Shown: piece by piece, positions 1 to 64,000 of the stretch
Numbering within the stretch: the first letter of the stretch is position 1
Layout: each line of letters begins with the position of its first letter
Assembly (NCBI RefSeq): GCF_000317515.1
Contig: NC_019738.1
Location: forward strand, 99,501 to 163,500
Source: Allocoleopsis franciscana PCC 7113
GTDB taxonomy: Bacteria; Cyanobacteriota; Cyanobacteriia; Cyanobacteriales; Coleofasciculaceae
DNA length: 64,000 nt
Reading direction: 5' to 3'
Notes under the pieces: generated by a model
What the model saw: the letters and a program-made list of their open reading frames with translations, nothing else
Database searches by the model: none
Told to the model about the DNA's origin: nothing
Translations under genes and position numbers: made by a program

Positions 1-1808
1 GGATTGCGTAAATCGGCATCAATCAGCAGTACCCGCTGATGTAAACGAGCTGCACTAATGGCTAAACCTAACGCCAAAGTTGATTTTCCTTCACCCGCGA
101 CAGCGGATGTGACCATCAGAGAGCGGAGCGTGGAAACAGAACTCAGAAGTTGAATGTTTTTATAAATCAGATCCAGGGATTGCCAAGACGGTGACCAATG
201 AAGGACTTCAACCGTCCAGGGGGCTAGCACTTTTGGCTTGCCAAAAGGCAATTTGATAATGGGTTGGTTCCCGACTGGTTCCAAAGCTTGGGACTTACCG
301 AAAGGCAGAAGCATCCTCGGTTCGCTCTTTTTCGCTTTTGGCAAGACTGGAGTCATACCCAACACAGGTAAGGCAACTTGCTGTTTTAACTCATCAGAAC
401 TGCGAACCGCATCATCCATCGTTTCACGGATAAAGGCGGCAATTCCACCCAGCATTACCCCAGCGACTGCGCCGAGTAAAATGATCTGTGCTTTTTTCGG
501 GCCTGTTTTCTCTCCCAGTAGAGGTTGCTCAACAACTTGCCAATCAAATCCTCCCCTGGCAATTTCTAAACTCAATTCTTGCCGTGCTTTCTCTAACTGA
601 TCAAGGGTTTCGCGCTTCAGTTTGATTTCGGGTTGCAGGCGATTGTAATCCGCTAGCACGCTGGGAAACCGTTCGAGTTCTACACGGAGTTGTTGCTCTT
701 TCTCTGCTAGGGTCTGTTCCCGTGCCATAAGTCCCCGGATACTACTCTCTAGCTCCAGAAGCTTGTTGGTAAGATTCACGTCCGTTTCACCTAGCTGTCC
801 TTCAGTGAGAAGATTCTCTCCCTTGAGCTGAGAAGAATTTTTCCCAACCGCACGCTCCCCTTCTTTCTCTAATAAAGCAAGCTGCTGCTGACGCTGAAAC
901 AGAAGCTTTTGAATCGTTGGGTTGTCATCGGTGAACCGCTTTCGTTGCTCAGCAAGCGCCAAGTCTGTTTTTTGAATTTCGTCGAGTAATGATTGGTAAC
1001 GAGTAGACTGACTCAGACGTGAGGAAACGAGTGCATCTTGCGGAGAACGAGCCACTTGCTGCTGTAAAGTATTGTAGCTAGCCTGAAGCTCCCGATACTG
1101 AGCCTGGTTCCTCCTGCGTTCATCTTGAATGGCGTTTAGGGCAGTGGTTAGAGCTGTTGTCTGAGCGTCTGGCTCAATTAGATTCTGAGTTTTGCGAAAC
1201 TTTTCCAAGGCGGCCTCAGACTGAGTCACGCTTAAACGAGCCTTGGGTAATTGCTCATCAATGAAAGCAAGACCTTTGGCTAAACGTAATCTCTGTTGCT
1301 CTCGGTTGTAATTCAAATAAACCCGCTGTACAGCCTGGAGGACTTTTTGCGTCTTAACCGGATCGTTAGCGGTATAGTTGGCTGCAAAAATCTTGGTTTT
1401 GCTATCATCCTGACTACCCTCAACCTGGAAAACGCTTAAAGATTTTCTAAGCTCCTTGAGCGTCAGATCCGGATAATCAGGACGCAGTAAATCTAGGGCT
1501 TTTTGCAGGAGCTGCGAACCCTGCATTAGGTTAAGCTGAGTTGCACTGTCTACCTGAATGTTGGGATCGACAATCTGCTTTTCTGCTCCCTCTTGCCCGT
1601 CTTGTCTTTTGCTTTGATAATTGGGTTCTACTAGCAGTTGGAGAGAGCTTACATAGGTTGACTTAGTCGTAAAGGCTTTGAAGGTAGCAATACCCAAAGC
1701 AAGGCACAATATACCGAGTAACCAAAGCCGTCGGCGGATTAAGATTGCAAAAAGCTGTCCATACCCTGGGTCTGTGTCAGGAACTGTATTGAGATTGCTT
1801 TGAGTCAT
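1..1808 (-). CDS. Wzc-like polysaccharide co-polymerase / BY-kinase (C-terminus beyond window)
   Basis: Inner-membrane chain-length regulator of polysaccharide export fused to a bacterial tyrosine-kinase domain. My own translation starts at the ATG at 1808 (MTQSNLNTVPDTD) and stays open to the window edge, about 602 residues. A first membrane helix lies near residues 27-48 (RRRLWLLGILCLALGI). It is followed by a Wzz domain, a long Gln/Glu-rich coiled coil (about 180-430), and a second helix near 440-460 (IILLGAVAGVMLGGIAAF). The kinase starts with a Walker A motif (AVAGEGKST, about 566-575) and a Walker A' motif (VLLIDADLR, about 595), after which the window ends, so the C-terminal Tyr cluster cannot be seen. 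The gene lies 27 bp downstream of a GT4 gene and forms an operon with it, behind the NtcA-like promoter at 3400-3441. Confidence 0.9.
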   Translation of the reverse strand, partial: MTQSNLNTVPDTDPGYGQLFAILIRRRLWLLGILCLALGIATFKAFTTKSTYVSSLQLLVEPNYQSKRQDGQEGAEKQIVDPNIQVDSATQLNLMQGSQLLQKALDLLRPDYPDLTLKELRKSLSVFQVEGSQDDSKTKIFAANYTANDPVKTQKVLQAVQRVYLNYNREQQRLRLAKGLAFIDEQLPKARLSVTQSEAALEKFRKTQNLIEPDAQTTALTTALNAIQDERRRNQAQYRELQASYNTLQQQVARSPQDALVSSRLSQSTRYQSLLDEIQKTDLALAEQRKRFTDDNPTIQKLLFQRQQQLALLEKEGERAVGKNSSQLKGENLLTEGQLGETDVNLTNKLLELESSIRGLMAREQTLAEKEQQLRVELERFPSVLADYNRLQPEIKLKRETLDQLEKARQELSLEIARGGFDWQVVEQPLLGEKTGPKKAQIILLGAVAGVMLGGIAAFIRETMDDAVRSSDELKQQVALPVLGMTPVLPKAKKSEPRMLLPFGKSQALEPVGNQPIIKLPFGKPKVLAPWTVEVLHWSPSWQSLDLIYKNIQLLSSVSTLRSLMVTSAVAGEGKSTLALGLAISAARLHQRVLLIDADLRN

Positions 1809-1835
1809 TTCTACCATCTCCTAGGGAGAAACACC

Positions 1836-2951
1836 CTAATGGAGTAAACTGTACGAACGATGTGAGCCACAGATATCTTCAATGACCTGCTCCACTTTAT
1901 TAAAGAATACTTCTTCTGAAAACTGACTGAGGGCGTGCTCTCGAATTTTTCTATAGTCCCAATTAATCTTACTGGCTTCGAGCAATGCCGCTTGAATGGA
2001 TTCCGGTGTTTGCCGAGAGAAAAAGACTCCTGTCTTACCGGGTATTTGAGTATCCAGCACCCCACCCGCCCCATAGGCAATTACGGGTGTACCACTAGCA
2101 TTAGCCTCTACTGGGACTAAGCCATAGTCTTCTAATGCCGCTACAATCACCGAGCGAGCTCTTGCCATCAGAATACTTCGTTTGGAGTCGGGTACATGTC
2201 CTAGAAATTTAATATTACTTAAAGCTCTGGCTTCTAAACGCTCCCTTTCTGGACCATTGCCTGAAATCAATAACGGCCATCCTAACCAATTAAAGGCTTC
2301 AACAATTACATCAATTCTCTTATAACTAATTAGACGGGCAGATGCGAAGTAAAAATCATCTTTTTCTTCGGAAAAAGTGAATTTACTACTATCAATTGGG
2401 TAGTTAATTACCTGTGCTGGTTTTTTATAAAACCGTTGGATTCGATGGGCGACAATACTAGAATTTGCAATGTAATAGTCTGGTTCTTGAGCATATTCTA
2501 GGTCTAACTTTTTGAGAGCTTTAAAAGCGGGTTTGAGGAATGGATAAATTTTACGATAGGTAGCATATTCTCGAAGATAAGTGTTGGTATCCCATAAAAA
2601 GCGAGTAACATTGTGGCAGAAGCAAATGTGTATAGCTCCTGGCCTTTTTTTGACCGCCTTAGCAAAGCTGGTACTACTGCTAATAATCAGATCGTACTCT
2701 TCCAAATCAAAGGAGCGAAAAGCTTGAAAATATAAGGGAGCCAGAAGCCTAAAATATTTATATTTAATGGCTCCAGGAATATTTTGTAATCCAGTTGTGT
2801 AAATCTCACGCTCTCCGAAGTCAAGAGGTAGTTTGGGATCGTATATAGATGTAAAAATGTCGGCATTGGGGTAGCGCTTACAAAGCAGCTCAAATACGCG
2901 CTCCGCCCCACCTGGTTGCGTTAAATAATCGTGAACTAAAGCAATTTTCAT
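1836..2951 (-). CDS. GT4 family glycosyltransferase
   Basis: Retaining nucleotide-sugar glycosyltransferase of the GT4 (GT-B) type, probably cytoplasmic and acting on a lipid-linked oligosaccharide. The N-terminus MKIALVHDYL followed by a PGGAERV loop is typical of the family. The C-terminal donor-binding half carries the EX7E motif (EDYGLVPVE) followed by ANASGTPVIAYGAGG. I chose the ATG at 2951, which gives the conserved MKIALVHDYL start; an in-frame GTG three codons upstream (2960) is possible. It is the first gene of the leftward operon with the BY-kinase gene. Donor and acceptor sugars cannot be told from sequence. Confidence 0.88.
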   Translation of the reverse strand: MKIALVHDYLTQPGGAERVFELLCKRYPNADIFTSIYDPKLPLDFGEREIYTTGLQNIPGAIKYKYFRLLAPLYFQAFRSFDLEEYDLIISSSTSFAKAVKKRPGAIHICFCHNVTRFLWDTNTYLREYATYRKIYPFLKPAFKALKKLDLEYAQEPDYYIANSSIVAHRIQRFYKKPAQVINYPIDSSKFTFSEEKDDFYFASARLISYKRIDVIVEAFNWLGWPLLISGNGPERERLEARALSNIKFLGHVPDSKRSILMARARSVIVAALEDYGLVPVEANASGTPVIAYGAGGVLDTQIPGKTGVFFSRQTPESIQAALLEASKINWDYRKIREHALSQFSEEVFFNKVEQVIEDICGSHRSYSLLH

Positions 2952-3590
2952 AGGGTGCACCCAATAGTTGCATTCTAGTAAGAACTCAAACAGTCCTTGA
3001 ACCTTAAGCTCGATTGATGAAAAAAGTCATCTCAGTAACATCAAGTTGCTATACCCTTTAGTTCATTTGGTCACAAACCTAGAGAACTCTGTATTAATGG
3101 CTGGTTCTAAAGGTTCTAAGAGAACAAAACGAACGCTTCTACTAGTCTCAATTATGTTAATGCTTGCTTATTTTACCGATAGAACCCCGTGACAGTGTTG
3201 ATGGCATGGAAGCGGAAGGGGTTTTTCGTTTGATGATGAGCTGATACAGATGAAGGAATCTGTAGCCCAACACATTATAAGCTATTCAAGCAGACTGGAA
3301 ATTGGATAGGAGTTTTAGCCGATAGCTGACAGGACTTAATGACTCACCTGGGGTGAACATAACTTAGCAGCTAACGTTTTGACAGAACCCTAAGCCTGGA
3401 GTATATCATTTTATAGTTTTATTGTCTGTATATTATACTACATTTCTTTGGATTAGAGCGTTTTTTTTTCAAGAAGCTGTAAAAGTTTTTTAAAGAAATC
3501 ATGAAGAGAAGTTTTCTTTTCTAGCTATTTCTCGCTAATATCTTACTCTTAGATAATAACCAAGGGCTACTAAATTGATTCGGAGGAGCA
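2952..3590. other. divergent intergenic region of the polysaccharide island
   Basis: Non-coding region of 639 bp between the leftward GT4/BY-kinase operon and the rightward sugar-transferase gene. It is AT-rich near 3400-3530 and holds the NtcA-like promoter at 3400-3441 (facing left). No RNA gene or ORF of note was seen. The rightward gene has a clear GGAGGAG ribosome-binding site at about 3581-3587. Confidence 0.6.
3400..3441 (-). promoter_or_regulatory. NtcA-type promoter (GTAN8TAC-N22-TAN3T) facing the GT4/BY-kinase operon
   Basis: GTA at 3428-3430 and TAC at 3439-3441 are 8 bp apart. On the minus strand exactly 22 bp follow before TATACT (3405-3400), a TAN3T -10 box. This is the class II NtcA-activated promoter layout of cyanobacteria. 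The predicted start (about 3393) leaves a leader of roughly 440 nt before the GT4 gene. A single such match can arise by chance in 64 kb, so the call is moderate. Confidence 0.5.
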
Positions 3591-4337
3591 ATGAGTACCA
3601 TAAGTATTGCGCTTCAAAGCCAATCCTTAAATTTGCCAGAACAGCATCGAGAGCCTCTATCCACTCAGTGCAAGCTGCAATGGAGGCAAGGACAACTCTT
3701 AGTGCAGCCTTGCCACAATTTTCAACAGAGTCATCTATCTTCACTCTCTAGTAAACAACGGTTAGTAGAGTGCTTAAAGAAATCTCCTGTGCGACTTGTG
3801 CGCCTAGATCCAATGATGGGAGAGGCTGATTTGAAGCACTGGGCTGAAGCGTGTGAGCAAGCCAAGAAGCCAGCGTTTCTTTTACAGGGAACGATGAGCC
3901 AGAAGCTACCCAAAAGGCCAAATTCTTGGGCTGGGAGTGTCATGCGAGTTCTTGATTGGATAGTAGCTCTTGTGTTACTTATCGGGTTAAGCCCAGTGAT
4001 GTTGGCGTTGATGGCATTAATGTATCCCTATTCATCCAAGACCATTTTTGCTTTTAGCTGGCGCATTGGGTTACGTGGCAAACTTTTCAAGGCTCTCAAG
4101 TTTCACACATCTCCCAATCATCCTAACTCTCGGCCTACCTCAATAGAACGCTGGATGCGTAAATATCGCCTTGACGAAATACCACAATTATTGAATGTAC
4201 TGCGCGGTGAAATGAGTTTGCTCGGAGTACGTCCTTTAACGTTATCTCAGGTCGTGCAACCAGACCCAAAAGCTCAACAACAGATGGATGTCCTGCTTTG
4301 GGGACGAGCGTCTAGTGAATTTGTTGCTGAAGCATAA
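3591..4337 (+). CDS. hepC: HepC-like initiating sugar transferase
   Basis: Bacterial sugar-transferase family (WcaJ/ExoY/WbaP type) that would start repeat-unit synthesis by moving a sugar-1-phosphate to undecaprenyl phosphate. One membrane helix (RVLDWIVALVLLIGLSPV, about 119-140) precedes the catalytic core with RKYRLDEIPQLLNVLRGEMS (about 187-208) and LGVRPLT. The first 115 residues are an extra N-terminal region with no motif I can name; HepC-type proteins have a similar one. A strong GGAGGAGC ribosome-binding site sits just before the ATG. The next gene is a HepA-type ABC protein, the same order as hepC-hepA in Nostoc, and the symbol rests on that synteny plus family membership. Confidence 0.75.
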   Translation: MSTISIALQSQSLNLPEQHREPLSTQCKLQWRQGQLLVQPCHNFQQSHLSSLSSKQRLVECLKKSPVRLVRLDPMMGEADLKHWAEACEQAKKPAFLLQGTMSQKLPKRPNSWAGSVMRVLDWIVALVLLIGLSPVMLALMALMYPYSSKTIFAFSWRIGLRGKLFKALKFHTSPNHPNSRPTSIERWMRKYRLDEIPQLLNVLRGEMSLLGVRPLTLSQVVQPDPKAQQQMDVLLWGRASSEFVAEA

Positions 4338-4907
4338 GCAAGGGCAAAACGGTGGCGTGGCTGATCAGAAGTTTGTTAAGATCTACCCTTCATAAACGGC
4401 CAAGACATCCTGGTAGCACGCTCTAATTCTTTGACATTGATGTACAGCAAGAATCCGCGATCACTGTACGTTAGTAAAATCCTTGCAATTAGACAACAAA
4501 CACCCTGCCTGTAGAATTCTCGCGTAAGTCCTGGTAAATTGTTTGAATCCTAGTCTCATACTTTCAGCCGTTGGCTTAGCCATTTGTTACAAAGCGTTTA
4601 CTGCAATTAACCCATTTCCTTTGACTTGTCTCTACTTTCTAAGTTAACCCTTCTTAACATGATGAACTAGAGTTAGCAAGGCTCAAAGAGACTCAGCCGA
4701 ATTTAAAGGACGGGGAAGTTGCATCCTAATACTCGCCCAAGACATTGGAATAAGTTCAGATGGTAAAAATAGTTAATTTCCTCTGTAGGACTGCTATTGC
4801 TCAATCCATAAGCCGATGTCCACCATAGGAAGCTTGAGCCAACGTTTTGGCGTCCCTGAGTCATATCGGCTTGTCTGCCGTCCACGACTAATCTGACGAA
4901 AATCTCC
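4338..4907. other. intergenic region upstream of hepA-like gene
   Basis: Gap of 570 bp between the sugar-transferase gene and the ABC exporter. I see no ORF with coding character, no strong hairpin with a T-run, and no GTAN8TAC site. It presumably carries the hepA-like promoter. Confidence 0.45.
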
Positions 4908-6758
4908 ATGCATCTCAAACTTCCCAGGCCAATCCGCAGTCTGCTGAAGGCTACCAATTTCTGGCAGAATAATTACTTGATTCTGCGAGAGTTCAAGCAT
5001 TTTCCTCAAATAGCCCTCTTGGCGCTCTTGTTCACATTTCTGGCTGCAACTTTTGAGGGAGTTGGCATTGGTTTTTTGCTTTCGTTTTTGCAAAGTTTGA
5101 CGACTCCTAATGCCAACCCTGTTCAGACAGGAATTGAGTGGTTTGACATTTGGATTCTGGGAATCAATACATCTGCAACGAGTCGGCTTTATCGAATATC
5201 GGCTCTGATTTTATTGACCACTTGGACGCGTGCCGCCTTTAACTACTTGGCATCTATTTATACCGAACTGGCTCAATTAAATTTACTAGATCGTCTCCGT
5301 AAACAGATTTTTGAGCAACTTCAAGCGTTGAGCTTAAGTTACTTTGCCAAAACACGTTCTGGTGAGCTAATTAATACCATTACTACTGAAATTGAGAGGA
5401 TTAAGCAAGTTTTCGGTGGATTTGCTTTTTTGCTCACCAGTAGCCTGACGGCGGCGGTCTACTTTTTATCGATGTTTTTACTATCCTGGCAGCTAACAGT
5501 AATTTCAATGCTGCTATTCACTCTTTTGGCAGTAGGCCTATCAACGCTGAACGCACGAATACGAGAGGCTAGTTTCGGAGTCACAAAAGCTAGTGGTCAG
5601 TTTACCTCGACGGCGATGGAGTTTATTAACGGGATTCGCACAGTTCAGGCATTTGCTACTCAAGACTTTGAGCGGAAGCAGTTCTATGGGGCTAGTTCTA
5701 ACATAGTCAGTTCCTATGGTAAGGCGATAAGAGCTTGGGCAGTGGTGAAACCTCTTGCCGAGGGGTTAGCGACCACAATTCTAATTAGTATGATTATTGT
5801 GGCTTTTACGGTTTTTGTAGCCAATGGGACGCTACAGGTTGCTTCATTGCTGACATTTTTCTTTGTGCTGTTTCGCTTAGTGCCAAGTCTACAGTCGGTC
5901 AATAATGTTATGGCGCAACTTAGCACTCTTTATGGTTCTGCGGATAATATTAAAGAGCTTTTGAGAACTGACAATAAAAAATATTTTAAAAATGGAGAGA
6001 CTGAGTTTTCAGGTTTAAAGCGTTCAATTGACTTTATATCTGTGGATTTTGGCTACGATGCCAGTAATTTGGTTCTGCATGATATTACACTAACCATTGA
6101 GCGGGGACAGATGACGGCGCTGGTTGGAGGCTCCGGTGCTGGCAAAACAACGCTGGCTGATCTGATTCCACGATTCTACGACCCAACAAGAGGTAATGTT
6201 CTCATTGATGGAGTTGATCTACGAGAGTTTGAGATCAACTCGCTGCGCCGAAAGCTCGCTGTGGTGAGTCAGGATACATTTATTTTTAATACTTCTGTTC
6301 GTAACAATATTGCCTATGGCACAGAAGGCGCGAGTGAAGATGAAATTTTAGAGGCCGCGCGACTAGCCAATGCAGTGGAATTTATACAAGAGATGCCAGA
6401 TGGCTTTGAAACACAACTAGGAGACCGAGGCGTTCGGTTATCTGGAGGTCAGCGTCAGCGTCTTGCGATCGCTCGTGCTTTGTTACGTAATCCAGAAATT
6501 TTAATTTTGGATGAGGCAACCAGTGCATTAGATTCTGTATCAGAACGATTGATTCAGGAGTCGTTGGAGAAGTTATCAATTGGTCGCACGGTCATTGCGA
6601 TCGCTCATCGACTCTCAACAATTGCCAGCGCTGATAAGGTTGTGGTACTCGAACAGGGACAAATTGTAGAACAAGGAAAGTATCAAGAATTGCTGGAACA
6701 ACGGGGAAAGCTTTGGAAATATCATCAAATGCAGCATGAATCAGGTTATGTAGGATAG
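4908..6758 (+). CDS. hepA: HepA-like ABC exporter (fused membrane and ATPase domains)
   Basis: Half-size type IV ABC exporter, probably working as a homodimer in the inner membrane to move lipid-linked glycan or a polysaccharide precursor. A six-helix membrane domain spans about 30-335. The ATPase domain has Walker A GGSGAGKTTL (about 406), signature LSGGQRQRLAIARAL (about 510), Walker B EILILDEATSALD (about 530) and the H-loop AHRLS (about 566). Its length of 616 aa is close to Nostoc HepA, which is needed for the heterocyst polysaccharide layer, and the upstream hepC-like gene supports the call. Such proteins also occur in strains without heterocysts. The ATG at 4908 has only a weak upstream ribosome-binding site. 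Confidence 0.8.
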   Translation: MHLKLPRPIRSLLKATNFWQNNYLILREFKHFPQIALLALLFTFLAATFEGVGIGFLLSFLQSLTTPNANPVQTGIEWFDIWILGINTSATSRLYRISALILLTTWTRAAFNYLASIYTELAQLNLLDRLRKQIFEQLQALSLSYFAKTRSGELINTITTEIERIKQVFGGFAFLLTSSLTAAVYFLSMFLLSWQLTVISMLLFTLLAVGLSTLNARIREASFGVTKASGQFTSTAMEFINGIRTVQAFATQDFERKQFYGASSNIVSSYGKAIRAWAVVKPLAEGLATTILISMIIVAFTVFVANGTLQVASLLTFFFVLFRLVPSLQSVNNVMAQLSTLYGSADNIKELLRTDNKKYFKNGETEFSGLKRSIDFISVDFGYDASNLVLHDITLTIERGQMTALVGGSGAGKTTLADLIPRFYDPTRGNVLIDGVDLREFEINSLRRKLAVVSQDTFIFNTSVRNNIAYGTEGASEDEILEAARLANAVEFIQEMPDGFETQLGDRGVRLSGGQRQRLAIARALLRNPEILILDEATSALDSVSERLIQESLEKLSIGRTVIAIAHRLSTIASADKVVVLEQGQIVEQGKYQELLEQRGKLWKYHQMQHESGYVG

Positions 6759-6834
6759 CTAAGAAAAGGTGAGAGACTCCCGATGAGTGTAAAACACCCT
6801 TTAGTAAGCGTCTGGATCACCCGTTAAATCTAGG

Positions 6835-7836
6835 ATGGCTCTAGAAATGAATATATTGATTAGCGAAAGTGAATCAAAAAGTATCGAACCATGTCCTATG
6901 ATGACCATCACTGTGTTGATTCCCACCTATCGCCGCCCAAACGATCTCGTCCGTTGTTTGGAGTCCCTAAAGCATCAAACTCGACCACCGGATGAGGTGT
7001 TAGTCGTAGTACGAGATAGCGATACTCCAACCCGAAGTATGCTTGAAGGATTTGATGTTGCCTCTTTGCCCCTGAAAACTGTAACGGTAAGCGTTCCAGG
7101 GCAAGTAGCAGCCCTTAATACAGGTCTAGACAACGCCAATGGAGAGATTGTCGCGATTACAGATGACGATGCCGCCCCCCGCCCTCAATGGTTGGAACGC
7201 ATGGAAAGCCACTTTTTGACCGATAAAAGTGTAGGTGGTGTTGGAGGGCGTGACTGGTTATATGATGGCACCCAGTTAGCTGAGGGTGCAGATGGCGTAC
7301 TGGAAGTAGTAGGAAAGTTGCAGTGGATGGGACGGTTCATTCCTCACCATCACCTCGGTGCGGGCAATCCCCGTGAAGTCGATACGCTTAGGGGAGCGAA
7401 TATGGGTTTTCGGCGGACAGCAATCGCCCAATTGCGATTCGATCAGCGTCTGCGGGGTACGGGAGCTCAACCACTCAATGATGTCGCTTTTTCCTTAGCC
7501 TTGAAACGAGCAGGGTATAAGCTGATTTACGACCCGGAAGTCGCAGTAAATCACTATCCAGGCGCACGGGAGGAAGGTTCGCGCTATGAATTTAATGCCT
7601 CAGCTTGTCAGAATGCCGTCCACAACGAAACGTTCATTTTGCTGGAACACTTTCCACCCGTTCAACGCGTTATTTTTCTCCTGTGGGCAATCTTAGTGGG
7701 AACATCAGAGGCACGAGGCTTAGTGCAATTAGTGCGATTTCTTCCTCGCGAAGGCGCGATCGGCGTACAGAAGTGGTGGGTTTCACTACTCGGACGCTGG
7801 CAGGGGTGGCAGACTTGGCAACAGTGTAGGGAGTAG
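6835..7836 (+). CDS. GT2 family glycosyltransferase (paralogue 1)
   Basis: Inverting GT-A glycosyltransferase. The N-terminus reads ITVLIPTYRRPNDLVRCLESL, and the metal/nucleotide-binding DXD region is ITDDDAAPRP (about 103-112). Other conserved blocks are VGGVGGRDW, RGANMGFRRTA and GTGAQP. The C-terminus is weakly hydrophobic (VQRVIFLLWAILVG) and may touch the membrane. It is clearly paralogous to the product at 11036-12010, block by block over the whole length. An in-frame ATG at 6847 is an alternative start. It lies in the rightward run of sugar genes, 76 bp after the ABC exporter. Confidence 0.85.
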   Translation: MALEMNILISESESKSIEPCPMMTITVLIPTYRRPNDLVRCLESLKHQTRPPDEVLVVVRDSDTPTRSMLEGFDVASLPLKTVTVSVPGQVAALNTGLDNANGEIVAITDDDAAPRPQWLERMESHFLTDKSVGGVGGRDWLYDGTQLAEGADGVLEVVGKLQWMGRFIPHHHLGAGNPREVDTLRGANMGFRRTAIAQLRFDQRLRGTGAQPLNDVAFSLALKRAGYKLIYDPEVAVNHYPGAREEGSRYEFNASACQNAVHNETFILLEHFPPVQRVIFLLWAILVGTSEARGLVQLVRFLPREGAIGVQKWWVSLLGRWQGWQTWQQCRE

Positions 7837-7964
7837 TTAGCTAGTCGGATTTGTCTTCCTCATCCAAAATTCTTTGGCTCAAGAATGGGAGATTCCTTGT
7901 AACCCTATGAAAATTGCGATCGCTCTTCATTCGGCATAGGCTATCAAGTCAAACTCTTAAACCC

Positions 7965-8972
7965 ATGACTTTTCAATCTGAATCCCAATTCAACATTAAG
8001 CCGATCAATACGAGTTCGCAAGAGCCATTAGTGAGTGTTCTGATCCCAACGTATAACCGTCCCGCCTACCTCAAGGCCGCTATTACAAGCGCGGTTGAGC
8101 AAACTTATCAAAATATTGAGATTCTTGTTGCTGACGATTTTAGCCCTGAAAGCCCTCAGCCAATTGTTGACGCGTTTCAAGACTCGCGGATTATTTTTCG
8201 GCACAATGCCACTAACTTGGGCATGATTCGTAATATTGGAAGTATCTTCAAAGAAGCGCGAGGGAAGTATGTTGCTCATCTCAATGATGACGATCTGTGG
8301 AATCCAGATTTCTTAGAAAAACTGGTTCCACCCTTGGAGGCTAATCCAGATTTAGCGCTAGCATTTTGCGATCACTACATTGTCGATGAAGAGGGTAGAA
8401 TTAACTATCCAGAAACCGAAACCTGTACGAAAACTAACCATCGAGATCGTCTCCAAGAAGGAGTATATCAACCCTTCTGCCAACTTGCTATCGTCGAGAG
8501 TGCCGTCGCTCCTGCCTGCGCTGCCGTGATTCGGAAAACCTCTTTAGATTGGGATGAGATTCCCATAGAGGTCGGCGGTTTATGGGATGCTTACATTAAC
8601 TATCTCTGCTGCCGCTCTGGACGCGGAGCCTATTATTATCCAGAACGCCTGACTCGATATCGAGTTCATACACAAAGTTACACCTATTCTTACTCGAAAA
8701 AAGATGTTGAGACTAATATCCGAAAAGAACAGTGTGAGATTTTCAGCTACTCGCGTTTTATGGCGGATGATCGTTTAAAAGACCTAAAGCCACACTTTCA
8801 GAAAAGATGGGCTCGTGCCATGACCTCTGTAGGAATTAACCTATTGCGGGCAAACCGGACGGCTGAAGCGCGTCCTTACCTGTGGAAGGCTCTAGGACAA
8901 AATCCCAGTTTACGAACCCTAGCGGCATTGACTCTAAGTTTCACCCCCCATGCCTTAGCAAGTCGATTTTAA
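7965..8972 (+). CDS. GT2 family glycosyltransferase
   Basis: GT-A fold transferase starting with VSVLIPTYNRPAYLKAAITSA, with the DXD motif in HLNDDDLWNP and a C-terminal part rich in aromatic and charged residues. I chose the ATG at 7965 (MTFQSESQFN). The longer frame needs a TTG at 7914 inside a HIP1 site and adds 17 residues of poor coding character. The sugar specificity is unknown. It belongs to the same directional run as its neighbours. Confidence 0.83.
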   Translation: MTFQSESQFNIKPINTSSQEPLVSVLIPTYNRPAYLKAAITSAVEQTYQNIEILVADDFSPESPQPIVDAFQDSRIIFRHNATNLGMIRNIGSIFKEARGKYVAHLNDDDLWNPDFLEKLVPPLEANPDLALAFCDHYIVDEEGRINYPETETCTKTNHRDRLQEGVYQPFCQLAIVESAVAPACAAVIRKTSLDWDEIPIEVGGLWDAYINYLCCRSGRGAYYYPERLTRYRVHTQSYTYSYSKKDVETNIRKEQCEIFSYSRFMADDRLKDLKPHFQKRWARAMTSVGINLLRANRTAEARPYLWKALGQNPSLRTLAALTLSFTPHALASRF

Positions 8973-9024
8973 GACCTACAAAATGCCCTCTTGTAACGTC
9001 CCTTATTGAAATAGAAGGAAAACT

Positions 9025-9906
9025 ATGTTTTATCAGGTGTCGGTGTGCATTTGCACCAGAAATAGACCTCCAGAACTGAAGAATGCCTTAAATTCGATTG
9101 AACGTTCAACTTATCCAGTTTATGAAGTTATTGTATCGGATGACAGCACCAATCCTGAAACACAAACGCTTGTTGAATCCAGTTTTCCTAAGGTCAAGTA
9201 TTTGCCAGGACCTCGGCGCGGTTTAGGTGCAAATCGCAATAACGCATTGCAGGCTGTTACAGGTTCCCATGTCCTTTTTATTGATGATGATGTTGTTTTA
9301 GGAGAAACGTTTTTAGAAACTATTTTTACAGCTTTGGAAACTCACTCTCAGGGAGAAGATACGTCTCATTTAATCATTACGGGGATAGAAAAAACCGATG
9401 ATATGCTAGTTTTTCCCCACGAACAAGATTTTTTAGGGTTTCAAAAAATTGACTACAAAGATGGTGATATTTTAAAAAGCGTAGTCATCAATAGTGCTAT
9501 TTTTCCAGTTGATATTTTTAAAAAGGTGGTATTCGATGAAAAATTAGTTTACGGGTGTGATGAAGTGGATTTAACAACCAGAGCGATTCAAGAAGGATAT
9601 AAAATTATTCTATGTCCAGATGCTATTAATTTACATTTTCCTTCAAAAGTTAATCGAGAATTTTATCAACCATACCACGAAGCGTCTCGACTTTATGTCA
9701 CCTTTAAACGCTACTTTTCTACAGAAAAAAATGCATTGAAAGCGCTTGTCTATCTGGGTATAGCCTCAGCCCATACATTTGCTCATACTCTAAAACTAGA
9801 AGGGTTGGGAGGACTTCTCAAACCCATTGATACACTTCGTACTGTATTTTCCTATGTCGTCAAGGAGTACTTGACTGATCGCAAGCAACAGAAGCTCTTA
9901 AGTTAA
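9025..9906 (+). CDS. GT2 family glycosyltransferase
   Basis: Third GT2 enzyme of the run. It begins QVSVCICTRNRPPELKNALNSI and has the nucleotide-sugar DXD motif in VLFIDDDVVLG (about 88-98). An AGAAGGA ribosome-binding site stands just upstream of the ATG. The sequence is more AT-rich than that of its flanking genes (many AAA, ATT and TTT codons), which may point to a separate origin. The next gene starts 5 bp after the stop, so the two are co-translated or nearly so. Confidence 0.84.
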   Translation: MFYQVSVCICTRNRPPELKNALNSIERSTYPVYEVIVSDDSTNPETQTLVESSFPKVKYLPGPRRGLGANRNNALQAVTGSHVLFIDDDVVLGETFLETIFTALETHSQGEDTSHLIITGIEKTDDMLVFPHEQDFLGFQKIDYKDGDILKSVVINSAIFPVDIFKKVVFDEKLVYGCDEVDLTTRAIQEGYKIILCPDAINLHFPSKVNREFYQPYHEASRLYVTFKRYFSTEKNALKALVYLGIASAHTFAHTLKLEGLGGLLKPIDTLRTVFSYVVKEYLTDRKQQKLLS

Positions 9907-9911
9907 TCAAG

Positions 9912-11039
9912 ATGAAACTTTGCATTATTACCCCCTGGGTTGTGAAAGGGAATGGTCAGGGTCGAGTCAATTATGAAATAGCCTGGGAAGCCATTCGGCG
10001 GGGTTACCACGTTACTTTGCTAGCGAGTCATGTTGCTCCAGAACTGCAACAAAACAGTCAGGTCAACTCGGTTCAGTTTTCGGTTAAGAAGTTGCCGACA
10101 GAACTGCTCAACGAAATCATCTTCGCTTGGCGCAGCGCCCAGTGGTTGCGCCAACACCGCCAAGAGTTTGACCTGGTATTAGCGAACGGCGCAGTGACCT
10201 GGGCTGCCAGTGATGTTAATCTCGTACCGTTCGTACATGGTGCTTGGCTGCAATCGCCATTACATATTTCGCGAGGGCGTCGAGATGTGTATGGGTTTTA
10301 CCAATGGCTCTATACCGTGTTAAATGCCCGTTGGGAAAAAAACGCCTTCCTGCAAGCCAAAGTGGTCGTAGCCGTATCTCACAGAGTGCAGCAGGAATTG
10401 GTGGACATCGGCATTGCCAAAGAAGCGATTGAAGTAATTTGGTGTGGCGTCGGGTTAGAAGAATTTTTCCCTGGTGCAGGCAATCGGAAAAAATTCGGTC
10501 TGCCTGAAGATGTCCCCCTTGCCCTGTTTATCGGCGACATTCGCATCAATCGCAAGAACTTAGATACCGTGCTACATGCGATGGTGGATGTTCCTGAATT
10601 GCACTTAGCTGTGGTTGGTATTCTGGAAGGGAGTCCGTATCCCCAGCTAGCCGAACAACTGGGATTGAGCGATCGCGTACACTTTTTAGACAATCCCTCA
10701 GGGATTGTTCCGGAACTCATGCGATCGGTGGATATCTTTGTCTTTCCCTCTCGTTACGAGCCGTTTGGCTTGGTGGTGATTGAAGCTATGGCGTCCGGGT
10801 TACCGATTGTCACAGCAATTACAACGGGAGCGTCGGAACTGATCTCGCCAGAGTGTGGGGTGGTTTTGTCGGATACAGAAGACAGGAAAGGTCTGGCAGA
10901 AGCTTTGTGTCAACTGGCCAGCAACCCCGAACTCAGGCATCGTATGGGCAAAGCTGCCCGAAGTGTAGCCGAAGACCATAGCTGGCAAAAGATGGCGCAA
11001 CGCTATGTTGATCGATTCGAGGAGCTGAGCAAGCGATGA
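9912..11039 (+). CDS. GT4 family glycosyltransferase
   Basis: Retaining GT-B glycosyltransferase with N-terminus MKLCIITPWVV followed by a glycine-rich loop (GNGQGRVNYE). The C-terminal EX7E donor motif is in SRYEPFGLVVIEAMASGLPIV. Its length of 375 aa is usual for the family. The stop codon overlaps the start of the following GT2 gene by 4 bp (ATGA), which is good evidence of an operon. It probably adds one sugar in the repeat unit. Confidence 0.88.
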   Translation: MKLCIITPWVVKGNGQGRVNYEIAWEAIRRGYHVTLLASHVAPELQQNSQVNSVQFSVKKLPTELLNEIIFAWRSAQWLRQHRQEFDLVLANGAVTWAASDVNLVPFVHGAWLQSPLHISRGRRDVYGFYQWLYTVLNARWEKNAFLQAKVVVAVSHRVQQELVDIGIAKEAIEVIWCGVGLEEFFPGAGNRKKFGLPEDVPLALFIGDIRINRKNLDTVLHAMVDVPELHLAVVGILEGSPYPQLAEQLGLSDRVHFLDNPSGIVPELMRSVDIFVFPSRYEPFGLVVIEAMASGLPIVTAITTGASELISPECGVVLSDTEDRKGLAEALCQLASNPELRHRMGKAARSVAEDHSWQKMAQRYVDRFEELSKR

Positions 11040-12010
11040 AAATTACAGTGATTGTACCCACCTATCGCCGCACGAAAGACCTAGCAAAATGTCTGGAGGA
11101 GCTACAAAAGCAGACCCGACCTGCCGATGAGGTGATCTTGGTGGTTCGCGATACGGATACAGAAACCTGGGCGTTCCTGGAAGCCTTCAATCTGGGTTCC
11201 TTACCTCTGCGGACTGAGACGGTCAGCATTACAGGTGTGGTGGCTGCGATGAATACAGGTCTTGAGGTGGCAAAAGGGGATATCATCGCCTTCACTGATG
11301 ACGATGCCGGCCCTCACCCGGATTGGCTGGAACGCATTGAGACTTATTTTCTGGCGGATGACCGAGTGGGTGGCGTTGGTGGACGTGACTGGGTGTACCA
11401 CGGTACAGAGTTGGAAGATGGTGCGCGTGAAGTTGTGGGTCAAGTTCAGTGGTTTGGACGCGTCATCGGCAATCATCACATCGGCGTTGGCGAACCCCGT
11501 GAGGTAGATGTCCTCAAGGGAGTGAATATGAGTTTTCGCCGAACTGCGATCGCTGGATTGCGTTTTGACCCACGGATGCGAGGGACAGGCGCTCAAGTCC
11601 ACTTTGAGGTAGCCTTTACCTTGGCCTTGAGGCGGGCGGGTTGGACGCTAATCTATGACCCTAAAGTAGCAGTAGACCACTTTCGAGGGCAGCGTTTTGA
11701 TGAAGATAAGAGAGACACGTTTAACGATCTCGCCGTTACCAATGCCGTCCACAATGAAACCTTAATTTTGCTAGAACACTTTTCGTGGATACAGCGAACT
11801 GTCTTTTTGGTCTGGGCGATGTTAGTGGGTACGCGAGATGCGCCCGGTTTCTTGCAGTGGTTGAGATTCAGCGCAAAGGAAGGCTCTTTAGCCGGGAAAA
11901 AGTGGCTGGCGTCTATTCGCGGACGTTGGCAAGGGGTATTGAGTTGGCAAGCACAAACGAATCCAAGTGCTACACCCATGTTTCATAAACAGCAGCAACG
12001 ATCTTCGTGA
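11036..12010 (+). CDS. GT2 family glycosyltransferase (paralogue 2)
   Basis: GT-A transferase with ITVIVPTYRRTKDLAKCLEEL at the start and the DXD motif in AFTDDDAGPHP. It shares VGGVGGRDW, FRRTAIAGLRFDPR, RGTGAQ and NAVHNETLILLEHF with the gene at 6835-7836, so the two come from one duplication and are now separated by three other genes. It overlaps the upstream GT4 gene by 4 bp, and the downstream polymerase gene overlaps its stop. Whether the two paralogues add the same sugar is not known. Confidence 0.87.
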   Translation: MKITVIVPTYRRTKDLAKCLEELQKQTRPADEVILVVRDTDTETWAFLEAFNLGSLPLRTETVSITGVVAAMNTGLEVAKGDIIAFTDDDAGPHPDWLERIETYFLADDRVGGVGGRDWVYHGTELEDGAREVVGQVQWFGRVIGNHHIGVGEPREVDVLKGVNMSFRRTAIAGLRFDPRMRGTGAQVHFEVAFTLALRRAGWTLIYDPKVAVDHFRGQRFDEDKRDTFNDLAVTNAVHNETLILLEHFSWIQRTVFLVWAMLVGTRDAPGFLQWLRFSAKEGSLAGKKWLASIRGRWQGVLSWQAQTNPSATPMFHKQQQRSS

Positions 12011-13518
12011 AGCGTTTGCGATCGCCTATCGGTGTATACGGTACCGATACAACCGGACTTAATATGACTGAACACGAGACACTTTCTCGCACCCGCCCTA
12101 ATCAGGGTTTCTCGTTCGGACTGCAACCAGCCCTAGCTTGGACAGCAATCTTAGGACTGATCTTGTGTACTGCGCTAGGCATCTTAGCGGGTGCTGGCAG
12201 TATCCTGCGTTTGTTGTTTCCAGTCGGAGCGTTCGCGGTTGGCGTACTCTTGTACGTGCGGTATCCCATTCTTTATATTGGGTTCACCTGGTGGATTTGG
12301 TTTGTAACGGCATTTGTCCGTCGTTTGATTGATTATCGCAATGGTTGGGATCCCCAAGGTATCATCCTAATCGCACCGTATCTGGTAACGTTTATCTGTG
12401 TAGCGACATTCTTTCATCATCTTCCCAAATCCTATCGTCAAGGTAGCTTTCCTTTTGTCTTATCGGCTCTAGGTGTTCTCTATGCCTTTCTGGCTGGACT
12501 GATTAAGTTCCCTCCTGTTAGCGTCGTTCGTGCTCTCCTCGACTGGTTGGGGCCGATTCTCTTTGCCTTTCACCTGTATGTACACTGGCGAGAGTATCCT
12601 AGCTATCGCCAAAATATTCAGCGTACCTTTCTCTGGGGTGTATTAGTCACCGGAGCTTACGGTGTGGTGCAATACTTAATAGCACCAGAGTGGGATCGGT
12701 TTTGGCTGATCAGTTCGCAGCTTGTCAGTGCAGGAAGACCCGAACCTTTTTCAATGCGAGTATGGAGTACGATGAACTCAACGGCTCCTTTTTCTTACAT
12801 GATGGTGGCAGGTCTGCTACTGTTATTTACCAGTAAAAGCGTTTTACGATTTCCTGCTGCCGCTGTTGGTTACTTGTCCTTTTTGCTCACTCTAGTACGC
12901 ACGGCTTGGTTAGGTTGGTTGATCGGAATGTTTTTGACCATCAGTTTTGTCAAGCCGCGTCTTCAGATGCGCTTGATGATTACAGTACTGGTTGTTGCCT
13001 TGTGTGTTGTTCCGTTAACGGCGATAGAACCCTTCTCGGAAATTATTGGGACACGTCTACAAACCTTCACGAATCTTGAGGACGACGATAGCGCAGCCGT
13101 TAGACAAGAGATTTACAAAAATAACCTCGAACTCGCCCTGACGAATGCGATGGGCAATGGGTTAGGAAGTATTTGGATTGTCAAAGAGAATGGGCAACTT
13201 GAGGTGCTTGTGATTGACAGCGGAATTTTAGAAATTTTTCTAACACTCGGCTGGTTTGGAGGCATTCCTTATCTAGGTGGAATTCTCCTGATTGCCGTCA
13301 AGTTAGCCCAATCCTCAGAAAATCGCATTGATATGTTTGCCAGTACTTCCCGCGCCATTAGCATCGCTTGTTTTGCACAGCTAGTGAGTAATAGTGCACA
13401 ACTTGGCTTTTCTGGCTTAGTTTTGTGGTCATTTTTAGGGATGAGCTTAGCTGCCAATAAATACTATCAACAGCCAAAGGTTATGGAATTGTTGGGGAAA
13501 ACGGATATTTTACAGTAG
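12007..13518 (+). CDS. Wzy-like O-antigen ligase/polymerase family protein
   Basis: Polytopic inner-membrane protein of the O-antigen ligase/polymerase superfamily, with about 10-12 helices and a large periplasmic loop in the middle (about 225-270). The sequence after it, RTAWLGWLIGMFL, resembles the Wzy_C block where the family carries an arginine. It would polymerise the undecaprenyl-linked repeat units made by the upstream transferases. The GTG at 12007 overlaps the stop of the GT2 gene (GTGA); an ATG at 12064 (MTEHETLSR) is an alternative start. It ends the rightward operon, and its last 9 bp overlap the convergent GT4 gene. Confidence 0.82.
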   Translation: MKRLRSPIGVYGTDTTGLNMTEHETLSRTRPNQGFSFGLQPALAWTAILGLILCTALGILAGAGSILRLLFPVGAFAVGVLLYVRYPILYIGFTWWIWFVTAFVRRLIDYRNGWDPQGIILIAPYLVTFICVATFFHHLPKSYRQGSFPFVLSALGVLYAFLAGLIKFPPVSVVRALLDWLGPILFAFHLYVHWREYPSYRQNIQRTFLWGVLVTGAYGVVQYLIAPEWDRFWLISSQLVSAGRPEPFSMRVWSTMNSTAPFSYMMVAGLLLLFTSKSVLRFPAAAVGYLSFLLTLVRTAWLGWLIGMFLTISFVKPRLQMRLMITVLVVALCVVPLTAIEPFSEIIGTRLQTFTNLEDDDSAAVRQEIYKNNLELALTNAMGNGLGSIWIVKENGQLEVLVIDSGILEIFLTLGWFGGIPYLGGILLIAVKLAQSSENRIDMFASTSRAISIACFAQLVSNSAQLGFSGLVLWSFLGMSLAANKYYQQPKVMELLGKTDILQ

Positions 13519-14595
13519 TACCTTTTCAATCCGATCTACTATTTCAGCAGATACATTTTCCCAACTCCGGTCTTGAACTGATGCTTTAACATTTATCCCC
13601 AAACGTAGTCTTAATTCTTCATTTTTTGTACATTCCTCGATTAACGAAGCAAGCTGCTGAGCATTTCCTGGTTCGTGAAGTAATCCATTTTGACCATGTT
13701 GAATTAAATCCAGTTGACCGCAGCAACTGGTTGTAATGCAGCATCGACCAGCTTCCATTGCTTGTAAGAGTGCTAGTGATTGCCCTTCAAAAATACTGGG
13801 CAAAATGAAAATATTGGAACGAGCGAAAAAGTCTTCTTCGGTTTTGGGTGGGTAAAAAGGAACAACCTCGACTGACGACCAAAGCTCTTTTGGCCAATCT
13901 TCTATCAGCTTGTCCCGCTCCACGCAAGTACCAACCAAAAGCCACTTGACTGACACGCTTGATTGATAGAGTAAACGAGCGGCTTCAACGAGGGTTTGAA
14001 TTCCTTTTCTCTTAATCCAAGAACCTAAGAACAAGATAGTACAGGGTTCTTGAGGCTGTACTGTTTCATCGATTTTGAAAGGATTGACACCATTTCTAAA
14101 TACAAAATAACGCTCTCTCCCTTGACGATAATACTGTTCGGCAAAGTCAGCATCTTGTTGGTTGCATAATAATACTAATGCCGCTTTGCGAAAGCCTAGA
14201 TCGCAATGACGTAAACTCCATAACGGAAACAGTATTTTTCGCTTCCAGTTAATTTCGTGAATTGTGCCATCGTTTTGTTTTAAAGCTAAGTCCCAGGCAC
14301 GCCGTTCTGAACCTTGGCTGTAAACGACAACAGGAGTTTTTGAATTGAGAAAAGGTCCTGGTACAGGTTCGTGAATTAATAATACATCTGCTGGACGACC
14401 CAGACGTTTATAAAGTTGATGGGCGCGATAAGGAAATAATGCTTTATGGGGCAATTTCCCTACTTCATTTTTCCCAATATGTATGAACTCGTAGCCTCGT
14501 TTTTCAAACTCATTCTTCCAATGCCACATCACTCTTCCCATGCCCGACGACTCAGACACCTCAAGTTGAGCTACATGGACGATTAGTTTTTTCAT
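13510..14595 (-). CDS. GT4-like glycosyltransferase with EX7Q instead of EX7E
   Basis: GT-B glycosyltransferase starting MKKLIVHVAQLEVSESSGMG. The C-terminal half has FLGSWIKRKGIQTLVEAARLL, typical of GT4, and the donor loop PSIFEGQSLALLQAMEAG. There the second acid of the EX7E motif is Gln, which occurs in divergent GT4 members and could alter donor use. It converges on the polymerase gene and overlaps its end by 9 bp. It is followed upstream on the same strand by another GT4 gene. Confidence 0.82.
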   Translation of the reverse strand: MKKLIVHVAQLEVSESSGMGRVMWHWKNEFEKRGYEFIHIGKNEVGKLPHKALFPYRAHQLYKRLGRPADVLLIHEPVPGPFLNSKTPVVVYSQGSERRAWDLALKQNDGTIHEINWKRKILFPLWSLRHCDLGFRKAALVLLCNQQDADFAEQYYRQGRERYFVFRNGVNPFKIDETVQPQEPCTILFLGSWIKRKGIQTLVEAARLLYQSSVSVKWLLVGTCVERDKLIEDWPKELWSSVEVVPFYPPKTEEDFFARSNIFILPSIFEGQSLALLQAMEAGRCCITTSCCGQLDLIQHGQNGLLHEPGNAQQLASLIEECTKNEELRLRLGINVKASVQDRSWENVSAEIVDRIEKVLL

Positions 14596-14656
14596 GACTT
14601 TCTCTAATGTCTAGATGCTGTTTTCCTGAAAATGGTTTTTCGCTTACTCGGTTTCT

Positions 14657-15724
14657 TTACTTCGAGTTGGCGATTAGCTCCTCATACACCATCATTGTTT
14701 CCTGATGGACACGCACTACATTGAGCCGATCAAGATTGTGTTGAGCTTGCTCTTTCCACTGTTGTAAAACATTAGGGTCACTGAGCAATTGCTCCAAAGC
14801 GCCGGCTAGTGCTTTGCTATCTGATGGTGGAACTAAAAAACCGGCTTGCCCTCCATCTAAAGCTTCCGGAATGCCGTCCACCGCTGTGGCTACAATGGCA
14901 CAGCCTGCTTCACGGGCTTCTGGAATAACCAGGGGAGAGGGATCGCGGTGAGAGGCTAGCACGAAGATATCACTTGCCAGCAGATAGCGTTGAGGTTCGG
15001 GTTGGAAACCTTCAAAATGAATGCGATCGCTCACGGTTGTCAGTTTGGCCTGCGCCTCAAATAATTCCCGATCAGGACCATTGCCCACGATGTAAAGCTG
15101 TGCTTGCGGAAAATTGGCAGCAACCTGCGCGAATGCCTCAATTAACTCAGCAATTCCTTTACGCCGATACATACCAGCAACCGTGGCGATTGCAGGACGC
15201 TTTAAGGATAGAGGCTGATACTCTTTCAGTTGGCGAGTGCGGGGGCTACCCAACGTCCCGTTCGAGACGATCCGTAACTTATTCTCAGCAATACCTCGTT
15301 GCACCATAGATTGGGCAACAGCTTGGCTAACGGCAATTACTCTCTCAGCCCATCCCATCAGCACGGCACTTCGCTGAAATTCGTTATGCACTGTAGAAAC
15401 CAGAGTATATCCTGAACTCATTTTTAACAGGCGTGCCAAGACCACTCCCGTCATCATATGAGCATGAACGATATCAGGTTTAAACTCTTGCACCGCCACT
15501 CGATACATTGAAGCGGCTTTAATCAGATTAATCGGTGTTCTGGTCTGATCGATTTTGAAGTGTTTTGCACCATACTCAGATAGTAATGCCTCATATTCTC
15601 CACCCGCCGAGGCAACAGCTACATCATGCCCTGTTTTGGCTTGCAGACAAGCCAAATCGATCGCGACATTGACAATTCCGTTACCGATCTCTTGGATATG
15701 GTTAAGAATGTGTAGAATTCGCAT
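14657..15724 (-). CDS. GT4 family glycosyltransferase
   Basis: Retaining GT-B glycosyltransferase. The start MRILHILNHIQEIGNGI and the glycine-rich acceptor loop are typical. A DIVHAHMMTG block (about 78-88) and the donor motif SHRDPSPLVIPEAREAG, a DX7E variant of EX7E, are visible. I chose the ATG at 15724; the longer frame starts with a TTG at 15766 and adds residues unlike the family. It lies between another GT4 gene and the beta-propeller gene, all leftward and with short gaps, so co-transcription is likely. Confidence 0.87.
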   Translation of the reverse strand: MRILHILNHIQEIGNGIVNVAIDLACLQAKTGHDVAVASAGGEYEALLSEYGAKHFKIDQTRTPINLIKAASMYRVAVQEFKPDIVHAHMMTGVVLARLLKMSSGYTLVSTVHNEFQRSAVLMGWAERVIAVSQAVAQSMVQRGIAENKLRIVSNGTLGSPRTRQLKEYQPLSLKRPAIATVAGMYRRKGIAELIEAFAQVAANFPQAQLYIVGNGPDRELFEAQAKLTTVSDRIHFEGFQPEPQRYLLASDIFVLASHRDPSPLVIPEAREAGCAIVATAVDGIPEALDGGQAGFLVPPSDSKALAGALEQLLSDPNVLQQWKEQAQHNLDRLNVVRVHQETMMVYEELIANSK

Positions 15725-15781
15725 CAATATTGCTCTGGGTAGATGGGACTGGCAAAACGAATACAAATCAGAACTAGAAAC

Positions 15782-18061
15782 CTAAGCAGGTGAATGATTC
15801 AATCGATGAGCTGATTTCATCCCTGGCAGGCGATATACGAGTACCTTGCCTTTCAATACTTCCTCGACAAATACCAAATATTCTCCATTCTCTCTCCTGA
15901 AGGCGCGCAATCCGTAGGGAGTATCAACCCAGCCACTCTCCCTAGCCACCTCTGGCCCTGGACTTAACTTCTCCAGTAAAGAGCCATTTCCAGCATCATA
16001 AACGTAAACTTCTGCGGTTCTGGTGGCTGCGGTAAACACTCTGTCTCCGGCGACATCCATCGACTTGATATTCAGTTTTGGGTTAGCGTTTGGAGCATAG
16101 GGCAGAGGGATGCGCCAACGTATGTTGGTTTTGGACTTGCTCCAATTGTCATAACGTACTATCTCCGTACCCACTAATCCCCAATCCCCATCGGCATTGG
16201 GACGCTCTTTCGTATACCCTCCTAGGTACATCACATCTTGCTCAGGGACATACTCAATCCGGTTGAGTGTGGTAAAGGGTGCTGGCATGGGTATCCGTTC
16301 TGACGCCGCCTTGGAGTAGCGGGGGCTACCGTATTGATCCAAGCCTTGAAAACGATAGTGCTGGATAAAGCCAGACTCAGAGGTTTGCCAGATATCGCCC
16401 TTACTATCAATCTCCCACCCCCAAATCGCAGGTTCTTCTGGTCCTAAATTTTCGTATTCATTGGCTTGAATGGCACCATTTCCATTTTTGTCGCTCCATA
16501 GCCAATTTTGCTTTAGGGGTTGATTTGTCGGCCATTCTGTGTGGATTTTGGAAAAAATAGTAGCGGGGACCGCTATTTTATCATCAAATCGGTAAACACT
16601 GAGCTGAGTCGCATACATATCCGTTAAATACAAAAAACGTTTACCGCCAATGCGACGAATGAATGCGGACGTGGGGGTATGATTCGTTTTTTGCAGTCGC
16701 GGATCGTCGGGATAGCGGAAGCGATCAAGAGTTAGTTCTTTGTACGTCCATTCCCCTCCGTTTGTCTTGCTGTAGTCCATGACATAATGCTCATCTTTAG
16801 TGAAGACGTTCACCCCGTCACTGTCCAAGTCAGCATCGGCATTATCCAGAAAAATCAGACCCAATAATCGCCACTGTAACTGTCCTTGAGGGTCATACTT
16901 TCTCAAATCCGCACCTGTTCGGTTAAACCCATCGTTACTGATGTAAATATTTCCAGCGGCATCGGTGCCTACGCCTGTAATGCCGTAGAGTTTCAAATCA
17001 CCGACTTCTCCTCGGATGCCGGAATAAATGCCTCCTTCCACACCAAAGGTGCCAACTTGCTTGGGTTTGTCTGTAATGTCGTAAATCAACACCTGCTGAC
17101 GTGGGCCATTGTCTGCCACCAATAGTCTGCCTTGATTGTCAACTGCGATCGCGCTTGGCTCATCAATCCCTGTAATCTGTGATGGCAATGGCTGTCCCGT
17201 TTTGGAATAATGCACAATTTTTGCTGGATTGTCGCCATCTTTAGCTTGAATAATCCACAAGTTCCCTTGAGAATCGACGGCTATCTGTCGAGGATTTTTC
17301 AACTTCCAGTCTCGCCGTTCTTGCATCGTGTCTGTATCTAAGACCAGAATACGGTTACCGGCTGGGTCACTCACATATAACTCGTTATCGGCGGTAGCCA
17401 AGCCCGTGACCTGACTAGACGTATTAATCATTAACATACTGCCGTCCCAGAATTTACCGGAGAAGGAGGCCGGTTTACCCTGTAAGTTGTAACGCCGCAC
17501 GCAGTACCAGTCAGTCCCTTTCGGGGGATAGTTCACTCCCGTAAGTTTTCCTCCCTCGTTGCCTTGAACCATACCCACAAACAGGTATTTACTATTCGCT
17601 GCAACCGCAATGCCTCCAACCCTTCCCCATCCGTGTAGCGCATCAGCCCGACCAATTACGTCTCCGTCTTTGTAAATCCCCGCCTCCCGACCGGCTTCAT
17701 CCCATAAGCTATTGGTATAAACGGTGCCATCGGGAGTGACATACATGGCACTAATCTGAATTTGTACCCACTTATCGCCACCACCAAAAGTGTTGCCTAG
17801 CCAAGAGGTTTTGTAGGAGGTTTCGGACATCGCCCCAGTTGTCACATAGCAGGCCAATGAGGTAAAAATGAGCAGTCCTGCAAAGAAATAGAGCGGTAAA
17901 CGGACTCTAGGACGGTAACAATAAACCTGAACCTGACTGAGATTTTTGCGTAGAGTGTTGGCCTTTTTGATCAGCCATTGCACTGAGTTCGGCGTTTTAA
18001 TCTGCGATCGGTTTCCCTGCCAAAATTGTGTAAGCAACGATAAGAATCTCTGGTTGATCAT
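15782..18061 (-). CDS. membrane-anchored NHL-like beta-propeller protein with EF-hand-like loop
   Basis: Large predicted extracytoplasmic protein. A cytoplasmic basic N-terminus (1-50) is followed by one membrane helix (LPLYFFAGLLIFTSLACYV, about 54-72), then about 690 residues of NHL/SMP-30-like propeller repeats such as PRQIAVDSQGNLWII, PSAIAVDNQGRLLVADNG and GVGTDAAGNIYISNDG. Near residue 524 there is a textbook EF-hand loop, DKNGNGAIQANE, and near 407 an Asp-rich stretch DADLDSDG, so calcium binding is likely. No catalytic motif was recognised. It is the upstream gene of the leftward GT4 pair. A polysaccharide-binding or surface-assembly role is inferred from position only. Confidence 0.75.
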   Translation of the reverse strand: MINQRFLSLLTQFWQGNRSQIKTPNSVQWLIKKANTLRKNLSQVQVYCYRPRVRLPLYFFAGLLIFTSLACYVTTGAMSETSYKTSWLGNTFGGGDKWVQIQISAMYVTPDGTVYTNSLWDEAGREAGIYKDGDVIGRADALHGWGRVGGIAVAANSKYLFVGMVQGNEGGKLTGVNYPPKGTDWYCVRRYNLQGKPASFSGKFWDGSMLMINTSSQVTGLATADNELYVSDPAGNRILVLDTDTMQERRDWKLKNPRQIAVDSQGNLWIIQAKDGDNPAKIVHYSKTGQPLPSQITGIDEPSAIAVDNQGRLLVADNGPRQQVLIYDITDKPKQVGTFGVEGGIYSGIRGEVGDLKLYGITGVGTDAAGNIYISNDGFNRTGADLRKYDPQGQLQWRLLGLIFLDNADADLDSDGVNVFTKDEHYVMDYSKTNGGEWTYKELTLDRFRYPDDPRLQKTNHTPTSAFIRRIGGKRFLYLTDMYATQLSVYRFDDKIAVPATIFSKIHTEWPTNQPLKQNWLWSDKNGNGAIQANEYENLGPEEPAIWGWEIDSKGDIWQTSESGFIQHYRFQGLDQYGSPRYSKAASERIPMPAPFTTLNRIEYVPEQDVMYLGGYTKERPNADGDWGLVGTEIVRYDNWSKSKTNIRWRIPLPYAPNANPKLNIKSMDVAGDRVFTAATRTAEVYVYDAGNGSLLEKLSPGPEVARESGWVDTPYGLRAFRRENGEYLVFVEEVLKGKVLVYRLPGMKSAHRLNHSPA

Positions 18062-18533
18062 CTTCTCAAGCGACCTTTGAATGGATTTTTGAGTTGAAAA
18101 TTAGAGTCATCTGTGCTTATCGGGAGGAATTTGTCAGCAATTGTTGTGTCCTTAATTACACTTGTGTTACCTTCATCAATAAAGTTTTGATGAAATTTTT
18201 ATGAAGTTTTAATGAAGCTAGCTATTTTAATCTGTTAAAAAAAATTATTTATTTAGAGTTAACATTTCTTGTAGAATCTTGGCAAGCTTGGAATCCATTA
18301 AATGATTAGCTTTCATGCTAACCATTAGCCCAGAGTACATTGTTTGCCGCGATTGTCCGCACTCTGTCTCAAGTCCACACACATATTGAACAACTGACCC
18401 AGGTTAACGGCAAAGACAATTTACTGGAAAAGTCTGATCTGAAGTTTTGTCACAAAAATGGCAACATAGAGATTATGTCTGACTAGGAGAGTTTCCAATA
18501 GCACCATAGCAACTTCACGAACCGTTAAAGCTT
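18062..18533. other. divergent intergenic region
   Basis: Gap of 472 bp between the leftward propeller gene and the rightward acyltransferase gene. It is AT-rich around 18180-18260 and must hold the two divergent promoters. I found no GTAN8TAC site, RNA gene or long palindrome. Confidence 0.45.
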
Positions 18534-19685
18534 ATGAATTCAAAGTCTCATTTCACCTGGATTGATTTTCTCAGAGGCATCTCTGCGTTTGGGATCGTTT
18601 TATATCATGTAAGAGTGGATCTTTGGGTTGGTTGGGTTGCCATCAGTACACAACCAGAATCGTTCAGTTTTTTTGATCGTGCAGTCGCGTTGTTATCTAT
18701 TCCAATTCCTTTTCTTCGTCCTTCCGTAATGCTCTTCTTTCTGGTGAGTGGATTTGGCATTCACTATAGTTATTCGGCCTTGGGCCGCTTATGGGAACTA
18801 AAATCGTATAGTATTCGCCGTTTGCTGCGAATTTATCCACCTTACATTGCAGCAGTTATAGGCTGTATCTTAATTGAATGGATTTTAAGGGTTCAATTCA
18901 ATCAGGAAGTATCTCCAATCGCTAAAGTTTGGCAAACTGTATTTATGGTGCAAAACTATAGCCCGGATGCAGGTCAGATGTATACAAATCCAGCGCTATG
19001 GTCTTTGCCAATTGAAGTAGAACTTTATGTTGCCTATCCCATTTTTTACTGGCTCTTAAGGCGCTATGGAATCAAGTGGTCAATGTTTGCAGTGGCTATT
19101 GTTTCCATCGGAGCCTTAGTCATTGCGTTAGGTCCTAATTTGCAAAATTACAACAATACCCTGGTTGAGAATGGAGGGCATTTTGCAGTTTATTGGATTA
19201 TTTGGTGTGCTGGAGCTTTATTAGCTGAATGGACAGGGAAAGATAAATTGCCAAAATGGCAACCCTGGTGGTGGGGAGTCATGGCATTGACTTTTGTTAT
19301 TGGTATAGCCGTAACTTTGTTGAAACTTTTTATCGTGATTCAAGAATTGATCTGGGGAGGGTTCTACTTTACATTGATGCTGTGGGGAATGACACAGCCA
19401 GATCCACTCGGCTTCCTGAGTGATCGAATGAAGAAAATATTTTCCTTCTTAGGATTAATTTCTTACTCACTGTATTTGATCAATTACCCATTGTTCAGAC
19501 TGTGTGGGGAAATTTGGCTGAGTTTATTTGGTACGAAACCAGCGAATTTTCTAATTCCTCTACTCTTTAGTGTATTGTGCATCCCCATTGCTTACGCTTT
19601 TTATCTTGCTGTCGAAGCTCCAAGTTATCGGTTAGCTAAAAAACTTGCCAATCCCGGACGCAAGCCTCGCACGGTGCAAAGTTAA
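18534..19685 (+). CDS. acyltransferase 3 family membrane protein
   Basis: Integral membrane O-acyltransferase (Acyl_transf_3 family) with about 10 helices, likely adding acetyl or another acyl group to a surface glycan. Family marks are WIDFLRGISAFGIVLYHVRVDLW with the conserved His (about 25), the arginine-rich SIRRLLRIYPPYIAAV (about 90), and a WSLPIEVELYVAYP block (about 158-171). It has no SGNH hydrolase domain, so it would rely on the membrane domain alone or on a partner. It lies between the propeller gene and two GT4 genes and probably decorates the polymer made by this island. Confidence 0.85.
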   Translation: MNSKSHFTWIDFLRGISAFGIVLYHVRVDLWVGWVAISTQPESFSFFDRAVALLSIPIPFLRPSVMLFFLVSGFGIHYSYSALGRLWELKSYSIRRLLRIYPPYIAAVIGCILIEWILRVQFNQEVSPIAKVWQTVFMVQNYSPDAGQMYTNPALWSLPIEVELYVAYPIFYWLLRRYGIKWSMFAVAIVSIGALVIALGPNLQNYNNTLVENGGHFAVYWIIWCAGALLAEWTGKDKLPKWQPWWWGVMALTFVIGIAVTLLKLFIVIQELIWGGFYFTLMLWGMTQPDPLGFLSDRMKKIFSFLGLISYSLYLINYPLFRLCGEIWLSLFGTKPANFLIPLLFSVLCIPIAYAFYLAVEAPSYRLAKKLANPGRKPRTVQS

Positions 19686-19697
19686 CACAAACAGGAT

Positions 19698-19735
19698 CAT
19701 GGTTCATTGTTGATTATTTATTACAATGAACCATG
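19698..19735. repeat. perfect 13-bp stem hairpin
   Basis: CATGGTTCATTGT (19698-19710) and its exact reverse complement (19723-19735) flank a 12-nt AT-rich loop, 12 bp after the acyltransferase stop and 31 bp before the next gene. There is no T-run, so it is a weak terminator candidate. It may be an mRNA processing or stability hairpin within the operon. Confidence 0.5.
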
Positions 19736-19766
19736 GGTTATGTGTGACATCGTTGGAGAAAACTAG

Positions 19767-20933
19767 GTGGAAGGTAACATTAGCAATCCTGGTACAGCGT
19801 CTGCATCTATTCTCTGCGTTGGGCTGGGCTGGTTTCCCAAAACTCCAGGAGGACTCGATCGCTATGTTTACGAACTCACGCATCAGCTAGCTGCCTATGG
19901 GGATCAAGTTGAGTTATGTGGAGTTGGATTCCCCGAAGAACCCCAAAATTGTCCGATAAAACTGACAAATTTAGCAGAACCTAGTGATCGATTGTGGCAA
20001 CGACTATGGTTGATGCGCCGCAATTTTTTGAGCCGATCAAACACCAAGAAACCTGATGCCATTAACTTGAACTTTGCCTTGTATAGTCTGCCACTGATGC
20101 AAGTGTTGCCCAAGGGAGTACCGATTACTTTCTCTTTTCATGGCCCTTGGGCATTAGAATGCCAGCAGGAAGGAGTGGGAAAAGTCGGGGTTTTCTTTCG
20201 GGACTGGGTAGAGCGACAAGTTTATCCCCATTGTGATCGCTTTATTGTCTTAAGTAAGGCGTTTGGTCAGATTTTGCACCAAGAGTATCACGTTCCTTGG
20301 AGCAAGATTTATGTTATTCCCGGTGGAGTGGATCTGAAGCGCTTTCAGTCCAATTTATCTCGTCAACAAGCACGCACTCAGCTAAACTGGCCTCAAGACC
20401 GCAAAATTCTCTTCACACCTCGTCGCTTAGTTCATCGGGTTGGGTTGGATAAATTATTAACAGCGATATCGATGATTAAGCCTCAGGTTCCTGATGTCTG
20501 GCTTGCCATTGCTGGAAAAGGGCCACTCAAGGCTTCACTAGAACAACAGTGTCAGGAATTAGGCTTGGATGAACAGGTTAGATTTCTGGGTTTTTTACCG
20601 GATGATCAATTACCTCTCGCTTATCAAGCAGCTGACTTGAGTGTAATGCCCAGTCAATCTTTAGAAGGTTTTGGCTTGGCAATTGTCGAATCTCTAGCCT
20701 GTGGCACTCCCGCTTTGTGTACGCCAGTGGGTGGAATGCCAGAAGTCTTAGAAGCCTTCTCACCAGAATTGATTGCTGCTGCGGCTGAACCCATGGCGAT
20801 CGCGAAAACGTTAGAACAGGTGTTACTGGAAAAAATCCCTCTACCTGATCGATCCGCCTGTCGTGAGTATGCGGCAACCCATTTCGACTGGCAGAACATC
20901 GCACAACAGGTTCGTAACGTTCTTTTAGGGTAA
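19767..20933 (+). CDS. GT4 family glycosyltransferase
   Basis: GT-B transferase with the acceptor-side loop GWFPKTPGGLDRYVYEL near the N-terminus and the donor motif SLEGFGLAIVESLACGTPAL (EX7E) near residue 313. KILFTPRRLVHRVGLDKLL marks the start of the C-terminal domain. The GTG at 19767 follows a GGAGAAA ribosome-binding site. It ends 20 bp before the next GT4 gene and forms a pair with it. Confidence 0.87.
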   Translation: MEGNISNPGTASASILCVGLGWFPKTPGGLDRYVYELTHQLAAYGDQVELCGVGFPEEPQNCPIKLTNLAEPSDRLWQRLWLMRRNFLSRSNTKKPDAINLNFALYSLPLMQVLPKGVPITFSFHGPWALECQQEGVGKVGVFFRDWVERQVYPHCDRFIVLSKAFGQILHQEYHVPWSKIYVIPGGVDLKRFQSNLSRQQARTQLNWPQDRKILFTPRRLVHRVGLDKLLTAISMIKPQVPDVWLAIAGKGPLKASLEQQCQELGLDEQVRFLGFLPDDQLPLAYQAADLSVMPSQSLEGFGLAIVESLACGTPALCTPVGGMPEVLEAFSPELIAAAAEPMAIAKTLEQVLLEKIPLPDRSACREYAATHFDWQNIAQQVRNVLLG

Positions 20934-20953
20934 GGAGGAGAATTCTATCACTG

Positions 20954-22108
20954 ATGAAAATTCTTTTCCTTGACCAAAGCGGTAAACCCGGTGGTGCAGA
21001 GTTATGCCTCATAGATATAGCTAAACCCTATCGAGACAGTTGTCTAGTGGGTTTATTTGCCGATGGCCCGTTTAGAGAATTACTCGAACAGCAGGATATT
21101 CCAGTTGAGGTTCTCACTACGGAGTCGATCCAAGTTCGCAAAGAAAGCAGCTTGATGCAGGGGTTAAGCAGTATGGGTTCTCTACTGCCTCTGATTGCTA
21201 AGGTTGCTCAAAAAGCCCGTGATTACGATCTGATTTACGCCAATACCCAAAAAGCGTTGGTTGTCGGTGCTCTGGCTAGCTTTTTGAGCCGTCGTCCTCT
21301 GGTCTATCACTTGCATGATATTTTATCATTAGACCACTTTAGCCGAACCAATCGTGCGATCGCGGTGACGTTGGCTAACACCCAAGCGTCCTTAGTCATT
21401 GCCAATTCTCAAGCCAGTCAAGCCGCATTTGTGGAAGCTGGAGGGCGATCACCTCTCACAGCCGTGGTCTACAATGGGTTCAATCCGGACTTCTATCGAG
21501 CTGATGAATCTCAGCGCAAAACCCTAAGACAGCAACTGGGACTTGATGGACAGTTTATTGTGGGTCACTTTAGCCGTTTGTCGCCTTGGAAGGGGCAGCA
21601 TATCTTAATCGAAGCCTTGACTCAGTGCCCTGAAGACGTGACAGCTATTTTTGTCGGAGAAGCCCTATTTGGTGAGCAAGATTATGCCCAATCTTTACAT
21701 CAACAAGTTGCAGAATTAGGGATTGAAAAACGGATTCGATTTTTAGGATTTCGTTCCGACATTGTGCAACTGATGAGTGCCTGTGATTTAGTAGCCCATA
21801 CTTCAGTTGCTCCTGAACCTTTTGGGCGAGTTGTTGTTGAAGCGATGCTCTGCGGATGCCCTGTGGTAGCGGCAAAGGCGGGAGGCGTAGTCGAATTAGT
21901 AGAACATGAGCAGACGGGTTGGTTAATACCACCAGGAGATTCGGCTCTACTCGCAGACGTGATTACCAACTGTCGTCAACAACCAGAGGCTAGGACAATA
22001 GTCGCGCACCAAGCACGAGATACAGCTAGCCAACGTTTTCATCTGAATACGATTAATCAGCAGATCGTTCAACTGCTCAAACCTCTGATTTTACCAAAGG
22101 CAAATTAG
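20954..22108 (+). CDS. GT4 family glycosyltransferase
   Basis: GT-B transferase with N-terminus MKILFLDQSGKPGGAELCL, the interdomain block GHFSRLSPWKGQHILIEAL, and the donor motif VAPEPFGRVVVEAMLCG (EX7E). An AAGGAGGAG ribosome-binding site precedes the ATG. It is the last rightward gene of the polysaccharide island. The sugar specificity is not predictable. Confidence 0.88.
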   Translation: MKILFLDQSGKPGGAELCLIDIAKPYRDSCLVGLFADGPFRELLEQQDIPVEVLTTESIQVRKESSLMQGLSSMGSLLPLIAKVAQKARDYDLIYANTQKALVVGALASFLSRRPLVYHLHDILSLDHFSRTNRAIAVTLANTQASLVIANSQASQAAFVEAGGRSPLTAVVYNGFNPDFYRADESQRKTLRQQLGLDGQFIVGHFSRLSPWKGQHILIEALTQCPEDVTAIFVGEALFGEQDYAQSLHQQVAELGIEKRIRFLGFRSDIVQLMSACDLVAHTSVAPEPFGRVVVEAMLCGCPVVAAKAGGVVELVEHEQTGWLIPPGDSALLADVITNCRQQPEARTIVAHQARDTASQRFHLNTINQQIVQLLKPLILPKAN

Positions 22109-22120
22109 ATACATTCGGGT

Positions 22121-22303
22121 TTAATCTTCATCCTCAATCGATGCCCAGAATAAGTGAAATAACCGTGTGGAAACGACAATTAGAAAAAATAGATAAACAC
22201 CGATTAGGGTGGCAATAATGGCTATCGAAAATGGAAGAAGCATCGTAAAAGCTTGACTTAAGAACCCCAGTTTCCAGCCTATTACAACAGTGATAAAGTT
22301 CAT
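22121..22303 (-). CDS. possible small two-helix membrane protein
   Basis: A 60-residue frame from the ATG at 22303, ending in WASIEDED. It is mostly hydrophobic, with two likely helices (about 5-20 and 22-45) and an acidic tail. A longer frame would need a TTG at 22342. Only a GAGAG stretch directly before the ATG could serve as ribosome-binding site. No family is recognised. It converges on the GT4 gene with a 12-bp gap, and coding status is uncertain. Confidence 0.35.
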   Translation of the reverse strand: MNFITVVIGWKLGFLSQAFTMLLPFSIAIIATLIGVYLFFLIVVSTRLFHLFWASIEDED

Positions 22304-23026
22304 CTCTCGAAAGATATAGATATGACAGGACAAATTATCCAAACGACCGTTGGGAAACGTTTCGAGGAAAAGTTCCAGGATATTATATTCAGCTTTTAAC
22401 TACTTTAATAGTTGATAAATCGATAGATTTATGCACTTGTTCCAGGCAATCACAATTCTTCTAAAAGGTTTCCCTGACCCTAATTTAACCTCGCGAAAAA
22501 CAATCGTTACCAAAATCTCAAGTTTGTGTAACGAAATAAGGATGGTTAATTTCGTGATGCTTTAGAGAGGCTCCGTGCAATTACTCTCAACTCTAAGAGT
22601 GACATGATTTGTCTCTTATTGTCTATAAACCTGCCAAGACTTTTCTAAAATTTTATCTTCCGTTGTTTCTGTTGAAGAGGATAGACCAAGCCTTTTGCTT
22701 ATGGCTTCAAGAGTTGGTTTATTCTAGAGCTAAGAAATTATGTTAAGAGTCTGTAAAGATGTTGACTCTATTAAATTCTGATGAACTAAAAATAATTGAG
22801 ACAATAAGGCTGAATAACCTCAAGAAAGCGTCTCATTATACGTACCAAGCTCAGGACATCTTCCTGACTTAGGTAGGCTATGTATCGAGATAAGTGTGTA
22901 TCGAAATATTAAGTTTTCTGACTCAAAGTCTAGTTCACCGTTTTATTTATACCCAGTCACTTTTATACAAGTAACCATCTCACTCTATCCAGGCCGTGTT
23001 ATCTGTCAGCCTAATCGGTATTATTC
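22304..23026. other. long intergenic region
   Basis: About 720 bp without a convincing gene. It is AT-rich, with stop codons in all frames and no GTAN8TAC site, tRNA or T-run terminator that I could find. It separates the island from the YdcF gene. Confidence 0.4.
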
Positions 23027-23851
23027 TTAGAGGCGTTGCTGCTGACCATATCCATATTTTTCAGCCTTCTCTAGCAAATCCTGAAGGTCAGGACTGTTCA
23101 GCTCAGGTGAACGGTTAGGAAAATACCATCCCCGTAAACCATAGCTAACTAGTGCTGTATACTCTCTTAGCCGGAGAAAGAACCTTGCTCTTAACCCACC
23201 CACATAAGAAGGTATTTCGCTAGTCTGAGAAATGACTTTAAACCCATAGGCGCGAAACACCAGTAAAGAACGCCACATGTGAGGCCAATCAGTAACCAAA
23301 ATAATTCGACGAATCCCTCTTGGTTGTAATATAGCTGCTGTAAATGCCGCATTCTCTTGAGTGGTTAGAGAACAATTTTCACCATCTAAGGCAGTCTGAG
23401 GAATGCCTTCGGCTTCCAGTCGCTTCATGATGTCCACAGAATCGCCTCTACCGCTTACAAAAATTATGGGTGCTTGTTTCGCTTGCCAAAGCTCAGTAGT
23501 ACGCTCAATTCGGGTGTTATTAAAGAGTGGGCCTCGTCCTAAGACTACAATCGCATCAGCTTTAGTCGTGAAATCAGATGGCAGAAAGCGTAGTAGTGCT
23601 TTGTCGAGAACGAAAAATATGACTAATGAAATAATAGTAAAACCTAAAAGCCCTAAAACGATTCTCATACGATTTAACTGACGTTTCCATCGTAGATGTT
23701 GAATGGCCCAGTAAAGCCCAAACAAACATAAACAAATGGCAGCGATTAACACCGGTTTATTGAACCAAATAAACGTAAACCAATCAATAAAAAATGGTCT
23801 ATCGGGAAATGAGCGAGAACACAGATTTGAATTGAACATTAGTGCAAGCAA
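23027..23851 (-). CDS. YdcF/ElyC-type DUF218 membrane protein
   Basis: Protein of the DUF218 (YdcF/SanA/ElyC) family, often linked with envelope carbohydrate metabolism. Two N-terminal helices (about 30-48 and 60-80) are followed by the conserved domain: KADAIVVLGRGPLFNNTRIERT, APIIFVSGRGDS and an LTTQENAAFTA block holding the family's acidic residue. RGIRRIILVTDWPHMWRS completes the Rossmann-like core. The start could be the ATG at 23851 or the one four codons in. The place next to the glycosyltransferase island suggests a role in envelope polysaccharide. The biochemical activity is not established for the family. Confidence 0.8.
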   Translation of the reverse strand: MLALMFNSNLCSRSFPDRPFFIDWFTFIWFNKPVLIAAICLCLFGLYWAIQHLRWKRQLNRMRIVLGLLGFTIISLVIFFVLDKALLRFLPSDFTTKADAIVVLGRGPLFNNTRIERTTELWQAKQAPIIFVSGRGDSVDIMKRLEAEGIPQTALDGENCSLTTQENAAFTAAILQPRGIRRIILVTDWPHMWRSLLVFRAYGFKVISQTSEIPSYVGGLRARFFLRLREYTALVSYGLRGWYFPNRSPELNSPDLQDLLEKAEKYGYGQQQRL

Positions 23852-24166
23852 GATAAAAGGCAGTTTGGCTCAGGCATAACTCTTTGTCTAGAGCGACCAT
23901 TTTTTAGAGAATGGCACGAGTTAAGCCAGAACTTCTGAGAAATGCACGACTCAAATCACGGCTATTCAGGTTAATCTCCCTTAAATTATACCGTTTGCAA
24001 ACAACAGCGCCAGAGAATTGCTTAACAGGATTAGGTGTTTGGGCAAGGCGGCTTATCGCTAACACCTCAAATGCATAACTAGAAAACTCCTCACCATCAA
24101 TCGGTGCATGAGATTCCATGTTTAGCCCAATACTAATCTCAATTTTTAGCCATAGCCTATAAAGAA

Positions 24167-24191
24167 AACCCAGCTGGTCAATAGCTGGGTT
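24167..24191 (-). terminator. Rho-independent terminator candidate
   Basis: Perfect 9-bp stem AACCCAGCT / AGCTGGGTT with a 7-nt loop. On the minus strand the stem is followed by TTTTCTTT. It lies 400 bp downstream of the leftward gene at 24603-25229, whose transcript it probably ends. On the plus strand the trailing sequence is a poorer T-run. Confidence 0.6.
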
Positions 24192-24236
24192 GTGTTTTGT
24201 ACTTTTGTGGCTGATACGAAAATGTTCGCTCCTCAC

Positions 24237-24602
24237 CCTCTTCTAGCATCTCTCCAACTGGCGTCATTGAAAGCGGCTAGTGGTCAGTTTATAAATTGTC
24301 TACTTCAGAATGTCGATCAACTGTTATTGATGATGGCGCATTCACCCTAAAAAGTGCTCTAAAAACGTTGTCCGGTCATTACCTTGCGTAAATTTTACTC
24401 TGTTAAGTACTTCTTGATAATCAGAATATCTTTCTTGAGATAGATATACTATTGGCTGTAAGTTTTTAGGTTTGGCATTAAAGTTTTTACCCAGCTAAGA
24501 CTAATTTGGATGTATCCCCCTTTAAAGATAGGGAGAGAACTCTCATGGGTTAACCCAATAATTTCCAAATCAGGCTGGATTTACCTGACCCGTATATTTT
24601 CC
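24237..24602. other. intergenic region downstream of small anchored protein
   Basis: Some 370 bp with no supported gene, and probably the 3' untranslated part of the leftward transcript that ends at the hairpin at 24167-24191. Nothing else stands out. Confidence 0.35.
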
Positions 24603-25229
24603 TTATCGCCGTTCCCAGGATTGAGGGATGAGATGGAAATCATTCACTAGCCATTTCCCTTGAGTATCCTTGACCAGTTGGATCGAAAATTCGATGGGAT
24701 AAAAGACACCAGGTTCAGAAGTTCGTGCGGTTCCTTTGAGCCAATAGGTATACTTCTCCCCATTCATTGACGATTCTGTTTTGGCTATTGTGAGCGTATT
24801 AGGCCAAGGAGAAGATGTATCTAAACTTGCCAACTTCCTCTTATTGTGTTTACCTTTTTCAGTTAGCCATTGATCGAGTCCAAACTGTATTGAAGAATTT
24901 TCCATTTGACTAGCTAGTGCGCCTGTATCTCGCGTAAAAATAGAGGCCACGACATGTGCTAAAACACCTTCAGGAGACTGGGGATCGCTGCGATTCAGCA
25001 AGTACATCCAATCCGTTAAGTTAAACCAAGCCAGTTCTGGGTTAGCTTCAGTAGTAAGACGGGAACCTAACTTGGAATTTAATTGAGATGAAGCGGTTAG
25101 AGTGGATGGCTGGGGCTTGATTCCTCTGGCCTGAACACGAGTATATTGAGTGTAGGTGGCTACGAGTAGGGATAGAGTAGCGATGAGAGAAAGACCCACC
25201 ACGGTAGAAGGCTTTGATAAAGATGACAT
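24603..25229 (-). CDS. hypothetical membrane-anchored protein
   Basis: Unrecognised 208-residue protein. A short N-terminus and one helix (TVVGLSLIATLSLLVATYT, about 9-27) give a signal anchor. The rest is soluble and presumably extracytoplasmic, with a C-terminal alpha+beta part (KYTYWLKGTARTS, IQLVKDTQGKWLVNDFHLIP) that resembles NTF2-like or ARC6-type conserved domains in shape only. It stands alone between long gaps, and no function can be given. Confidence 0.65.
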   Translation of the reverse strand: MSSLSKPSTVVGLSLIATLSLLVATYTQYTRVQARGIKPQPSTLTASSQLNSKLGSRLTTEANPELAWFNLTDWMYLLNRSDPQSPEGVLAHVVASIFTRDTGALASQMENSSIQFGLDQWLTEKGKHNKRKLASLDTSSPWPNTLTIAKTESSMNGEKYTYWLKGTARTSEPGVFYPIEFSIQLVKDTQGKWLVNDFHLIPQSWERR

Positions 25230-26256
25230 GGAAGTTTTCCAGATGGAAACGCAATTTTGATGAATAGCTTAATCTGGCTAAAGAGAAAACCTCTTATTAA
25301 GCGGTTTTCTCAGCGAAATAACTGTTTAAAGTTTTCTACAGCTCATCGGAAAGATTATTGATTGTTCTGATTGGAGCAATTCTTTAAAAGTCGTGTTGCC
25401 TCAGGATTTTCCCCCTGTACTCGCTCCATCCATGACTACTGCAAGTGACGACACAGGTAGCATTGTTATTTAAAACAGCAACTAGTACAACATCTCAGGT
25501 AGTATTCTTTCCAAAGACGGCACAAAGCTGTTCCAAAGTTTCCAGCCATTGGGACTCAATTCAAGTTAGATTGCTAACTGTCTGCCTCATCCAGAAACTA
25601 GCCATATCCTGGGATGGCTTGTTGGGGGCGACTCCTCCCTGATTTATGCTCTGATTCAAATTACTGGTAAAAATTATATCCGATTTTTGACGAACCTAGC
25701 AGGTATTCTATTCGACCCAAATGCCAATTTGAGTATGCCTGCCTCCTTTCGTACAGAGCAACTCATGGCACCTAGTAGAACGTTAGTAGGAACTTAATTT
25801 GAAGTTGATTCGTACAAAGGTACTACCGGGTAAGCAAAAACTTGCTTTATTTTCGATCAAGCCTGTATAGGCTCACCATATCGTCAAACTTAACGCCTCT
25901 ATCTTTAGAGGTAACTTATCTTAAAACTCACTTAATTCTGGCACCTAGTGAGTCGTGATTAGCAATAGCATAATGCTATTTATTTATAATCAGCATCCGG
26001 AAAATTGTTTTTAGCATTGAATCATTATCTATCCTATCAATGATTTTAACAATCAAGGTGGATTGTTCTGCAAACTCCAGTTCGAGGATACCAATCACAT
26101 CTTATTGTCCTTCATTATGCTTTTCTCTCATAATTTTATTAATCTATGGGAACTTTTTTACTTATTCCTGCATCATCCAAGTTGACGAGTTTTTCATCCT
26201 GATTTGAAATTGACAAGCGTGAAGATGTAAATGTTGCTAATCATTTGGAGGAGCAA
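25230..26256. other. about 1-kb region with a decayed reading frame
   Basis: No intact gene. It holds the degenerate frame at 25432-25797 and otherwise AT-rich spacer up to the ribosome-binding site of the caspase/GUN4 gene (GGAGGAG at 26247-26253). No promoter motif of a known regulator was found. Confidence 0.4.
25432..25797 (+). pseudogene. degenerate reading frame with three internal stops
   Basis: From the ATG at 25432 one frame reads MTTASDDTGSIVI, then stops at 25471, 25483 and 25567. It is open from there to a TAA at 25795, with protein-like text such as HILGWLVGGDSSLIYALIQ and LAGILFDPNANLSMPASF. The first half resembles a start such as TGSILSKDGTKLFQSFQ. The family is not recognised. 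A chance open stretch of 75 codons is possible, so this is a low-confidence relic. Confidence 0.25.
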
Positions 26257-27657
26257 ATGCCTAAGAAGGTCGCACTGCTGATTGGAGTGAGTGAATGCGG
26301 AACTCAATTACCTCCTCATTCGGAGGCAACCAATAATGTAGCAGCCATGCAACGAGTTTTGCAAGATCCGAACCTGGGTGGTTTTGACCAAGTAGAGACA
26401 CTGCTCAATCCTGATCTGGGAGCAATGCAAAAGGCAATTCAACAGGTATTTGCCAAATGTGGAGTGAATGACTTAGCACTGCTATTTTTCTCTGGTTACG
26501 TCCTGATTGATCAGGAGGAACATTTCTATTTTACGACCCCGAACACAAATAAAGAGGACTTGCCATCAACAGCGGTACCAGCCAGTCTGGTGCAACAAGA
26601 ATTGATGATTTGCGATGCTAAGCGACAAATCCTGATCCTTGACTGTTGCTACAGTGCCACCCAGACTGAGGGCAAGCCAACCGAAAGTTTAAGTGTCAAT
26701 CTTAATAAAGAATTAGGTGCTACGGGGCGAGCGATTCTCACGTCTTCCACCACGACACAAACGGTTTTTGAACCGGGAGAAGCAAGCCTTTCTCTCTATA
26801 CTCAATACTTAGTAGAAGGGATTGAGACAGGCGCAGCAGATCGAGACGGAGTGGGTTTAATTTATTTGCGGGAATGGCATAACTATGCTAAAAGTAAAAT
26901 CAAAGAAATTAAGCCCCAGTTCGAGCCAAATATAATTCTGGATGAAAAAGAGTTTGATATTCTGCTCACTCTTTTATTGAACCCAGATCCCAATCATGAC
27001 CCAGAGGCAGAATATCGCAAAATTGAATCCAAGTATTTCAAAATTGTTGAAAACTATGAGCGTCTTGGCGAAACATCTAATGTGGTCACACAAACCTTAA
27101 TTAAAAAACAGAAAACATTTGGCCTCAGCATTGATCCCGAAGCACCTGATGACCTCAGTTCTGATTCAGGAATCGACTATACGAGATTGCGAGATTTATT
27201 AAAAGCTGGAGAATGGGAAGAAGCCGATAAGGAAACGTTAATCGTCATCCTAAAGGCTGTTCATCGGCAGACAGAAGGATATCTGAATATCGATTCAATT
27301 GAAAATTTCCCTTGTACGGATCTGCATACCATCGATCAGCTTTGGGTCAAGTATAGTAGTGGGCAATTCGGCTTTAGCGTACAAAAAGAAATCTGGCGGG
27401 GCATTGGTGGCGAATTTGGTCAATATGATAATGCGCTTTACGAGGAATTTGGTCTACGGGTAGGGTGGCGCGAACGCAGTCGCCTGGTGTTAATCACAAA
27501 ATGGAAAAAATATGAAGACCTCAGTTTTTCCTTAACTTGGGCACCCGTAGGTCATCTCCCAACTTTAGCGAGTGGTAAATTGATGAAGTTCGATCAGTTA
27601 AATTTTTGGGGAGTCAGGAGTGATTTTTATGCTCGGATGGAGGCTTGTTGGGTCTAA
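26257..27657 (+). CDS. caspase-like (Tyr/Cys variant) - GUN4 fusion protein
   Basis: A soluble two-domain protein. Residues 1 to about 230 form a caspase p20-like fold: MPKKVALLIGVSE, then LALLFFSGYVLID, then QILILDCCYSA. The usual catalytic His of SGHG is Tyr (about 81), while the Cys of DCC (131) is kept, so this is a probable pseudo-orthocaspase. Residues about 308-467 are a GUN4 tetrapyrrole-binding domain: TRLRDLLKAGEWEEADKET, IENFPCTDLHTIDQLW and GQFGFSVQKEIW. The ATG at 26257 follows TTGGAGGAGCAA, whose GGAGGAG is the ribosome-binding site, so the in-frame TTG at 26245 is not the start. A sensing or scaffold role is inferred. Confidence 0.85.
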   Translation: MPKKVALLIGVSECGTQLPPHSEATNNVAAMQRVLQDPNLGGFDQVETLLNPDLGAMQKAIQQVFAKCGVNDLALLFFSGYVLIDQEEHFYFTTPNTNKEDLPSTAVPASLVQQELMICDAKRQILILDCCYSATQTEGKPTESLSVNLNKELGATGRAILTSSTTTQTVFEPGEASLSLYTQYLVEGIETGAADRDGVGLIYLREWHNYAKSKIKEIKPQFEPNIILDEKEFDILLTLLLNPDPNHDPEAEYRKIESKYFKIVENYERLGETSNVVTQTLIKKQKTFGLSIDPEAPDDLSSDSGIDYTRLRDLLKAGEWEEADKETLIVILKAVHRQTEGYLNIDSIENFPCTDLHTIDQLWVKYSSGQFGFSVQKEIWRGIGGEFGQYDNALYEEFGLRVGWRERSRLVLITKWKKYEDLSFSLTWAPVGHLPTLASGKLMKFDQLNFWGVRSDFYARMEACWV

Positions 27658-27705
27658 GTTTTAGCTTAGATTTCTCACGGATCATAGATGGACTTGGACT
27701 ATCAG

Positions 27706-27725
27706 CCTTGAACTTGAGTTCAAGG
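27706..27725. repeat. 20-bp near-perfect palindrome
   Basis: CCTTGAACT and AGTTCAAGG separated by TG, 48 bp after the caspase/GUN4 stop. No T-run follows (GCGGGCTTTCGG), so a terminator role is uncertain. It could also be a protein-binding site. Confidence 0.4.
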
Positions 27726-27776
27726 CGGGCTTTCGGGCGAACTTGAGAATGGTGCAAGAACTCAGTTAAAACCGCT

Positions 27777-28064
27777 TCAGACTGAATCATCTCGCACCAT
27801 GATATCTTGTAGCCTCACATCTCGATGCAGCAACCGATTTTGATGAGCCAGAGCCAGTGCCTTACCCATTGGCTCCATGTAGTGCAACGCTTCATATTCT
27901 GAAAGAATACCGCCATTGGCTAGAGTTTCCCCTGCGATATACTCCATGACGATGCCCCATAGCTGACCCTATTTGATCAGCTCGTAACCTTCAACAAGGT
28001 GAGGATGCTGACACCCATTCAAGGGTAGCGCCTGGTTGAGAGTCAAATTAATCCATCTGTTACT
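27777..28064 (-). pseudogene. remnant of a Hanks-type Ser/Thr protein kinase gene
   Basis: Minus-strand reading gives HPHLVEGYELIK, a stop (27969-27971), then GQLWGIVMEYIAGETLA, a segment like ALHYMEPMGKALALAH, and LLHRDVRLQDIMVRDD before a stop at 27777. These are the hinge and catalytic-loop regions of a bacterial Hanks kinase (the HRDV motif is at 27819-27827). The N-lobe P-loop and the DFG part are missing. Even the catalytic loop departs from HRDLKPxN, reading HRDVRLQD. It is a dead fragment of about 95 codons in the gap before mrp. Confidence 0.65.
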
Positions 28065-28166
28065 CGACTAAACCCATCAATTTAGCAACGAACCCTTAAG
28101 ATCTATGAAGAATCCCTAACGAATTGGCTCCAGACTTCATAGCTGAGGCAAGGAATGTAAATTGTT

Positions 28167-29234
28167 ATGCTTGATGCTAGTTCAGTTCTAGACGTATTAC
28201 GACCCGTTCAAGACCCGGAACTCCGCAAGAGTTTGGTGGAATTGAATATGATCCGGAATGTCACAATCGATAATGGCACGGTTAGCTTTACCTTAGTATT
28301 GACAACCCCCGCTTGCCCCTTGCGGGAATTTATTGTTGAAGATTGCCAGAAAGCCGTTAAGCAATTACCCGGTGTCGAAAAAGTCTTGGTGGATGTCACC
28401 GCCGAGACGCCTCAGCAAAAATCCCTGCCCGATCGCACAGGCATTGATGGGGTGAAAAATATTCTGGCGATTTCCAGTGGTAAAGGTGGCGTCGGCAAGA
28501 GTACTGTCGCCGTGAATGTCGCCGTTGCTCTGGCACAAGCGGGTGCCAAAGTCGGTTTACTCGACGCGGATATTTATGGCCCCAATGCACCCGCGATGCT
28601 GGGGTTAAAAGACGCCAAAGTGATGGTACAGCAAGGTGCAAAAGGTGAAGTATTGGAACCCGCCTTTAATCATGGCGTCAAATTAGTATCCATGGGCTTT
28701 TTGATTGACCCAGACCAGCCTGTGATTTGGCGAGGACCCATGTTGAATGGTATTATTCGCCAGTTCCTCTACCAGGTCAATTGGGGTGAATTGGATTATC
28801 TGATTGTGGATATGCCGCCGGGAACTGGAGATGCCCAGTTAACCATGGTGCAAGCGGTACCCATGGCAGGAGCAATAATTGTAACAACACCGCAAACCGT
28901 GGCACTGTTGGACTCCCGTCGGGGATTGAAAATGTTTCAGCAGATGGGAGTATCGGTGTTGGGTATCGTAGAGAACATGAGTTACTTTATTCCACCCGAC
29001 CTACCGGATCGGCATTACGATTTGTTTGGTTCGGGAGGAGGCGAGAAGACCTCCAAGGAGTTAAATATTCCCCTATTGGGATGTATTCCCCTAGAAATTT
29101 CCCTCAGACAAGGAGGGGATGCAGGAGTGCCAGTCGTGGTGGGCGAACCCGATTCAGCGTCGGCTAAGGCATTAGTGGCGATCGCATCCCAGATTGCTGC
29201 CAAAGTCTCGGTCGCCGCCTTGAGTAGCTCTTGA
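28167..29234 (+). CDS. mrp: Mrp/ApbC-type iron-sulfur cluster carrier ATPase
   Basis: P-loop ATPase of the Mrp/NBP35 group, which carries Fe-S clusters to target proteins in the cytoplasm. A MIP18 (DUF59) domain spans about 1-85 (LRPVQDPELRKSLVELNMI, TTPACPLREFI). The ATPase follows with a deviant Walker A, SSGKGGVGKST (about 102-112), then LLDADIYGPNAPAMLG and the switch II IVDMPPGTGDAQLT. The CXXC pair seen after ENMS in many bacterial homologues is absent (ENMSYFIPPDLPDR). To my knowledge this is usual in cyanobacterial Mrp. Length is normal for the family. Confidence 0.92.
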   Translation: MLDASSVLDVLRPVQDPELRKSLVELNMIRNVTIDNGTVSFTLVLTTPACPLREFIVEDCQKAVKQLPGVEKVLVDVTAETPQQKSLPDRTGIDGVKNILAISSGKGGVGKSTVAVNVAVALAQAGAKVGLLDADIYGPNAPAMLGLKDAKVMVQQGAKGEVLEPAFNHGVKLVSMGFLIDPDQPVIWRGPMLNGIIRQFLYQVNWGELDYLIVDMPPGTGDAQLTMVQAVPMAGAIIVTTPQTVALLDSRRGLKMFQQMGVSVLGIVENMSYFIPPDLPDRHYDLFGSGGGEKTSKELNIPLLGCIPLEISLRQGGDAGVPVVVGEPDSASAKALVAIASQIAAKVSVAALSSS

Positions 29235-29270
29235 AGGATGCAGTTTGAAGGATGAAGTATAAAGTGTGAA
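29232..29270. repeat. short degenerate tandem repeat (GAAGGATG / GAAGTAT type)
   Basis: Just after mrp, units such as TTGAAGGATG, CAGT, TTGAAGGATG, AAGTATAAAG repeat with drift. Similar text (AAGGATGAAGCATGAAAAGG) recurs after ndhS at about 31006-31025. These look like the short tandem repeats scattered between genes in filamentous cyanobacteria. Confidence 0.4.
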
Positions 29271-29439
29271 ATGTAGCCAACTGTAAATTTCCTCTTTGTC
29301 ATCAGTGAAGAACTGCTTTTTGAGAGTAACCCTTTGCATCCTTCAGCCTTTAGAAGAAAATCTTTTCTAAAATTCCTGAAACTCAGGCTCGAACAGAGCT
29401 AATTGCTAACAATAAGAATCAAGAATCTTCACGAGCTTT

Positions 29440-30705
29440 ATGTTGCAACGATCAGTATTTGGTACGCACGTTGGGATGCGCTGGAAGTCGTTCCTGGCAC
29501 CCTGGCAGCAATTAGACTGGCCCCTGTTAGGCTTAACCCTGGGTCTCACCGGTCTTGGCGGGGTGATGATTCGCAGTGCTGAACTAAATAATGGGCAAAC
29601 AGACTGGTGGTGGCATTGGATTATTGGCGGTATTGGATTAGCCATCATCCTAACGCTCGCACGCTGGCGCTACGAACTCCTGATCCAATGGCATTGGGTT
29701 GTTTATGCCATCACACTTGTGGGTTTAATCGCGGTAATGTTCCTTGGTACTAGTGCCAACGGTGCTCAACGGTGGATCGGCATCTTGGGCTTCCAGGTTC
29801 AACCCTCGGAATTTGCAAAAATTGGGTTAATTATTAGTCTGGCGGCGATTCTTCACTCGGAACCCGCGTCAACCTTGATGGCGGTTTTAAGAACTTTAGG
29901 AGTGGCGGCAGTTCCCTGGCTCTTTGTCTTTTTGGAACCTAACCTAGGAACCTCACTGGTATTTGGCTCTATTACGATGGGGATGCTCTACTGGGGCAAT
30001 GCCAATCCAGGTTGGCTGCTACTGATGATTTCTCCAATTATCTCAGCGATCGTCTTCAACGCCTATTTACCGGCTTGGTTCTTCTGGCTGGGCGGAATGG
30101 TCTATATTGGCTGGCGCAGCTTTTCTTGGCCGATATTAGGAGCATTGGGAGCCTTAGCCGTAAATGCGGTTTCAGGTGGTTTAGGGCACATGCTATGGGG
30201 GCTGTTGAAGGATTATCAAAAAGCTCGCTTGCTGCTATTTTTAGACCCTGATCAAGACCCATTGGGAGGAGGGTATCACCTGATCCAATCTAAGATTGCG
30301 ATCGGAGCTGGTGGCATTTGGGGAAGAGGACTTCATCAGGGAACTCAAACCCAACTCCGTTTTATCCCAGAACAGCATACTGACTTTATTTTCTCTGCCA
30401 TAGGGGAAGAACTCGGTTTCATCGGCTGCTTATGCGTCCTACTCGCCTTCTGGTTTCTCTGTCTGCGCTTGGTGATTATTGCTCAGAATGCCAAGGATAA
30501 CTTTGGCTCTCTGATCGCCATTGGAGTCCTATCCATGATTGTGTTTCAGACCATTGTTAACATCGGGATGAATATTGGTGTAGCTCCAATTACCGGGATT
30601 CCGCTGCCCCTACTCAGTTATGGGCGATCGGCTCTGCTGGCAAACTTTCTCGGTCTTGGGTTGGTTCAATCGGTAGCCAATCATCGACCTCGATTAAAGT
30701 TTTAG
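29440..30705 (+). CDS. rodA: RodA, SEDS-family peptidoglycan glycosyltransferase
   Basis: Polytopic SEDS protein that polymerises lipid II into glycan strands for lateral wall growth, together with a class B PBP. About 10 helices are visible. Family blocks are GTSANGAQRWIGILGFQVQPSEFAKIGLII (about 105-135), FLEPNLGTSLVFG (about 165-178), and the C-terminal EQHTDFIFSAIGEELGFIG (about 310-328) and PITGIPLPLLSYG (about 387-399). The long N-terminal 30 residues before LDWPLLG are common in cyanobacterial RodA. FtsW is the alternative, but the GTSANGAQRWI and EELGFIG context fits RodA better. Confidence 0.9.
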   Translation: MLQRSVFGTHVGMRWKSFLAPWQQLDWPLLGLTLGLTGLGGVMIRSAELNNGQTDWWWHWIIGGIGLAIILTLARWRYELLIQWHWVVYAITLVGLIAVMFLGTSANGAQRWIGILGFQVQPSEFAKIGLIISLAAILHSEPASTLMAVLRTLGVAAVPWLFVFLEPNLGTSLVFGSITMGMLYWGNANPGWLLLMISPIISAIVFNAYLPAWFFWLGGMVYIGWRSFSWPILGALGALAVNAVSGGLGHMLWGLLKDYQKARLLLFLDPDQDPLGGGYHLIQSKIAIGAGGIWGRGLHQGTQTQLRFIPEQHTDFIFSAIGEELGFIGCLCVLLAFWFLCLRLVIIAQNAKDNFGSLIAIGVLSMIVFQTIVNIGMNIGVAPITGIPLPLLSYGRSALLANFLGLGLVQSVANHRPRLKF

Positions 30706-30709
30706 TTAT

Positions 30710-30756
30710 GAGTCATTCGTCATTCGAGTATCGTTCTTATCAATGACCAGTGACTC
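30710..30756. terminator. imperfect hairpin after rodA
   Basis: GAGTCATTCGTCATT (30710-30724) and AATGACCAGTGACTC (30742-30756) can pair over two blocks of 6 and 5 bp with a 4-nt internal mismatch. It starts 5 bp past the rodA stop. No T-run follows. It resembles the TCATTNGTCATT repeats seen elsewhere in this window (51815-51970) and may be the same repeat family rather than a terminator. Confidence 0.35.
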
Positions 30757-30796
30757 AAGAGTAAGCTATTAATACAAACTTAATTCGTAGAGATTC

Positions 30797-30991
30797 ATGA
30801 TTCTTCCAGGTTCCATTGTTCGCGTAATTAATGCAAACGACATCTATTACCACTTTCAAGGACTCGTCCAACGAGTGAGTGATGGGAAAGCGGCTGTCTT
30901 ATTTGAAGGAGGCAACTGGGACAAGTTAATCACGTTCCAACTCTCTGAATTAGAAGCTGTCGAACTCACAACCGGGAAAAAGGGCAAATAA
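30797..30991 (+). CDS. ndhS: NdhS, ferredoxin-docking subunit of photosynthetic NDH-1
   Basis: Small SH3-like subunit of the cyanobacterial/chloroplast NDH-1 complex that provides a ferredoxin docking site on the thylakoid membrane surface. The 64 residues match the family almost throughout: [40 protein letters not shown] and [12 protein letters not shown]. The length is right for cyanobacterial NdhS. It stands between rodA and the HAS-barrel gene, without other ndh genes nearby, as is usual for this subunit. Confidence 0.88.
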
Positions 30992-31131
30992 AGGATCGAA
31001 GTATCAAGGATGAAGCATGAAAAGGAGTTCATGGCTTTCCTATCGGTTGATTGATTCCTAAATCTTTGGCCGAGCATCAGCTTCATCCTACTTTGCGGCA
31101 ACGGCTACGCCGAACCTCCTTCATACTTCCT

Positions 31132-31800
31132 ATGCGTCTTCCTCTACCCCAATTTTCACTTGGCGATCGCCCCGATCATCACATTGCGGAGGTGATCGAA
31201 ACAGCAACAACAGAGTTTTTGGCTCAGTGTCTGGAGCCGGAAGATTTAAGCTTTCCGGTGATGCCTCCCTTTGGGAGCTGGGTGAGGTCTGTGGATGAAG
31301 AGTCAGGAAACCAAGTCCTAGCCGTAGTTTATTACGCCACCACCAGCCCAATTGATTCTGTACATCGGGCTAGAGCGTTGGGGTTATCTTTGAGTGAATT
31401 GCGAGAGCAGCAGCCTCAAATTTTTGCCATGCTAAAAACCGAGTTCCGTGCGGCGATTGTGGGATTTATGCCGCCAACTCAGGGGAGTAACGGTTCTAAG
31501 CATCCCAGTGACCCCGCCTATCAATATCTTCCCCCCCGTCCGCCGCAAATTCATCAAGCGGTCTACCAATGCCAACCCGAAGAAATCATCCATTTCAGTG
31601 AGCAGTTGGATTTCTTACGAACACTCTTGCAAGTGAATGGAGCGCCCGTCGAAGCCTTAACGGCTGCGGCTATTCGAGAGGTTTATCAATTACGTAAGGC
31701 TGACCGTGGTTGGTTAGTGCAAGCTGGACGAACGCTGAGCATCCTACTCAAGGATGATTATGACCGCTTGCGGTATATTTTAAGTCAAATACATTGGTAG
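31132..31800 (+). CDS. HAS-barrel domain protein
   Basis: Conserved cyanobacterial protein of about 222 residues. The N-terminal part (MRLPLPQFSLGDRPDHHIAE, then LSFPVMPPFGSWVRSVDEES and GNQVLAVVYYATTSPIDS) has the small beta-barrel of the HAS type found at the start of HerA-like ATPases. There is no ATPase domain here. The C-terminal half is alpha-helical (EALTAAAIREVYQLRKADRG). I chose the ATG at 31132, which begins the conserved text; the frame opens further upstream only with a TTG at 31051. The function is not known. Confidence 0.75.
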   Translation: MRLPLPQFSLGDRPDHHIAEVIETATTEFLAQCLEPEDLSFPVMPPFGSWVRSVDEESGNQVLAVVYYATTSPIDSVHRARALGLSLSELREQQPQIFAMLKTEFRAAIVGFMPPTQGSNGSKHPSDPAYQYLPPRPPQIHQAVYQCQPEEIIHFSEQLDFLRTLLQVNGAPVEALTAAAIREVYQLRKADRGWLVQAGRTLSILLKDDYDRLRYILSQIHW

Positions 31801-31812
31801 TGTATTGAGAAC

Positions 31813-31892
31813 AAAAATGAGCCGATGGGAATGAGAGGACGCTCGCTCTCGCCCGATTTTCGTACCTGGGTACATGAGAAACGCTCATTTTT
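31813..31892 (+). terminator. long-range hairpin after the HAS-barrel gene
   Basis: AAAAATGAGC (31813-31822) is the exact reverse complement of GCTCATTTTT (31883-31892). The loop of about 60 nt contains a further GAGAG/CTCTC pairing. The 3' arm ends in TTTTTG, so it may terminate the gene ending at 31800. It lies directly beside the right end of the tnpB element. Confidence 0.45.
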
Positions 31893-31964
31893 GATTCCCA
31901 TACTTACAAGATAAAAATAGGATTTTTGACACTCCTCGGCAGTAGAGGCGCGAGGATTCTTTCT

Positions 31965-33158
31965 TCAACCAGTCGGCTTGCTTGCTGATGTTTCCATCAA
32001 CGAGTAGAGGTCGGTCTGTCCGAAAGCGTTAATTTCCCTGTGCCCCAGGGTATTTAAGTCGATTCCAGCTTGCCTTAAAGCCTTAGCTAAGATATTCAAT
32101 GCTGCGTTGTGGTCGCGGTCTAGTACCGTGCCACACCCGCACACATGAGTCCTTACTGATAGCGACTTTTTCACTGTATTGCCACAGGTTGAGCAGTTTT
32201 GAGAGGTGTATTGGGGAGCGACAGCAACCACCGTCTTCCCATACACTTTCCCTAGGTACTGCAACCATTGAGTAAACTGTGACCAAGCTGCATCACTGAT
32301 GCTTTTGGCAAGCTTGTGGTTTTTCACCAGATTTCTTACCTGCAAGTCTTCATAGGCTACGAAATCGCTAGATTTCACTACGCACAATGCTGTCTTAATG
32401 GCAAAGTCTTTACGCTGCCTACTGACTTTGAGGTGTTTTCTGCCTAACTTGTTAATAGCCTTTTTCCGGTTGGCTGAACGCAATTTTTTGCTGGATACCT
32501 GGCGTTGTGCCCTCTTTAACGCCTTTTCGCTTTTCCGAAGATGGCGAGGATTAGGAATGGTTGCTCCAGCGCTATCGGTCAAGAAGTGGTTGAGTCCTAC
32601 ATCTATTCCAATAGCCTTACCTGTTGGTACAACTTCTTCTACCCGATCTACAGCGATGCAGAACTGGGTATAGTACCCATCAGCTCTCTTGATGACCCGT
32701 ACTCGCTTTATCTCCTCTTGAGCATAAAAATGCAAGTCACGAGAACCAACCAGCTTAAATGTGCCTGCCGCAAACCCATCGGTGAAAGTTAAACTTCTTT
32801 TATCAGAAGAAAGCTTCCAACCTGAAGTTTTATACTCCACAGAACGAGTGAACTTCTTAAACTGAGGGTATCCCTTCTTTCCGGGTTTGTTGGCTTTGCA
32901 ATTAGCCAAGAAACGTTGGATAGCAAAAATAGCACGTTCCGCCGAAGCTTGACGCGCCATTGAGTTAAGTTTTCCTGCCCATTCAAACTTTTTAGCTAAT
33001 ACAGCACATTGTTTGTAGAGATCAGATAGCTTAACGTTTTGATTATCCATCCAGTACCGGAGTGCCTTGTTTCGGATAAACTGCGAGGTGGTGATCATTT
33101 CGTCAATGACCCGATATTGCGCTGGTTTACCTTTCAACTTAAACTCAAGTACGATCAT
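31965..33158 (-). CDS. tnpB: TnpB RNA-guided endonuclease
   Basis: RuvC-like nuclease of IS605-type elements, guided by the omega-RNA made from the element's right end. All catalytic parts are present: AIGIDVGLNHF (first Asp, about 190), SSDFVAYEDLQV (Glu, about 270), a zinc ribbon CSTCG...CGCG (about 325-343), and LDRDHNAALNI (last Asp, about 348). The N-terminal helical domain (SQFIRNKALRYW) and the basic linker (KLRSANRKKAINKLGRKH) are intact. Its length of 397 aa is full. The ATG at 33158 lies beside a small hairpin that could mask the ribosome-binding site. Confidence 0.93.
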   Translation of the reverse strand: MIVLEFKLKGKPAQYRVIDEMITTSQFIRNKALRYWMDNQNVKLSDLYKQCAVLAKKFEWAGKLNSMARQASAERAIFAIQRFLANCKANKPGKKGYPQFKKFTRSVEYKTSGWKLSSDKRSLTFTDGFAAGTFKLVGSRDLHFYAQEEIKRVRVIKRADGYYTQFCIAVDRVEEVVPTGKAIGIDVGLNHFLTDSAGATIPNPRHLRKSEKALKRAQRQVSSKKLRSANRKKAINKLGRKHLKVSRQRKDFAIKTALCVVKSSDFVAYEDLQVRNLVKNHKLAKSISDAAWSQFTQWLQYLGKVYGKTVVAVAPQYTSQNCSTCGNTVKKSLSVRTHVCGCGTVLDRDHNAALNILAKALRQAGIDLNTLGHREINAFGQTDLYSLMETSASKPTG

Positions 33159-33200
33159 GATGGTATCTTACCATATTTATGGCTGTTTGTAGCTATAAAC

Positions 33201-33230
33201 AAAAAAGCCGCCCTTCTAGGGCGGGGCTTT
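33201..33230 (-). terminator. strong hairpin with T-run at the left end of the tnpB element
   Basis: On the minus strand CCGCCCT, loop AGA, AGGGCGG is followed by CTTTTTTG, a good intrinsic terminator. No leftward gene lies upstream of it, so it probably shields tnpB from read-through, as left-end terminators do in IS200-type elements. It may also form part of the left-end structure. Confidence 0.6.
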
Positions 33231-33369
33231 CGACCCATTAATTTCGGTAAATATAATGTGCGGGGTTCGACTATTGCTGCGAAACTGAAAGTCATAACTA
33301 TTGGGGAGTTATCCCTGTCTTCGTTCAGTCATCAGCTACACCAGCCATCTATCTCCTAGCCCGGTGCTT

Positions 33370-35484
33370 ATGGAATCAATTACAGCATCTCTCAAGGAAC
33401 CCGTTGTTTCCTTTGCGCTTCTTTTAGCGGTTATTTTATTGGTGCCTCCAATCTTTGAGCGACTGCGACTGCCTGGATTAGTGGGTTTGCTCGCAGCAGG
33501 GGTTTTGCTGGGTTCGAGTGGACTGAACTTACTCAACAACAAATCTGAGACGATGACATTGCTCTCAGACATCGGAAAAATTTATCTGATGTTTGTCGCA
33601 GGGCTAGAAATTGACCTCGCGCAGTTCCGCAAAACCAGAAATCGCTCCCTGGCATTTGGAAGCACGACGTTCCTCGTACCGTTAATTACCGGAACCCTAG
33701 TCGGCCGTCTGGTTGGCGGCTTTGATTGGAATGCGTCTATTTTGATTGGCTCTCTACTGGCGTCCCATACGCTTCTCGCCTATCCAATTGTTCAACGTCT
33801 AGGTGTCGTCAATGATGAAGCCGTCACCGTCACGATTGGTGCCACGATTTTTACAGATATTGGCGCTTTGCTGGTTCTAGCTATTTGTGTCGGTGTGAAT
33901 AAAGGGAACTTCTCAGCTACCAGCTTAGCGGTTTTGCTGATATCGTTGACCATCTATTCACTTGCCATTCTATTTGGCTTTGACTGGCTGGGGAAAGAAT
34001 TTTTCCGTCGTACTAAAGGTGACCAAGGGAATCAATTCTTGTTTGTACTGCTGGCGGTGTTCCTGGCTTCAGTGGGAGCACAGCTAGTGGGAGTGGAAAA
34101 AATAGTGGGAGCCTTCCTTGCGGGTTTAGCCGTAAACGACGTTGTCGGGGATGGGCCGGTCAAAGAAAAGGTCGAGTTTATTGGCAGCGTTCTATTTATC
34201 CCCATCTTTTTTGTGGATATGGGCTTGCTGCTCGATTTAAATTCTTTTGTCAAAACCCTGTCCTCTTTTGGGCTGACGCTGGCAATTATCGGGGGGTTGA
34301 TCGGGAGTAAGTTTGTTGCAGCCTATATCATCAAGCTGATCTATAACTACAATCAACAGCAATTGCTGACGATGTGGTCACTATCCTTACCCCAAGTGGC
34401 GGCGACTCTGGCGGCAACCCTGGTGGGATATCAGCAGAAGATTCTCAGTGAAGCTGTCTTAAATACTGTGATCTTAATGATGCTGGTGACATCAATTCTG
34501 GGGCCGTTGATTACGGCACGAGCGGCGGCTCAACTCACTCCAGATGCGACGACTATAGCTGATGCTATCGATCCGTTAGACCCTCCCGTAGAGTCGAAAA
34601 AGACGGGTGACTTTACCGTTGTGGTGCCGGTTTCCAATCCTCAAACCGAACGGTACTTGATGGAAATGGCAACGTTGTTGGCACGGCACGAAAGTGGTCG
34701 AATTGTACCGTTGGCAATCGCGCAGGCTCATGCTCGCATGGATGACCCGGAAATGGATAAAGCGGTTCGGCGAAGCCAGATGTTGCTTGACCGAGCACAA
34801 GATCTAAGTCGGGAATTGGGCGTTGAAGCGTCACCCCAACTGCGAATTGAGTACGACGTTGCTCCTGCCATTACTCATGCGAGTCGAGAACAAGATGCCA
34901 GTATGATTGTGCTGGGTTGGGGTGGACGGCTAGGGTTTCGCGCCCGCTTGTTTGGTAATGTGACCGATAGTGTTTTGTGGTCAGCGCACTGTTTAGTAGC
35001 CGTGGCACGCCTGTTGGATTCCCCCCTGAAAATTCGGCGGATTTTAGTCCCTGTGGAAAACTTATCAACCTCAGCAATACGACCTGTGCGCTTTGCTCAG
35101 ATTTTGGCTCAGGTCAATCAAGCTCAGGTGACATTAGTCCACGTCTGCGACCCCAGAACTCCACAGGGCAAGATTGCCTGGACTCGTTCTCAGTTATCGC
35201 TGATTGTCTCTCAACTGTCGCCCGATCCACCGCCAACTGAAGTTGAAATTATTCCCCAGGACAATGTGACGCAAGCAATTCTGAAAGCCTCTCAGGGTCA
35301 GGATTTAGTGGTTTTGCGATCGCTACGCCGTCGGGTCGGTGCGGATGGGTTAGCGATTGGTGAAGTAACCACCCCACTGGTGAAACAACTCACTTGTTCG
35401 GTGGTACTTTTAGGTGAACCGCATGGAGCACTGTCGAGCGTTTTAGCTACCACCCGTTCCCCGTCTCCCTCTTCCTTATCCTGA
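33370..35484 (+). CDS. cation:proton antiporter (CPA2) with two C-terminal USP domains
   Basis: Inner-membrane monovalent cation/H+ antiporter of the KefB/NhaS type. About 12 helices fill residues 10-390, with LPGLVGLLAAGVLLGSSGL near the start and GATIFTDIGALLVL in helix 5 (the TD pair of CPA2 proteins). Two universal-stress-protein domains follow, from about 415 (FTVVVPVSN) and from about 556 (RRILVPVENLS). The first holds VLGWGGRLGFRARLFGNV, a USP nucleotide-loop-like stretch. I chose the ATG at 33370 (MESITASLKEP); the longer frame needs a TTG and adds non-family residues. Transported ion: Na+ or K+, not decidable. Confidence 0.88.
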   Translation: MESITASLKEPVVSFALLLAVILLVPPIFERLRLPGLVGLLAAGVLLGSSGLNLLNNKSETMTLLSDIGKIYLMFVAGLEIDLAQFRKTRNRSLAFGSTTFLVPLITGTLVGRLVGGFDWNASILIGSLLASHTLLAYPIVQRLGVVNDEAVTVTIGATIFTDIGALLVLAICVGVNKGNFSATSLAVLLISLTIYSLAILFGFDWLGKEFFRRTKGDQGNQFLFVLLAVFLASVGAQLVGVEKIVGAFLAGLAVNDVVGDGPVKEKVEFIGSVLFIPIFFVDMGLLLDLNSFVKTLSSFGLTLAIIGGLIGSKFVAAYIIKLIYNYNQQQLLTMWSLSLPQVAATLAATLVGYQQKILSEAVLNTVILMMLVTSILGPLITARAAAQLTPDATTIADAIDPLDPPVESKKTGDFTVVVPVSNPQTERYLMEMATLLARHESGRIVPLAIAQAHARMDDPEMDKAVRRSQMLLDRAQDLSRELGVEASPQLRIEYDVAPAITHASREQDASMIVLGWGGRLGFRARLFGNVTDSVLWSAHCLVAVARLLDSPLKIRRILVPVENLSTSAIRPVRFAQILAQVNQAQVTLVHVCDPRTPQGKIAWTRSQLSLIVSQLSPDPPPTEVEIIPQDNVTQAILKASQGQDLVVLRSLRRRVGADGLAIGEVTTPLVKQLTCSVVLLGEPHGALSSVLATTRSPSPSSLS

Positions 35485-35525
35485 GCGTCCTGATCAATCC
35501 TACAGAAGGTAGGAAAAATGCAGAG

Positions 35526-35562
35526 CTGGGGATAGGGGAAGAGTTCCCTCTCCTATCCCCAG
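35526..35562 (+). terminator. intrinsic terminator candidate after the antiporter gene
   Basis: Perfect 11-bp stem CTGGGGATAGG / CCTATCCCCAG with a 15-nt loop, 42 bp beyond the antiporter stop, followed by TCTTTCCC. The T-run is weak, but the stem is strong and well placed. Confidence 0.6.
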
Positions 35563-35674
35563 TCTTTCCCACAGCCGCGCTTATACCAATTTCATTGAAT
35601 TGTGCTATAATACTAACCCCTTAATGAAGGTGGAATCAGAAAAGTATTTGTAGCAAGCATTTAGGAAACTGGTA

Positions 35675-36133
35675 TTAGGAATCAGTTTCGCTGGAGTCCG
35701 ATTCTTTATTGCGCTGCTCTAGTTTCTCCTTTTCCTGCTTCAACTCTTCTTCCAATGTTTGGAGTTGTTCGCGACGCGCTTCCAACTCCAGATTGCGGCG
35801 AGTCAAATCCTGACTTTGCAAGGTTAAGTCTTGCCGCCACTGTTCAACCCGTTCCGCTTCTTCCTGTAAAAAGGTGGGGTTAACCTCAATGGTTAGGTAC
35901 TTTTGTACCAAATCCAACACCCAATCTTTGGCTTGCTGGATGCTGAGAATTTCGTGGTTTTCAGAAAGATCCACTAACACCAACAAACCTTCATTCAGAG
36001 ATTTGCTGTTCGTTAGTGCAATACTTTCTGGGTTAATTACAGCCCATGTGTGTTCGGAGTTTTGGCGGGCTAGTAATTGCAGTTCCACCCCCCCTGCACT
36101 TTCATTGTTTTGTACTTGGGCTAGGTGTAGCAT
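35675..36133 (-). CDS. conserved hypothetical coiled-coil protein
   Basis: A 152-residue soluble protein with two parts. The N-terminal globular half (MLHLAQVQNNESAGGVELQL, then EHTWAVINPESIAL and NEGLLVLVDLSENHEI) is of unknown family. The C-terminal half (about 90-145) is a highly charged coiled coil of Glu, Gln, Arg and Lys heptads. It lies just downstream of valS on the same strand (70 bp gap) and may share its transcript. No function is recognised, though it looks like a conserved cyanobacterial protein. Confidence 0.65.
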   Translation of the reverse strand: MLHLAQVQNNESAGGVELQLLARQNSEHTWAVINPESIALTNSKSLNEGLLVLVDLSENHEILSIQQAKDWVLDLVQKYLTIEVNPTFLQEEAERVEQWRQDLTLQSQDLTRRNLELEARREQLQTLEEELKQEKEKLEQRNKESDSSETDS

Positions 36134-36203
36134 TGGCGTTCATTCTTGTTCATTAGGAGGTTAGAGACACTCAAGACCGGAACTCATCAAATCCATCGCA
36201 TCT

Positions 36204-39200
36204 CTATATCTGAGAAAGGCGATCGCGTAAAATTTCCGCTTGTTTTTCAGCTTCTGCCAAAGCCTCTTTCGCACCCTGCACAACGTCTGCCGGAGCTTTG
36301 CTGACAAAGTTTTGATTCGCCAGACGCCCGGACAGCGATTTAGCTTCCGCTTCTACTTTACCTAAATCTCGTTCTAACTTTGCACGCAGAGCATCGAAAT
36401 CCACCACGCCTTCCAAGGGCATCAGGACTTGAACTGTACCGACGACACCCGCCATCGTTGTCTTGAGTTCTTGCTCTAAGGCTGGGGTAATGGTCAAACT
36501 TTCCACTTTTGCCAAATCTTTAATATAAGACTGCCCTGCCTCAAGAATTTGACGTTCTTCATCACTACTACTTTGTAGAATCACTGTTACCTTCACACCA
36601 GGTTTGATCTCTGCCTCTGCCCGGAGGTTGCGGATGGTGCGAATTGTACTAATCAGTAGCTCAAACTGTTGCTCCAGTTGTGGGTCAATCACAGAAGTAG
36701 ACCCAGAGATTAAGGATGGGGAGCTTTTTTTGTCCTCTTGTGTCAGCCTTGATACTTGTTTGGGTTCTCCTGTGCCAATCACTTGTTCTTTAAGTGCTTG
36801 AGTTGCAGCGCCCAACTCTTGCCGCTTCGCAACCGTGAGTAAATAGCGGGAAGCAAACCATATTGTGTATCCTAGACCAACCATTTCAAATGTCGGTTGT
36901 AGGATGGGGAAACTATTGATGGCGCTGACGGCTGCTAACGTGACTTTGAGAGTAATGATTGTGACCAGCAACAGGGCAACCACAATCATCGGCTGTTGGT
37001 ATTGATTGAAAAACTTACCTATCTCATCCGGCAATTCAGACAAAACTTTGGCAACTTGATTCCCGATTGATGACGATTGATTCCACGATGAATTCAGGCG
37101 AGATAATACCCCCGAATCGCTAGCACTGGCAATCTGTTCCAGCTTTGTTTTGGGGGTTTCGGCTGTCGGGGCGGGTAAAGGCGATCGCGTTTGGGTGTCC
37201 ACCAAGACTGGCTCACTCCAGTTCGTCCCTTCTATATCCCCCACTTCTGGATAAGCTTGCACTGCCAAAGCCTGATCGGATTTTTGCGTCAGGGTATGCC
37301 AAATCTCTTCAGTGATGTGAGGCATAAATGGATGAAGCAATTTGAGAATGCCTTCTAACACATAGGCGAGAGTCGCTTGAGCCACTTTTCGCGACGCAGA
37401 AGAAGCATCCTCACGCAACCGCGATTTGACCATTTCAATGTACCAGTCGCAGAAGTCCCCCCAGATGAAATCATAGAGTCCCTTCGCCGCTTCTCCCATG
37501 CTGTAGTTGTCCAGAGCATCGTTGCTTTGACGCACCACTTGATAGAAGCGCGAGAGAATCCAGCGATCGCTCAATTCCAAAACCTCGACCCCCCCTTCGA
37601 GAGGGGTTCCCAACTCCTCAGGCGTCTTACCATCGAGATTCATCATCACAAACCGAGACGCATTCCACAGCTTGTTGGCGAAGTTGCGAGACGCTTCTAC
37701 CGAGGCAGACTCATCCGTCTTGCGGTTGTACTCCAAGCGAATATCTTGACCCGCCCCAGCCACTTCTTTAACCAGGGTATAGCGCAGGGCGTCAGTTCCA
37801 TACTTATCGATCAGCAACAAGGGGTCAATGCCATTGCCTGAAGTTTTGGACATCTTCTTGTTGTTCTCATCCCGCACCAATCCGTGGATGTAAACGGTCT
37901 TAAACGGCATCTTTTCCGTGAAATGCGCTCCCATCATCGTCATCCGTGCCACCCAGAAGAAAATGATGTCAAAGCCGGTAACCAGGGTTGTCGTAGGATA
38001 GTAGGTCTTTAAGTCTGCTGTGTCTTCAGGCCAACCCATGGTGGAGAAAGGCCATAATCCCGAAGAAAACCACGTATCCAGCACATCCGGGTCTTGTTTT
38101 ATCTTGACATTTTCGCCAAATTGTGAAATTGCCTTTTCTTTGGCTTCCTCCTCATTAGAGGCAACGACAAAAGGAGTATGGTCTGTAATTTCTCCATCGG
38201 TTTCACTCACCGCATACCAGGCGGGAATTTGATGTCCCCACCACAGTTGGCGGGAAATGCACCAATCTTCTAACTTCACCAGCCAATCCCGGTAAACCTT
38301 TGTCCAGCGTTCTGGCACAAATACGGGTGAATGCTGCTGGTCGAGGAAGTCCAATCCCTTGTCAGCCATAGGGCGAATTTTGACGAACCACTGAGTGGAG
38401 AGGAGAGGTTCGATTGGGACTTTGCCGCGATCGCTATAGGGGACGGTATGCTTGTAGTCCTCCACCTTCACCAAGACGCCATCTTCCTCTAGGCGCTTCA
38501 CCACATTCTTCCGGGCTTCAAAGCGGTCTTGCCCCTCGAATGGCCCTGCCTTGTCGTTGAGGGTGCCATCCTTATTCATAATGTTGATGAAGGGCAAATT
38601 ATGACGCTGACCCATCTGGAAGTCATTCGGGTCATGGGCAGGTGTCACCTTCACGCAACCGGTGCCAAACTCTGGGTCAACTAACTCATCCGCAATAATC
38701 GGAATTTCCCGCCCCATAATCGGCAGGGTTAGCGTCTTGCCAATCAAATCCTTGTAGCGCTCATCATTAGGATTGACAGCAACGGCTGTATCGCCCAGCA
38801 TGGTTTCGGGTCGAGTTGTTGCCACTTCCACAAAACCACTGCCATCGCTGAGGGGGTAGCGGAAATGCCAGAGATTTCCATTAACTTCTTGGTTTTCCAC
38901 CTCTACGTCTGAGACAGCCGATTGGGTAGCAGGACACCAGTTCACCAAGTACTCGCCCCGGTAAATTAAGCCTTCTTCATAAAGACTGACAAAAGCTTTG
39001 ATCACGGCTTTGGATAAGCCTTCATCCATCGTGAAGCGTTCCCGCGACCAATCTGCCGACACCCCTAAGCGCCGTAGTTGGTTAACAATTGTCCCTTTAG
39101 AATCTTCTTTCCACTGCCAAGCCCGTTCCAGAAACTGTTCACGTCCTAATGCTTTGCGGGTTGTGCCCTCTTTTTTCAGTTGCTTTTCCAGCATGGTATG

Positions 39201-39479
39201 CACCGCAATACTGGCGTGGTCAGTGCCCGGTAGCCACAAGGTATTACGCCCTTTCATCCGGTGGTAGCGGACGAGGGTATCAATTAAAGCACTCTCAAAG
39301 GCGTGTCCCATGTGTAAGCTGCCCGTAACGTTGGGCGGCGGAATCACGATGGAGTAGGGTTCGCCTTGGTGATTAGGGTCGGCTTTGAACGTCTGGTGTT
39401 CTTCCCAGTATTTCTGCCACTTGGCTTCGGTGGTTTTGGGGTCGTATTGGGTTTGCTGAGTGGGAGTTGTTGCTGTCAT
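36204..39479 (-). CDS. valS: valyl-tRNA synthetase with CAAD membrane-anchor insert
   Basis: Charges tRNA-Val with valine and edits mischarged threonine. Class I marks are [15 protein letters not shown] (HIGH, about 49-63) and [14 protein letters not shown] (KMSKS loop with a final Thr). The CP1 editing domain contains [16 protein letters not shown]. The zinc/anticodon part and the C-terminal coiled coil ([19 protein letters not shown]) are present. At 1091 aa it is longer than usual because of an insert at about 800-905 with two membrane helices ([17 protein letters not shown] and a second one). That is the CAAD domain, known to place some cyanobacterial synthetases on thylakoid membranes. 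Confidence 0.95.
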
Positions 39480-39840
39480 TGGGGAACACTATATGAAGAC
39501 GAGCCTTGTCTTATTTTGCCATAGGGGTGAGAGGGAACGAACCACTCCAGGCGCAGAGGGCACGGAGCAGTGAGAAGATGAACGAGTTGAATCTAGTGCA
39601 GCACGGCAGAAATAACCCACCACTGAAAAAAGATTAAAAACCTTACTGTACAAACTTTCTTTCCTTCTGTCTTCTGCCTTCTGCCTTCTTTCCTTCTGCC
39701 TTCTTGCACTAGGGCTTTGCTGCTTGCCAGCGCCATCCTAACCTAATCGTAAAAGCCCTCCACGAATCGCCGTCCACCCAGACCTAGATGTGTCATCATT
39801 ACGGTGTACTCTTCGTTCCAGATGGTGGCTTTTGATTAAT
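39480..39840. other. intergenic region between valS and the DsbA-like gene
   Basis: 360 bp between divergent genes. It contains the heptanucleotide repeat at 39663-39705 and must hold both promoters. No other feature was seen. Confidence 0.4.
39663..39705. repeat. short tandemly repeated heptanucleotide (CCTTCTG)n
   Basis: Six units read CCTTCTG, TCTTCTG, CCTTCTG, CCTTCTT, then after one T CCTTCTG, CCTTCTT. Heptanucleotide arrays of this kind are typical of filamentous cyanobacteria. There are no spacers, so it is not a CRISPR array. Confidence 0.75.
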
Positions 39841-40629
39841 ATGAACCTCTTCTCCCATAGACACCACGTTGACTCTCAGTACGTATTGAGATTAATCGGA
39901 CTGGTTTTGTGCGTGGGACTGGTTAGCTGTTCAATGCCACCCACCAAAGCCGACAACAGTAAGCCAACCGACTCAGAGTTAGAAGCCAAAGTTTTACAGG
40001 TGATTCGCAACAATCCACAAGTGCTGGTGGAGTCGTTGCAGGCTTACCAGCAAAAGCAAGCTGATCAACAGCAACAAGCTCAAAAAGCTTTTCTGGAACA
40101 GATGAAATCCAATCCCAAAGCTGTGATTGGTGACTCCCCAACCACGGGAGCTAAAGAGCAAAAAATTGTACTCCTGGAATTCTCTGATTTTCAATGTCCT
40201 TATTGTTCTAAGGCTCATGAGACGCTGAAGCAGTTCATGGCAACTCGTCAGAATCAAGTTACCTTAGTCTATAAACATCTACCCCTGACTCAAATTCATC
40301 CGGAAGCGATGCCGTCGGCAAAAGCGGCTTGGGCCGCGGGTCAACAAGGGAAATTCTGGGAGTTTCATGATGCGTTGTTTGAAAACCAACAGAATTTAGG
40401 TGAACCTCTTTATGTGGCAACCGCTAAAGCTTTAAATCTGGATCTCAAGCGGTTTGATCAAGACCGAAATGGTCAGGCAGCGAGTGCAGCCATTCAGAAA
40501 GATGTAGAAATGGCAGAAAAATTAGGCGTTACAGGAACTCCTTTCTTAATTATGAATGATCAGGTTATTGCCAATGGTGCTCAATTGGATAGCCTCGAAG
40601 CGGCTTTGAAACAGGTAAGTCAGCCATAG
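39841..40629 (+). CDS. DsbA-like thiol-disulfide oxidoreductase lipoprotein
   Basis: Thioredoxin-fold protein of the DsbA/BdbD type, probably lipid-anchored on the periplasmic face. The N-terminal helix LIGLVLCVGLVSCSM ends in a lipobox-like LVSC (Cys about 30). A helical Gln-rich linker follows, then the domain with VLLEFSDFQCPYCSKAHETL (CPYC at about 119-122) and the cis-Pro loop GVTGTPFLIMND. CPYC is unlike the CPHC of E. coli DsbA. I chose the ATG at 39841; the frame can be extended to a GTG at 39790, but that spoils the signal sequence. No DsbB/VKOR partner lies nearby. Confidence 0.83.
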   Translation: MNLFSHRHHVDSQYVLRLIGLVLCVGLVSCSMPPTKADNSKPTDSELEAKVLQVIRNNPQVLVESLQAYQQKQADQQQQAQKAFLEQMKSNPKAVIGDSPTTGAKEQKIVLLEFSDFQCPYCSKAHETLKQFMATRQNQVTLVYKHLPLTQIHPEAMPSAKAAWAAGQQGKFWEFHDALFENQQNLGEPLYVATAKALNLDLKRFDQDRNGQAASAAIQKDVEMAEKLGVTGTPFLIMNDQVIANGAQLDSLEAALKQVSQP

Positions 40630-40678
40630 AGACTGTTTCCAAAGTAATGTTAACTGGCTAAGTTGCCTAACAATTGGA

Positions 40679-40762
40679 TAGATCCCCCCTAGCCCCCCTT
40701 AAAAAAGGGGGAACAAAAACTCTTGAAAGTCCCCCTTTTGAAGGGGGATTTAGGGGGAGCTC
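40679..40762. repeat. interspersed palindromic repeat (CCCCC...GGGGG type)
   Basis: Runs such as GATCCCCCCTAGCCCCCCTT (40681-40700) and AAAAAAGGGGG meet their complements CCCCCTTTTGAAGGGGGATT and TAGGGGGAGC downstream, giving a nested stem-loop of about 80 bp. Elements of this sequence are widespread between cyanobacterial genes and behave like small non-coding mobile repeats. It lies in the tail-to-tail gap between the DsbA-like and narM genes and could also stop transcription from both sides. Confidence 0.7.
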
Positions 40763-40857
40763 CTGCGATTTACAATTCTTTAGAAACAGCCTCTTAGAGT
40801 TTGGAGAGTTAGGACTTTTCAGAGGCAACTCATCGTCCCTGTCAATTTTCTAGCCAT

Positions 40858-41310
40858 TCAAATGAGTTGAAACTCCTTGAGGGCTGGTAAAAAATTGTGG
40901 TTTTCATGACTGGGACGGCTGAGCTTAATAAGAGCAAAACGCTGGGCAGGGCTGAGTGTTGCCCACTGCTGAACTGTGATAGATACAGCTAATTCTTGCG
41001 CTTTTTCCTGAATACTTGCAGGAATGGTTGTGCTATCCATCCAGGCCGGTTGGGGTTCTATGGGAAGTGTGGAAGCGGGTGAACCTGTATGCTCGATCAC
41101 TCGATTTTGTAAATATTCCCGATAGGTTTCTATTTCATCGGTTGTGGTGCAGAGCATCTCTACCAATGCTTCACGCTCTTCCAGTGTAAATTGGTTCCAG
41201 TGAGTTAATTTAAGTTTGACTCCGCAAGTATCTAATTTCATTCGTACTTGCATAGGAATGCAGCGTAAAGACTCTACAAAGTCGGCTTCAAATTGGAAAA
41301 AATGAGACAT
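40858..41310 (-). CDS. narM: nitrate reductase-associated protein (NarM-like)
   Basis: Small soluble protein of the cyanobacterial nitrate-reductase-associated family. It starts with the family text MSHFFQFEADFVESLRCIPM, followed by VRMKLDTCGVKLKLTHWNQF and EEREALVEMLCTTTDEIETY. Its length of 150 aa is normal. NarM is needed for active NarB in Synechococcus elongatus. I equate this family with NarM from memory, so the symbol is moderately sure. It is the last gene on the nitrate-cluster strand, two genes after narB, which supports the role. Confidence 0.75.
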   Translation of the reverse strand: MSHFFQFEADFVESLRCIPMQVRMKLDTCGVKLKLTHWNQFTLEEREALVEMLCTTTDEIETYREYLQNRVIEHTGSPASTLPIEPQPAWMDSTTIPASIQEKAQELAVSITVQQWATLSPAQRFALIKLSRPSHENHNFLPALKEFQLI

Positions 41311-41426
41311 TTATTTTAGACTTTTTAAGTTTTAAAGGTTGGATTTCTGATTGCAAAATGACTTTAAATATTTTTAGTCCATCTATTATTTTGATCATAA
41401 AAATAAATTGACTAATTTAGAAAATT

Positions 41427-41903
41427 TTAGTGCTTATCATGCGGTTCTCTAGGATTTGTAAAACGGATAATAAAATAACTAATTGATAAAGAGAGAATAG
41501 CGATCGACAACCCGATTATCTCCGTTCCCGTGACTTTTTGAAGGTCAAGAATAATAATTTTACGAGCAACAGCAATTAAAGACGTAACAATAACCAGTTC
41601 AACTTGAATAACATGCTTTCGTAGATAAGCGGTAATATTTTCTAGAATTTCGAGGGCAATCAGAACATTGAGAAACAGGCCAAACGTTTGGAATAAAGTT
41701 TTGTTAAAAAAGCCTAAAGGTGTGGTAAACAGCTCCTGAGCTAGAAAAACAACTAGGTCATAAACTGAAACTAAGATGACTACCACCATCACCACAGACA
41801 GCACTTTAGAGACAAACCCCTCTATCCGGCTTATACCACTTAGAAAATTACTGTCCCTACAAGAAGTAATGAATAGATAGAAAATTTTTTTTAACTGCCG
41901 CAT
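41427..41903 (-). CDS. PsiE-family membrane protein
   Basis: Inner-membrane protein of 158 aa with about four helices. It matches the PsiE (phosphate-starvation-inducible E) family: VVMVVVILVSVYDLVVFL, then LNVLIALEILENITAYL and VQVELVIVTSLIAVARKIIIL-type text (HVIQVELVIVTSLIAVARK here). The function of PsiE is not known. It sits between narB and narM on the same strand, with gaps of 166 and 116 bp. Neither gap has a clear promoter, so it may be carried on the narB transcript. Confidence 0.8.
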   Translation of the reverse strand: MRQLKKIFYLFITSCRDSNFLSGISRIEGFVSKVLSVVMVVVILVSVYDLVVFLAQELFTTPLGFFNKTLFQTFGLFLNVLIALEILENITAYLRKHVIQVELVIVTSLIAVARKIIILDLQKVTGTEIIGLSIAILSLSISYFIIRFTNPREPHDKH

Positions 41904-42069
41904 TTTTTTAGGGAAGACAGCTACCGAAATGATATTACCATCCAGAGGACTACAAGCTCCAATAGCAACTTCATAATTCAGGTCAACTGTTACCCTAAAA
42001 CTTCGGGCGATTGCCCAAGCCGAAATTCATAGGGGGACAACGCCAGAAGCAATCGCTTTTCTTTTCGTC

Positions 42070-44316
42070 TCACACAGAGAGGGACGGTGAAAACCAAGCC
42101 CTTAAACTGGACTGAAATGACTGACTACTTATAGGGGTTTCAGCCGATACAGGCAACAGTTGTACTGCACAGGCTTTCAATTCCGGTTGTAGGGAATCGG
42201 GGCAAGATTCTGGGTGAGTGAGGGCATTGGCTTCTGCACCATCCGCCCACAATGCGCCCCAGTGCATAGGGACGAAAACGGTACCTGGTGCGATCGCTTT
42301 TGTGACTTGGGCTTGGAAACGACAAATACCACGACGCGATCGCACTTCCACCCACGTTTCATCCTGAATCCCCAACTTCTCGGCATCACGGGGATGAATC
42401 TCGATAAAGGGATTAGGATGCATTTGCACAATTTTGGGAATTCGTCCCGTCCGAGTTTGGGTGTGCCAGTGACCATAAAGACGCCCAGTTGTCAAGATAA
42501 AGGGGTAATTTGGATCAGGCCGTTCGGCTAACCCGCGTGAGTGATAAGCCCCAAACCGGGCACGTCCATCGGGTGTAGGAAAGCGCAAATCGGTATACAG
42601 ACGTTTTGGGTTTGAAGGTTGAATCTTAACTTTATTACTATTCAAACCTTGAACCAGCAACTCATCTGGGCAAGGCCATTGCAGCGGCCCTTCGGCTTGC
42701 AAGCGTTGGTAACTCATACCCGTCTGATCACACACGCGCCCGCGAGTCACTTGGATAAACTCTGCGCGAACTTCCGCAGAGTCTTGGAACGCAAACTGGT
42801 CAACAAAACCTAAGCGACGCCCCACTTCCGCAAAGATTTCCCAGTCCGCTTTAGCTTCTCCGGGAGCATGGCGAAACTTAGGGCAAAGTGTCACCATGCG
42901 TTCTGAGTTGGTCATGGTGCCTGTTTTTTCACTCCACTGCGCCGCAGGCAGTAGGACGTGAGCATAGGCAGCCGTTTCTGTGGGATAGTAAGCATCTTGA
43001 TAAACCGTGAATGGCGATCGCAACAACGCCGCCTTCGTCCGTTCAACATCTGGCATACTCACCGCCGGATTGGTCGCCGCCACCCACAACAAACCCACCT
43101 CTCCGGTTTCCAATCCAGTCATCATCTCCCAAGCGGTGCGACCGCGATCCGCTGCAATGCTCCCAGCGGGTAGACCCCAAAACTGCTCCAATTCCTGGCG
43201 ATGCTGGGGATTCTTGACCAAGCGATATCCGGGTAAAATGTGACAAAGACCCCCGGCTTCCCGTCCTCCCATGGCATTCGGCTGACCGGTCAGGGAAAAT
43301 GGGCCTGCACCGGGTTTGCCGATGTTGCCGGTCATCAGATGCAAATTAATAATTGTCCGTACCTTCGCCGTCCCCTCCGAAGACTGATTCACACCCATCG
43401 ACCATAAGGACAGGACTCGTTCAGACTGACCCCAGTATTTGGCTGCCGTCTCTAGTTCATCCAACCGAATGCCACACTTTTTGGCAACCAATTCCGGTGG
43501 ATAGTGACGAATCACCTCCGCATATTCGGAAAAACCACTGGTGCATTCATCAATAAACACAGAATTATAGTGACCCCAACGCATCAGCAGATGAGCGATA
43601 CCGTTGAGTAAATCAATATCTGTACCCGGTCGAATCGCCAAATGCAAGTCAGCCGCTTCCGCCGTGGGTGTCTTGCGGGGGTCAACCACAATCATTTTGA
43701 CTTTTTTGTTTTGTTTGTGGTATTTCCGCAGACGGTTGAAGATAATTGGGTGGCATTCCGCCGTATTCGTGCCGATGAGAAAGGCGCAATCTGTCAGTTC
43801 TAAGTCGTCGTAGCAACAAGGAGGGCCATCCGATCCAAAACTTTGGATGTAACCCGATACGGCTGAGGACATACACAGACGGGAGTTAGCGTCAAAATTA
43901 TTGGTACCCAAACAGCCTTTCATGAGTTTTTGGGCGATGTAGTAGTCCTCAGTTTGAAACTGACCCGAACCATACATACAGATCCCGTCTGCCCCTTGGG
44001 TGACTTGAACGGTGCGAATCCGATTGGCGATCGCATCTAATGCTTCATCCCAGCTAACCCGGCGGAAGGGTTGATCCAGAGAGTGACGCATCATGGGATA
44101 CTTCAGTCGGTCTTTGTCCAAAGATTCGCTAATGGTTGCCCCTTTGACACACACCATGCCCTGACTAGAGGGATGGGAGCGATCGCCCTTTACCTTCCAA
44201 ATCGGGGTTCCTTCTGCATCTCGATTCGTCGCTTTACCAGCTTGCGCGGGTGGTGCGACCTCTAGTCCGCAGCCAACACCACAGTAAGGACAGAGTGTTT
44301 TTGTTGCATCAGTCAT
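42070..44316 (-). CDS. narB: ferredoxin-dependent assimilatory nitrate reductase
   Basis: Cytoplasmic molybdenum bis-MGD enzyme that reduces nitrate to nitrite with electrons from ferredoxin. The N-terminal [4Fe-4S] site is CPYCGVGC (Cys 9, 12, 16) plus GMVCVKG (about 57). Further marks are [11 protein letters not shown], the Mo-ligand region [10 protein letters not shown] (Cys about 147), [15 protein letters not shown] and the C-terminal MGD-binding [17 protein letters not shown]. No FAD or extra Fe-S domain is present, as expected for cyanobacteria. 46 bp separate it from the upstream nirA, so both are read from the NtcA promoter at 46244-46286. Confidence 0.95.
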
Positions 44317-44362
44317 AGCGATCGCACCTTCCGAAAATCTTGAATCCTAAGTAAGAGAAGAA

Positions 44363-45931
44363 TCATACTGAAACCACAGCCGCTTGTCGGGGTCGAGCAC
44401 CGAAGTGTTCGATCAGGAGATCCCGCAAGACAGGTTTTAAGTCTTCACAAGGAATCTTTGGCATGACACAACTCCCCAAATGAGCATCCTTGCCCACTTT
44501 GCCACCCATGTAGAGGTCTACGGCTTCCACCATCTGTCCATCTTTGCGGGCTTTCGTACCCATTAGTCCGATATCCGCCACTTGGGGTTGACCGCAAGAA
44601 TTCGGGCAGCCTGTCCAATGGATTCTTACGGGGTGAGGCGTTTCAAGTTCAGCCTCCAGTTCCTGAATCATGGCTAGAGCACGATTTTTCGTTTCAATAA
44701 TCGCAAAACCACAGAATTCAGCGCCGGTACAAGAGACTAACGCCCGTTGTAAGGGTTTGGGATCGATGGGAAAACGCTGTTGAACCAGTGGCTCCTTTAA
44801 GAAGGCTTCCAGGCGAGAATCAGGGATATTAGGAATAATCAGATTTTGCTCAACGGTGAGGCGAATCTCGCCATTGCCGTAAACTTCTGCCAGCCTTGAG
44901 ACCTCAAACATGTCCGAAGCATACAGCCGACCAATGGGAACGTGCAAGCCAACATAGTTTAAGCCCGGTTGTTTTTGGCTATAGATACCGAGGTGGTCAC
45001 GTTTTTCCCAGATAATTTCATCTTTGGCTGCTGCTTTTTGCAAAGGGTAGCCCAATTGCGTTTCGACTTCCGTGCGAAACTTCTCCATTCCCCACTCTTC
45101 AATAAGATACATCAAACGAGTCTTCTGGCGATTGCCACGTTCACCGTGGTCGCGAAAAACTATCAAAATGGCTAACGATAAGGGCACCACATCGTCAGGT
45201 TCCACCCAAGCATCCAGGGGAATAGCGGCTGCACAGCGTTTGGCGGAGAAAAAGCCACCCACGATCACGTTAAACCCTAACTTGCCATCTTTATAGGCCG
45301 GAATGAAGGCAATATCATTAATTTCGGCATGAACTGAATTGTCTCGACAACCGGCAACGGCAATATTGAACTTCCGAGGAAGGTTGCTTAAGTCAAAATT
45401 CCCCTCCCCTTTGTTGGTGATGGCATCTTGGAGTTGGCAAACGATGTCTCTGGTATCAATCAACTCATCAGCATCAATGCCCGCCACGGGTGAACCGGTG
45501 AGATTCCGCACATTGTCCATACCTGATTGAACACTGGTCAAGTCCGCTTTCCGCAATCGCTCAATGATTGCGGCAATATCCTCAAGATGAATGCCGCGTA
45601 GCTGGATATTTTGCCGCGTGGTGATATCCGCATTGCCTTCCTGTTGAAAGCCTGCCGCCTCTGTGTATCGCTGCACAATTTCCGCGAGTACTCGTAGCTG
45701 AGAACTGGTCAAAATGCCATTGGGTATCCGCAGCCGCAGCATAAACTTGCCAGGAGTCACTGGGCGATAGAAAAAGCCTAACCACTTTAGTCCATGGTCG
45801 CGTTCAAATTCATCCATTGCCTCCCAGCCCAATTGGGATAACTGTTCCAGTTCTTGCTTGAGTAATAAAGGATGTTTTTGAGCTTTGGCTTTTTCGATGG
45901 GATTAATTTTTTTCTTATCTGCTGTTGTCAT
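44363..45931 (-). CDS. nirA: ferredoxin-nitrite reductase, copy 2
   Basis: Siroheme and [4Fe-4S] enzyme reducing nitrite to ammonium with six electrons from ferredoxin. Two ferrodoxin-like half-domains are visible: LKWLGFFYRPVTPGKFMLRL, DITTRQNIQLRGI, and the cluster ligands CTGAEFC (about 398) and CPNSC (about 443) in HWTGCPNSCGQPQVADIG. Its length of 522 aa is normal. It is a clear paralogue of the nirA at 54364-55917. This copy is paired with narB and has its own NtcA promoter about 310 bp upstream. It lacks the extended N-terminus of the other copy. Confidence 0.94.
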   Translation of the reverse strand: MTTADKKKINPIEKAKAQKHPLLLKQELEQLSQLGWEAMDEFERDHGLKWLGFFYRPVTPGKFMLRLRIPNGILTSSQLRVLAEIVQRYTEAAGFQQEGNADITTRQNIQLRGIHLEDIAAIIERLRKADLTSVQSGMDNVRNLTGSPVAGIDADELIDTRDIVCQLQDAITNKGEGNFDLSNLPRKFNIAVAGCRDNSVHAEINDIAFIPAYKDGKLGFNVIVGGFFSAKRCAAAIPLDAWVEPDDVVPLSLAILIVFRDHGERGNRQKTRLMYLIEEWGMEKFRTEVETQLGYPLQKAAAKDEIIWEKRDHLGIYSQKQPGLNYVGLHVPIGRLYASDMFEVSRLAEVYGNGEIRLTVEQNLIIPNIPDSRLEAFLKEPLVQQRFPIDPKPLQRALVSCTGAEFCGFAIIETKNRALAMIQELEAELETPHPVRIHWTGCPNSCGQPQVADIGLMGTKARKDGQMVEAVDLYMGGKVGKDAHLGSCVMPKIPCEDLKPVLRDLLIEHFGARPRQAAVVSV

Positions 45932-46571
45932 CGGTTACACCTATTTTTAATTCTTGTATTTGCAGGGATTGCTGTTGAACCATCAAATTCTCATTAACCA
46001 CCTCAGCAATCCTGATTTACTGTTAGGTTAAGCAGCCCAAGCCATTAATTTCGTAAATCTTGCTACAACTATTCTTGAAAGTTCAATCTAACCAAGGCTT
46101 ATTTCTATAAATCTGACTTTAGGAATAAATGAAATTTAGAATAAGCTTATATTACTACGTAAATTGTAAGATGTTTTTTTTTCTTGGCATTACTACTCAA
46201 CCGGATAAAAATTTATTATCCCTCTAATAAATTCTTCAAATTTAAATTACAAGGACTTAAGCTTACAGATTGGTATATATAGTTACCAATCAGAAGTCAC
46301 GATGAAGGTTCTGCATAGCCTTAATGCTTATTTAACATTTCTCTGGATGATGCAGAAATTCTACTTTATAGGATGAGCTACGCCCTGCGTATTCCTAGAA
46401 TTTGTATATCAACTTAGCGACGTAAGTCCAGATGTTAACTATCTCTATACAAATAGGAGCAAATAAAAATAGGAGCAAATAAAAAAGAATAAATAGTCCT
46501 TAACTAGGAGAAGGTATTGGGCGTTCAATCTTCTACACCCAATACCTCATGCTGAACTTTTCAGTTTTAGT
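45932..46571. other. intergenic region nrtP - nirA(2)
   Basis: 640 bp holding the NtcA promoter at 46244-46286 and a leader of about 305 nt for the nirA(2)-narB transcript. AT-rich text dominates (46080-46260). No ORF or T-run terminator for nrtP was recognised. Confidence 0.5.
46244..46286 (-). promoter_or_regulatory. NtcA-activated promoter of nirA(2)-narB
   Basis: GTA (46273-46275), 8 bp, TAC (46284-46286) form the NtcA palindrome. On the minus strand 23 bp separate it from TAATTT (46249-46244), a TAN3T -10 box. This is the standard layout of nitrogen-activated cyanobacterial promoters, and it precedes nitrate-assimilation genes. The predicted start is near 46237. Confidence 0.8.
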
Positions 46572-48086
46572 TTAGTCTCTGTCCTCCGCGAGGATGGGCG
46601 TTTTTGTAAATCCCATCTCTGGCGCTTCATCCTCATGGTGTTCAGCAAAAGAGCCTTTGGGTTCTTTGAGGAAGAAAGCGCACAGGAAAGCGACAACCAT
46701 GGCTGCCAATCCCAACGTCTGGAAAAAAATTCGGTTGCCAGTCGCACCTTCCAAGAAGCTGTAGAGAGTCAGGTAAATCACCGCGCCGACGTTACCATAG
46801 GCACCAACATTACCCGCAATCTGACCGGTCACTCGCCGCTTAATTAAAGGCACCATCGCAAAGGTGGAACCTTCACCCGCTTGGACAAAGAAGGAAGCCA
46901 GCATCGTTAGCAAAATAGCAAAGGGAAGCCACCCACCTCCACTCACGCTACTCAACAGCAGATAGCCCAGCCCCATACCACCGGTTAGTACTGTCATTGT
47001 CCACTTGCGGCTGCCGAGTTTGTCAGAAATCAAGCCACCTCCCGGACGGGCTGCCAGATTCATAAAAGCATAACTAGCGGCAATCATCCCGGCAACGACT
47101 TTATTTAAGCTGAAGGTGGTTTCAAAAAACCCTGGCAGCATGGAAACCACAGCCAGTTCAGAACCAAAGTTAACAAAGTAGGTCAGTTCTAAAATTGCGA
47201 CTTGGGAAAATGAATAGCGGTCTTCAGCCGGATAGCGCTTTTTACCGGTCATCAACTCTTTGTTGACATCCCAGGACTTATAGGCTTGGAACAGATACAA
47301 ACCAACGAGAAATAACAGAACAATGGTTAGCTGACTAGCCGTGAGAAACTTAACCTTACCTAAGCGCCAAGCGAGGACGCCTAAGGCACCGATCAGGGGA
47401 ATGTTCATCGCCAGCATGGCCCAGAAGCTTTTTTTCGTGGTCACTTCTATGCCGCCATGACGGTTGGGTCGCTGATAGACTTTGCCGGGAGGCGTGTCTT
47501 GAACGTTAAAATAATAGATCACACCGTAGACGCCCGCAATGATACCCGTCAGTGCGATCGCAAATCGCCAGTTAATTTGACCCCCTGCTAGAAAGGCCAT
47601 GGCTGTAGCAACGGAGGGGAGAATGAAAGCAGCCCCAGCAGAACCAAAGTTGCCCCAGCCCCCATAAATTCCTTCTGCCACCCCTATTTCTTTGGGCGGG
47701 AACCATTCTGCTACCATGCGGATGCCAATCACAAACCCTGCACCCACGATACTGAGGAGCAAGCGGCTAATCACCAATTGGTCAAAGTTTTGAGCAAACG
47801 CAAATAGCAAACAGGGAATCGCTGCATACATTAATAGCAACGAGTAGGTGAGGCGAGGACCGAAGCGGTCTAACAACATGCCGATAATAATTCGTGCAGG
47901 CACTGTCAGAGCCACATTACAGATAGCGATGGTTCGCATTTGGGGTTCCGTGAGACCTAAATCGGCTTTCACCGCTGTCGCAAACGGAGCAAAGTTGAAC
48001 CAAACTACAAATGATAGAAAAAAAGCAAACCAGGTCAGATGCAAGATTCGGTATCGACCGCGAAATGACCATAATTGTCCGAGCAT
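46572..48086 (-). CDS. nrtP: NrtP/NarK-type nitrate/nitrite permease (MFS)
   Basis: Major-facilitator nitrate/nitrite porter (NNP family) of the inner membrane, with about 12 helices. Family marks are RIIIGMLLDRFGPRLTYS (MFS motif in loop 2-3), GWGNFGSAGAAFILPSVA (first nitrate signature, about 141-158) and AGNVGAYGNVGAVIYL (second signature, about 430-445). A cytoplasmic loop of about 80 residues sits between the halves. Among cyanobacteria NrtP is typical of marine or brackish strains, while many freshwater ones use the NrtABCD system; here both are neighbours. Two tandem NtcA promoters precede it. Confidence 0.93.
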   Translation of the reverse strand: MLGQLWSFRGRYRILHLTWFAFFLSFVVWFNFAPFATAVKADLGLTEPQMRTIAICNVALTVPARIIIGMLLDRFGPRLTYSLLLMYAAIPCLLFAFAQNFDQLVISRLLLSIVGAGFVIGIRMVAEWFPPKEIGVAEGIYGGWGNFGSAGAAFILPSVATAMAFLAGGQINWRFAIALTGIIAGVYGVIYYFNVQDTPPGKVYQRPNRHGGIEVTTKKSFWAMLAMNIPLIGALGVLAWRLGKVKFLTASQLTIVLLFLVGLYLFQAYKSWDVNKELMTGKKRYPAEDRYSFSQVAILELTYFVNFGSELAVVSMLPGFFETTFSLNKVVAGMIAASYAFMNLAARPGGGLISDKLGSRKWTMTVLTGGMGLGYLLLSSVSGGGWLPFAILLTMLASFFVQAGEGSTFAMVPLIKRRVTGQIAGNVGAYGNVGAVIYLTLYSFLEGATGNRIFFQTLGLAAMVVAFLCAFFLKEPKGSFAEHHEDEAPEMGFTKTPILAEDRD

Positions 48087-48220
48087 GAAATAGTCTCCTA
48101 GTCGTGAATTTGTAACAGTTGAATAATGAGATGTATTAGCAATTTTAGGATTGCTAATGATGGGTTAAACCCATCAAATCTGACAATTGATTTAGGATTG
48201 TTAGAGAATACTTTTTTGTT

Positions 48221-48262
48221 AGGCTAGTCTGCTTTATAGGGTGATTTCGTATCTTCTACTAC
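48221..48262 (-). promoter_or_regulatory. NtcA promoter P1 of nrtP
   Basis: GTA (48249-48251), N8, TAC (48260-48262), then on the minus strand exactly 22 bp to TAGCCT (48226-48221). The core TTCGTATCTT...CTACAAA is shared with the second site upstream. The leader is about 130 nt. Confidence 0.8.
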
Positions 48263-48471
48263 AAAGAAACCGCCTTGGTTTTCAGATTCTATCTTTAGAC
48301 AGACTTAGCCTATTCCTAGAAGTTGATAGTGAACTTGCTCATTGACAGAGATTTGTAGAATCAAAATTGACATCTTACTAACTAATGGATGTGCATTCAA
48401 ATTCTTACGTACTTACTTCCTAGTAATTAGTGATTTGGCAAGAGAACATTGCTCAATTCGTCTTCTTAGTA

Positions 48472-48513
48472 ACCCTATGAGGATTAAAGGTTTAAATTCG
48501 TATCTTTAGCTAC
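48472..48513 (-). promoter_or_regulatory. NtcA promoter P2 of nrtP
   Basis: GTA (48500-48502), N8, TAC (48511-48513), then 22 bp to TAGGGT (48477-48472) on the minus strand. It lies 251 bp upstream of P1 in the same orientation. Leader to nrtP is about 380 nt. Confidence 0.75.
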
Positions 48514-48792
48514 AAAATAGCTATTGATTTCGCTTAATTGCATTGAAGTCATGCATTTTATACATGAAATCCGCCGTGGAAAGAAATAAAGGGGAGTAGC
48601 GAGCATAAAACAAGATAGACCAATCAAGGTTTGCTACTTTTTTCATCAGGAATACTTATAAACAAGACAATTAAAGGTTAGTGCAAGAAAACTTAGACTA
48701 TTTCAGCACAGTATCAGGGGACGAAGCTTTCCGACCCCTGATCTAAAGATGAATCTTCTGATATCTAGCTGAACCTAAAACTAAATATGGAA

Positions 48793-49650
48793 CTAATCCA
48801 CCTCTGTATGGGCAAAGCGGCGGTAGAGGAAGTCCAAAGCGTAGTTCCGTAGTTCGTAGTATTGAGGATTTTCGATCAGGCGAGCGCGATTTCTAGGACG
48901 TTGGAAGGGAATGTCAAGTACCTCACCAATATGAGCGGCTGGCCCATTGGTCATCATTACAACGCGGTCAGCAAGAAAGAGGGCCTCATCAATATCATGG
49001 GTAATCATCAGGACAGTCACTCTATACTCTGTCCAGATTTTCAACAGTTCTTCTTGTAACTCTTCTTTCGTAATCGCATCTAAAGCTCCGAAGGGTTCGT
49101 CCAAAATCAAGATTTCGGGACGAATTGCTAGGGCGCGTGCGATCGCCACCCGTTGCTTCATCCCTCCCGATAGCTGCGAGGGTTTTTTGTCCGCCGATTC
49201 TGTCAGCCCCACCATCTCCAGCAATTCAGACACCATCTCTTTTTTCTTTGAGTGAGGTCTGTCTGTATAAACTGCATCTACCGCCAAGTAAATATTTTCA
49301 AAGGCACTTAACCAAGGCAGCAAAGCATAGTTCTGAAACACCATCATCCGATCAGGCCCCGGTTCGGTGATGCGCTGACCTTTGAGCAGTACGTTCCCGT
49401 AAGTCGGACGCGAGAAACCTGCCACCATGTTCAAAAGTGTGGACTTACCGCAGCCAGAGTGACCAATCAGACAAATAAACTCACCTTCATGAACGGTGAG
49501 GTTGACGCCACTGAGAACCGTGTGGTTGCCTTCTGGTGTGGGATAAACCTTAGCAACATCCTCAATCACCAGTAAGGGGTCTCCCTTCGGTTTTTGATTT
49601 TGAGTATGGGAAATTTGATGAACAAGAGCGTCGGTGTTGAATCCAGTCAT
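48793..49650 (-). CDS. nrtD: nitrate ABC transporter ATPase NrtD
   Basis: Stand-alone ATP-binding subunit of the nitrate/nitrite/bicarbonate-type ABC importer. It has Walker A GHSGCGKST (about 62-70), signature LSGGMKQRVAIARAL (about 164), Walker B ILILDEPFGALD (about 184) and the H-loop ITHD. It works with NrtC, the other ATPase, on the NrtB dimer. A 146-bp gap follows nrtC. It is the last gene of the nirA(1)-nrtABCD operon. Confidence 0.95.
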   Translation of the reverse strand: MTGFNTDALVHQISHTQNQKPKGDPLLVIEDVAKVYPTPEGNHTVLSGVNLTVHEGEFICLIGHSGCGKSTLLNMVAGFSRPTYGNVLLKGQRITEPGPDRMMVFQNYALLPWLSAFENIYLAVDAVYTDRPHSKKKEMVSELLEMVGLTESADKKPSQLSGGMKQRVAIARALAIRPEILILDEPFGALDAITKEELQEELLKIWTEYRVTVLMITHDIDEALFLADRVVMMTNGPAAHIGEVLDIPFQRPRNRARLIENPQYYELRNYALDFLYRRFAHTEVD

Positions 49651-49796
49651 GATGGTAATAGGAGGAGGGAGATAAAGTTTTTAATGGCGGAATGGGGAGC
49701 GGGGGAGCTGGGCGGGAGTTCATACGAGGACAGAAGAAACTTTTGCCATGTTGCACTAGGAGAACGTTCTAGCAATTTTCTATCCCATCCCTAACC

Positions 49797-51803
49797 TTAG
49801 GCCACTGGAGTCACGAAAGAGTCGATGTCAACTTCTTCGACACGAATTGGGCGTTTGATTTCCAGGCTATTGAGGTACTCCAGTGGGTCATCGGGATCAA
49901 AGACTGTACCGTCAAACATGCGGATTGGGCCGCGGTCATGCCCAATATCTGAAAAGCCCAAATCTCGTGCTGCTGCACCAAACAAGTCGATGCGCCGCAC
50001 TCGGTCTACAATGTTGACCCAGTTTTTGGGGAAAGGGATAATCCCCCAGCGAGCGAGTTGAGTGAGTAACCATAACCCCTCAATTTGGTCGGGATAGTTG
50101 GTTTTATCTACATAAAACTGGTTGAAGCGGGGGAGTTGTTGAGGAAGTTCTCCAGTACCGCGATTGTAGGGGTCAATAAAGCCAGGGCGAGTATATTCTG
50201 GGGCAGAACCCACATACTGCTCTTGTGTCAGTAAGCCCAAAATCTCTTCCCGGTTACGTGGGTCATCACAGTATTCGCAGGCTTCCAAAAGCGCCTTCAC
50301 CAGGGCGATATGAGTTTGGGGGTACTTGTTCACCCACTCTTCGCGCACACCCAGTACTTTTTCCGGATGTCCCGGCCAGAGTTCCATATCCGTGGCAATG
50401 ACAAAGCCGAGTTCTTCGTAGACAGCGCGAGAGTTCCACGGTTCACCTACACAATATCCATCGATATTTCCGGCTTTTAAATTGGACACCATTTGAGCCG
50501 GGGGAATCACCGTCAATGAAACATCTTGATCTGGGTCAATTCCGCCTGAAGCTAACCAGTAACGCAGCATCAGGTTGTGCATGGAGGAGGGATAAACCAT
50601 GCCCAAGGTATGAACTTTATCCGGAGTGGCTTGAATTGCCGCTTTGAAATCAGCCAGAGTGCGAACACCCTGATCGTACAGGCGCTTACTCAGGGTAATT
50701 GCATTGCCATTACGGGACAACGTTAAGGCTGTGACGACAGGGACTGGAGTTTTATTTCCTGCCCCAACCGTCAGGGTGAGGGGCATCCCAGCTACCATTT
50801 GAGCGGCGTCTAGGCGTCCGGAAACAATACCTTTCGCGATCGCTTTCCAACTGGGTTCGCGGTTGAGGGTCACTTCTTCTAACCCGTATTTGGCGAAAAA
50901 TCCTTTCTCTTTGGCAACCACTAAGGGGGCACAATCGGTGAGGGGAATAAAGCCTATTTCCAGATTGACTTTTTCTAAGCCATTGCGGGCGATCACTTGC
51001 GGCTGCTTTGATTGGCGCTGCTTGGCTTTCTTCTGTTGATTGAGGAAGTAAATCATCTCATTCCGCAAGCGGTAGTAACTGGGATGATTCACCACTTCCA
51101 GACGATGGCGGGGGCGGGGAATTTCTACTTCGATAATCTGTCCAATATGAGATTCTGGCCCGTTGGTGAGCATGACGATGCGATCGGATAGCAAGAGTGC
51201 TTCGTCCACGTCGTGAGTCACCATCACGCAGGTAACATGGCTCTCTTCGCAGATTTTCATCAATTGCTCTTGCAAACCGCCTCGTGTCAGGGCATCCAGC
51301 GCCCCAAACGGTTCATCGAGTAGCAATAATTTGGGACGAATCGCTAAAGCGCGTGCGATCGCCACCCGTTGTTTCATCCCCCCCGAAAGCTCACTGGGTC
51401 GCTTTTTCGCCGCCTGTCTCAAACCCACCAGTTCAATATGGTGTTCGACAATGCCTTTACGCTCACCCTTGGGTCGATTCGCCATCACTTCGTCCACTGC
51501 CAGGGCGATGTTTTCCCGGACGGTTAGCCAGGGTAAGAGGGAGTAGTTTTGGAATACCACCATGCGATCGGGACCGGGTTGAGTCACCTGCCGACCCTCT
51601 AGAATGATGCCTCCATGAGTGGGTTGATCCAACCCAGCAATAATATTCAAAAGCGTGGATTTGCCACAACCAGAGTGTCCAATTAAGGTAACGAACTCAC
51701 CCTGTCGAATTCTCAGTTCAATATTTTTGAGTGCCGTATAGCTTCCACCATTCGGTAGTGGAAATACGCGATCAATGTGGTCAATTTCAACAAATACAGA
51801 CAT
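49797..51803 (-). CDS. nrtC: nitrate ABC transporter NrtC (ATPase fused to NrtA-like domain)
   Basis: Two-domain cytoplasmic subunit. The N-terminal ATPase (about 1-255) has GHSGCGKSTL (about 39-48), LSGGMKQRVAIARAL and LLLLDEPFGALD. The C-terminal 380 residues, from about IGFIPLTDCAPLVVAKEKGF, are homologous to NrtA and form the regulatory domain that in S. elongatus mediates inhibition of transport by ammonium. In this copy the NrtA-like part is complete (GYCVGEPWNSRAV, LGVREEWVNKYP). The length of 668 aa is normal. Confidence 0.95.
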   Translation of the reverse strand: MSVFVEIDHIDRVFPLPNGGSYTALKNIELRIRQGEFVTLIGHSGCGKSTLLNIIAGLDQPTHGGIILEGRQVTQPGPDRMVVFQNYSLLPWLTVRENIALAVDEVMANRPKGERKGIVEHHIELVGLRQAAKKRPSELSGGMKQRVAIARALAIRPKLLLLDEPFGALDALTRGGLQEQLMKICEESHVTCVMVTHDVDEALLLSDRIVMLTNGPESHIGQIIEVEIPRPRHRLEVVNHPSYYRLRNEMIYFLNQQKKAKQRQSKQPQVIARNGLEKVNLEIGFIPLTDCAPLVVAKEKGFFAKYGLEEVTLNREPSWKAIAKGIVSGRLDAAQMVAGMPLTLTVGAGNKTPVPVVTALTLSRNGNAITLSKRLYDQGVRTLADFKAAIQATPDKVHTLGMVYPSSMHNLMLRYWLASGGIDPDQDVSLTVIPPAQMVSNLKAGNIDGYCVGEPWNSRAVYEELGFVIATDMELWPGHPEKVLGVREEWVNKYPQTHIALVKALLEACEYCDDPRNREEILGLLTQEQYVGSAPEYTRPGFIDPYNRGTGELPQQLPRFNQFYVDKTNYPDQIEGLWLLTQLARWGIIPFPKNWVNIVDRVRRIDLFGAAARDLGFSDIGHDRGPIRMFDGTVFDPDDPLEYLNSLEIKRPIRVEEVDIDSFVTPVA

Positions 51804-51814
51804 TTTGTTGCTCC

Positions 51815-51970
51815 TTAGCCATTAGTCATTTGTCGTTAGTCGAATAGCACTGATTACGTCTTTTGTCGTTGCGCTCTAGCCCTCTCTGATTGACCACAAA
51901 CACAGTCAGCTTTTTGCCATTCAGTCTTTAGCTAGTCATTCGTTATTTGCAGCAAACTCAGGACTAATGA
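51815..51970. repeat. TTAGTCATTTGTCATT-type short repeats in the nrtB-nrtC gap
   Basis: Variants of one unit occur in both directions: TTAGCCATTAGTCATTTGTC and GTTAGTC (51820-51841), TAGCTAGTCATTCGTTATTTG (51931-51951) and GGACTAATGACTAA (51961-51974). Related text follows rodA. It looks like an interspersed, partly palindromic spacer repeat inside the operon. Confidence 0.5.
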
Positions 51971-51976
51971 CTAAAA

Positions 51977-52825
51977 TTATTGATTTTTCTGTTCTTCAGG
52001 AACAACTTTAGAAGCAACAAATCCTACTAATCGGTCTAGTAAGAGACCGACGATACCGACATAAATCAGCGCCAGGATAATTTCACTGAGTCGGGAACTG
52101 TTCCAAGCATCCCAAATAAAGAAGCCAATCCCTACACCACCCACTAACATTTCAGCGGCGACAATCGCTAACCAAGATAAACCAATGCCAATTCTTAATC
52201 CCGTGAATATATAAGGAACAGAGGCAGGAAATAGCACTTTAAAGAAGTACTTTTGTCGAGACAGGCGCAATACGCGAGCCACGTTTTTGTAGTCTTGGGG
52301 GATTTGTTGGACGCCTACTGTAGTGTTAATAATGATGGGCCAAATTGCTGTAATAAAAATCACAAAAATTGCCGAAGGTTGACTATCGCGAAATGCAGCT
52401 AGGGAAATAGGTAACCAAGCTAGAGGTGGAACGGTTCGTAAAACCTGAAAAATTGGGTCTAAAGCATCGTATACAAAGGGATTGCCACCAATCAAAATAC
52501 CCAGTGCAATTCCAGTAATCGCTGCTAAAAAGAAGCCAATGGCAACTCGTGCCAAGCTCGCTAAAATCTGTAAACCCAACCCTTTATCTATCCCACCCGC
52601 ATCAAAGAAGGGGTTGATAATCAAAGGGTCCCAGGTTTCCTGAAAGACTTTGAGTGGGCTGGGTAAATTTGAGGTTGGACTGGAACACAGAAGTTGCCAG
52701 ATTACCAAAAGAATTATGAGCGCAATCAGCGGACGGATGACTTTTTGTGCTCGCTTTTGGATCAGAGCAATGATGGAATTAGACCGAACATCGCGCCGAG
52801 GACGACTTTCCAGATTTGCTGTCAT
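51977..52825 (-). CDS. nrtB: nitrate ABC transporter permease NrtB
   Basis: Inner-membrane channel subunit with about six helices (IRPLIALIILLVIWQLL at the start). The ATPase-coupling EAA loop is near VARVLRLSRQKYFFKVLFPA, followed by SVPYIFTGLRIGIGLSWLA (about 200-220), which is typical of the nitrate/taurine permease group. Its length of 282 aa is normal. It lies between nrtA (95 bp gap) and nrtC. Confidence 0.95.
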   Translation of the reverse strand: MTANLESRPRRDVRSNSIIALIQKRAQKVIRPLIALIILLVIWQLLCSSPTSNLPSPLKVFQETWDPLIINPFFDAGGIDKGLGLQILASLARVAIGFFLAAITGIALGILIGGNPFVYDALDPIFQVLRTVPPLAWLPISLAAFRDSQPSAIFVIFITAIWPIIINTTVGVQQIPQDYKNVARVLRLSRQKYFFKVLFPASVPYIFTGLRIGIGLSWLAIVAAEMLVGGVGIGFFIWDAWNSSRLSEIILALIYVGIVGLLLDRLVGFVASKVVPEEQKNQ

Positions 52826-52920
52826 TTGAGTTTAAGTTAGGCAGGTGGTGAAGTAATAAACGTTTTGGGATTGAGGCGGGAACTTTAACTCTCAATCCAC
52901 AATTTCAATCCGGGTCTAAG

Positions 52921-54243
52921 TTATACTTTGACTTTTTTAATCTTGAGGCTCTTCAAATATTCTTCTGGTTTTTCTGGGTCGAACTTAACGCCATCGAAGA
53001 ATGTTTCGACACCACGAGATGTACTGGTAGGAATCTCGGCGGCGGGTACCCCAATAGCTTTAGCTGCTTCTTTCCACAAGTCTTCTCGATTGACTTTGTC
53101 AACGACTGCCTTGATATCGGTATCCGGTGGCAGATACCCCCAACGAATATCTTCTGTCAAAAACCACATGTCATGACTCTTGTAAGGATAAGAGGCATTA
53201 TTAGACCAATACTTCAGAATATGGGGGCTGTTCTCAACAACACGACCATCGCCATAGTCAAACTTACCCTTGGCTCGGTCTATAACATCTTTGGGATCAA
53301 CTTTAATCCACTCTCGCTTGGAGATGATTTTGCACATCTCTTCTTTGTTTTCCATCTTGTCGCACCATATCTGCGCTTCCATCACCGCTTTCAGGAGAGC
53401 CATTGTTGCCTTGGGATGCTTATCAACCCAATCAGCCCGCATTCCAAAGGCTTTTTCTGGGTGATTGTTCCAAAGTTCGCCAGTTGTCAAGGCCGTATAG
53501 CCAATCCCTTGACTAATCAATTGTTTGTTCCACGGTTCGCATACGCAGAAGGCTTCCATGTTATCGACTTTCATGTTGGCTACCATCTGAGCTGGAGGCA
53601 CAACAATCGTGGAGACATCTTTTTCTGGGTCGATTCCACCCGCCGATAACCAGTAGCGTATCCAAAGGTCGTGAGTACCACCCGGAAACGTCATGGCACA
53701 TTTCAGTTCTTTGCCACTCGATTTGCCTTTCGCAAAGGCTTCTTTTAAAGGATTACTCTTGAGGTCTACCTTCAAATCCTTGTAAGTTTTGGAAACCGAA
53801 ATGCACTGACCATCGAGATTTAACCGAGCCAGAATATACATGGGAACCTTCTGGTTACCCTTGGTGACGGCTCCGGTTGAAATCAGGTAAGGCATGGGAG
53901 TCAGGATGTGTGCTCCATCAATGCCACCACCACCAGAGCCTAGTTCCAGGTTGTCACGAGTTGTCCCCCAGGATGCCTGCTTCTCAACCTTGACATCCTT
54001 CATGCCGTACTTCTCGAACAAGCCCTTTTCCTTAGCAATGATCAGGGGCGCAGCATCCGTTAAGGCAATAAATCCCAGTTTAGCGGTGGTGACTTCGGGT
54101 GCATCAGCCGGGTTGACATTAGCCGCTGTTGTAGTACTCGATGTTGAACTCGTGCTACTAGAGCTACAGCCGTGAGCTAATAGAGAAGCCGCCGTAGCAG
54201 CACCTGCGGTGAGGATAAATTTCCGTCTATTCAACGAGGTCAT
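52921..54243 (-). CDS. nrtA: nitrate-binding lipoprotein NrtA
   Basis: Periplasmic-face substrate-binding protein of the nitrate/nitrite ABC importer. I chose the ATG at 54243, giving MTSLNRRKFILTAGAATAAS; the longer frame begins at a TTG. The twin Arg and the following helix suggest Tat export, and AHGC with a Ser/Thr-rich linker suggests a lipid-anchored Cys at about 26. The mature part holds TAKLGFIALTDAAPLIIAKE and FPGGTHDLWIRYWLSAGGIDP. It is homologous to the C-terminal half of NrtC. It follows nirA(1) after 120 bp. Confidence 0.95.
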   Translation of the reverse strand: MTSLNRRKFILTAGAATAASLLAHGCSSSSTSSTSSTTTAANVNPADAPEVTTAKLGFIALTDAAPLIIAKEKGLFEKYGMKDVKVEKQASWGTTRDNLELGSGGGGIDGAHILTPMPYLISTGAVTKGNQKVPMYILARLNLDGQCISVSKTYKDLKVDLKSNPLKEAFAKGKSSGKELKCAMTFPGGTHDLWIRYWLSAGGIDPEKDVSTIVVPPAQMVANMKVDNMEAFCVCEPWNKQLISQGIGYTALTTGELWNNHPEKAFGMRADWVDKHPKATMALLKAVMEAQIWCDKMENKEEMCKIISKREWIKVDPKDVIDRAKGKFDYGDGRVVENSPHILKYWSNNASYPYKSHDMWFLTEDIRWGYLPPDTDIKAVVDKVNREDLWKEAAKAIGVPAAEIPTSTSRGVETFFDGVKFDPEKPEEYLKSLKIKKVKV

Positions 54244-54363
54244 TCTAGTTTCCAATCGGGTAATAGGAGGTAAGAAGGAAAATAAAAGGTATCAGCGATT
54301 TGCTTGACTGAAACTGGGAAAGTCAGTTGTCTTTGAGGGATTAGATCGATGAGGCAGATTTAT

Positions 54364-55917
54364 TTAGGAAGAAACCACAGCTTCTTGTCGTGGTCTGGCT
54401 CCAAACTGTTCAATCAGTAACTGATGCAGTACGGGTTTGAGGTCTTCGCAAGCAATGCCCTTTTGCACACAGGTACCCAAATGGGCATCTTTTCCAACTT
54501 TGCCGCCCATATATAAATCGACGCCTTCAACCGCTTTGCCGTCTTTACGAACCTTGGTGCCCATCAAACCAATGTCTGCCACTTGGGGTTGACCGCAGGA
54601 GTTGGGGCAACCTGTCCAGTGAACTCGCACTGGACGCGGCAAGTCGAGTTCGGCTTCTAACTGCTTAATTAGGGTCAATGCCCGATTTTTGGTTTCAATC
54701 AGAGCAAAGTTACAAAATTGAGCGCCGGTGCAAGAGACTAAGGCTCGTGTCAAGGGGTCGGGGTTAATGGAAAAGCGCTCTAGTAAAGGCTCAACCAGGA
54801 AAGCATCTAAGCGAGAATCGGGAACATTCGGGATAATCACGTTTTGCTCAACGGTGAGGCGAATTTCGCCATTGCCGTAGACCTCAGCGATGCGTGCCAG
54901 GTCGAACATATCCTGGGCATACAGGCGTCCCATGGGGATGTGTAGACCGACATAGTTGAGTTCGGGTTGCTTCTGAGGAAAGACACCAATATGATCCCGC
55001 TTGTCCCAATTGAATTCGTCTTTTTCTGCCTCTGGTTGCAGGGTTCTTCCTAGGGCATTTTCGATTTCACGGCGAAACTTGTCGATACCCCATTCATCAA
55101 TCAGCCACATCAGCCGCGCTTTTTGTCGGTTTGCCCGCAGACCATGGTCACGGTAGACCTCTAAGACGGCACGGCAGACATCCACAACATCATTGGGTGT
55201 CACCCAAGCCTGTAGGGGAATCGCGGCATCACAGCGTTTGGCAGAGAAGAAGCCGCCCACGACGACGTTAAAGCCGAGGATGCCATCTTTGTAAGCCGGG
55301 ACAAAGGCAAGGTCGTTAATTTCCGCATGAACGGAGTTGTCACGGCCTCCTGCGATCGCAATATTGAATTTCCGGGGTAGGTTGGTAAACTCTGGGTTCC
55401 CTTTCCCCTGGTTGGTGATCATGTCTTGAACCTGTTGCACCAACTCCCGCGTATCAATCAATTCAGCGGCGTCTATCCCAGCCACGGGCGAACCGGTGAT
55501 GTTACGGACGTTATCCATCCCTGATTGCACCGAGGTCAAACCGACTTGCTCAAATCGTGTAAAAATATCTGGGATATCTTCAATTCGGATACCTCGTAGC
55601 TGAATGTTTTGCCGGGTGGTGATATCAGCACTGCCGTCTTCGCCGTAGCGTTGCACAACCTCCGCTAACACTCGCATTTGAGTGCTGCTGAGAATACCGT
55701 TCGGTAAACGCATCCGCACCATAAACTTGCCGGGAGTCACGGGTCGGAAGAAGACTCCGAGCCACTTAAGCCGATGTTCGCGATCCGTTTCATTCATCGC
55801 TTCCCAGCCAAGTTGGGCAAATTGCTCTAACTCTGACTTAATCGCAAGACCATCTTTCTCTGCCTTGAATTTTTCAAATTTGTTGAGACTGCCCACTGGC
55901 TTGGTTGCGCTTGTCAT
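54364..55917 (-). CDS. nirA: ferredoxin-nitrite reductase, copy 1
   Basis: First gene of the nirA-nrtABCD operon. It makes ammonium from nitrite with ferredoxin as donor, using siroheme and a [4Fe-4S] cluster. Ligand motifs are CTGAQFC and CPNSC, with DITTRQNIQLRGIRIEDIPD in the first half. The ATG at 55917 (MTSATKPVGS) follows a GAGGAAAAACTT ribosome-binding site, so the 18 extra residues of the open frame to 55971 are not translated. It is similar to copy 2 at 44363-45931 throughout but clearly diverged. The NtcA promoter lies 90 bp upstream. Confidence 0.95.
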   Translation of the reverse strand: MTSATKPVGSLNKFEKFKAEKDGLAIKSELEQFAQLGWEAMNETDREHRLKWLGVFFRPVTPGKFMVRMRLPNGILSSTQMRVLAEVVQRYGEDGSADITTRQNIQLRGIRIEDIPDIFTRFEQVGLTSVQSGMDNVRNITGSPVAGIDAAELIDTRELVQQVQDMITNQGKGNPEFTNLPRKFNIAIAGGRDNSVHAEINDLAFVPAYKDGILGFNVVVGGFFSAKRCDAAIPLQAWVTPNDVVDVCRAVLEVYRDHGLRANRQKARLMWLIDEWGIDKFRREIENALGRTLQPEAEKDEFNWDKRDHIGVFPQKQPELNYVGLHIPMGRLYAQDMFDLARIAEVYGNGEIRLTVEQNVIIPNVPDSRLDAFLVEPLLERFSINPDPLTRALVSCTGAQFCNFALIETKNRALTLIKQLEAELDLPRPVRVHWTGCPNSCGQPQVADIGLMGTKVRKDGKAVEGVDLYMGGKVGKDAHLGTCVQKGIACEDLKPVLHQLLIEQFGARPRQEAVVSS

Positions 55918-56007
55918 AAGTTTTTCCTCTTCGGGGTAGTGTTCCAATGTTCCCAAGGTCTTCCAGAACACTAATTCGATTGCTCTTTAAATGGTTATTT
56001 GCAGATA

Positions 56008-56049
56008 AGGTTATTTGCGCTCTAAGGGAGAATTTGTATCTTCAGTTAC
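56008..56049 (-). promoter_or_regulatory. NtcA-activated promoter of nirA(1)-nrtABCD
   Basis: GTA (56036-56038), TCTTCAGT, TAC (56047-56049), then on the minus strand exactly 22 bp to TAACCT (56013-56008). It is a full match to the NtcA class II promoter layout at the place where the classical nirA operon promoter is expected, leaving a leader of about 85 nt. Confidence 0.85.
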
Positions 56050-56108
56050 AATATGTTTCACTTTATGAAGAAAAAGCATAATTACTATGCAGTTTAAACA
56101 TAAAAGGG

Positions 56109-56133
56109 GGGCTGAGAACCAAATATTCAGCCC
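56109..56133 (-). terminator. terminator-like hairpin upstream of the nirA(1) promoter
   Basis: GGGCTGA / TCAGCCC with an 11-nt loop. On the minus strand the stem runs into CCCTTTTATG. It would stop leftward transcripts before they enter the nirA promoter. Confidence 0.5.
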
Positions 56134-56402
56134 TAAGGTTGATCCCATTAACGTCCCAAAGCTAGATGGAATGTCAAATCCAGCCTTTTGTGGGCTAATT
56201 CGGTAACCAAACACGGGAAAGTAATTTTTTTATTAAGATTTATGAAGAGATTGGTACTCAAGGCGAAGAGGCTGTAAGGGCTTTATCCAAATGGATTGCT
56301 TTTGCCAGGTGAGTGTCACTTCCGAAAGTGTCACGTCCTTGAATCCGATTTCGAGATGGAACGGGATATAGTTACTCTTGTGTGAGGAGATAAAGTTACA
56401 AC

Positions 56403-56451
56403 GAAAAAGCGCTTGGGGTCGAAACACGGCAAGACTCCCAGGCGCTTTTTC
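56403..56451. terminator. bidirectional terminator with a 15-bp stem, no gene upstream on either strand
   Basis: GAAAAAGCGCTTGGG (56403-56417) pairs with CCCAGGCGCTTTTTC (56437-56451) over 15 bp with one G-U pair and a 19-nt loop. A-run and T-run flank the stem, so it can work in both directions. No annotated gene ends at it. Confidence 0.6.
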
Positions 56452-56807
56452 ATGCACACCAATTTTTGGATGACGGCAATCTGCGCTGGCTCCTTCAGAC
56501 TCGCTGACGCTAGCGTCGGCTCTCTATAAATGGGGGTTCATGCCTCTCTTGACAGAGCAGCATAAATATAGACTGAATTTAAATAAGATTTGAATGGTTT
56601 CAATTTCAACACTTATGCGGAGTTTAATTCAGCCTAATTGCTGAATCTTAGGCTGAGAAGTTACTCATAGAATATGAGCCGACAAAAGAAATGTAACCAT
56701 AGATTTTCCCAATATCCATAACTTCTCTACATATATATACACAAGCCATTTAAAAGAGTGTTTAAAGATAAATAGTCCATCTGTCTTATATACCCATCAA
56801 AGCCAAA

Positions 56808-57050
56808 ATGTTTAACCAAACATCAACTTTAGATCAAGACCTCAAGAACACATACTTAATCGTAAGTTGTAGGCAAAGAAAAGCTCAAGAAACATCAGCT
56901 ATTGTCTCAGAAGAAGTTGCCATCATTACCTGTAGCCTCCTGATTGCTGTAATCGCAATCCTGATGCTGATTGTCACCCAGTCGATATATGCTGTGACTT
57001 GGGGTACTGCCACAATTTGGCAACTGGTCAATGGCAAAGGGTTATTCTAA
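56808..57050 (+). CDS. small membrane protein of unknown function
   Basis: 80 residues with a polar N-terminus (1-38, including SCRQRKAQETSAIVSEE) and one strong helix (VAIITCSLLIAVIAILMLIVT, about 38-58), then VTWGTATIWQLVNGKGLF. No family recognised. It is followed after 79 bp by the HEAT-repeat gene on the same strand. Coding is plausible from composition, but no clear ribosome-binding site is seen. Confidence 0.5.
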   Translation: MFNQTSTLDQDLKNTYLIVSCRQRKAQETSAIVSEEVAIITCSLLIAVIAILMLIVTQSIYAVTWGTATIWQLVNGKGLF

Positions 57051-57129
57051 GATGGGGACGAGCTTTAACAACGCGATTTTAGGTTTTGGATTGGGTAGAA
57101 TTAATCTCGCCAAAACCAAAAATTAGATC

Positions 57130-58434
57130 ATGTCAGAGCTTTTAGAACAAGCGACTGCTGCGGCGAATCAGGGAAATTGGTCATTGCTCAATCAATGCTT
57201 ACAGCGTCTGCCATTAGGTACGAACGCTACAAACACGGATGCTGAATCAGCACCGCTCAATGAGACAGATTTAGAGCAAGTCTTAAATTTGGCTTTAGAG
57301 GTTCTCGATGCAGGAGATTTTCGAGAACGCTGGGAGGTGGCTAAGCTGTTTCCCAAACTGGGAGAACGAGCGATCGCACCCCTAATTGAAATTCTAGAAG
57401 ATGACGAAGCACAGATGGAGGCACGCTGGTTTGCCGGTCGCATCTTGGCAGACTTTAACCATCCTACTGTGATTCTTACCTTAGTCAATTTGCTCAAAAC
57501 GGCTGATGATGAAGACTTAGTTGCTATGGCAGCAAGTGCTCTCTCTAGTTTGGGAAACTCAGCCGTTGGCGCTTTGGGGGATCTATTACTTAATCCAGAA
57601 ACCCGGTTGTGGGCAACCACTGCACTCTCCCAAATCCGCCGGCCAGAAATTATTGAACCCTTGCTGAGTGTGGTTCACGATTCCCAAGTTGCAGTCCGTT
57701 CTACAGCGATTGAAGCCCTCAGCAGTTTCCATGACTCCAGAATTCCACCCATTCTACTTGAGGCGTTGAAAGATGATGCAGCCGTGGTGAGAAAGGAAGC
57801 TGTGACGGGTTTAGGCTTGCGATCTGATTTGTGGGCAGAATTAGATTTACTCAATCGTCTCCAACCTTTACTTTATGACTTCAATCGAGACGTTTGCCAG
57901 CAAGCAGCACTTGCATTAGGGCGTTCAAGAACCGATGAGGCGGCTGAGGCGATATTTAAGGTGATTCAGTCCCCAGCAACACCGATTCCTTTACAAATCG
58001 ACTTCATTCGGGCATTGGGCTGGATAGAAACCAGCAAAGCTTTAGATTATTTACAGCAAGCACTGCCAAATGTATCGATGGAAGCTGTGCATGAAATGAT
58101 CACCGTACTGGGACGCATAGAACAACCAGGACTTAAAATCAGAGCGGCTCAGATTCTCCTCGATTTCTTCTATTCAGAACACCCTGCCGCCCAGTCTATT
58201 CCTGTCAGACAAGCCCTGACACAAGCCTGGGGTCATTTGGGAGAACACAGTACCATGGATGCTTTGTTGGAATTATTGGCAGATCCCACAGACAGTGTCA
58301 GACTACATGCGATCGCCGCTTTGAAAAACTTCCCAACGGCACATCAGCAGTTAGAACAGTTAGCCATTGATGAGAACCTAACACCTAACTTAAAACAAGG
58401 AATTGCGATCGCGTTAGCCGAATGGCAAGTTTAG
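57130..58434 (+). CDS. HEAT-repeat protein
   Basis: Soluble all-helical scaffold of 434 aa made of about nine HEAT or PBS-lyase-like repeats. Examples are AIAPLIEILEDDEAQMEARW, LVAMAASALSSLGNSAVGAL, VRSTAIEALSSFHDSRIPPI and VRLHAIAALKNFPTAHQQL. In cyanobacteria such proteins include bilin lyases and general protein-binding scaffolds; no lyase-specific residue can be named here. The ISKra4-like element is inserted 11 bp after its stop, so the gene is intact but its native 3' region is displaced. Confidence 0.85.
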   Translation: MSELLEQATAAANQGNWSLLNQCLQRLPLGTNATNTDAESAPLNETDLEQVLNLALEVLDAGDFRERWEVAKLFPKLGERAIAPLIEILEDDEAQMEARWFAGRILADFNHPTVILTLVNLLKTADDEDLVAMAASALSSLGNSAVGALGDLLLNPETRLWATTALSQIRRPEIIEPLLSVVHDSQVAVRSTAIEALSSFHDSRIPPILLEALKDDAAVVRKEAVTGLGLRSDLWAELDLLNRLQPLLYDFNRDVCQQAALALGRSRTDEAAEAIFKVIQSPATPIPLQIDFIRALGWIETSKALDYLQQALPNVSMEAVHEMITVLGRIEQPGLKIRAAQILLDFFYSEHPAAQSIPVRQALTQAWGHLGEHSTMDALLELLADPTDSVRLHAIAALKNFPTAHQQLEQLAIDENLTPNLKQGIAIALAEWQV

Positions 58435-58484
58435 TGATAGCTGATGGGAGCATCCCAATTGTGCAAAAATAAAGGGACAGCCAT

Positions 58485-58509
58485 TATTCGCGAGTAATAA
58501 TCGCGAATA
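58485..58509. repeat. subterminal palindrome, copy 1
   Basis: TATTCGCGA, loop GTAATAA, TCGCGAATA: a perfect 9-bp stem just inside the left inverted repeat and beyond the 3' end of the passenger gene. Confidence 0.75.
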
Positions 58510-58520
58510 CTTCGGGAGAT

Positions 58521-58931
58521 TCAATCCTGCGGTTTTTCTTCCTCCTGCTCGGCTCCAGAAGTAATATCCAGCAAGCAATCATCTAGGGAACGGATGAGCT
58601 TCTGTATCTCATCGATAACAGAACGCCTAAAAACAGACATGACAGCATCTATATGGTCAGTAGTACCAGCTTTCCCCAGATGCTTGTATTTACTCAACTC
58701 TTCGGAGGTCGCGCATGGGAAGTATGGAGTCGGCACTTGTAATTTGTAGTACCAATATTTCTTATTATTTTGCCGAACTTGATAACGCGCTACCCAAGCC
58801 CCGGATGGAGCCAGCTCACCCTGTTTTAATATTTGTCTTTGTTGTTTTTCTAACGCTGCTATCGCCTTTTTAATACGCTCAAATCGAGCGAGTTTATCTC
58901 GCTCAATATCCTTGGAAGTCTTTCGAGGCAT
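58521..58931 (-). CDS. passenger protein of the ISKra4-like element
   Basis: 136 residues, basic at the N-terminus (MPRKTSKDIERDKLARFERI), then a helical segment (IAALEKQQRQIL) and a YQVRQNNKKYWYYKLQ strand region. An acidic C-terminus ends in EQEEEKPQD. The middle resembles small accessory proteins carried by archaeal and cyanobacterial transposons, with a YRR-type strand followed by YYYKL, but I cannot name a family with confidence. It lies between two copies of the TTCGCGA palindrome and inside the inverted repeats, so it moves with the element. The role is unknown. Confidence 0.6.
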   Translation of the reverse strand: MPRKTSKDIERDKLARFERIKKAIAALEKQQRQILKQGELAPSGAWVARYQVRQNNKKYWYYKLQVPTPYFPCATSEELSKYKHLGKAGTTDHIDAVMSVFRRSVIDEIQKLIRSLDDCLLDITSGAEQEEEKPQD

Positions 58932-58949
58932 AAAGATAAATCCTAATTA

Positions 58950-58970
58950 TTCGCGATTGTAACTCGCGAA
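58950..58970. repeat. subterminal-type palindrome, internal copy 2
   Basis: TTCGCGA, loop TTGTAAC, TCGCGAA in the gap between transposase and passenger gene. It may end the transposase transcript or control the passenger gene, whose ATG is 19 bp away. Confidence 0.7.
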
Positions 58971-59010
58971 AAAAAGCAGCGTGCTTCTTTTCATACTGTT
59001 TTTGGGTTTT

Positions 59011-59865
59011 TTAAGCGCTTGGAGCAAGCTGTCGATTCAGATAAGCGCACCGCAGTTGCAGCATTTGCGGTAAATTTTGGGACTTCCATTGAGCGCCGAC
59101 TATTTGTAGCCGCTTGTCTATCTGTTTGACCGCAGACTCTACAGCTCCCGAAGCAATCGAACTTAATTGTTCGGCTTGAAAGTACATATAATTGACTAAG
59201 CGATGCCTATGTTTACGTAGATAACTTATAAAGTTAGTAGCCCCGACATAGTTAGTTTTCCGGAGTTTACTAATCGCTTCTTCGACCACTCCTTGCCACA
59301 AATCTGCTTCGATTTGTTCTAAAAACTTTTTCGATGCCTGAATTTTATAGAGGTTCTCTTTCAAATGATACCAGTCAAGAATTTCTTGTCGGGTCTGGTC
59401 GTCGGCTATTTGTGCAAATAGGTTCCACACCCCATCGTGTCCATCACCCAAGCAATAAATGGTTCGAGCCAGGTTTTGGCTGTTCACCCAATTAATTAGA
59501 GAAAAATTATCTTGAAAGAAGGCTCCGTAATATATTCCTTGTAGTCGTCCGGTTTTATACTCCTTCCAGTAGGCGGGTTTACCTTTTTCCTGTGAGCGTA
59601 AACGCACTTTCCCACCATCGAGACAAACTTCTGTCAGTTTTTGTTTAATATTAGGTGGCGATAGCTCTACTTTCTGGGCTTGGCGATGATGAGTGCTGTG
59701 ACCTACTTCTACCCCGGTCAAGACTTTCAGGTCATTCTCTGCATCTTGAAATGATTCATTTGCTGCAAGTAATAAACAGCATTTTTCCAGAAGAGGACTT
59801 AACCGTCGATACGGCTCAATTCCTAAACGTGACGCTTGTTTTTGAGTGATTTTTATCCGACCCAC
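59011..59865 (-). CDS. ISKra4-family transposase, main C-terminal part
   Basis: Catalytic part of the transposase: LGIEPYRRLSPLLEKCCLLL, VCLDGGKVRLR (first Asp), YCLGDGHDGVWNL (second Asp), WYHLKEN and SGAVESAVKQIDKR (Glu). The listed start is a GTG at 59865, but the same frame is open and protein-like upstream to about 59937 (GEKTGTESGRIRTIRS). It therefore continues the 59874-60089 frame after a -1 shift at the T8 run. The full product would be about 355 residues, the normal size for the family. Confidence 0.8.
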   Translation of the reverse strand: MGRIKITQKQASRLGIEPYRRLSPLLEKCCLLLAANESFQDAENDLKVLTGVEVGHSTHHRQAQKVELSPPNIKQKLTEVCLDGGKVRLRSQEKGKPAYWKEYKTGRLQGIYYGAFFQDNFSLINWVNSQNLARTIYCLGDGHDGVWNLFAQIADDQTRQEILDWYHLKENLYKIQASKKFLEQIEADLWQGVVEEAISKLRKTNYVGATNFISYLRKHRHRLVNYMYFQAEQLSSIASGAVESAVKQIDKRLQIVGAQWKSQNLPQMLQLRCAYLNRQLAPSA

Positions 59866-59873
59866 ACAACTTC

Positions 59874-60089
59874 TTATCGTTCGGATGCGTCCCGATTCTG
59901 TTCCCGTCTTTTCTCCGATAAAAAAAAGGTTATTTGGGGGCTGACATGTTCTAGCACTTGGTCGCGCACCGCTGTTTCAATACCCTCTAACGTCTCAATT
60001 TTCTCTTGTGGAGTATTTTTATAGAGAATTTTAGCTATCGCCTTGATATGGTCGGCTAAAAGTTTTTTGTCTTCTGGTGTCATTGTCAT
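59874..60089 (-). CDS. ISKra4-family transposase, N-terminal part (frame 1)
   Basis: 71 codons beginning MTMTPEDKKLLADHIKAIAK and running to QITFFLSEKRREQN, then a stop. The first 55 residues match the N-terminus of ISKra4-type transposases. The text after the T8 run (about 59928-59935) is out of frame: shifting -1 gives FFIGEKTGTESG, which continues the family sequence. Either slippage on T8 joins both parts, or a single-base deletion has inactivated the copy. Confidence 0.7.
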   Translation of the reverse strand: MTMTPEDKKLLADHIKAIAKILYKNTPQEKIETLEGIETAVRDQVLEHVSPQITFFLSEKRREQNRDASER

Positions 60090-60149
60090 AAAGAGGCTCC
60101 CTAACTAATTAAATTGTCGCAGTTAGGGCAACATCCGCCTAGTCGGCCT

Positions 60150-60176
60150 TTATTCGCGAGTAAAAATCGCGAATAA
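60150..60176. repeat. subterminal palindrome, copy 3
   Basis: TTATTCGCGA, loop GTAAAAA, TCGCGAATAA: a perfect 10-bp stem just inside the right inverted repeat, upstream of the transposase. Confidence 0.75.
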
Positions 60177-60268
60177 ACTTCCCGTTCTCTTGCCTTCTTG
60201 CAAAATTGGGATGCTCCCTAGCTGATAGGGACAGTAGAACGTCTAATGTCAAAATTTGGCAGCCCACT

Positions 60269-61066
60269 TCAAGCTTGATAAACCAACTTCCAACTTACCA
60301 TTAATAGGATGGAATAAATCACAAAGCGGAGAGTCCGTTGAGGGGTAATTTTGCAGAGCCTAGCACCTACTAATACTCCCGGTACCGTACCCAACCAGAT
60401 CGGTAATACCAAACTCCAGTCAACCGTCCCAAGGCCGAGGTGTCCCAAAGAAGTAAACAGCAACAAAATTGCGGCTTGTGAAATATCTGTACCCACCAAC
60501 TTACGAGAGTCAAGGCGGAAAAAGGCAATCAGCACCAGTGCAAACATCGAACCAGAGGACACACTAGTCAGACCCACCATACTACCTAAAACTGCACCCA
60601 CACTGACACTTTGAAGACGACCCGACTTAGTTTTTAAGTCAAACTTGGGCAGTTCAGGTAACTTTAACTTCGGTATAAACGTCTTGAGCAGTAACTGCGC
60701 CAGTGCTGATACCGTGACCACCAACATCATGGCACCGATCAAGCGGAGCAGGATGTAATCCAGGTTAATCGCTCCTATATGCTTGAGCAGGTATAAAATC
60801 CCAACTCCAGTCAGTGACCCAGGAACACTCCCCAATGCCAGCCATTTGACAACTTGCAGGTCAAGGGTTTGCTGCCGCCAGTGCTTGACGCCGCCGATAA
60901 CCTTCATTAATGTGGCAGCCACCACATCAGAGCTAACTGCAATCGAAGGTGGGACTTGGAACAGGAAAATCAACATCGGAGTGATGAGCGATGCTCCACC
61001 CACTCCCGTTAACCCAACGACGATGCCAACTAAGAAGCTTAAGAACGGTAGTAGTAAATAGTGCAT
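60269..61066 (-). CDS. TauE/SafE (TSUP) family permease
   Basis: Inner-membrane anion permease of the TSUP family, 265 aa with about eight helices. The two conserved halves start LVGIVVGLTGVGGASLITPM and SVGAVLGSMVGLTSVSSGSM. GTDISQAAILLLFTSLGHL and GTVPGVLVGARLCKI complete the pattern. I chose the ATG at 61066 (MHYLLLPFLS); the longer frame needs a TTG and adds 35 unrelated residues. Substrates of the family include sulfite and other sulfur anions; here it is undetermined. A second TauE-DUF1634 pair lies 3 kb away across the ISL3 element. Confidence 0.85.
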   Translation of the reverse strand: MHYLLLPFLSFLVGIVVGLTGVGGASLITPMLIFLFQVPPSIAVSSDVVAATLMKVIGGVKHWRQQTLDLQVVKWLALGSVPGSLTGVGILYLLKHIGAINLDYILLRLIGAMMLVVTVSALAQLLLKTFIPKLKLPELPKFDLKTKSGRLQSVSVGAVLGSMVGLTSVSSGSMFALVLIAFFRLDSRKLVGTDISQAAILLLFTSLGHLGLGTVDWSLVLPIWLGTVPGVLVGARLCKITPQRTLRFVIYSILLMVSWKLVYQA

Positions 61067-61400
61067 AGGGCTGTCCTGTCTGAGAGGGTAAGAGTGTGAA
61101 AACCATATTCCTTGGGATAGATGCGCTTCACACTGGTAGTCTGCTTTAGCGTTTCTGCCAAAACACAGCAACGCCGACGAGCAATGGGTTGGTCGTAGAC
61201 CCAGCCCCTTTGCGCCAATTCACGCCCTTCTCTCCATAACAAAGTTTTGGTGAATTAGATCTACGGTAAGACGATCGGATTACTGTAGAAAAGCTTGATA
61301 AAATATTATGCTGCTTCTGGTCTCATTGGCAAGAATTAGGGGAAGTTCATCAACTCTTGTTATTTTTGAGCCAGAAACTTCATTAAATCTTTAATTTTTT
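61067..61400. other. gap between the TauE gene and the ISL3 element
   Basis: 334 bp with no supported gene. It does not contain the missing 5' part of the LysR gene found on the other side of the element. Nothing else was recognised. Confidence 0.4.
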
Positions 61401-62581
61401 GGTTCTTCAGGATGTAGTATGCTAAACTAACAAATGAAATGCCAGTTAAGCAAACATCTAATTCGATAATTGTCAAAGTTCCGAAACCCATAAGCCGAGC
61501 GCTTAATCAACTTAAGTTTGTTGTTAATCCCCTCCACAACACCGCTAGTCGTTCTGTTATCAAAGTAAGCAATGATCTCATCCAACCAACGGATGATAGT
61601 CTTCTGGCTATCAGGAAAATAGCTTTTCGCTTGCTTCAGCCATCCTCCCAAGTGAAATAATCCGGCTAACCAATGCTGGGTCTGAGTGAAAATTTGGCGA
61701 ATTTGCTCTTTTAATTCATGCATTCTCTTGAGAGTAAGAGATACATTCTTGACTTGAATCAGTTTAACTTTTTGCTGTTCACTTAGGTCGGATTCGTTCT
61801 TGAGCAAGACATATTTACTTTTCTTTAATCCCTCTAACACTGGCGAATGTTCTGCTTTTTCTTCCCGGCATTTTGCGGTTTTTATTAAATCTACTAATAC
61901 TGCACAATAATTCCCCTTCCCTTTAATCAGTGCTATTTCATCAATTCCTAATCTTTTTAAGTCTATAGGTTTGATTTTTAACAGGTCTTTTGATGCGTCT
62001 TTTAACATCCTTTCTATTTCCGCCGTTGTTACCACTCCTTTTTTCGCTACGCTGTGGATATCGTTTTCTAAAACGTCTTGAATTATTTGATTAGCCAACC
62101 GTTTTGTGTACGTTCTTCTTGAACTGACAAATTCTAACTGTTCACTAAACGGTTTCTCACACTTTTCACACTTAAATTGTCGTCTGTTTATTTCTAAAAA
62201 CACTGGCATTTCTCCCCAAGGTAAATCTTTTACTATGTGTCGATGATTTTGGTGTAATCTACGACTTTTTGCTCCACAACGAGGGCAATTACTTTCTTTG
62301 CCAATTAATTCCACCTGTACAATTATGCCAATCCCTTCATGTTGACGATGTGAAATTACTTTTATTCCTTTTATATTCAAGAGTTCTGTCAGCAGCTTTA
62401 TTCTCTTTTTTGTGGCCATCTCACTATCTATGCGTTCAATCCCTGTTTTGACGGTTTATAGTTAATAGGATATGACCTTCTTTGTCAATACCGACAACCA
62501 CTTGGTTGACTTTCTTTCGCATTTATTCATCTTTATTGACTTATTTAGCTATTGATTTAGCATACTGACTCATGAAGAACC
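61401..62581 (-). mobile_element. ISL3-family insertion sequence, probably defective
   Basis: Imperfect 24-bp inverted repeats, GGTTCTTCA...AGTATGCTA, lie at 61401-61424 and (complement) 62558-62581; the start GGTTCTTC is typical of ISL3. The element is 1181 bp, shorter than a usual ISL3 element because its transposase lacks an internal part. The flanking octamers (AATTTTTT and GAAACTCT) differ, so no target duplication remains. Confidence 0.8.
61427..62419 (-). CDS. ISL3-family transposase with internal deletion
   Basis: 330 aa against about 400 for the family. It keeps the N-terminal zinc ribbon (CPRCGAKSRRLHQNH and FKCEKCEKPF), the HTH region, the first catalytic Asp in LGIDEIALIKGKGNYCAVLVD, and the C-terminal LLKNESDL, TTSGVVEGINNKLKLIKR and YGFRNFDNYRIRCLL. 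After VLVDL the text jumps to IKTAKCREEKAEHSPVLEG, skipping the roughly 75-residue block that normally holds the second catalytic Asp (D-M-W-type) and FDRFHV. The frame is kept, but the product is very probably inactive. Confidence 0.8.
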   Translation of the reverse strand: MATKKRIKLLTELLNIKGIKVISHRQHEGIGIIVQVELIGKESNCPRCGAKSRRLHQNHRHIVKDLPWGEMPVFLEINRRQFKCEKCEKPFSEQLEFVSSRRTYTKRLANQIIQDVLENDIHSVAKKGVVTTAEIERMLKDASKDLLKIKPIDLKRLGIDEIALIKGKGNYCAVLVDLIKTAKCREEKAEHSPVLEGLKKSKYVLLKNESDLSEQQKVKLIQVKNVSLTLKRMHELKEQIRQIFTQTQHWLAGLFHLGGWLKQAKSYFPDSQKTIIRWLDEIIAYFDNRTTSGVVEGINNKLKLIKRSAYGFRNFDNYRIRCLLNWHFIC

Positions 62582-63380
62582 GAAACTCTTTCATCGGATT
62601 GGTCGCCACATTGAAATAACTGAGGCTGGAAAGTTATTACAAGCAGAAGCCCAAAAAATTATCGACCAAGTCGCTTTGACAGAGCGGGGTTTACAGGAAT
62701 TAAATAATCTCCAAAGAGGTGAATTAAAATTAGGTTCGAGTCTCACAATTGGCAACTATTGGTTGCCGGATAAGATTAGCCAATTTAAGCACAAACATCC
62801 TGGAATTTCAGTCCATTGTACACTCGCTAATACGGAAGAAATATGTGAAGGGACGGCGACGGGACTGTTTGATTTAGGCTTAGTGGAAGGAGAGGTTAAA
62901 CCAGCCGTTAAAAATATTCTAGAAGAAGATAGTGTAGGGGGCGATCGCTTAGTGATTATTGTAGGTCAATCTCACCCTTGGTTTCCGCAGGGAGAGGTTG
63001 CCCTGACCGAACTTTATCACACCGATTGGGTGATGCGAGAAGCAGGTTCTGGAACTCAACAAAGATTTGAGCAAGCCCTGCAAAATTGGGGAATTATGCC
63101 CTCGGATTTGAATACTGTTTTAGTCTTGCACAGTGGCGAAATGGTCAAAGCCGTCATTGAAAGCAGTGTTGGTGCAGCCGCCATTTCTGAATTGATGGTC
63201 AAAAAAGAACTCCAGCTTGATAGCCTGCGTGCAATTCAAGTTAAAGACCATAGAAATGGCGCTGCTGTGACGTTGGAAATCGTGCGTCCTTTTTTGAAAC
63301 TGAAGCATCAACGACGTTTTCAAACTCGTCTTTCAAAAGCTTTTGAACAGATGTTGACTTTCGGGACGCACTCTCAATAA
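62582..63380 (+). pseudogene. LysR-type regulator lacking its DNA-binding domain
   Basis: The frame reads KLFHRIGRHIEITEAGKLLQAEAQKIID directly from the edge of the ISL3 element, then the full effector domain (LKLGSSLTIGNYWLPDKISQF, GLFDLGLVEGEV, MREAGSGTQQRFEQALQNWG, SSVGAAAISELMV). The first 55 or so residues, the winged HTH, are missing and are not found left of the element. A possible TTG start at 62676 gives a 234-residue effector-only product. The type resembles CysL/CbbR-like regulators. It lies among TauE/SafE genes, which such a regulator may have controlled. Confidence 0.8.
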
Positions 63381-63419
63381 TTGAAAAAAATGTTTAGGAT
63401 GTAAACATCGTGATACATC

Positions 63420-63881
63420 CTAAACATAGGCTCCTATCATGCTGTAAATCAGCGCCATGAGTACACACAAAGTGACAATAATATAAGTAAAATCCCGTTG
63501 TCGTAGAAATACCAAAAAGGAAAATATAACTCGTGCGATCGGTGTGGCAATCAGTATCAGTAGTCCAAGTTGAATTAAGCCACGCCGACTTCCAGAAAAA
63601 ACCGCTTTCAGCACACCCTCTGGAGAACAAAATTCAGAAGGCGTTCCTTGAAAAAACCGATAGTCAGCCGGTTCAGTCCCGTGGCGAATTAAGTACAAAA
63701 TGCCGCCCAAGAAAACGATGGCGCTAGCGAGAAGAACCCCGTATTTGAGTAAATTACTGATAAATTCCTCCAAATGGCGATCGCTCTTGGCGTTGTGCGG
63801 CGTGCAATCACTAGATAGAGGGGTAAGGTTACTCTCGCTCTCAACTTGTTCCTCATTCGCTAACTTCCCTAATGGATACAC
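63420..63881 (-). CDS. DUF1634 membrane protein
   Basis: 153 aa: a polar N-terminus, then three helices (LLKYGVLLASAIVFLGGILYL; LIQLGLLILIATPIARVIFSFLVF; FTYIIVTLCVLMALIYSMIGAY). The pattern and the PARV-like IATPIARV block match DUF1634, a family nearly always found beside TauE/SafE permeases. The GTG at 63881 starts 3 bp after the stop of the upstream TauE gene, so the two are tightly coupled. It may be a partner subunit of the permease; the function is unproven. Confidence 0.85.
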   Translation of the reverse strand: MYPLGKLANEEQVESESNLTPLSSDCTPHNAKSDRHLEEFISNLLKYGVLLASAIVFLGGILYLIRHGTEPADYRFFQGTPSEFCSPEGVLKAVFSGSRRGLIQLGLLILIATPIARVIFSFLVFLRQRDFTYIIVTLCVLMALIYSMIGAYV

Positions 63882-63884
63882 TCT

Positions 63885-64000
63885 CTATTGCCCCCCAGTT
63901 AGACTGTTGTAAACCATCTTGAACGCCATTACCACGAGGACAAAACTGAAAATCGTCCTCAAAATCTGAGTTTTAGCTCCGACCAAAACCCTAGCTCCCA
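63885..64000 (-). CDS. C-terminus of a second TauE/SafE permease (cut by window edge)
   Basis: Reading in from the right edge, one frame gives GARVLVGAKTQILRTIFSFV and LVVMAFKMVYNSLTGGQ before a TAG at 63885-63887. This matches the end of the TSUP gene at 60269-61066 (LVGARLCKITPQRTLRFVIY) in both pattern and place. Only the last helix is in the window. Coupling to DUF1634 supports the call. Confidence 0.7.
   Translation of the reverse strand, partial: GARVLVGAKTQILRTIFSFVLVVMAFKMVYNSLTGGQ

Follow-up and report, generated by a model that had tools for sequence, protein, structure and literature searches.

A candidate pseudo-orthocaspase fused to a paralog-type GUN4 domain in Allocoleopsis franciscana PCC 7113

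Results

Domain structure and active site of the caspase-GUN4 protein

A gene for a caspase-GUN4 fusion protein was analysed in a stretch of 64,000 nucleotides from Allocoleopsis franciscana PCC 7113 (NC_019738.1, positions 99,501 to 163,500; hereafter the window). The gene is best read, from its sequence, as a pseudo-orthocaspase fused to a paralog-type GUN4 domain, and the product is probably a non-proteolytic adaptor with a caspase fold and a derived GUN4 domain of the paralog type, which arose by stepwise decay of the active site. The features are collected in Table 1. The reading frame begins with ATG at 26257, and GGAGG is found a few bases 5' of it in the window sequence.

Table 1. Features of the caspase-GUN4 locus, in window positions
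Feature	Position	Strand	Basis
Caspase-GUN4 fusion gene, 466 aa	26257..27657	+	ORF and Pfam
p20 caspase-like domain (Peptidase_C14), aa 3-195	26263..26841	+	Pfam, 45.8 bits (cut-off 21.4)
Codon 27, AAT: Asn where Asp is conserved (putative substrate-pocket Asp)	26335..26337	+	p20 alignment
Codon 81, TAC: Tyr replacing the catalytic His (CAC in the same-genus sister genome)	26497..26499	+	p20 alignment
Codon 131, TGC: Cys kept at the catalytic position	26647..26649	+	p20 alignment
Short linker, aa 236-296, with helices predicted at 249-267 and 275-287 (low confidence)	26962..27144	+	Alignment and model
GUN4 domain of paralog type, aa 302-438	27160..27570	+	Pfam, 133.9 bits (cut-off 29.2)
TLASGK after GHLP, aa 436-441, at the site of the canonical bilin-binding LxNxLR	27562..27579	+	Alignment
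Kinase-GUN4 remnant (pseudogene)	27758..28039	-	tblastn against the intact gene of the sister genome

The first-pass annotation had reported Tyr at the position of the catalytic His (in FFSGY) and a retained Cys (in DCC), and the p20 alignment confirmed both, at positions 81 and 131. The alteration extends beyond the dyad, with Gly82 replaced by Val. The acidic S1 pocket is formed by two conserved Asp residues, of which Asp129 is kept in the window protein and the other is Asn27; position 27 was assigned to the pocket through its alignment with the TbMC2 residues that PMC6426788 cites. Orthocaspases are defined by a p20 fold without a p10, and the p20 fold was found in the window protein by both the Pfam match and the structural matches of the model. 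True orthocaspases carry a His-Cys dyad, in place of which Tyr81 and Cys131 are present here, and the protein falls in the pseudo-orthocaspases, in which at least one dyad residue is replaced and the p20 fold is kept. The p20 domain scored 139.9 bits against the NCBIfam family NF047832 ('caspase, EACC1-associated type'), just below the cut-off of 140.

The AlphaFold2 model had a mean pLDDT of 78, with the p20 and GUN4 cores well predicted and the linker poorly. Its p20 half matched structures of MALT1, caspases including caspase-11, and metacaspase, and its GUN4 half matched the GUN4 structures 4ykb, 4xkc and 7e2r. A sequence comparison with solved structures found the GUN4 proteins of Thermosynechococcus, Synechocystis, Chlamydomonas and Arabidopsis.

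Dyad states of caspase-GUN4 fusions

As the first reading had proposed, the His/Tyr state of caspase-GUN4 fusions was surveyed. The window genome, its relatives, the order and the class were searched, and 133 distinct p20 domains were aligned. Since these domains were picked by similarity to the window p20, the fractions describe this set and are not population rates. The His-Cys (HC) dyad was present in 122 of the 133 domains. GUN4 was fused to 41 of them, and in 34 of these 41 the HC dyad was accompanied by both pocket Asps. The seven deviant fusions were the window gene and six full-length orthologs, exactly one ortholog group, and in the p20 tree they formed one clade (100/99 support) nested among HC proteins. 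The NCBIfam family NF047832 was matched by 40 of the 40 fusions scanned, and a YC dyad was also seen in two aligned p20 domains without detected GUN4.

The state of the active site differed within the clade. The window protein is Y-C with Asn27, and the orthologs of G001 (the sister genome in the window's genus) and G006 are H-C with Asn27 and with Gly82 replaced. Both catalytic residues are gone, with the reading frame intact, in the four orthologs of genus g7, which are K-D in G007, G015 and G019 and Q-D in G018, and all four also have Glu at the Asp129 position.

Order of the active-site changes

At codon 81, G001 and G006 both have CAC and the window gene has TAC, which corresponds to one derived base change in the window lineage. 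Among 58 p20 residues that are otherwise at least 90% conserved, the window protein and the G001 ortholog had lost 13 and 14, respectively, about equal numbers, and the mean loss in 120 reference p20 domains with HC and both Asps was 2.3. Because the G001 gene, with its dyad intact, has lost conserved p20 residues to a similar extent, the decay began before Tyr appeared, and H81Y appears to be a late step in it. In the window protein, 6 of 14 active-site columns and 7 of 44 other conserved columns were lost (p = 0.06); the lean of losses to the active site gave p values of 0.004 (G018), 0.009 (G015) and 0.03 (G001), and was not significant in G006 (p = 0.2), with the active-site column sets for all of these comparisons defined after the losses had been seen. 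From the tree, the ancestor of the clade would have been an ordinary His-Cys orthocaspase. In the window lineage the pocket and flanking residues were altered first and the catalytic His later, and in a sister genus the two catalytic residues were replaced differently, the His by K or Q and the Cys by D.

Selection on the two halves

The dN/dS values (NG86) between the window gene and its G001 ortholog were 0.125 for the whole gene, 0.190 for p20, 0.064 for the linker and 0.060 for GUN4. The HC caspase-GUN4 paralog, compared between this same pair of genomes, gave omega values of 0.056 for p20 and 0.132 for GUN4. The nonsynonymous and synonymous changes in p20 numbered 39 and 53 in the window gene versus 10 and 44 in the paralog (Fisher p = 0.004), and between these two species the p20 of the window gene has an evolutionary rate about 3.4 times that of the paralog. 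None of the seven orthologs, even at 56% identity, has an interrupted reading frame, and the core fold residues are retained. These results indicate that the window gene is under purifying selection and is not a pseudogene, that its fold and reading frame are maintained, and that its caspase half is less constrained than that of the paralog. A shift of constraint onto the GUN4 half was considered and rejected, as the difference in GUN4 omega from the paralog was not significant (Fisher p = 0.19).

The GUN4 half

The first-pass annotation described the C-terminal domain as a full GUN4. This holds for the conserved core, which was recognised at the family level and by the matches to GUN4 structures, and does not hold for the canonical protein as a whole: the N-terminal helical domain of canonical GUN4 is absent, with p20 and a short linker in its place, and TLASGK stands for LxNxLR. 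According to PMC10156173, LxNxLR is preserved in almost every cyanobacterial GUN4 ortholog, its Asn is found in none of the paralogs, and Chlamydomonas GUN4 mutated at this Asn lost bilin binding and kept porphyrin binding. The stand-alone GUN4 of the window genome has LSNQLR after GHLP. Fused GUN4 domains belong to the paralogs without this motif (PMC10156173), and at the homologous place LxNxLR was found in none of the 39 readable caspase-fused GUN4 copies (41 in total, two too truncated). By alignment, the Arg of the motif corresponds to Arabidopsis R211, the residue of greatest importance for Mg-porphyrin affinity; mutation of R211 weakens porphyrin binding (PMC8967248). The window protein has Lys at this position. 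Bilin sensing by the window protein is unlikely, since its GUN4 half has no LxNxLR. More generally, the name of the domain alone gives no basis for reading fused GUN4 domains as bilin sensors, because the motif tied to bilin binding is missing from them.

The window genome encodes 11 GUN4 domains and 14 C14 domains, and the window gene is thus one of a large GUN4-tagged set. Among ten of the 11 GUN4 domains read (L001-L010), LxNxLR was seen only in the stand-alone L001; the others lie in kinase, caspase and unclassified proteins. In one fused copy (L031), LRNLLR occurs at a different site, within an early helix. The tails after GHLP in fused GUN4 domains (e.g., L002, L025, L026 and L040) are very variable and G/W/F-rich, often with an SRxExC-like end.

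Genomic neighbourhood

The window locus is collinear with that of G001, where an intact, convergent Ser/Thr kinase-GUN4 gene of 476 aa (L172:6384-7814) adjoins the caspase-GUN4 ortholog. In the window, 282 bp of this gene are left, with one stop, one frame change and both ends gone. The remnant is a neighbour, and any role for it in caspase-GUN4 function would be conjectural. The neighbours of the caspase-GUN4 gene differ in the other orthologs, and a partner in an operon is therefore unsupported. In G006, a CpeT/CpcT-family gene (L173:4336-4926) lies divergent to the caspase-GUN4 ortholog; no gene of this family was found beside the caspase-GUN4 gene in the window or in G001.

Bacterial conflict systems likewise use caspases and GUN4 as interchangeable modules, and about 70% of the caspases in the effector position of vWA conflict systems are inactive (PMC7159879, PMC8195603). 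Unlike in those systems, none of the neighbouring genes that were examined could be recognised as a MoxR-vWA or EACC1 core component. The EACC1 two-gene system would have a 5' gene for a single-TM EACC1 protein, and the upstream neighbour of the window gene (24603-25229) is on the opposite strand and has no Pfam match. A defence-system reading from a PADLOC match to PD-T4-6 was rejected, because the match lies on the GUN4 region and not on a kinase.

Discussion

From the loss of the catalytic His, a pocket Asp and neighbouring conserved residues, and from the four orthologs without the dyad, we infer that proteolysis has been lost in the window protein; the non-proteolytic caspase fold suggested by the first-pass annotation is in this way well supported. 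The probable non-proteolytic adaptor would use the caspase fold as a non-catalytic binding module coupled to the GUN4 domain. The GUN4 domain might recognise a partner protein or a non-bilin ligand, and the whole may act within the signalling/stress network to which this genome's GUN4-tagged kinases and caspases belong. Against this explanation, Cys131 and Asp129 are kept and weak or altered activity would be possible, two orthologs keep both His and Cys, the faster evolution of p20 would be expected equally from a simple relaxation of constraint, and the linker of the model is of low confidence. Alternatively, the caspase half might simply be decaying: H81Y would be a neutral change in a domain where selection has relaxed, and the protein would be used through its GUN4 half alone or not at all. 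The speed of p20 evolution relative to the HC paralog, the equal number of p20 losses in the HC-intact sister gene, and the adjoining kinase-GUN4 gene that is already a pseudogene in the window all fit such a course. We regard it as rather unlikely, given that the omega of p20 is still 0.19, that the frame is open in seven of seven orthologs and that the core fold residues are retained. The view that the protein is still a cysteine protease, weakened or put to a new use, in which Cys131 is the nucleophile and another group the base, would agree with the retained Cys131 and Asp129 and with the two orthologs that have both catalytic residues. It is very improbable in view of the replacement of the catalytic His by Tyr and of a pocket Asp by Asn, of the loss of Gly82, and of the g7 orthologs, which keep an intact frame without either catalytic residue. 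It is hardly credible that H81Y is a sequencing or assembly error in what is really an HC orthocaspase with a changed pocket: Tyr81 differs from the sister genome by a single C-to-T change, but the assembly has 9 contigs and was scored 100% complete, and Asn27 and the other active-site losses stand whatever the base at codon 81.

The first-pass annotation suggested a tetrapyrrole sensor. On this reading, binding of Mg-porphyrin, porphyrin or bilin to the GUN4 domain would control which state the caspase-fold half adopts. This proposal is weakened and now seems improbable. Its bilin part conflicts with the absence of LxNxLR from every readable fused copy and its presence in the stand-alone GUN4, and Lys at the R211 position also tells against binding. 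The clear GUN4 core fold and the porphyrin binding kept by the Chlamydomonas variant favour it, as does the CpeT/CpcT-family neighbour in one ortholog's contig, a gene that the window and G001 loci do not share. The idea itself is not new: for GUN4 in fusions with caspases, kinases, trypsin and TIR, a role in sensing photosynthetic status allosterically through tetrapyrroles has already been proposed (PMC7159879).

Both the caspase-GUN4 fusion and dead caspases of this type are already known. A 2010 paper described caspase-GUN4 fusions (PMC2853523), 29 orthocaspase-GUN4 fusions, 27 true and two pseudo, were listed in 2021 (PMC8283722), and MaOC3 and MaOC5 of Microcystis aeruginosa PCC 7806 are orthocaspases with a C-terminal GUN4 (PMC5756287). 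The window protein resembles these in having p20 and GUN4 in one chain; most of them are HC with both pocket Asps, whereas the window clade is not, and the fusions aligned with the window protein have longer linkers. With the pseudo-orthocaspases (PMC6426788), such as SyOC of Synechocystis (PMC7889975), it shares the change of the catalytic His to Tyr in a preserved fold. The main cyanobacterial groups of these are YS and YN, and YC is rare but listed (PMC7475262, PMC8283722); they are described with both pocket Asps conserved, whereas one is Asn in the window protein. GUN4 paralogs similarly have the GUN4 core without LxNxLR, the window copy being fused to a degenerate caspase, and no functional assay is known for these paralogs (PMC10156173). 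A clade-wide account of stepwise decay was not found in the main texts of PMC2853523, PMC8283722, PMC5756287, PMC7475262 and PMC7159879. We suggest, as a tentative possibility, that one cyanobacterial family passed from a caspase-GUN4 protease to a dedicated non-enzymatic signalling adaptor by active-site substitutions that differ between related genera, with intermediates (dyad intact, pocket lost) still extant. If so, the family would provide a stepwise natural series for the origin of a pseudoprotease and for what a pseudoprotease gains. With intact, Tyr-Cys and K/Q-D dyads among its seven orthologs, and a canonical HC paralog as an in-genome control, the clade is a small and tractable case of pseudoprotease evolution.

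Two other observations were made on p20 domains of this family. A second dyad-deviant caspase group (L037, L042, L043 and L044; YY, RC, NY and NY, respectively) has a long C-terminal region and clusters with L022, an HC protein of the window genome. A p20 fragment of about 165 aa with an intact HC dyad (L176, at G000:C1 near 1430970 in the window genome, and L019) ends early and was placed in the tree beside the clade holding the window gene, and it is possibly a truncated paralog.

Follow-up and report, generated by a model that had tools for sequence, protein, structure and literature searches.

The nitrate assimilation genes of Allocoleopsis franciscana PCC 7113 appear to form a mosaic nirA-type cluster of three NtcA-type units, in which alleles have been exchanged in place and which would provide a second nitrate route; we give this reading a probability of about 0.6. 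The usual account of cyanobacterial nitrate assimilation has one operon, controlled by NtcA and NtcB, with one nirA. In PCC 7113, nrtP together with a second nirA and narB most likely constitutes a second, separately controlled nitrate module.

The window, i.e. the whole stretch of DNA analysed, is 64 kb long. The cluster occupies positions 40858-56049 and consists of ten genes, all on the minus strand and every one intact, in the leftward order nirA1-nrtABCD, nrtP, nirA2-narB-psiE-narM. A single leftward run of about 15 kb with two uptake systems and two nirA genes, as given in the preliminary description, is therefore confirmed. The two nirA genes, nirA1 (54364-55917) and nirA2 (44363-45931), score 938 and 866 bits against the NirA family model NF007125 (cut-off 594), and their products are predicted ferredoxin-nitrite reductases. 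The ABC importer is complete and in order: a nitrate/nitrite-binding protein (nrtA, 52921-54243, PF13379), a permease (nrtB, 51977-52825, TIGR01183, 360 bits), an ATPase fused to an NrtA-like binding domain (nrtC, 49797-51803, TIGR01184 and PF13379) and a second ATPase (nrtD, 48793-49650, TIGR01184). The MFS nitrate/nitrite transporter gene nrtP (46572-48086) matches the NarK-family model TIGR00886 with 391 bits (cut-off 312). The ferredoxin-nitrate reductase gene narB (42070-44316) encodes molybdopterin oxidoreductase domains and is followed by a gene for a PsiE-family membrane protein (41427-41903, PF06146, E = 2.5e-37) and by the nitrate reductase maturation gene narM (40858-41310, TIGR02664, 196 bits against a cut-off of 110). 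The whole genome (7.97 Mb, 9 contigs) has only two close nirA copies and one nrtP.

Position 56049, the given end of the run, coincides with the final base of a perfect NtcA box (GTAN8TAC). Beyond it, on the plus strand and divergent from nirA1, lies a HEAT-repeat gene (57130-58434, Pfam HEAT_2, E = 1.5e-37). A homologue adjoins nirA in many relatives, and its product is probably a NirB-type partner of NirA. The cluster is thus better extended to 58434.

The leaders point to three predicted NtcA-type transcription units, nirA1-nrtABCD, nrtP, and nirA2-narB-psiE-narM. nirA1 has a single NtcA promoter with the box GTAACTGAAGATAC (56036-56049), 22 nt before TAACCT, and an NtcB-like element of the GCAT-N7-ATGC form, GCATAGTAATTATGC (56076-56090), which is presumably linked to NtcB. 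nrtP and nirA2 have two NtcA promoters each, a distal one of the NtcB-like type and a proximal one with the element AAAGRYAGRT. At nrtP the distal promoter (48500-48554) combines the NtcB-like GCATGACTTCAATGC (48540-48554) with the box GTAGCTAAAGATAC (48500-48513), and the proximal promoter (48249-48296) combines the element AAAGATAGAA (48287-48296) with the box GTAGTAGAAGATAC (48249-48262). At nirA2 the distal promoter (46273-46327) has the NtcB-like GCATTAAGGCTATGC (46313-46327) and the box GTAACTATATATAC (46273-46286), and the proximal promoter (46053-46120) has the element AAAGTCAGAT (46111-46120) and the box GTAGCAAGATTTAC (46053-46066), again 22 nt before TAACCT. All these promoters are on the minus strand. 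The window contains 12 perfect GTAN8TAC boxes where about 7 are expected by chance, and five of the 12 fall within the cluster's three leaders, about 2.5 kb in total. All five are 22-23 nt before TAN3T, which is the class II NtcA promoter arrangement (PMC3898017).

The same division of elements recurs among the survey genomes, in which an NtcA box lies within 500 bases of 31 of 33 nirA2 and 75 of 92 nirA1 genes. The pattern ATG...GCAT-N7-ATGCA...CAT precedes 38 of 73 nirA1 boxes (1.1 in shuffles) and one of 31 nirA2 boxes. AAAGRYAGRT, allowing one mismatch, precedes 23 of 31 proximal nirA2 boxes (0.9 in shuffles) and three of 73 nirA1 boxes; shuffled controls for both elements gave about 1-2 matches. 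The NtcB-like pattern was seen in the general form GCAT-N5..10-ATGY. Of the distal nirA2 boxes, 11 of 14 carry the nirA1-type element. The counts for AAAGRYAGRT are weakened as statistics because the motif was defined on the very boxes that were then counted, and these are related to one another; better support comes from its occurrence at nrtP and from its footprint in G001, the one further genome of the genus in the comparison. When the nrtD-nrtP leader is aligned with that of G001, both elements, the boxes and the -10 sites stand out as conserved islands between diverged spacers, and similarity is lost just 3' of the proximal promoter.

These observations bear on the alternative that AAAGRYAGRT is functionless, a trace of the shared ancestry of nirA2 leaders, with all units responding alike to NtcA. 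The nirA2 leaders are indeed mutually related, nirA2 and nrtP here also carry the distal NtcB-like promoter, and genome-wide enrichment is lacking. A search of the genome for a wider regulon with AAAGNNAG plus an NtcA box found none, the composite pattern giving four matches and its reversed control three. However, the element is conserved where the adjacent spacer has diverged, and it is also present before nrtP and rare at nirA1, so that we consider a functionless element unlikely, at about one chance in a handful or slightly better. Two of the four composite matches are the nrtP and nirA2 promoters and one is at the 3' end of a gene; with so few matches, the pattern speaks for these genes and not for a broad regulon. 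It is conceivable, with odds somewhat short of even, that nrtP and nirA2-narB form a small regulon controlled by NtcA and a putative new regulator binding AAAGRYAGRT ahead of the NtcA box, apart from the nitrite-responsive NtcB route, and that cyanobacteria exchange nirA2, nrtP and nrtAB alleles in place under these promoters.

In the favoured reading, nirA1-nrtABCD would respond to the nitrite-responsive activator along with NtcA. From their proximal promoters, nrtP and nirA2-narB-psiE-narM could also be switched on through NtcA and a further putative factor. NrtP with NirA2 and NarB would then be a second nitrate route besides the nitrite-responsive one, so that uptake and nitrite reduction could rise together under another nitrogen signal. 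The suggestion that the two modules are used differently finds support at the promoter level, in the distinct elements predicted before the NtcA boxes; nitrate level or salinity as the trigger is conjectural. The single predicted NtcA promoter at nirA1, as against dual promoters of two types at nrtP and nirA2, is what is new here. In one survey genome, G058 (L179), the sole nirA is nirA2-like and its proximal promoter has the NtcB-like element, as if promoter type followed the role of the gene; this is a single case, and the same was not seen at G078 and G211.

The mosaic becomes apparent when the cluster is compared with that of G001, the two being the only genomes of the genus in the analysis. 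G001 has the same gene order and the same flanks (L090) but is without psiE, which is cleanly missing as an alignment gap, although the order narB-psiE-narM is found in many relatives. Protein identity is high in the flanks (dsbA 94%, HEAT 87%, valS 94%) and in narM (92%), narB (86%), nirA1 (96%), nrtC (97%) and nrtD (95%). It falls in two blocks, nrtA-nrtB (69 and 74%; block range 69-74%) and nrtP-nirA2 (60 and 74%; block range 60-75%). In steps of 250 bases, DNA identity is about 90% outside these blocks and about 60-75% within them. The changes lie near 54,360, 51,720, 48,460 and 44,380, each not far from a gene border, and the flanks are conserved.

Phylogenies follow the same division. 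nrtC and nrtD of the two genus members pair with support of 99 and 100, narB with 99, and nirA1 also pairs (99-100). In G001, nrtA and nrtB are placed with family f31 (99 and 95), and the PCC 7113 copies lie elsewhere. The nrtP genes of the two species belong to opposite ones of the two deep clades in the family. Holding the two species together was rejected by the AU test for nrtA (p = 0.0006), nrtB (p = 0.011) and nrtP (p = 3e-68); for nirA2 rejection was marginal (p = 0.046), giving weak support for exchange. A phylogeny of nrtP had been proposed as a check in the preliminary description, and from it the possibility that nrtP tracks the species is discarded. By these sequence comparisons nirA1, nrtC, nrtD, narB and narM are established as resident genes common to both genus members. 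The divergence of nrtA-nrtB and nrtP-nirA2 is so strong that, in at least one of the two species, alleles from other lineages must have taken the place of these blocks without a change of gene order.

NrtC and NrtD bind the regulator PII (PMC7281370). The exchange would have affected the parts that contact substrate, NrtA, NrtB and NrtP, while the PII-binding NrtC and NrtD were kept. The sister pair suggests that the uptake parts that meet the substrate are swappable while the regulated ATPases stay.

The two-block drop in identity and the opposite nrtP clades argue against a simple joining of two operons and for a mosaic with alleles exchanged in place. Such a fusion, in which nirA1-nrtABCD-narB and nirA2-nrtP-narB merged and one narB was lost, is improbable, though it is a plausible route because double-operon genomes exist. 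Tandem double sets with two narB occur in G030, G093, G038 and G082 (loci L096, L108, L097 and L105), in G030 and G093 as nirA1-nrtABCD-narB-nirA2-narB-nrtP, and two complete operons, each with narB, lie apart in G055, G077 and G125. The present cluster resembles the tandem operons of G030 and of Trichocoleus sp. FACHB-40 (G093) in having nirA1-nrtABCD beside nirA2 with nrtP; there are two narB there and one here. However, the narB beside nirA2 in PCC 7113 is of the resident family type, grouping with G001 (99) and with G008, and it differs from the narB linked to nirA2 in G002 and in family f12. At the same positions, the sister species has nrtP and nirA2 genes that belong to different lineages. 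In addition, the order here is nrtP-nirA2-narB, seen in no genomes but the two of this genus, and nirA2-nrtP-narB is found elsewhere. Relatives also show nirA1-nrtABCD-narB, nirA1-nrtP-narB and nirA1-nrtABCD-nrtP-narB, and G008, of the same family, has nrtABCD-nirA1-nrtP-nirA2-nrtP-narB (L091). With such varied orders and a resident narB, repeated insertion or exchange fits better than one fusion. Each nirA is tied to its own module by position, as had been proposed, but in the case of nirA2 and narB the tie is a matter of position only, since narB is not the nirA2-linked type. Of the proposed merger of two nitrate operons what stands is its plausibility; pieces with different histories make it too simple.

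G008 thereby has two nrtP, of different subclades, within one run. In clusters of family f17 a cyanate lyase gene is located between nrtD and narB (L130:10522-11001, L133:10087-10566).

A little less probable than the merger is descent from old paralogues, inherited vertically and sorted by differential loss and gene conversion without transfer between lineages. The nirA2 clades are of old origin with a patchy distribution among families, and losing one copy is easy. On the other hand, one ancestor must then have had both nrtP classes and both nrtAB types, sorted at identical positions in the two sister species, and the grouping of the G001 nrtA-nrtB with family f31 stands against it. Recent duplication of nirA2 from nirA1, to which the common cluster and common reductase family might point, can be dismissed, as the two are 72% identical, fall in separate clades and are not accepted as a pair (AU p = 8.6e-5); this was the other phylogenetic check proposed at the outset, and the copies are not a recent within-genome pair.

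In the tree restricted to the order, a clade of 33 rows (99) contains nirA2. With other orders added it falls in a 17-row clade (95), 13 of whose rows group at 100, made up of extra nirA copies of families f1, f4, f12, f13, f17, f19 and f20 and of Phormidium tenue FACHB-886. A few members of the clade (G078, G211) have it as their sole nirA. A single clade for all second nirA copies had to be given up, because those of family f30 shift among nirA1 once other orders are added. Second nirA copies thus probably originated on more than one occasion, and how deep the split lies is uncertain. Most differences in nirA2 are at third codon positions, the pattern left by purifying selection. The siroheme/4Fe-4S cysteine motifs and the PRKFN motif are kept in all 33 nirA2 rows, including this one.

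Of 388 genomes in the order, 33 show two nirA matches. In three of these, a single gene is divided in two by a frame shift or by contig ends, which leaves about 30 (8%). Outside the order, only three of about 107 drawn genomes have two. nirA is thus normally single, as had been stated. nrtP is present in 248 of the 388 genomes; searching NrtB over the same genomes by E-value gave no count, since matches overlap with probable CmpB. nrtP and nrtABCD lie within one stretch of at most 20 kb in 28 of 94 sampled genomes, from nine families, the sample being enriched for two-nirA genomes. Coexistence of ABC and MFS nitrate uptake is already known, being reported for Arthrospira and Cyanothece PCC 7424, 8801 and 8802 (PMC9430850). 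The view that the two uptake types mark different cyanobacteria is therefore only loosely true: their pairing is ordinary, and a second nirA is uncommon yet recurrent. With its own predicted promoter type, such a recurrent lineage makes split control open to experimental test. The literature searched for cyanobacteria with two nirA, and for an association of PsiE with narB, yielded nothing relevant.

The cluster resembles the nirA operon of Anabaena sp. PCC 7120 (nirA-nrtABCD-narB) in the order nirA1-nrtABCD, in having narB and narM, and in the NtcA box that precedes TAN3T at the class II distance. It differs in that nrtP and the second nirA, with their own dual promoters, are placed between nrtD and narB. 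It is like the nirA-nrtP-narB clusters and dual-uptake strains (PMC9430850) in having both uptake types in one genome, whereas here they form one run with two nirA lineages.

No constant partner gene was found at stand-alone nirA2 genes; GAF and cyanate lyase genes are at a few loci. A ClC-type channel gene (PF00654) is near nirA2 or nrtP in seven of 33 nirA2 loci (L163:4683-6044, L096, L101, L103, L108, L132 and L135). ClC proteins can carry nitrate, so the gene may encode a nitrate channel or antiporter. Near the cluster in PCC 7113, the valyl-tRNA synthetase gene (36204-39479, minus strand) contains an inserted membrane-anchoring CAAD domain (PF14159), a known feature of this enzyme in cyanobacteria.
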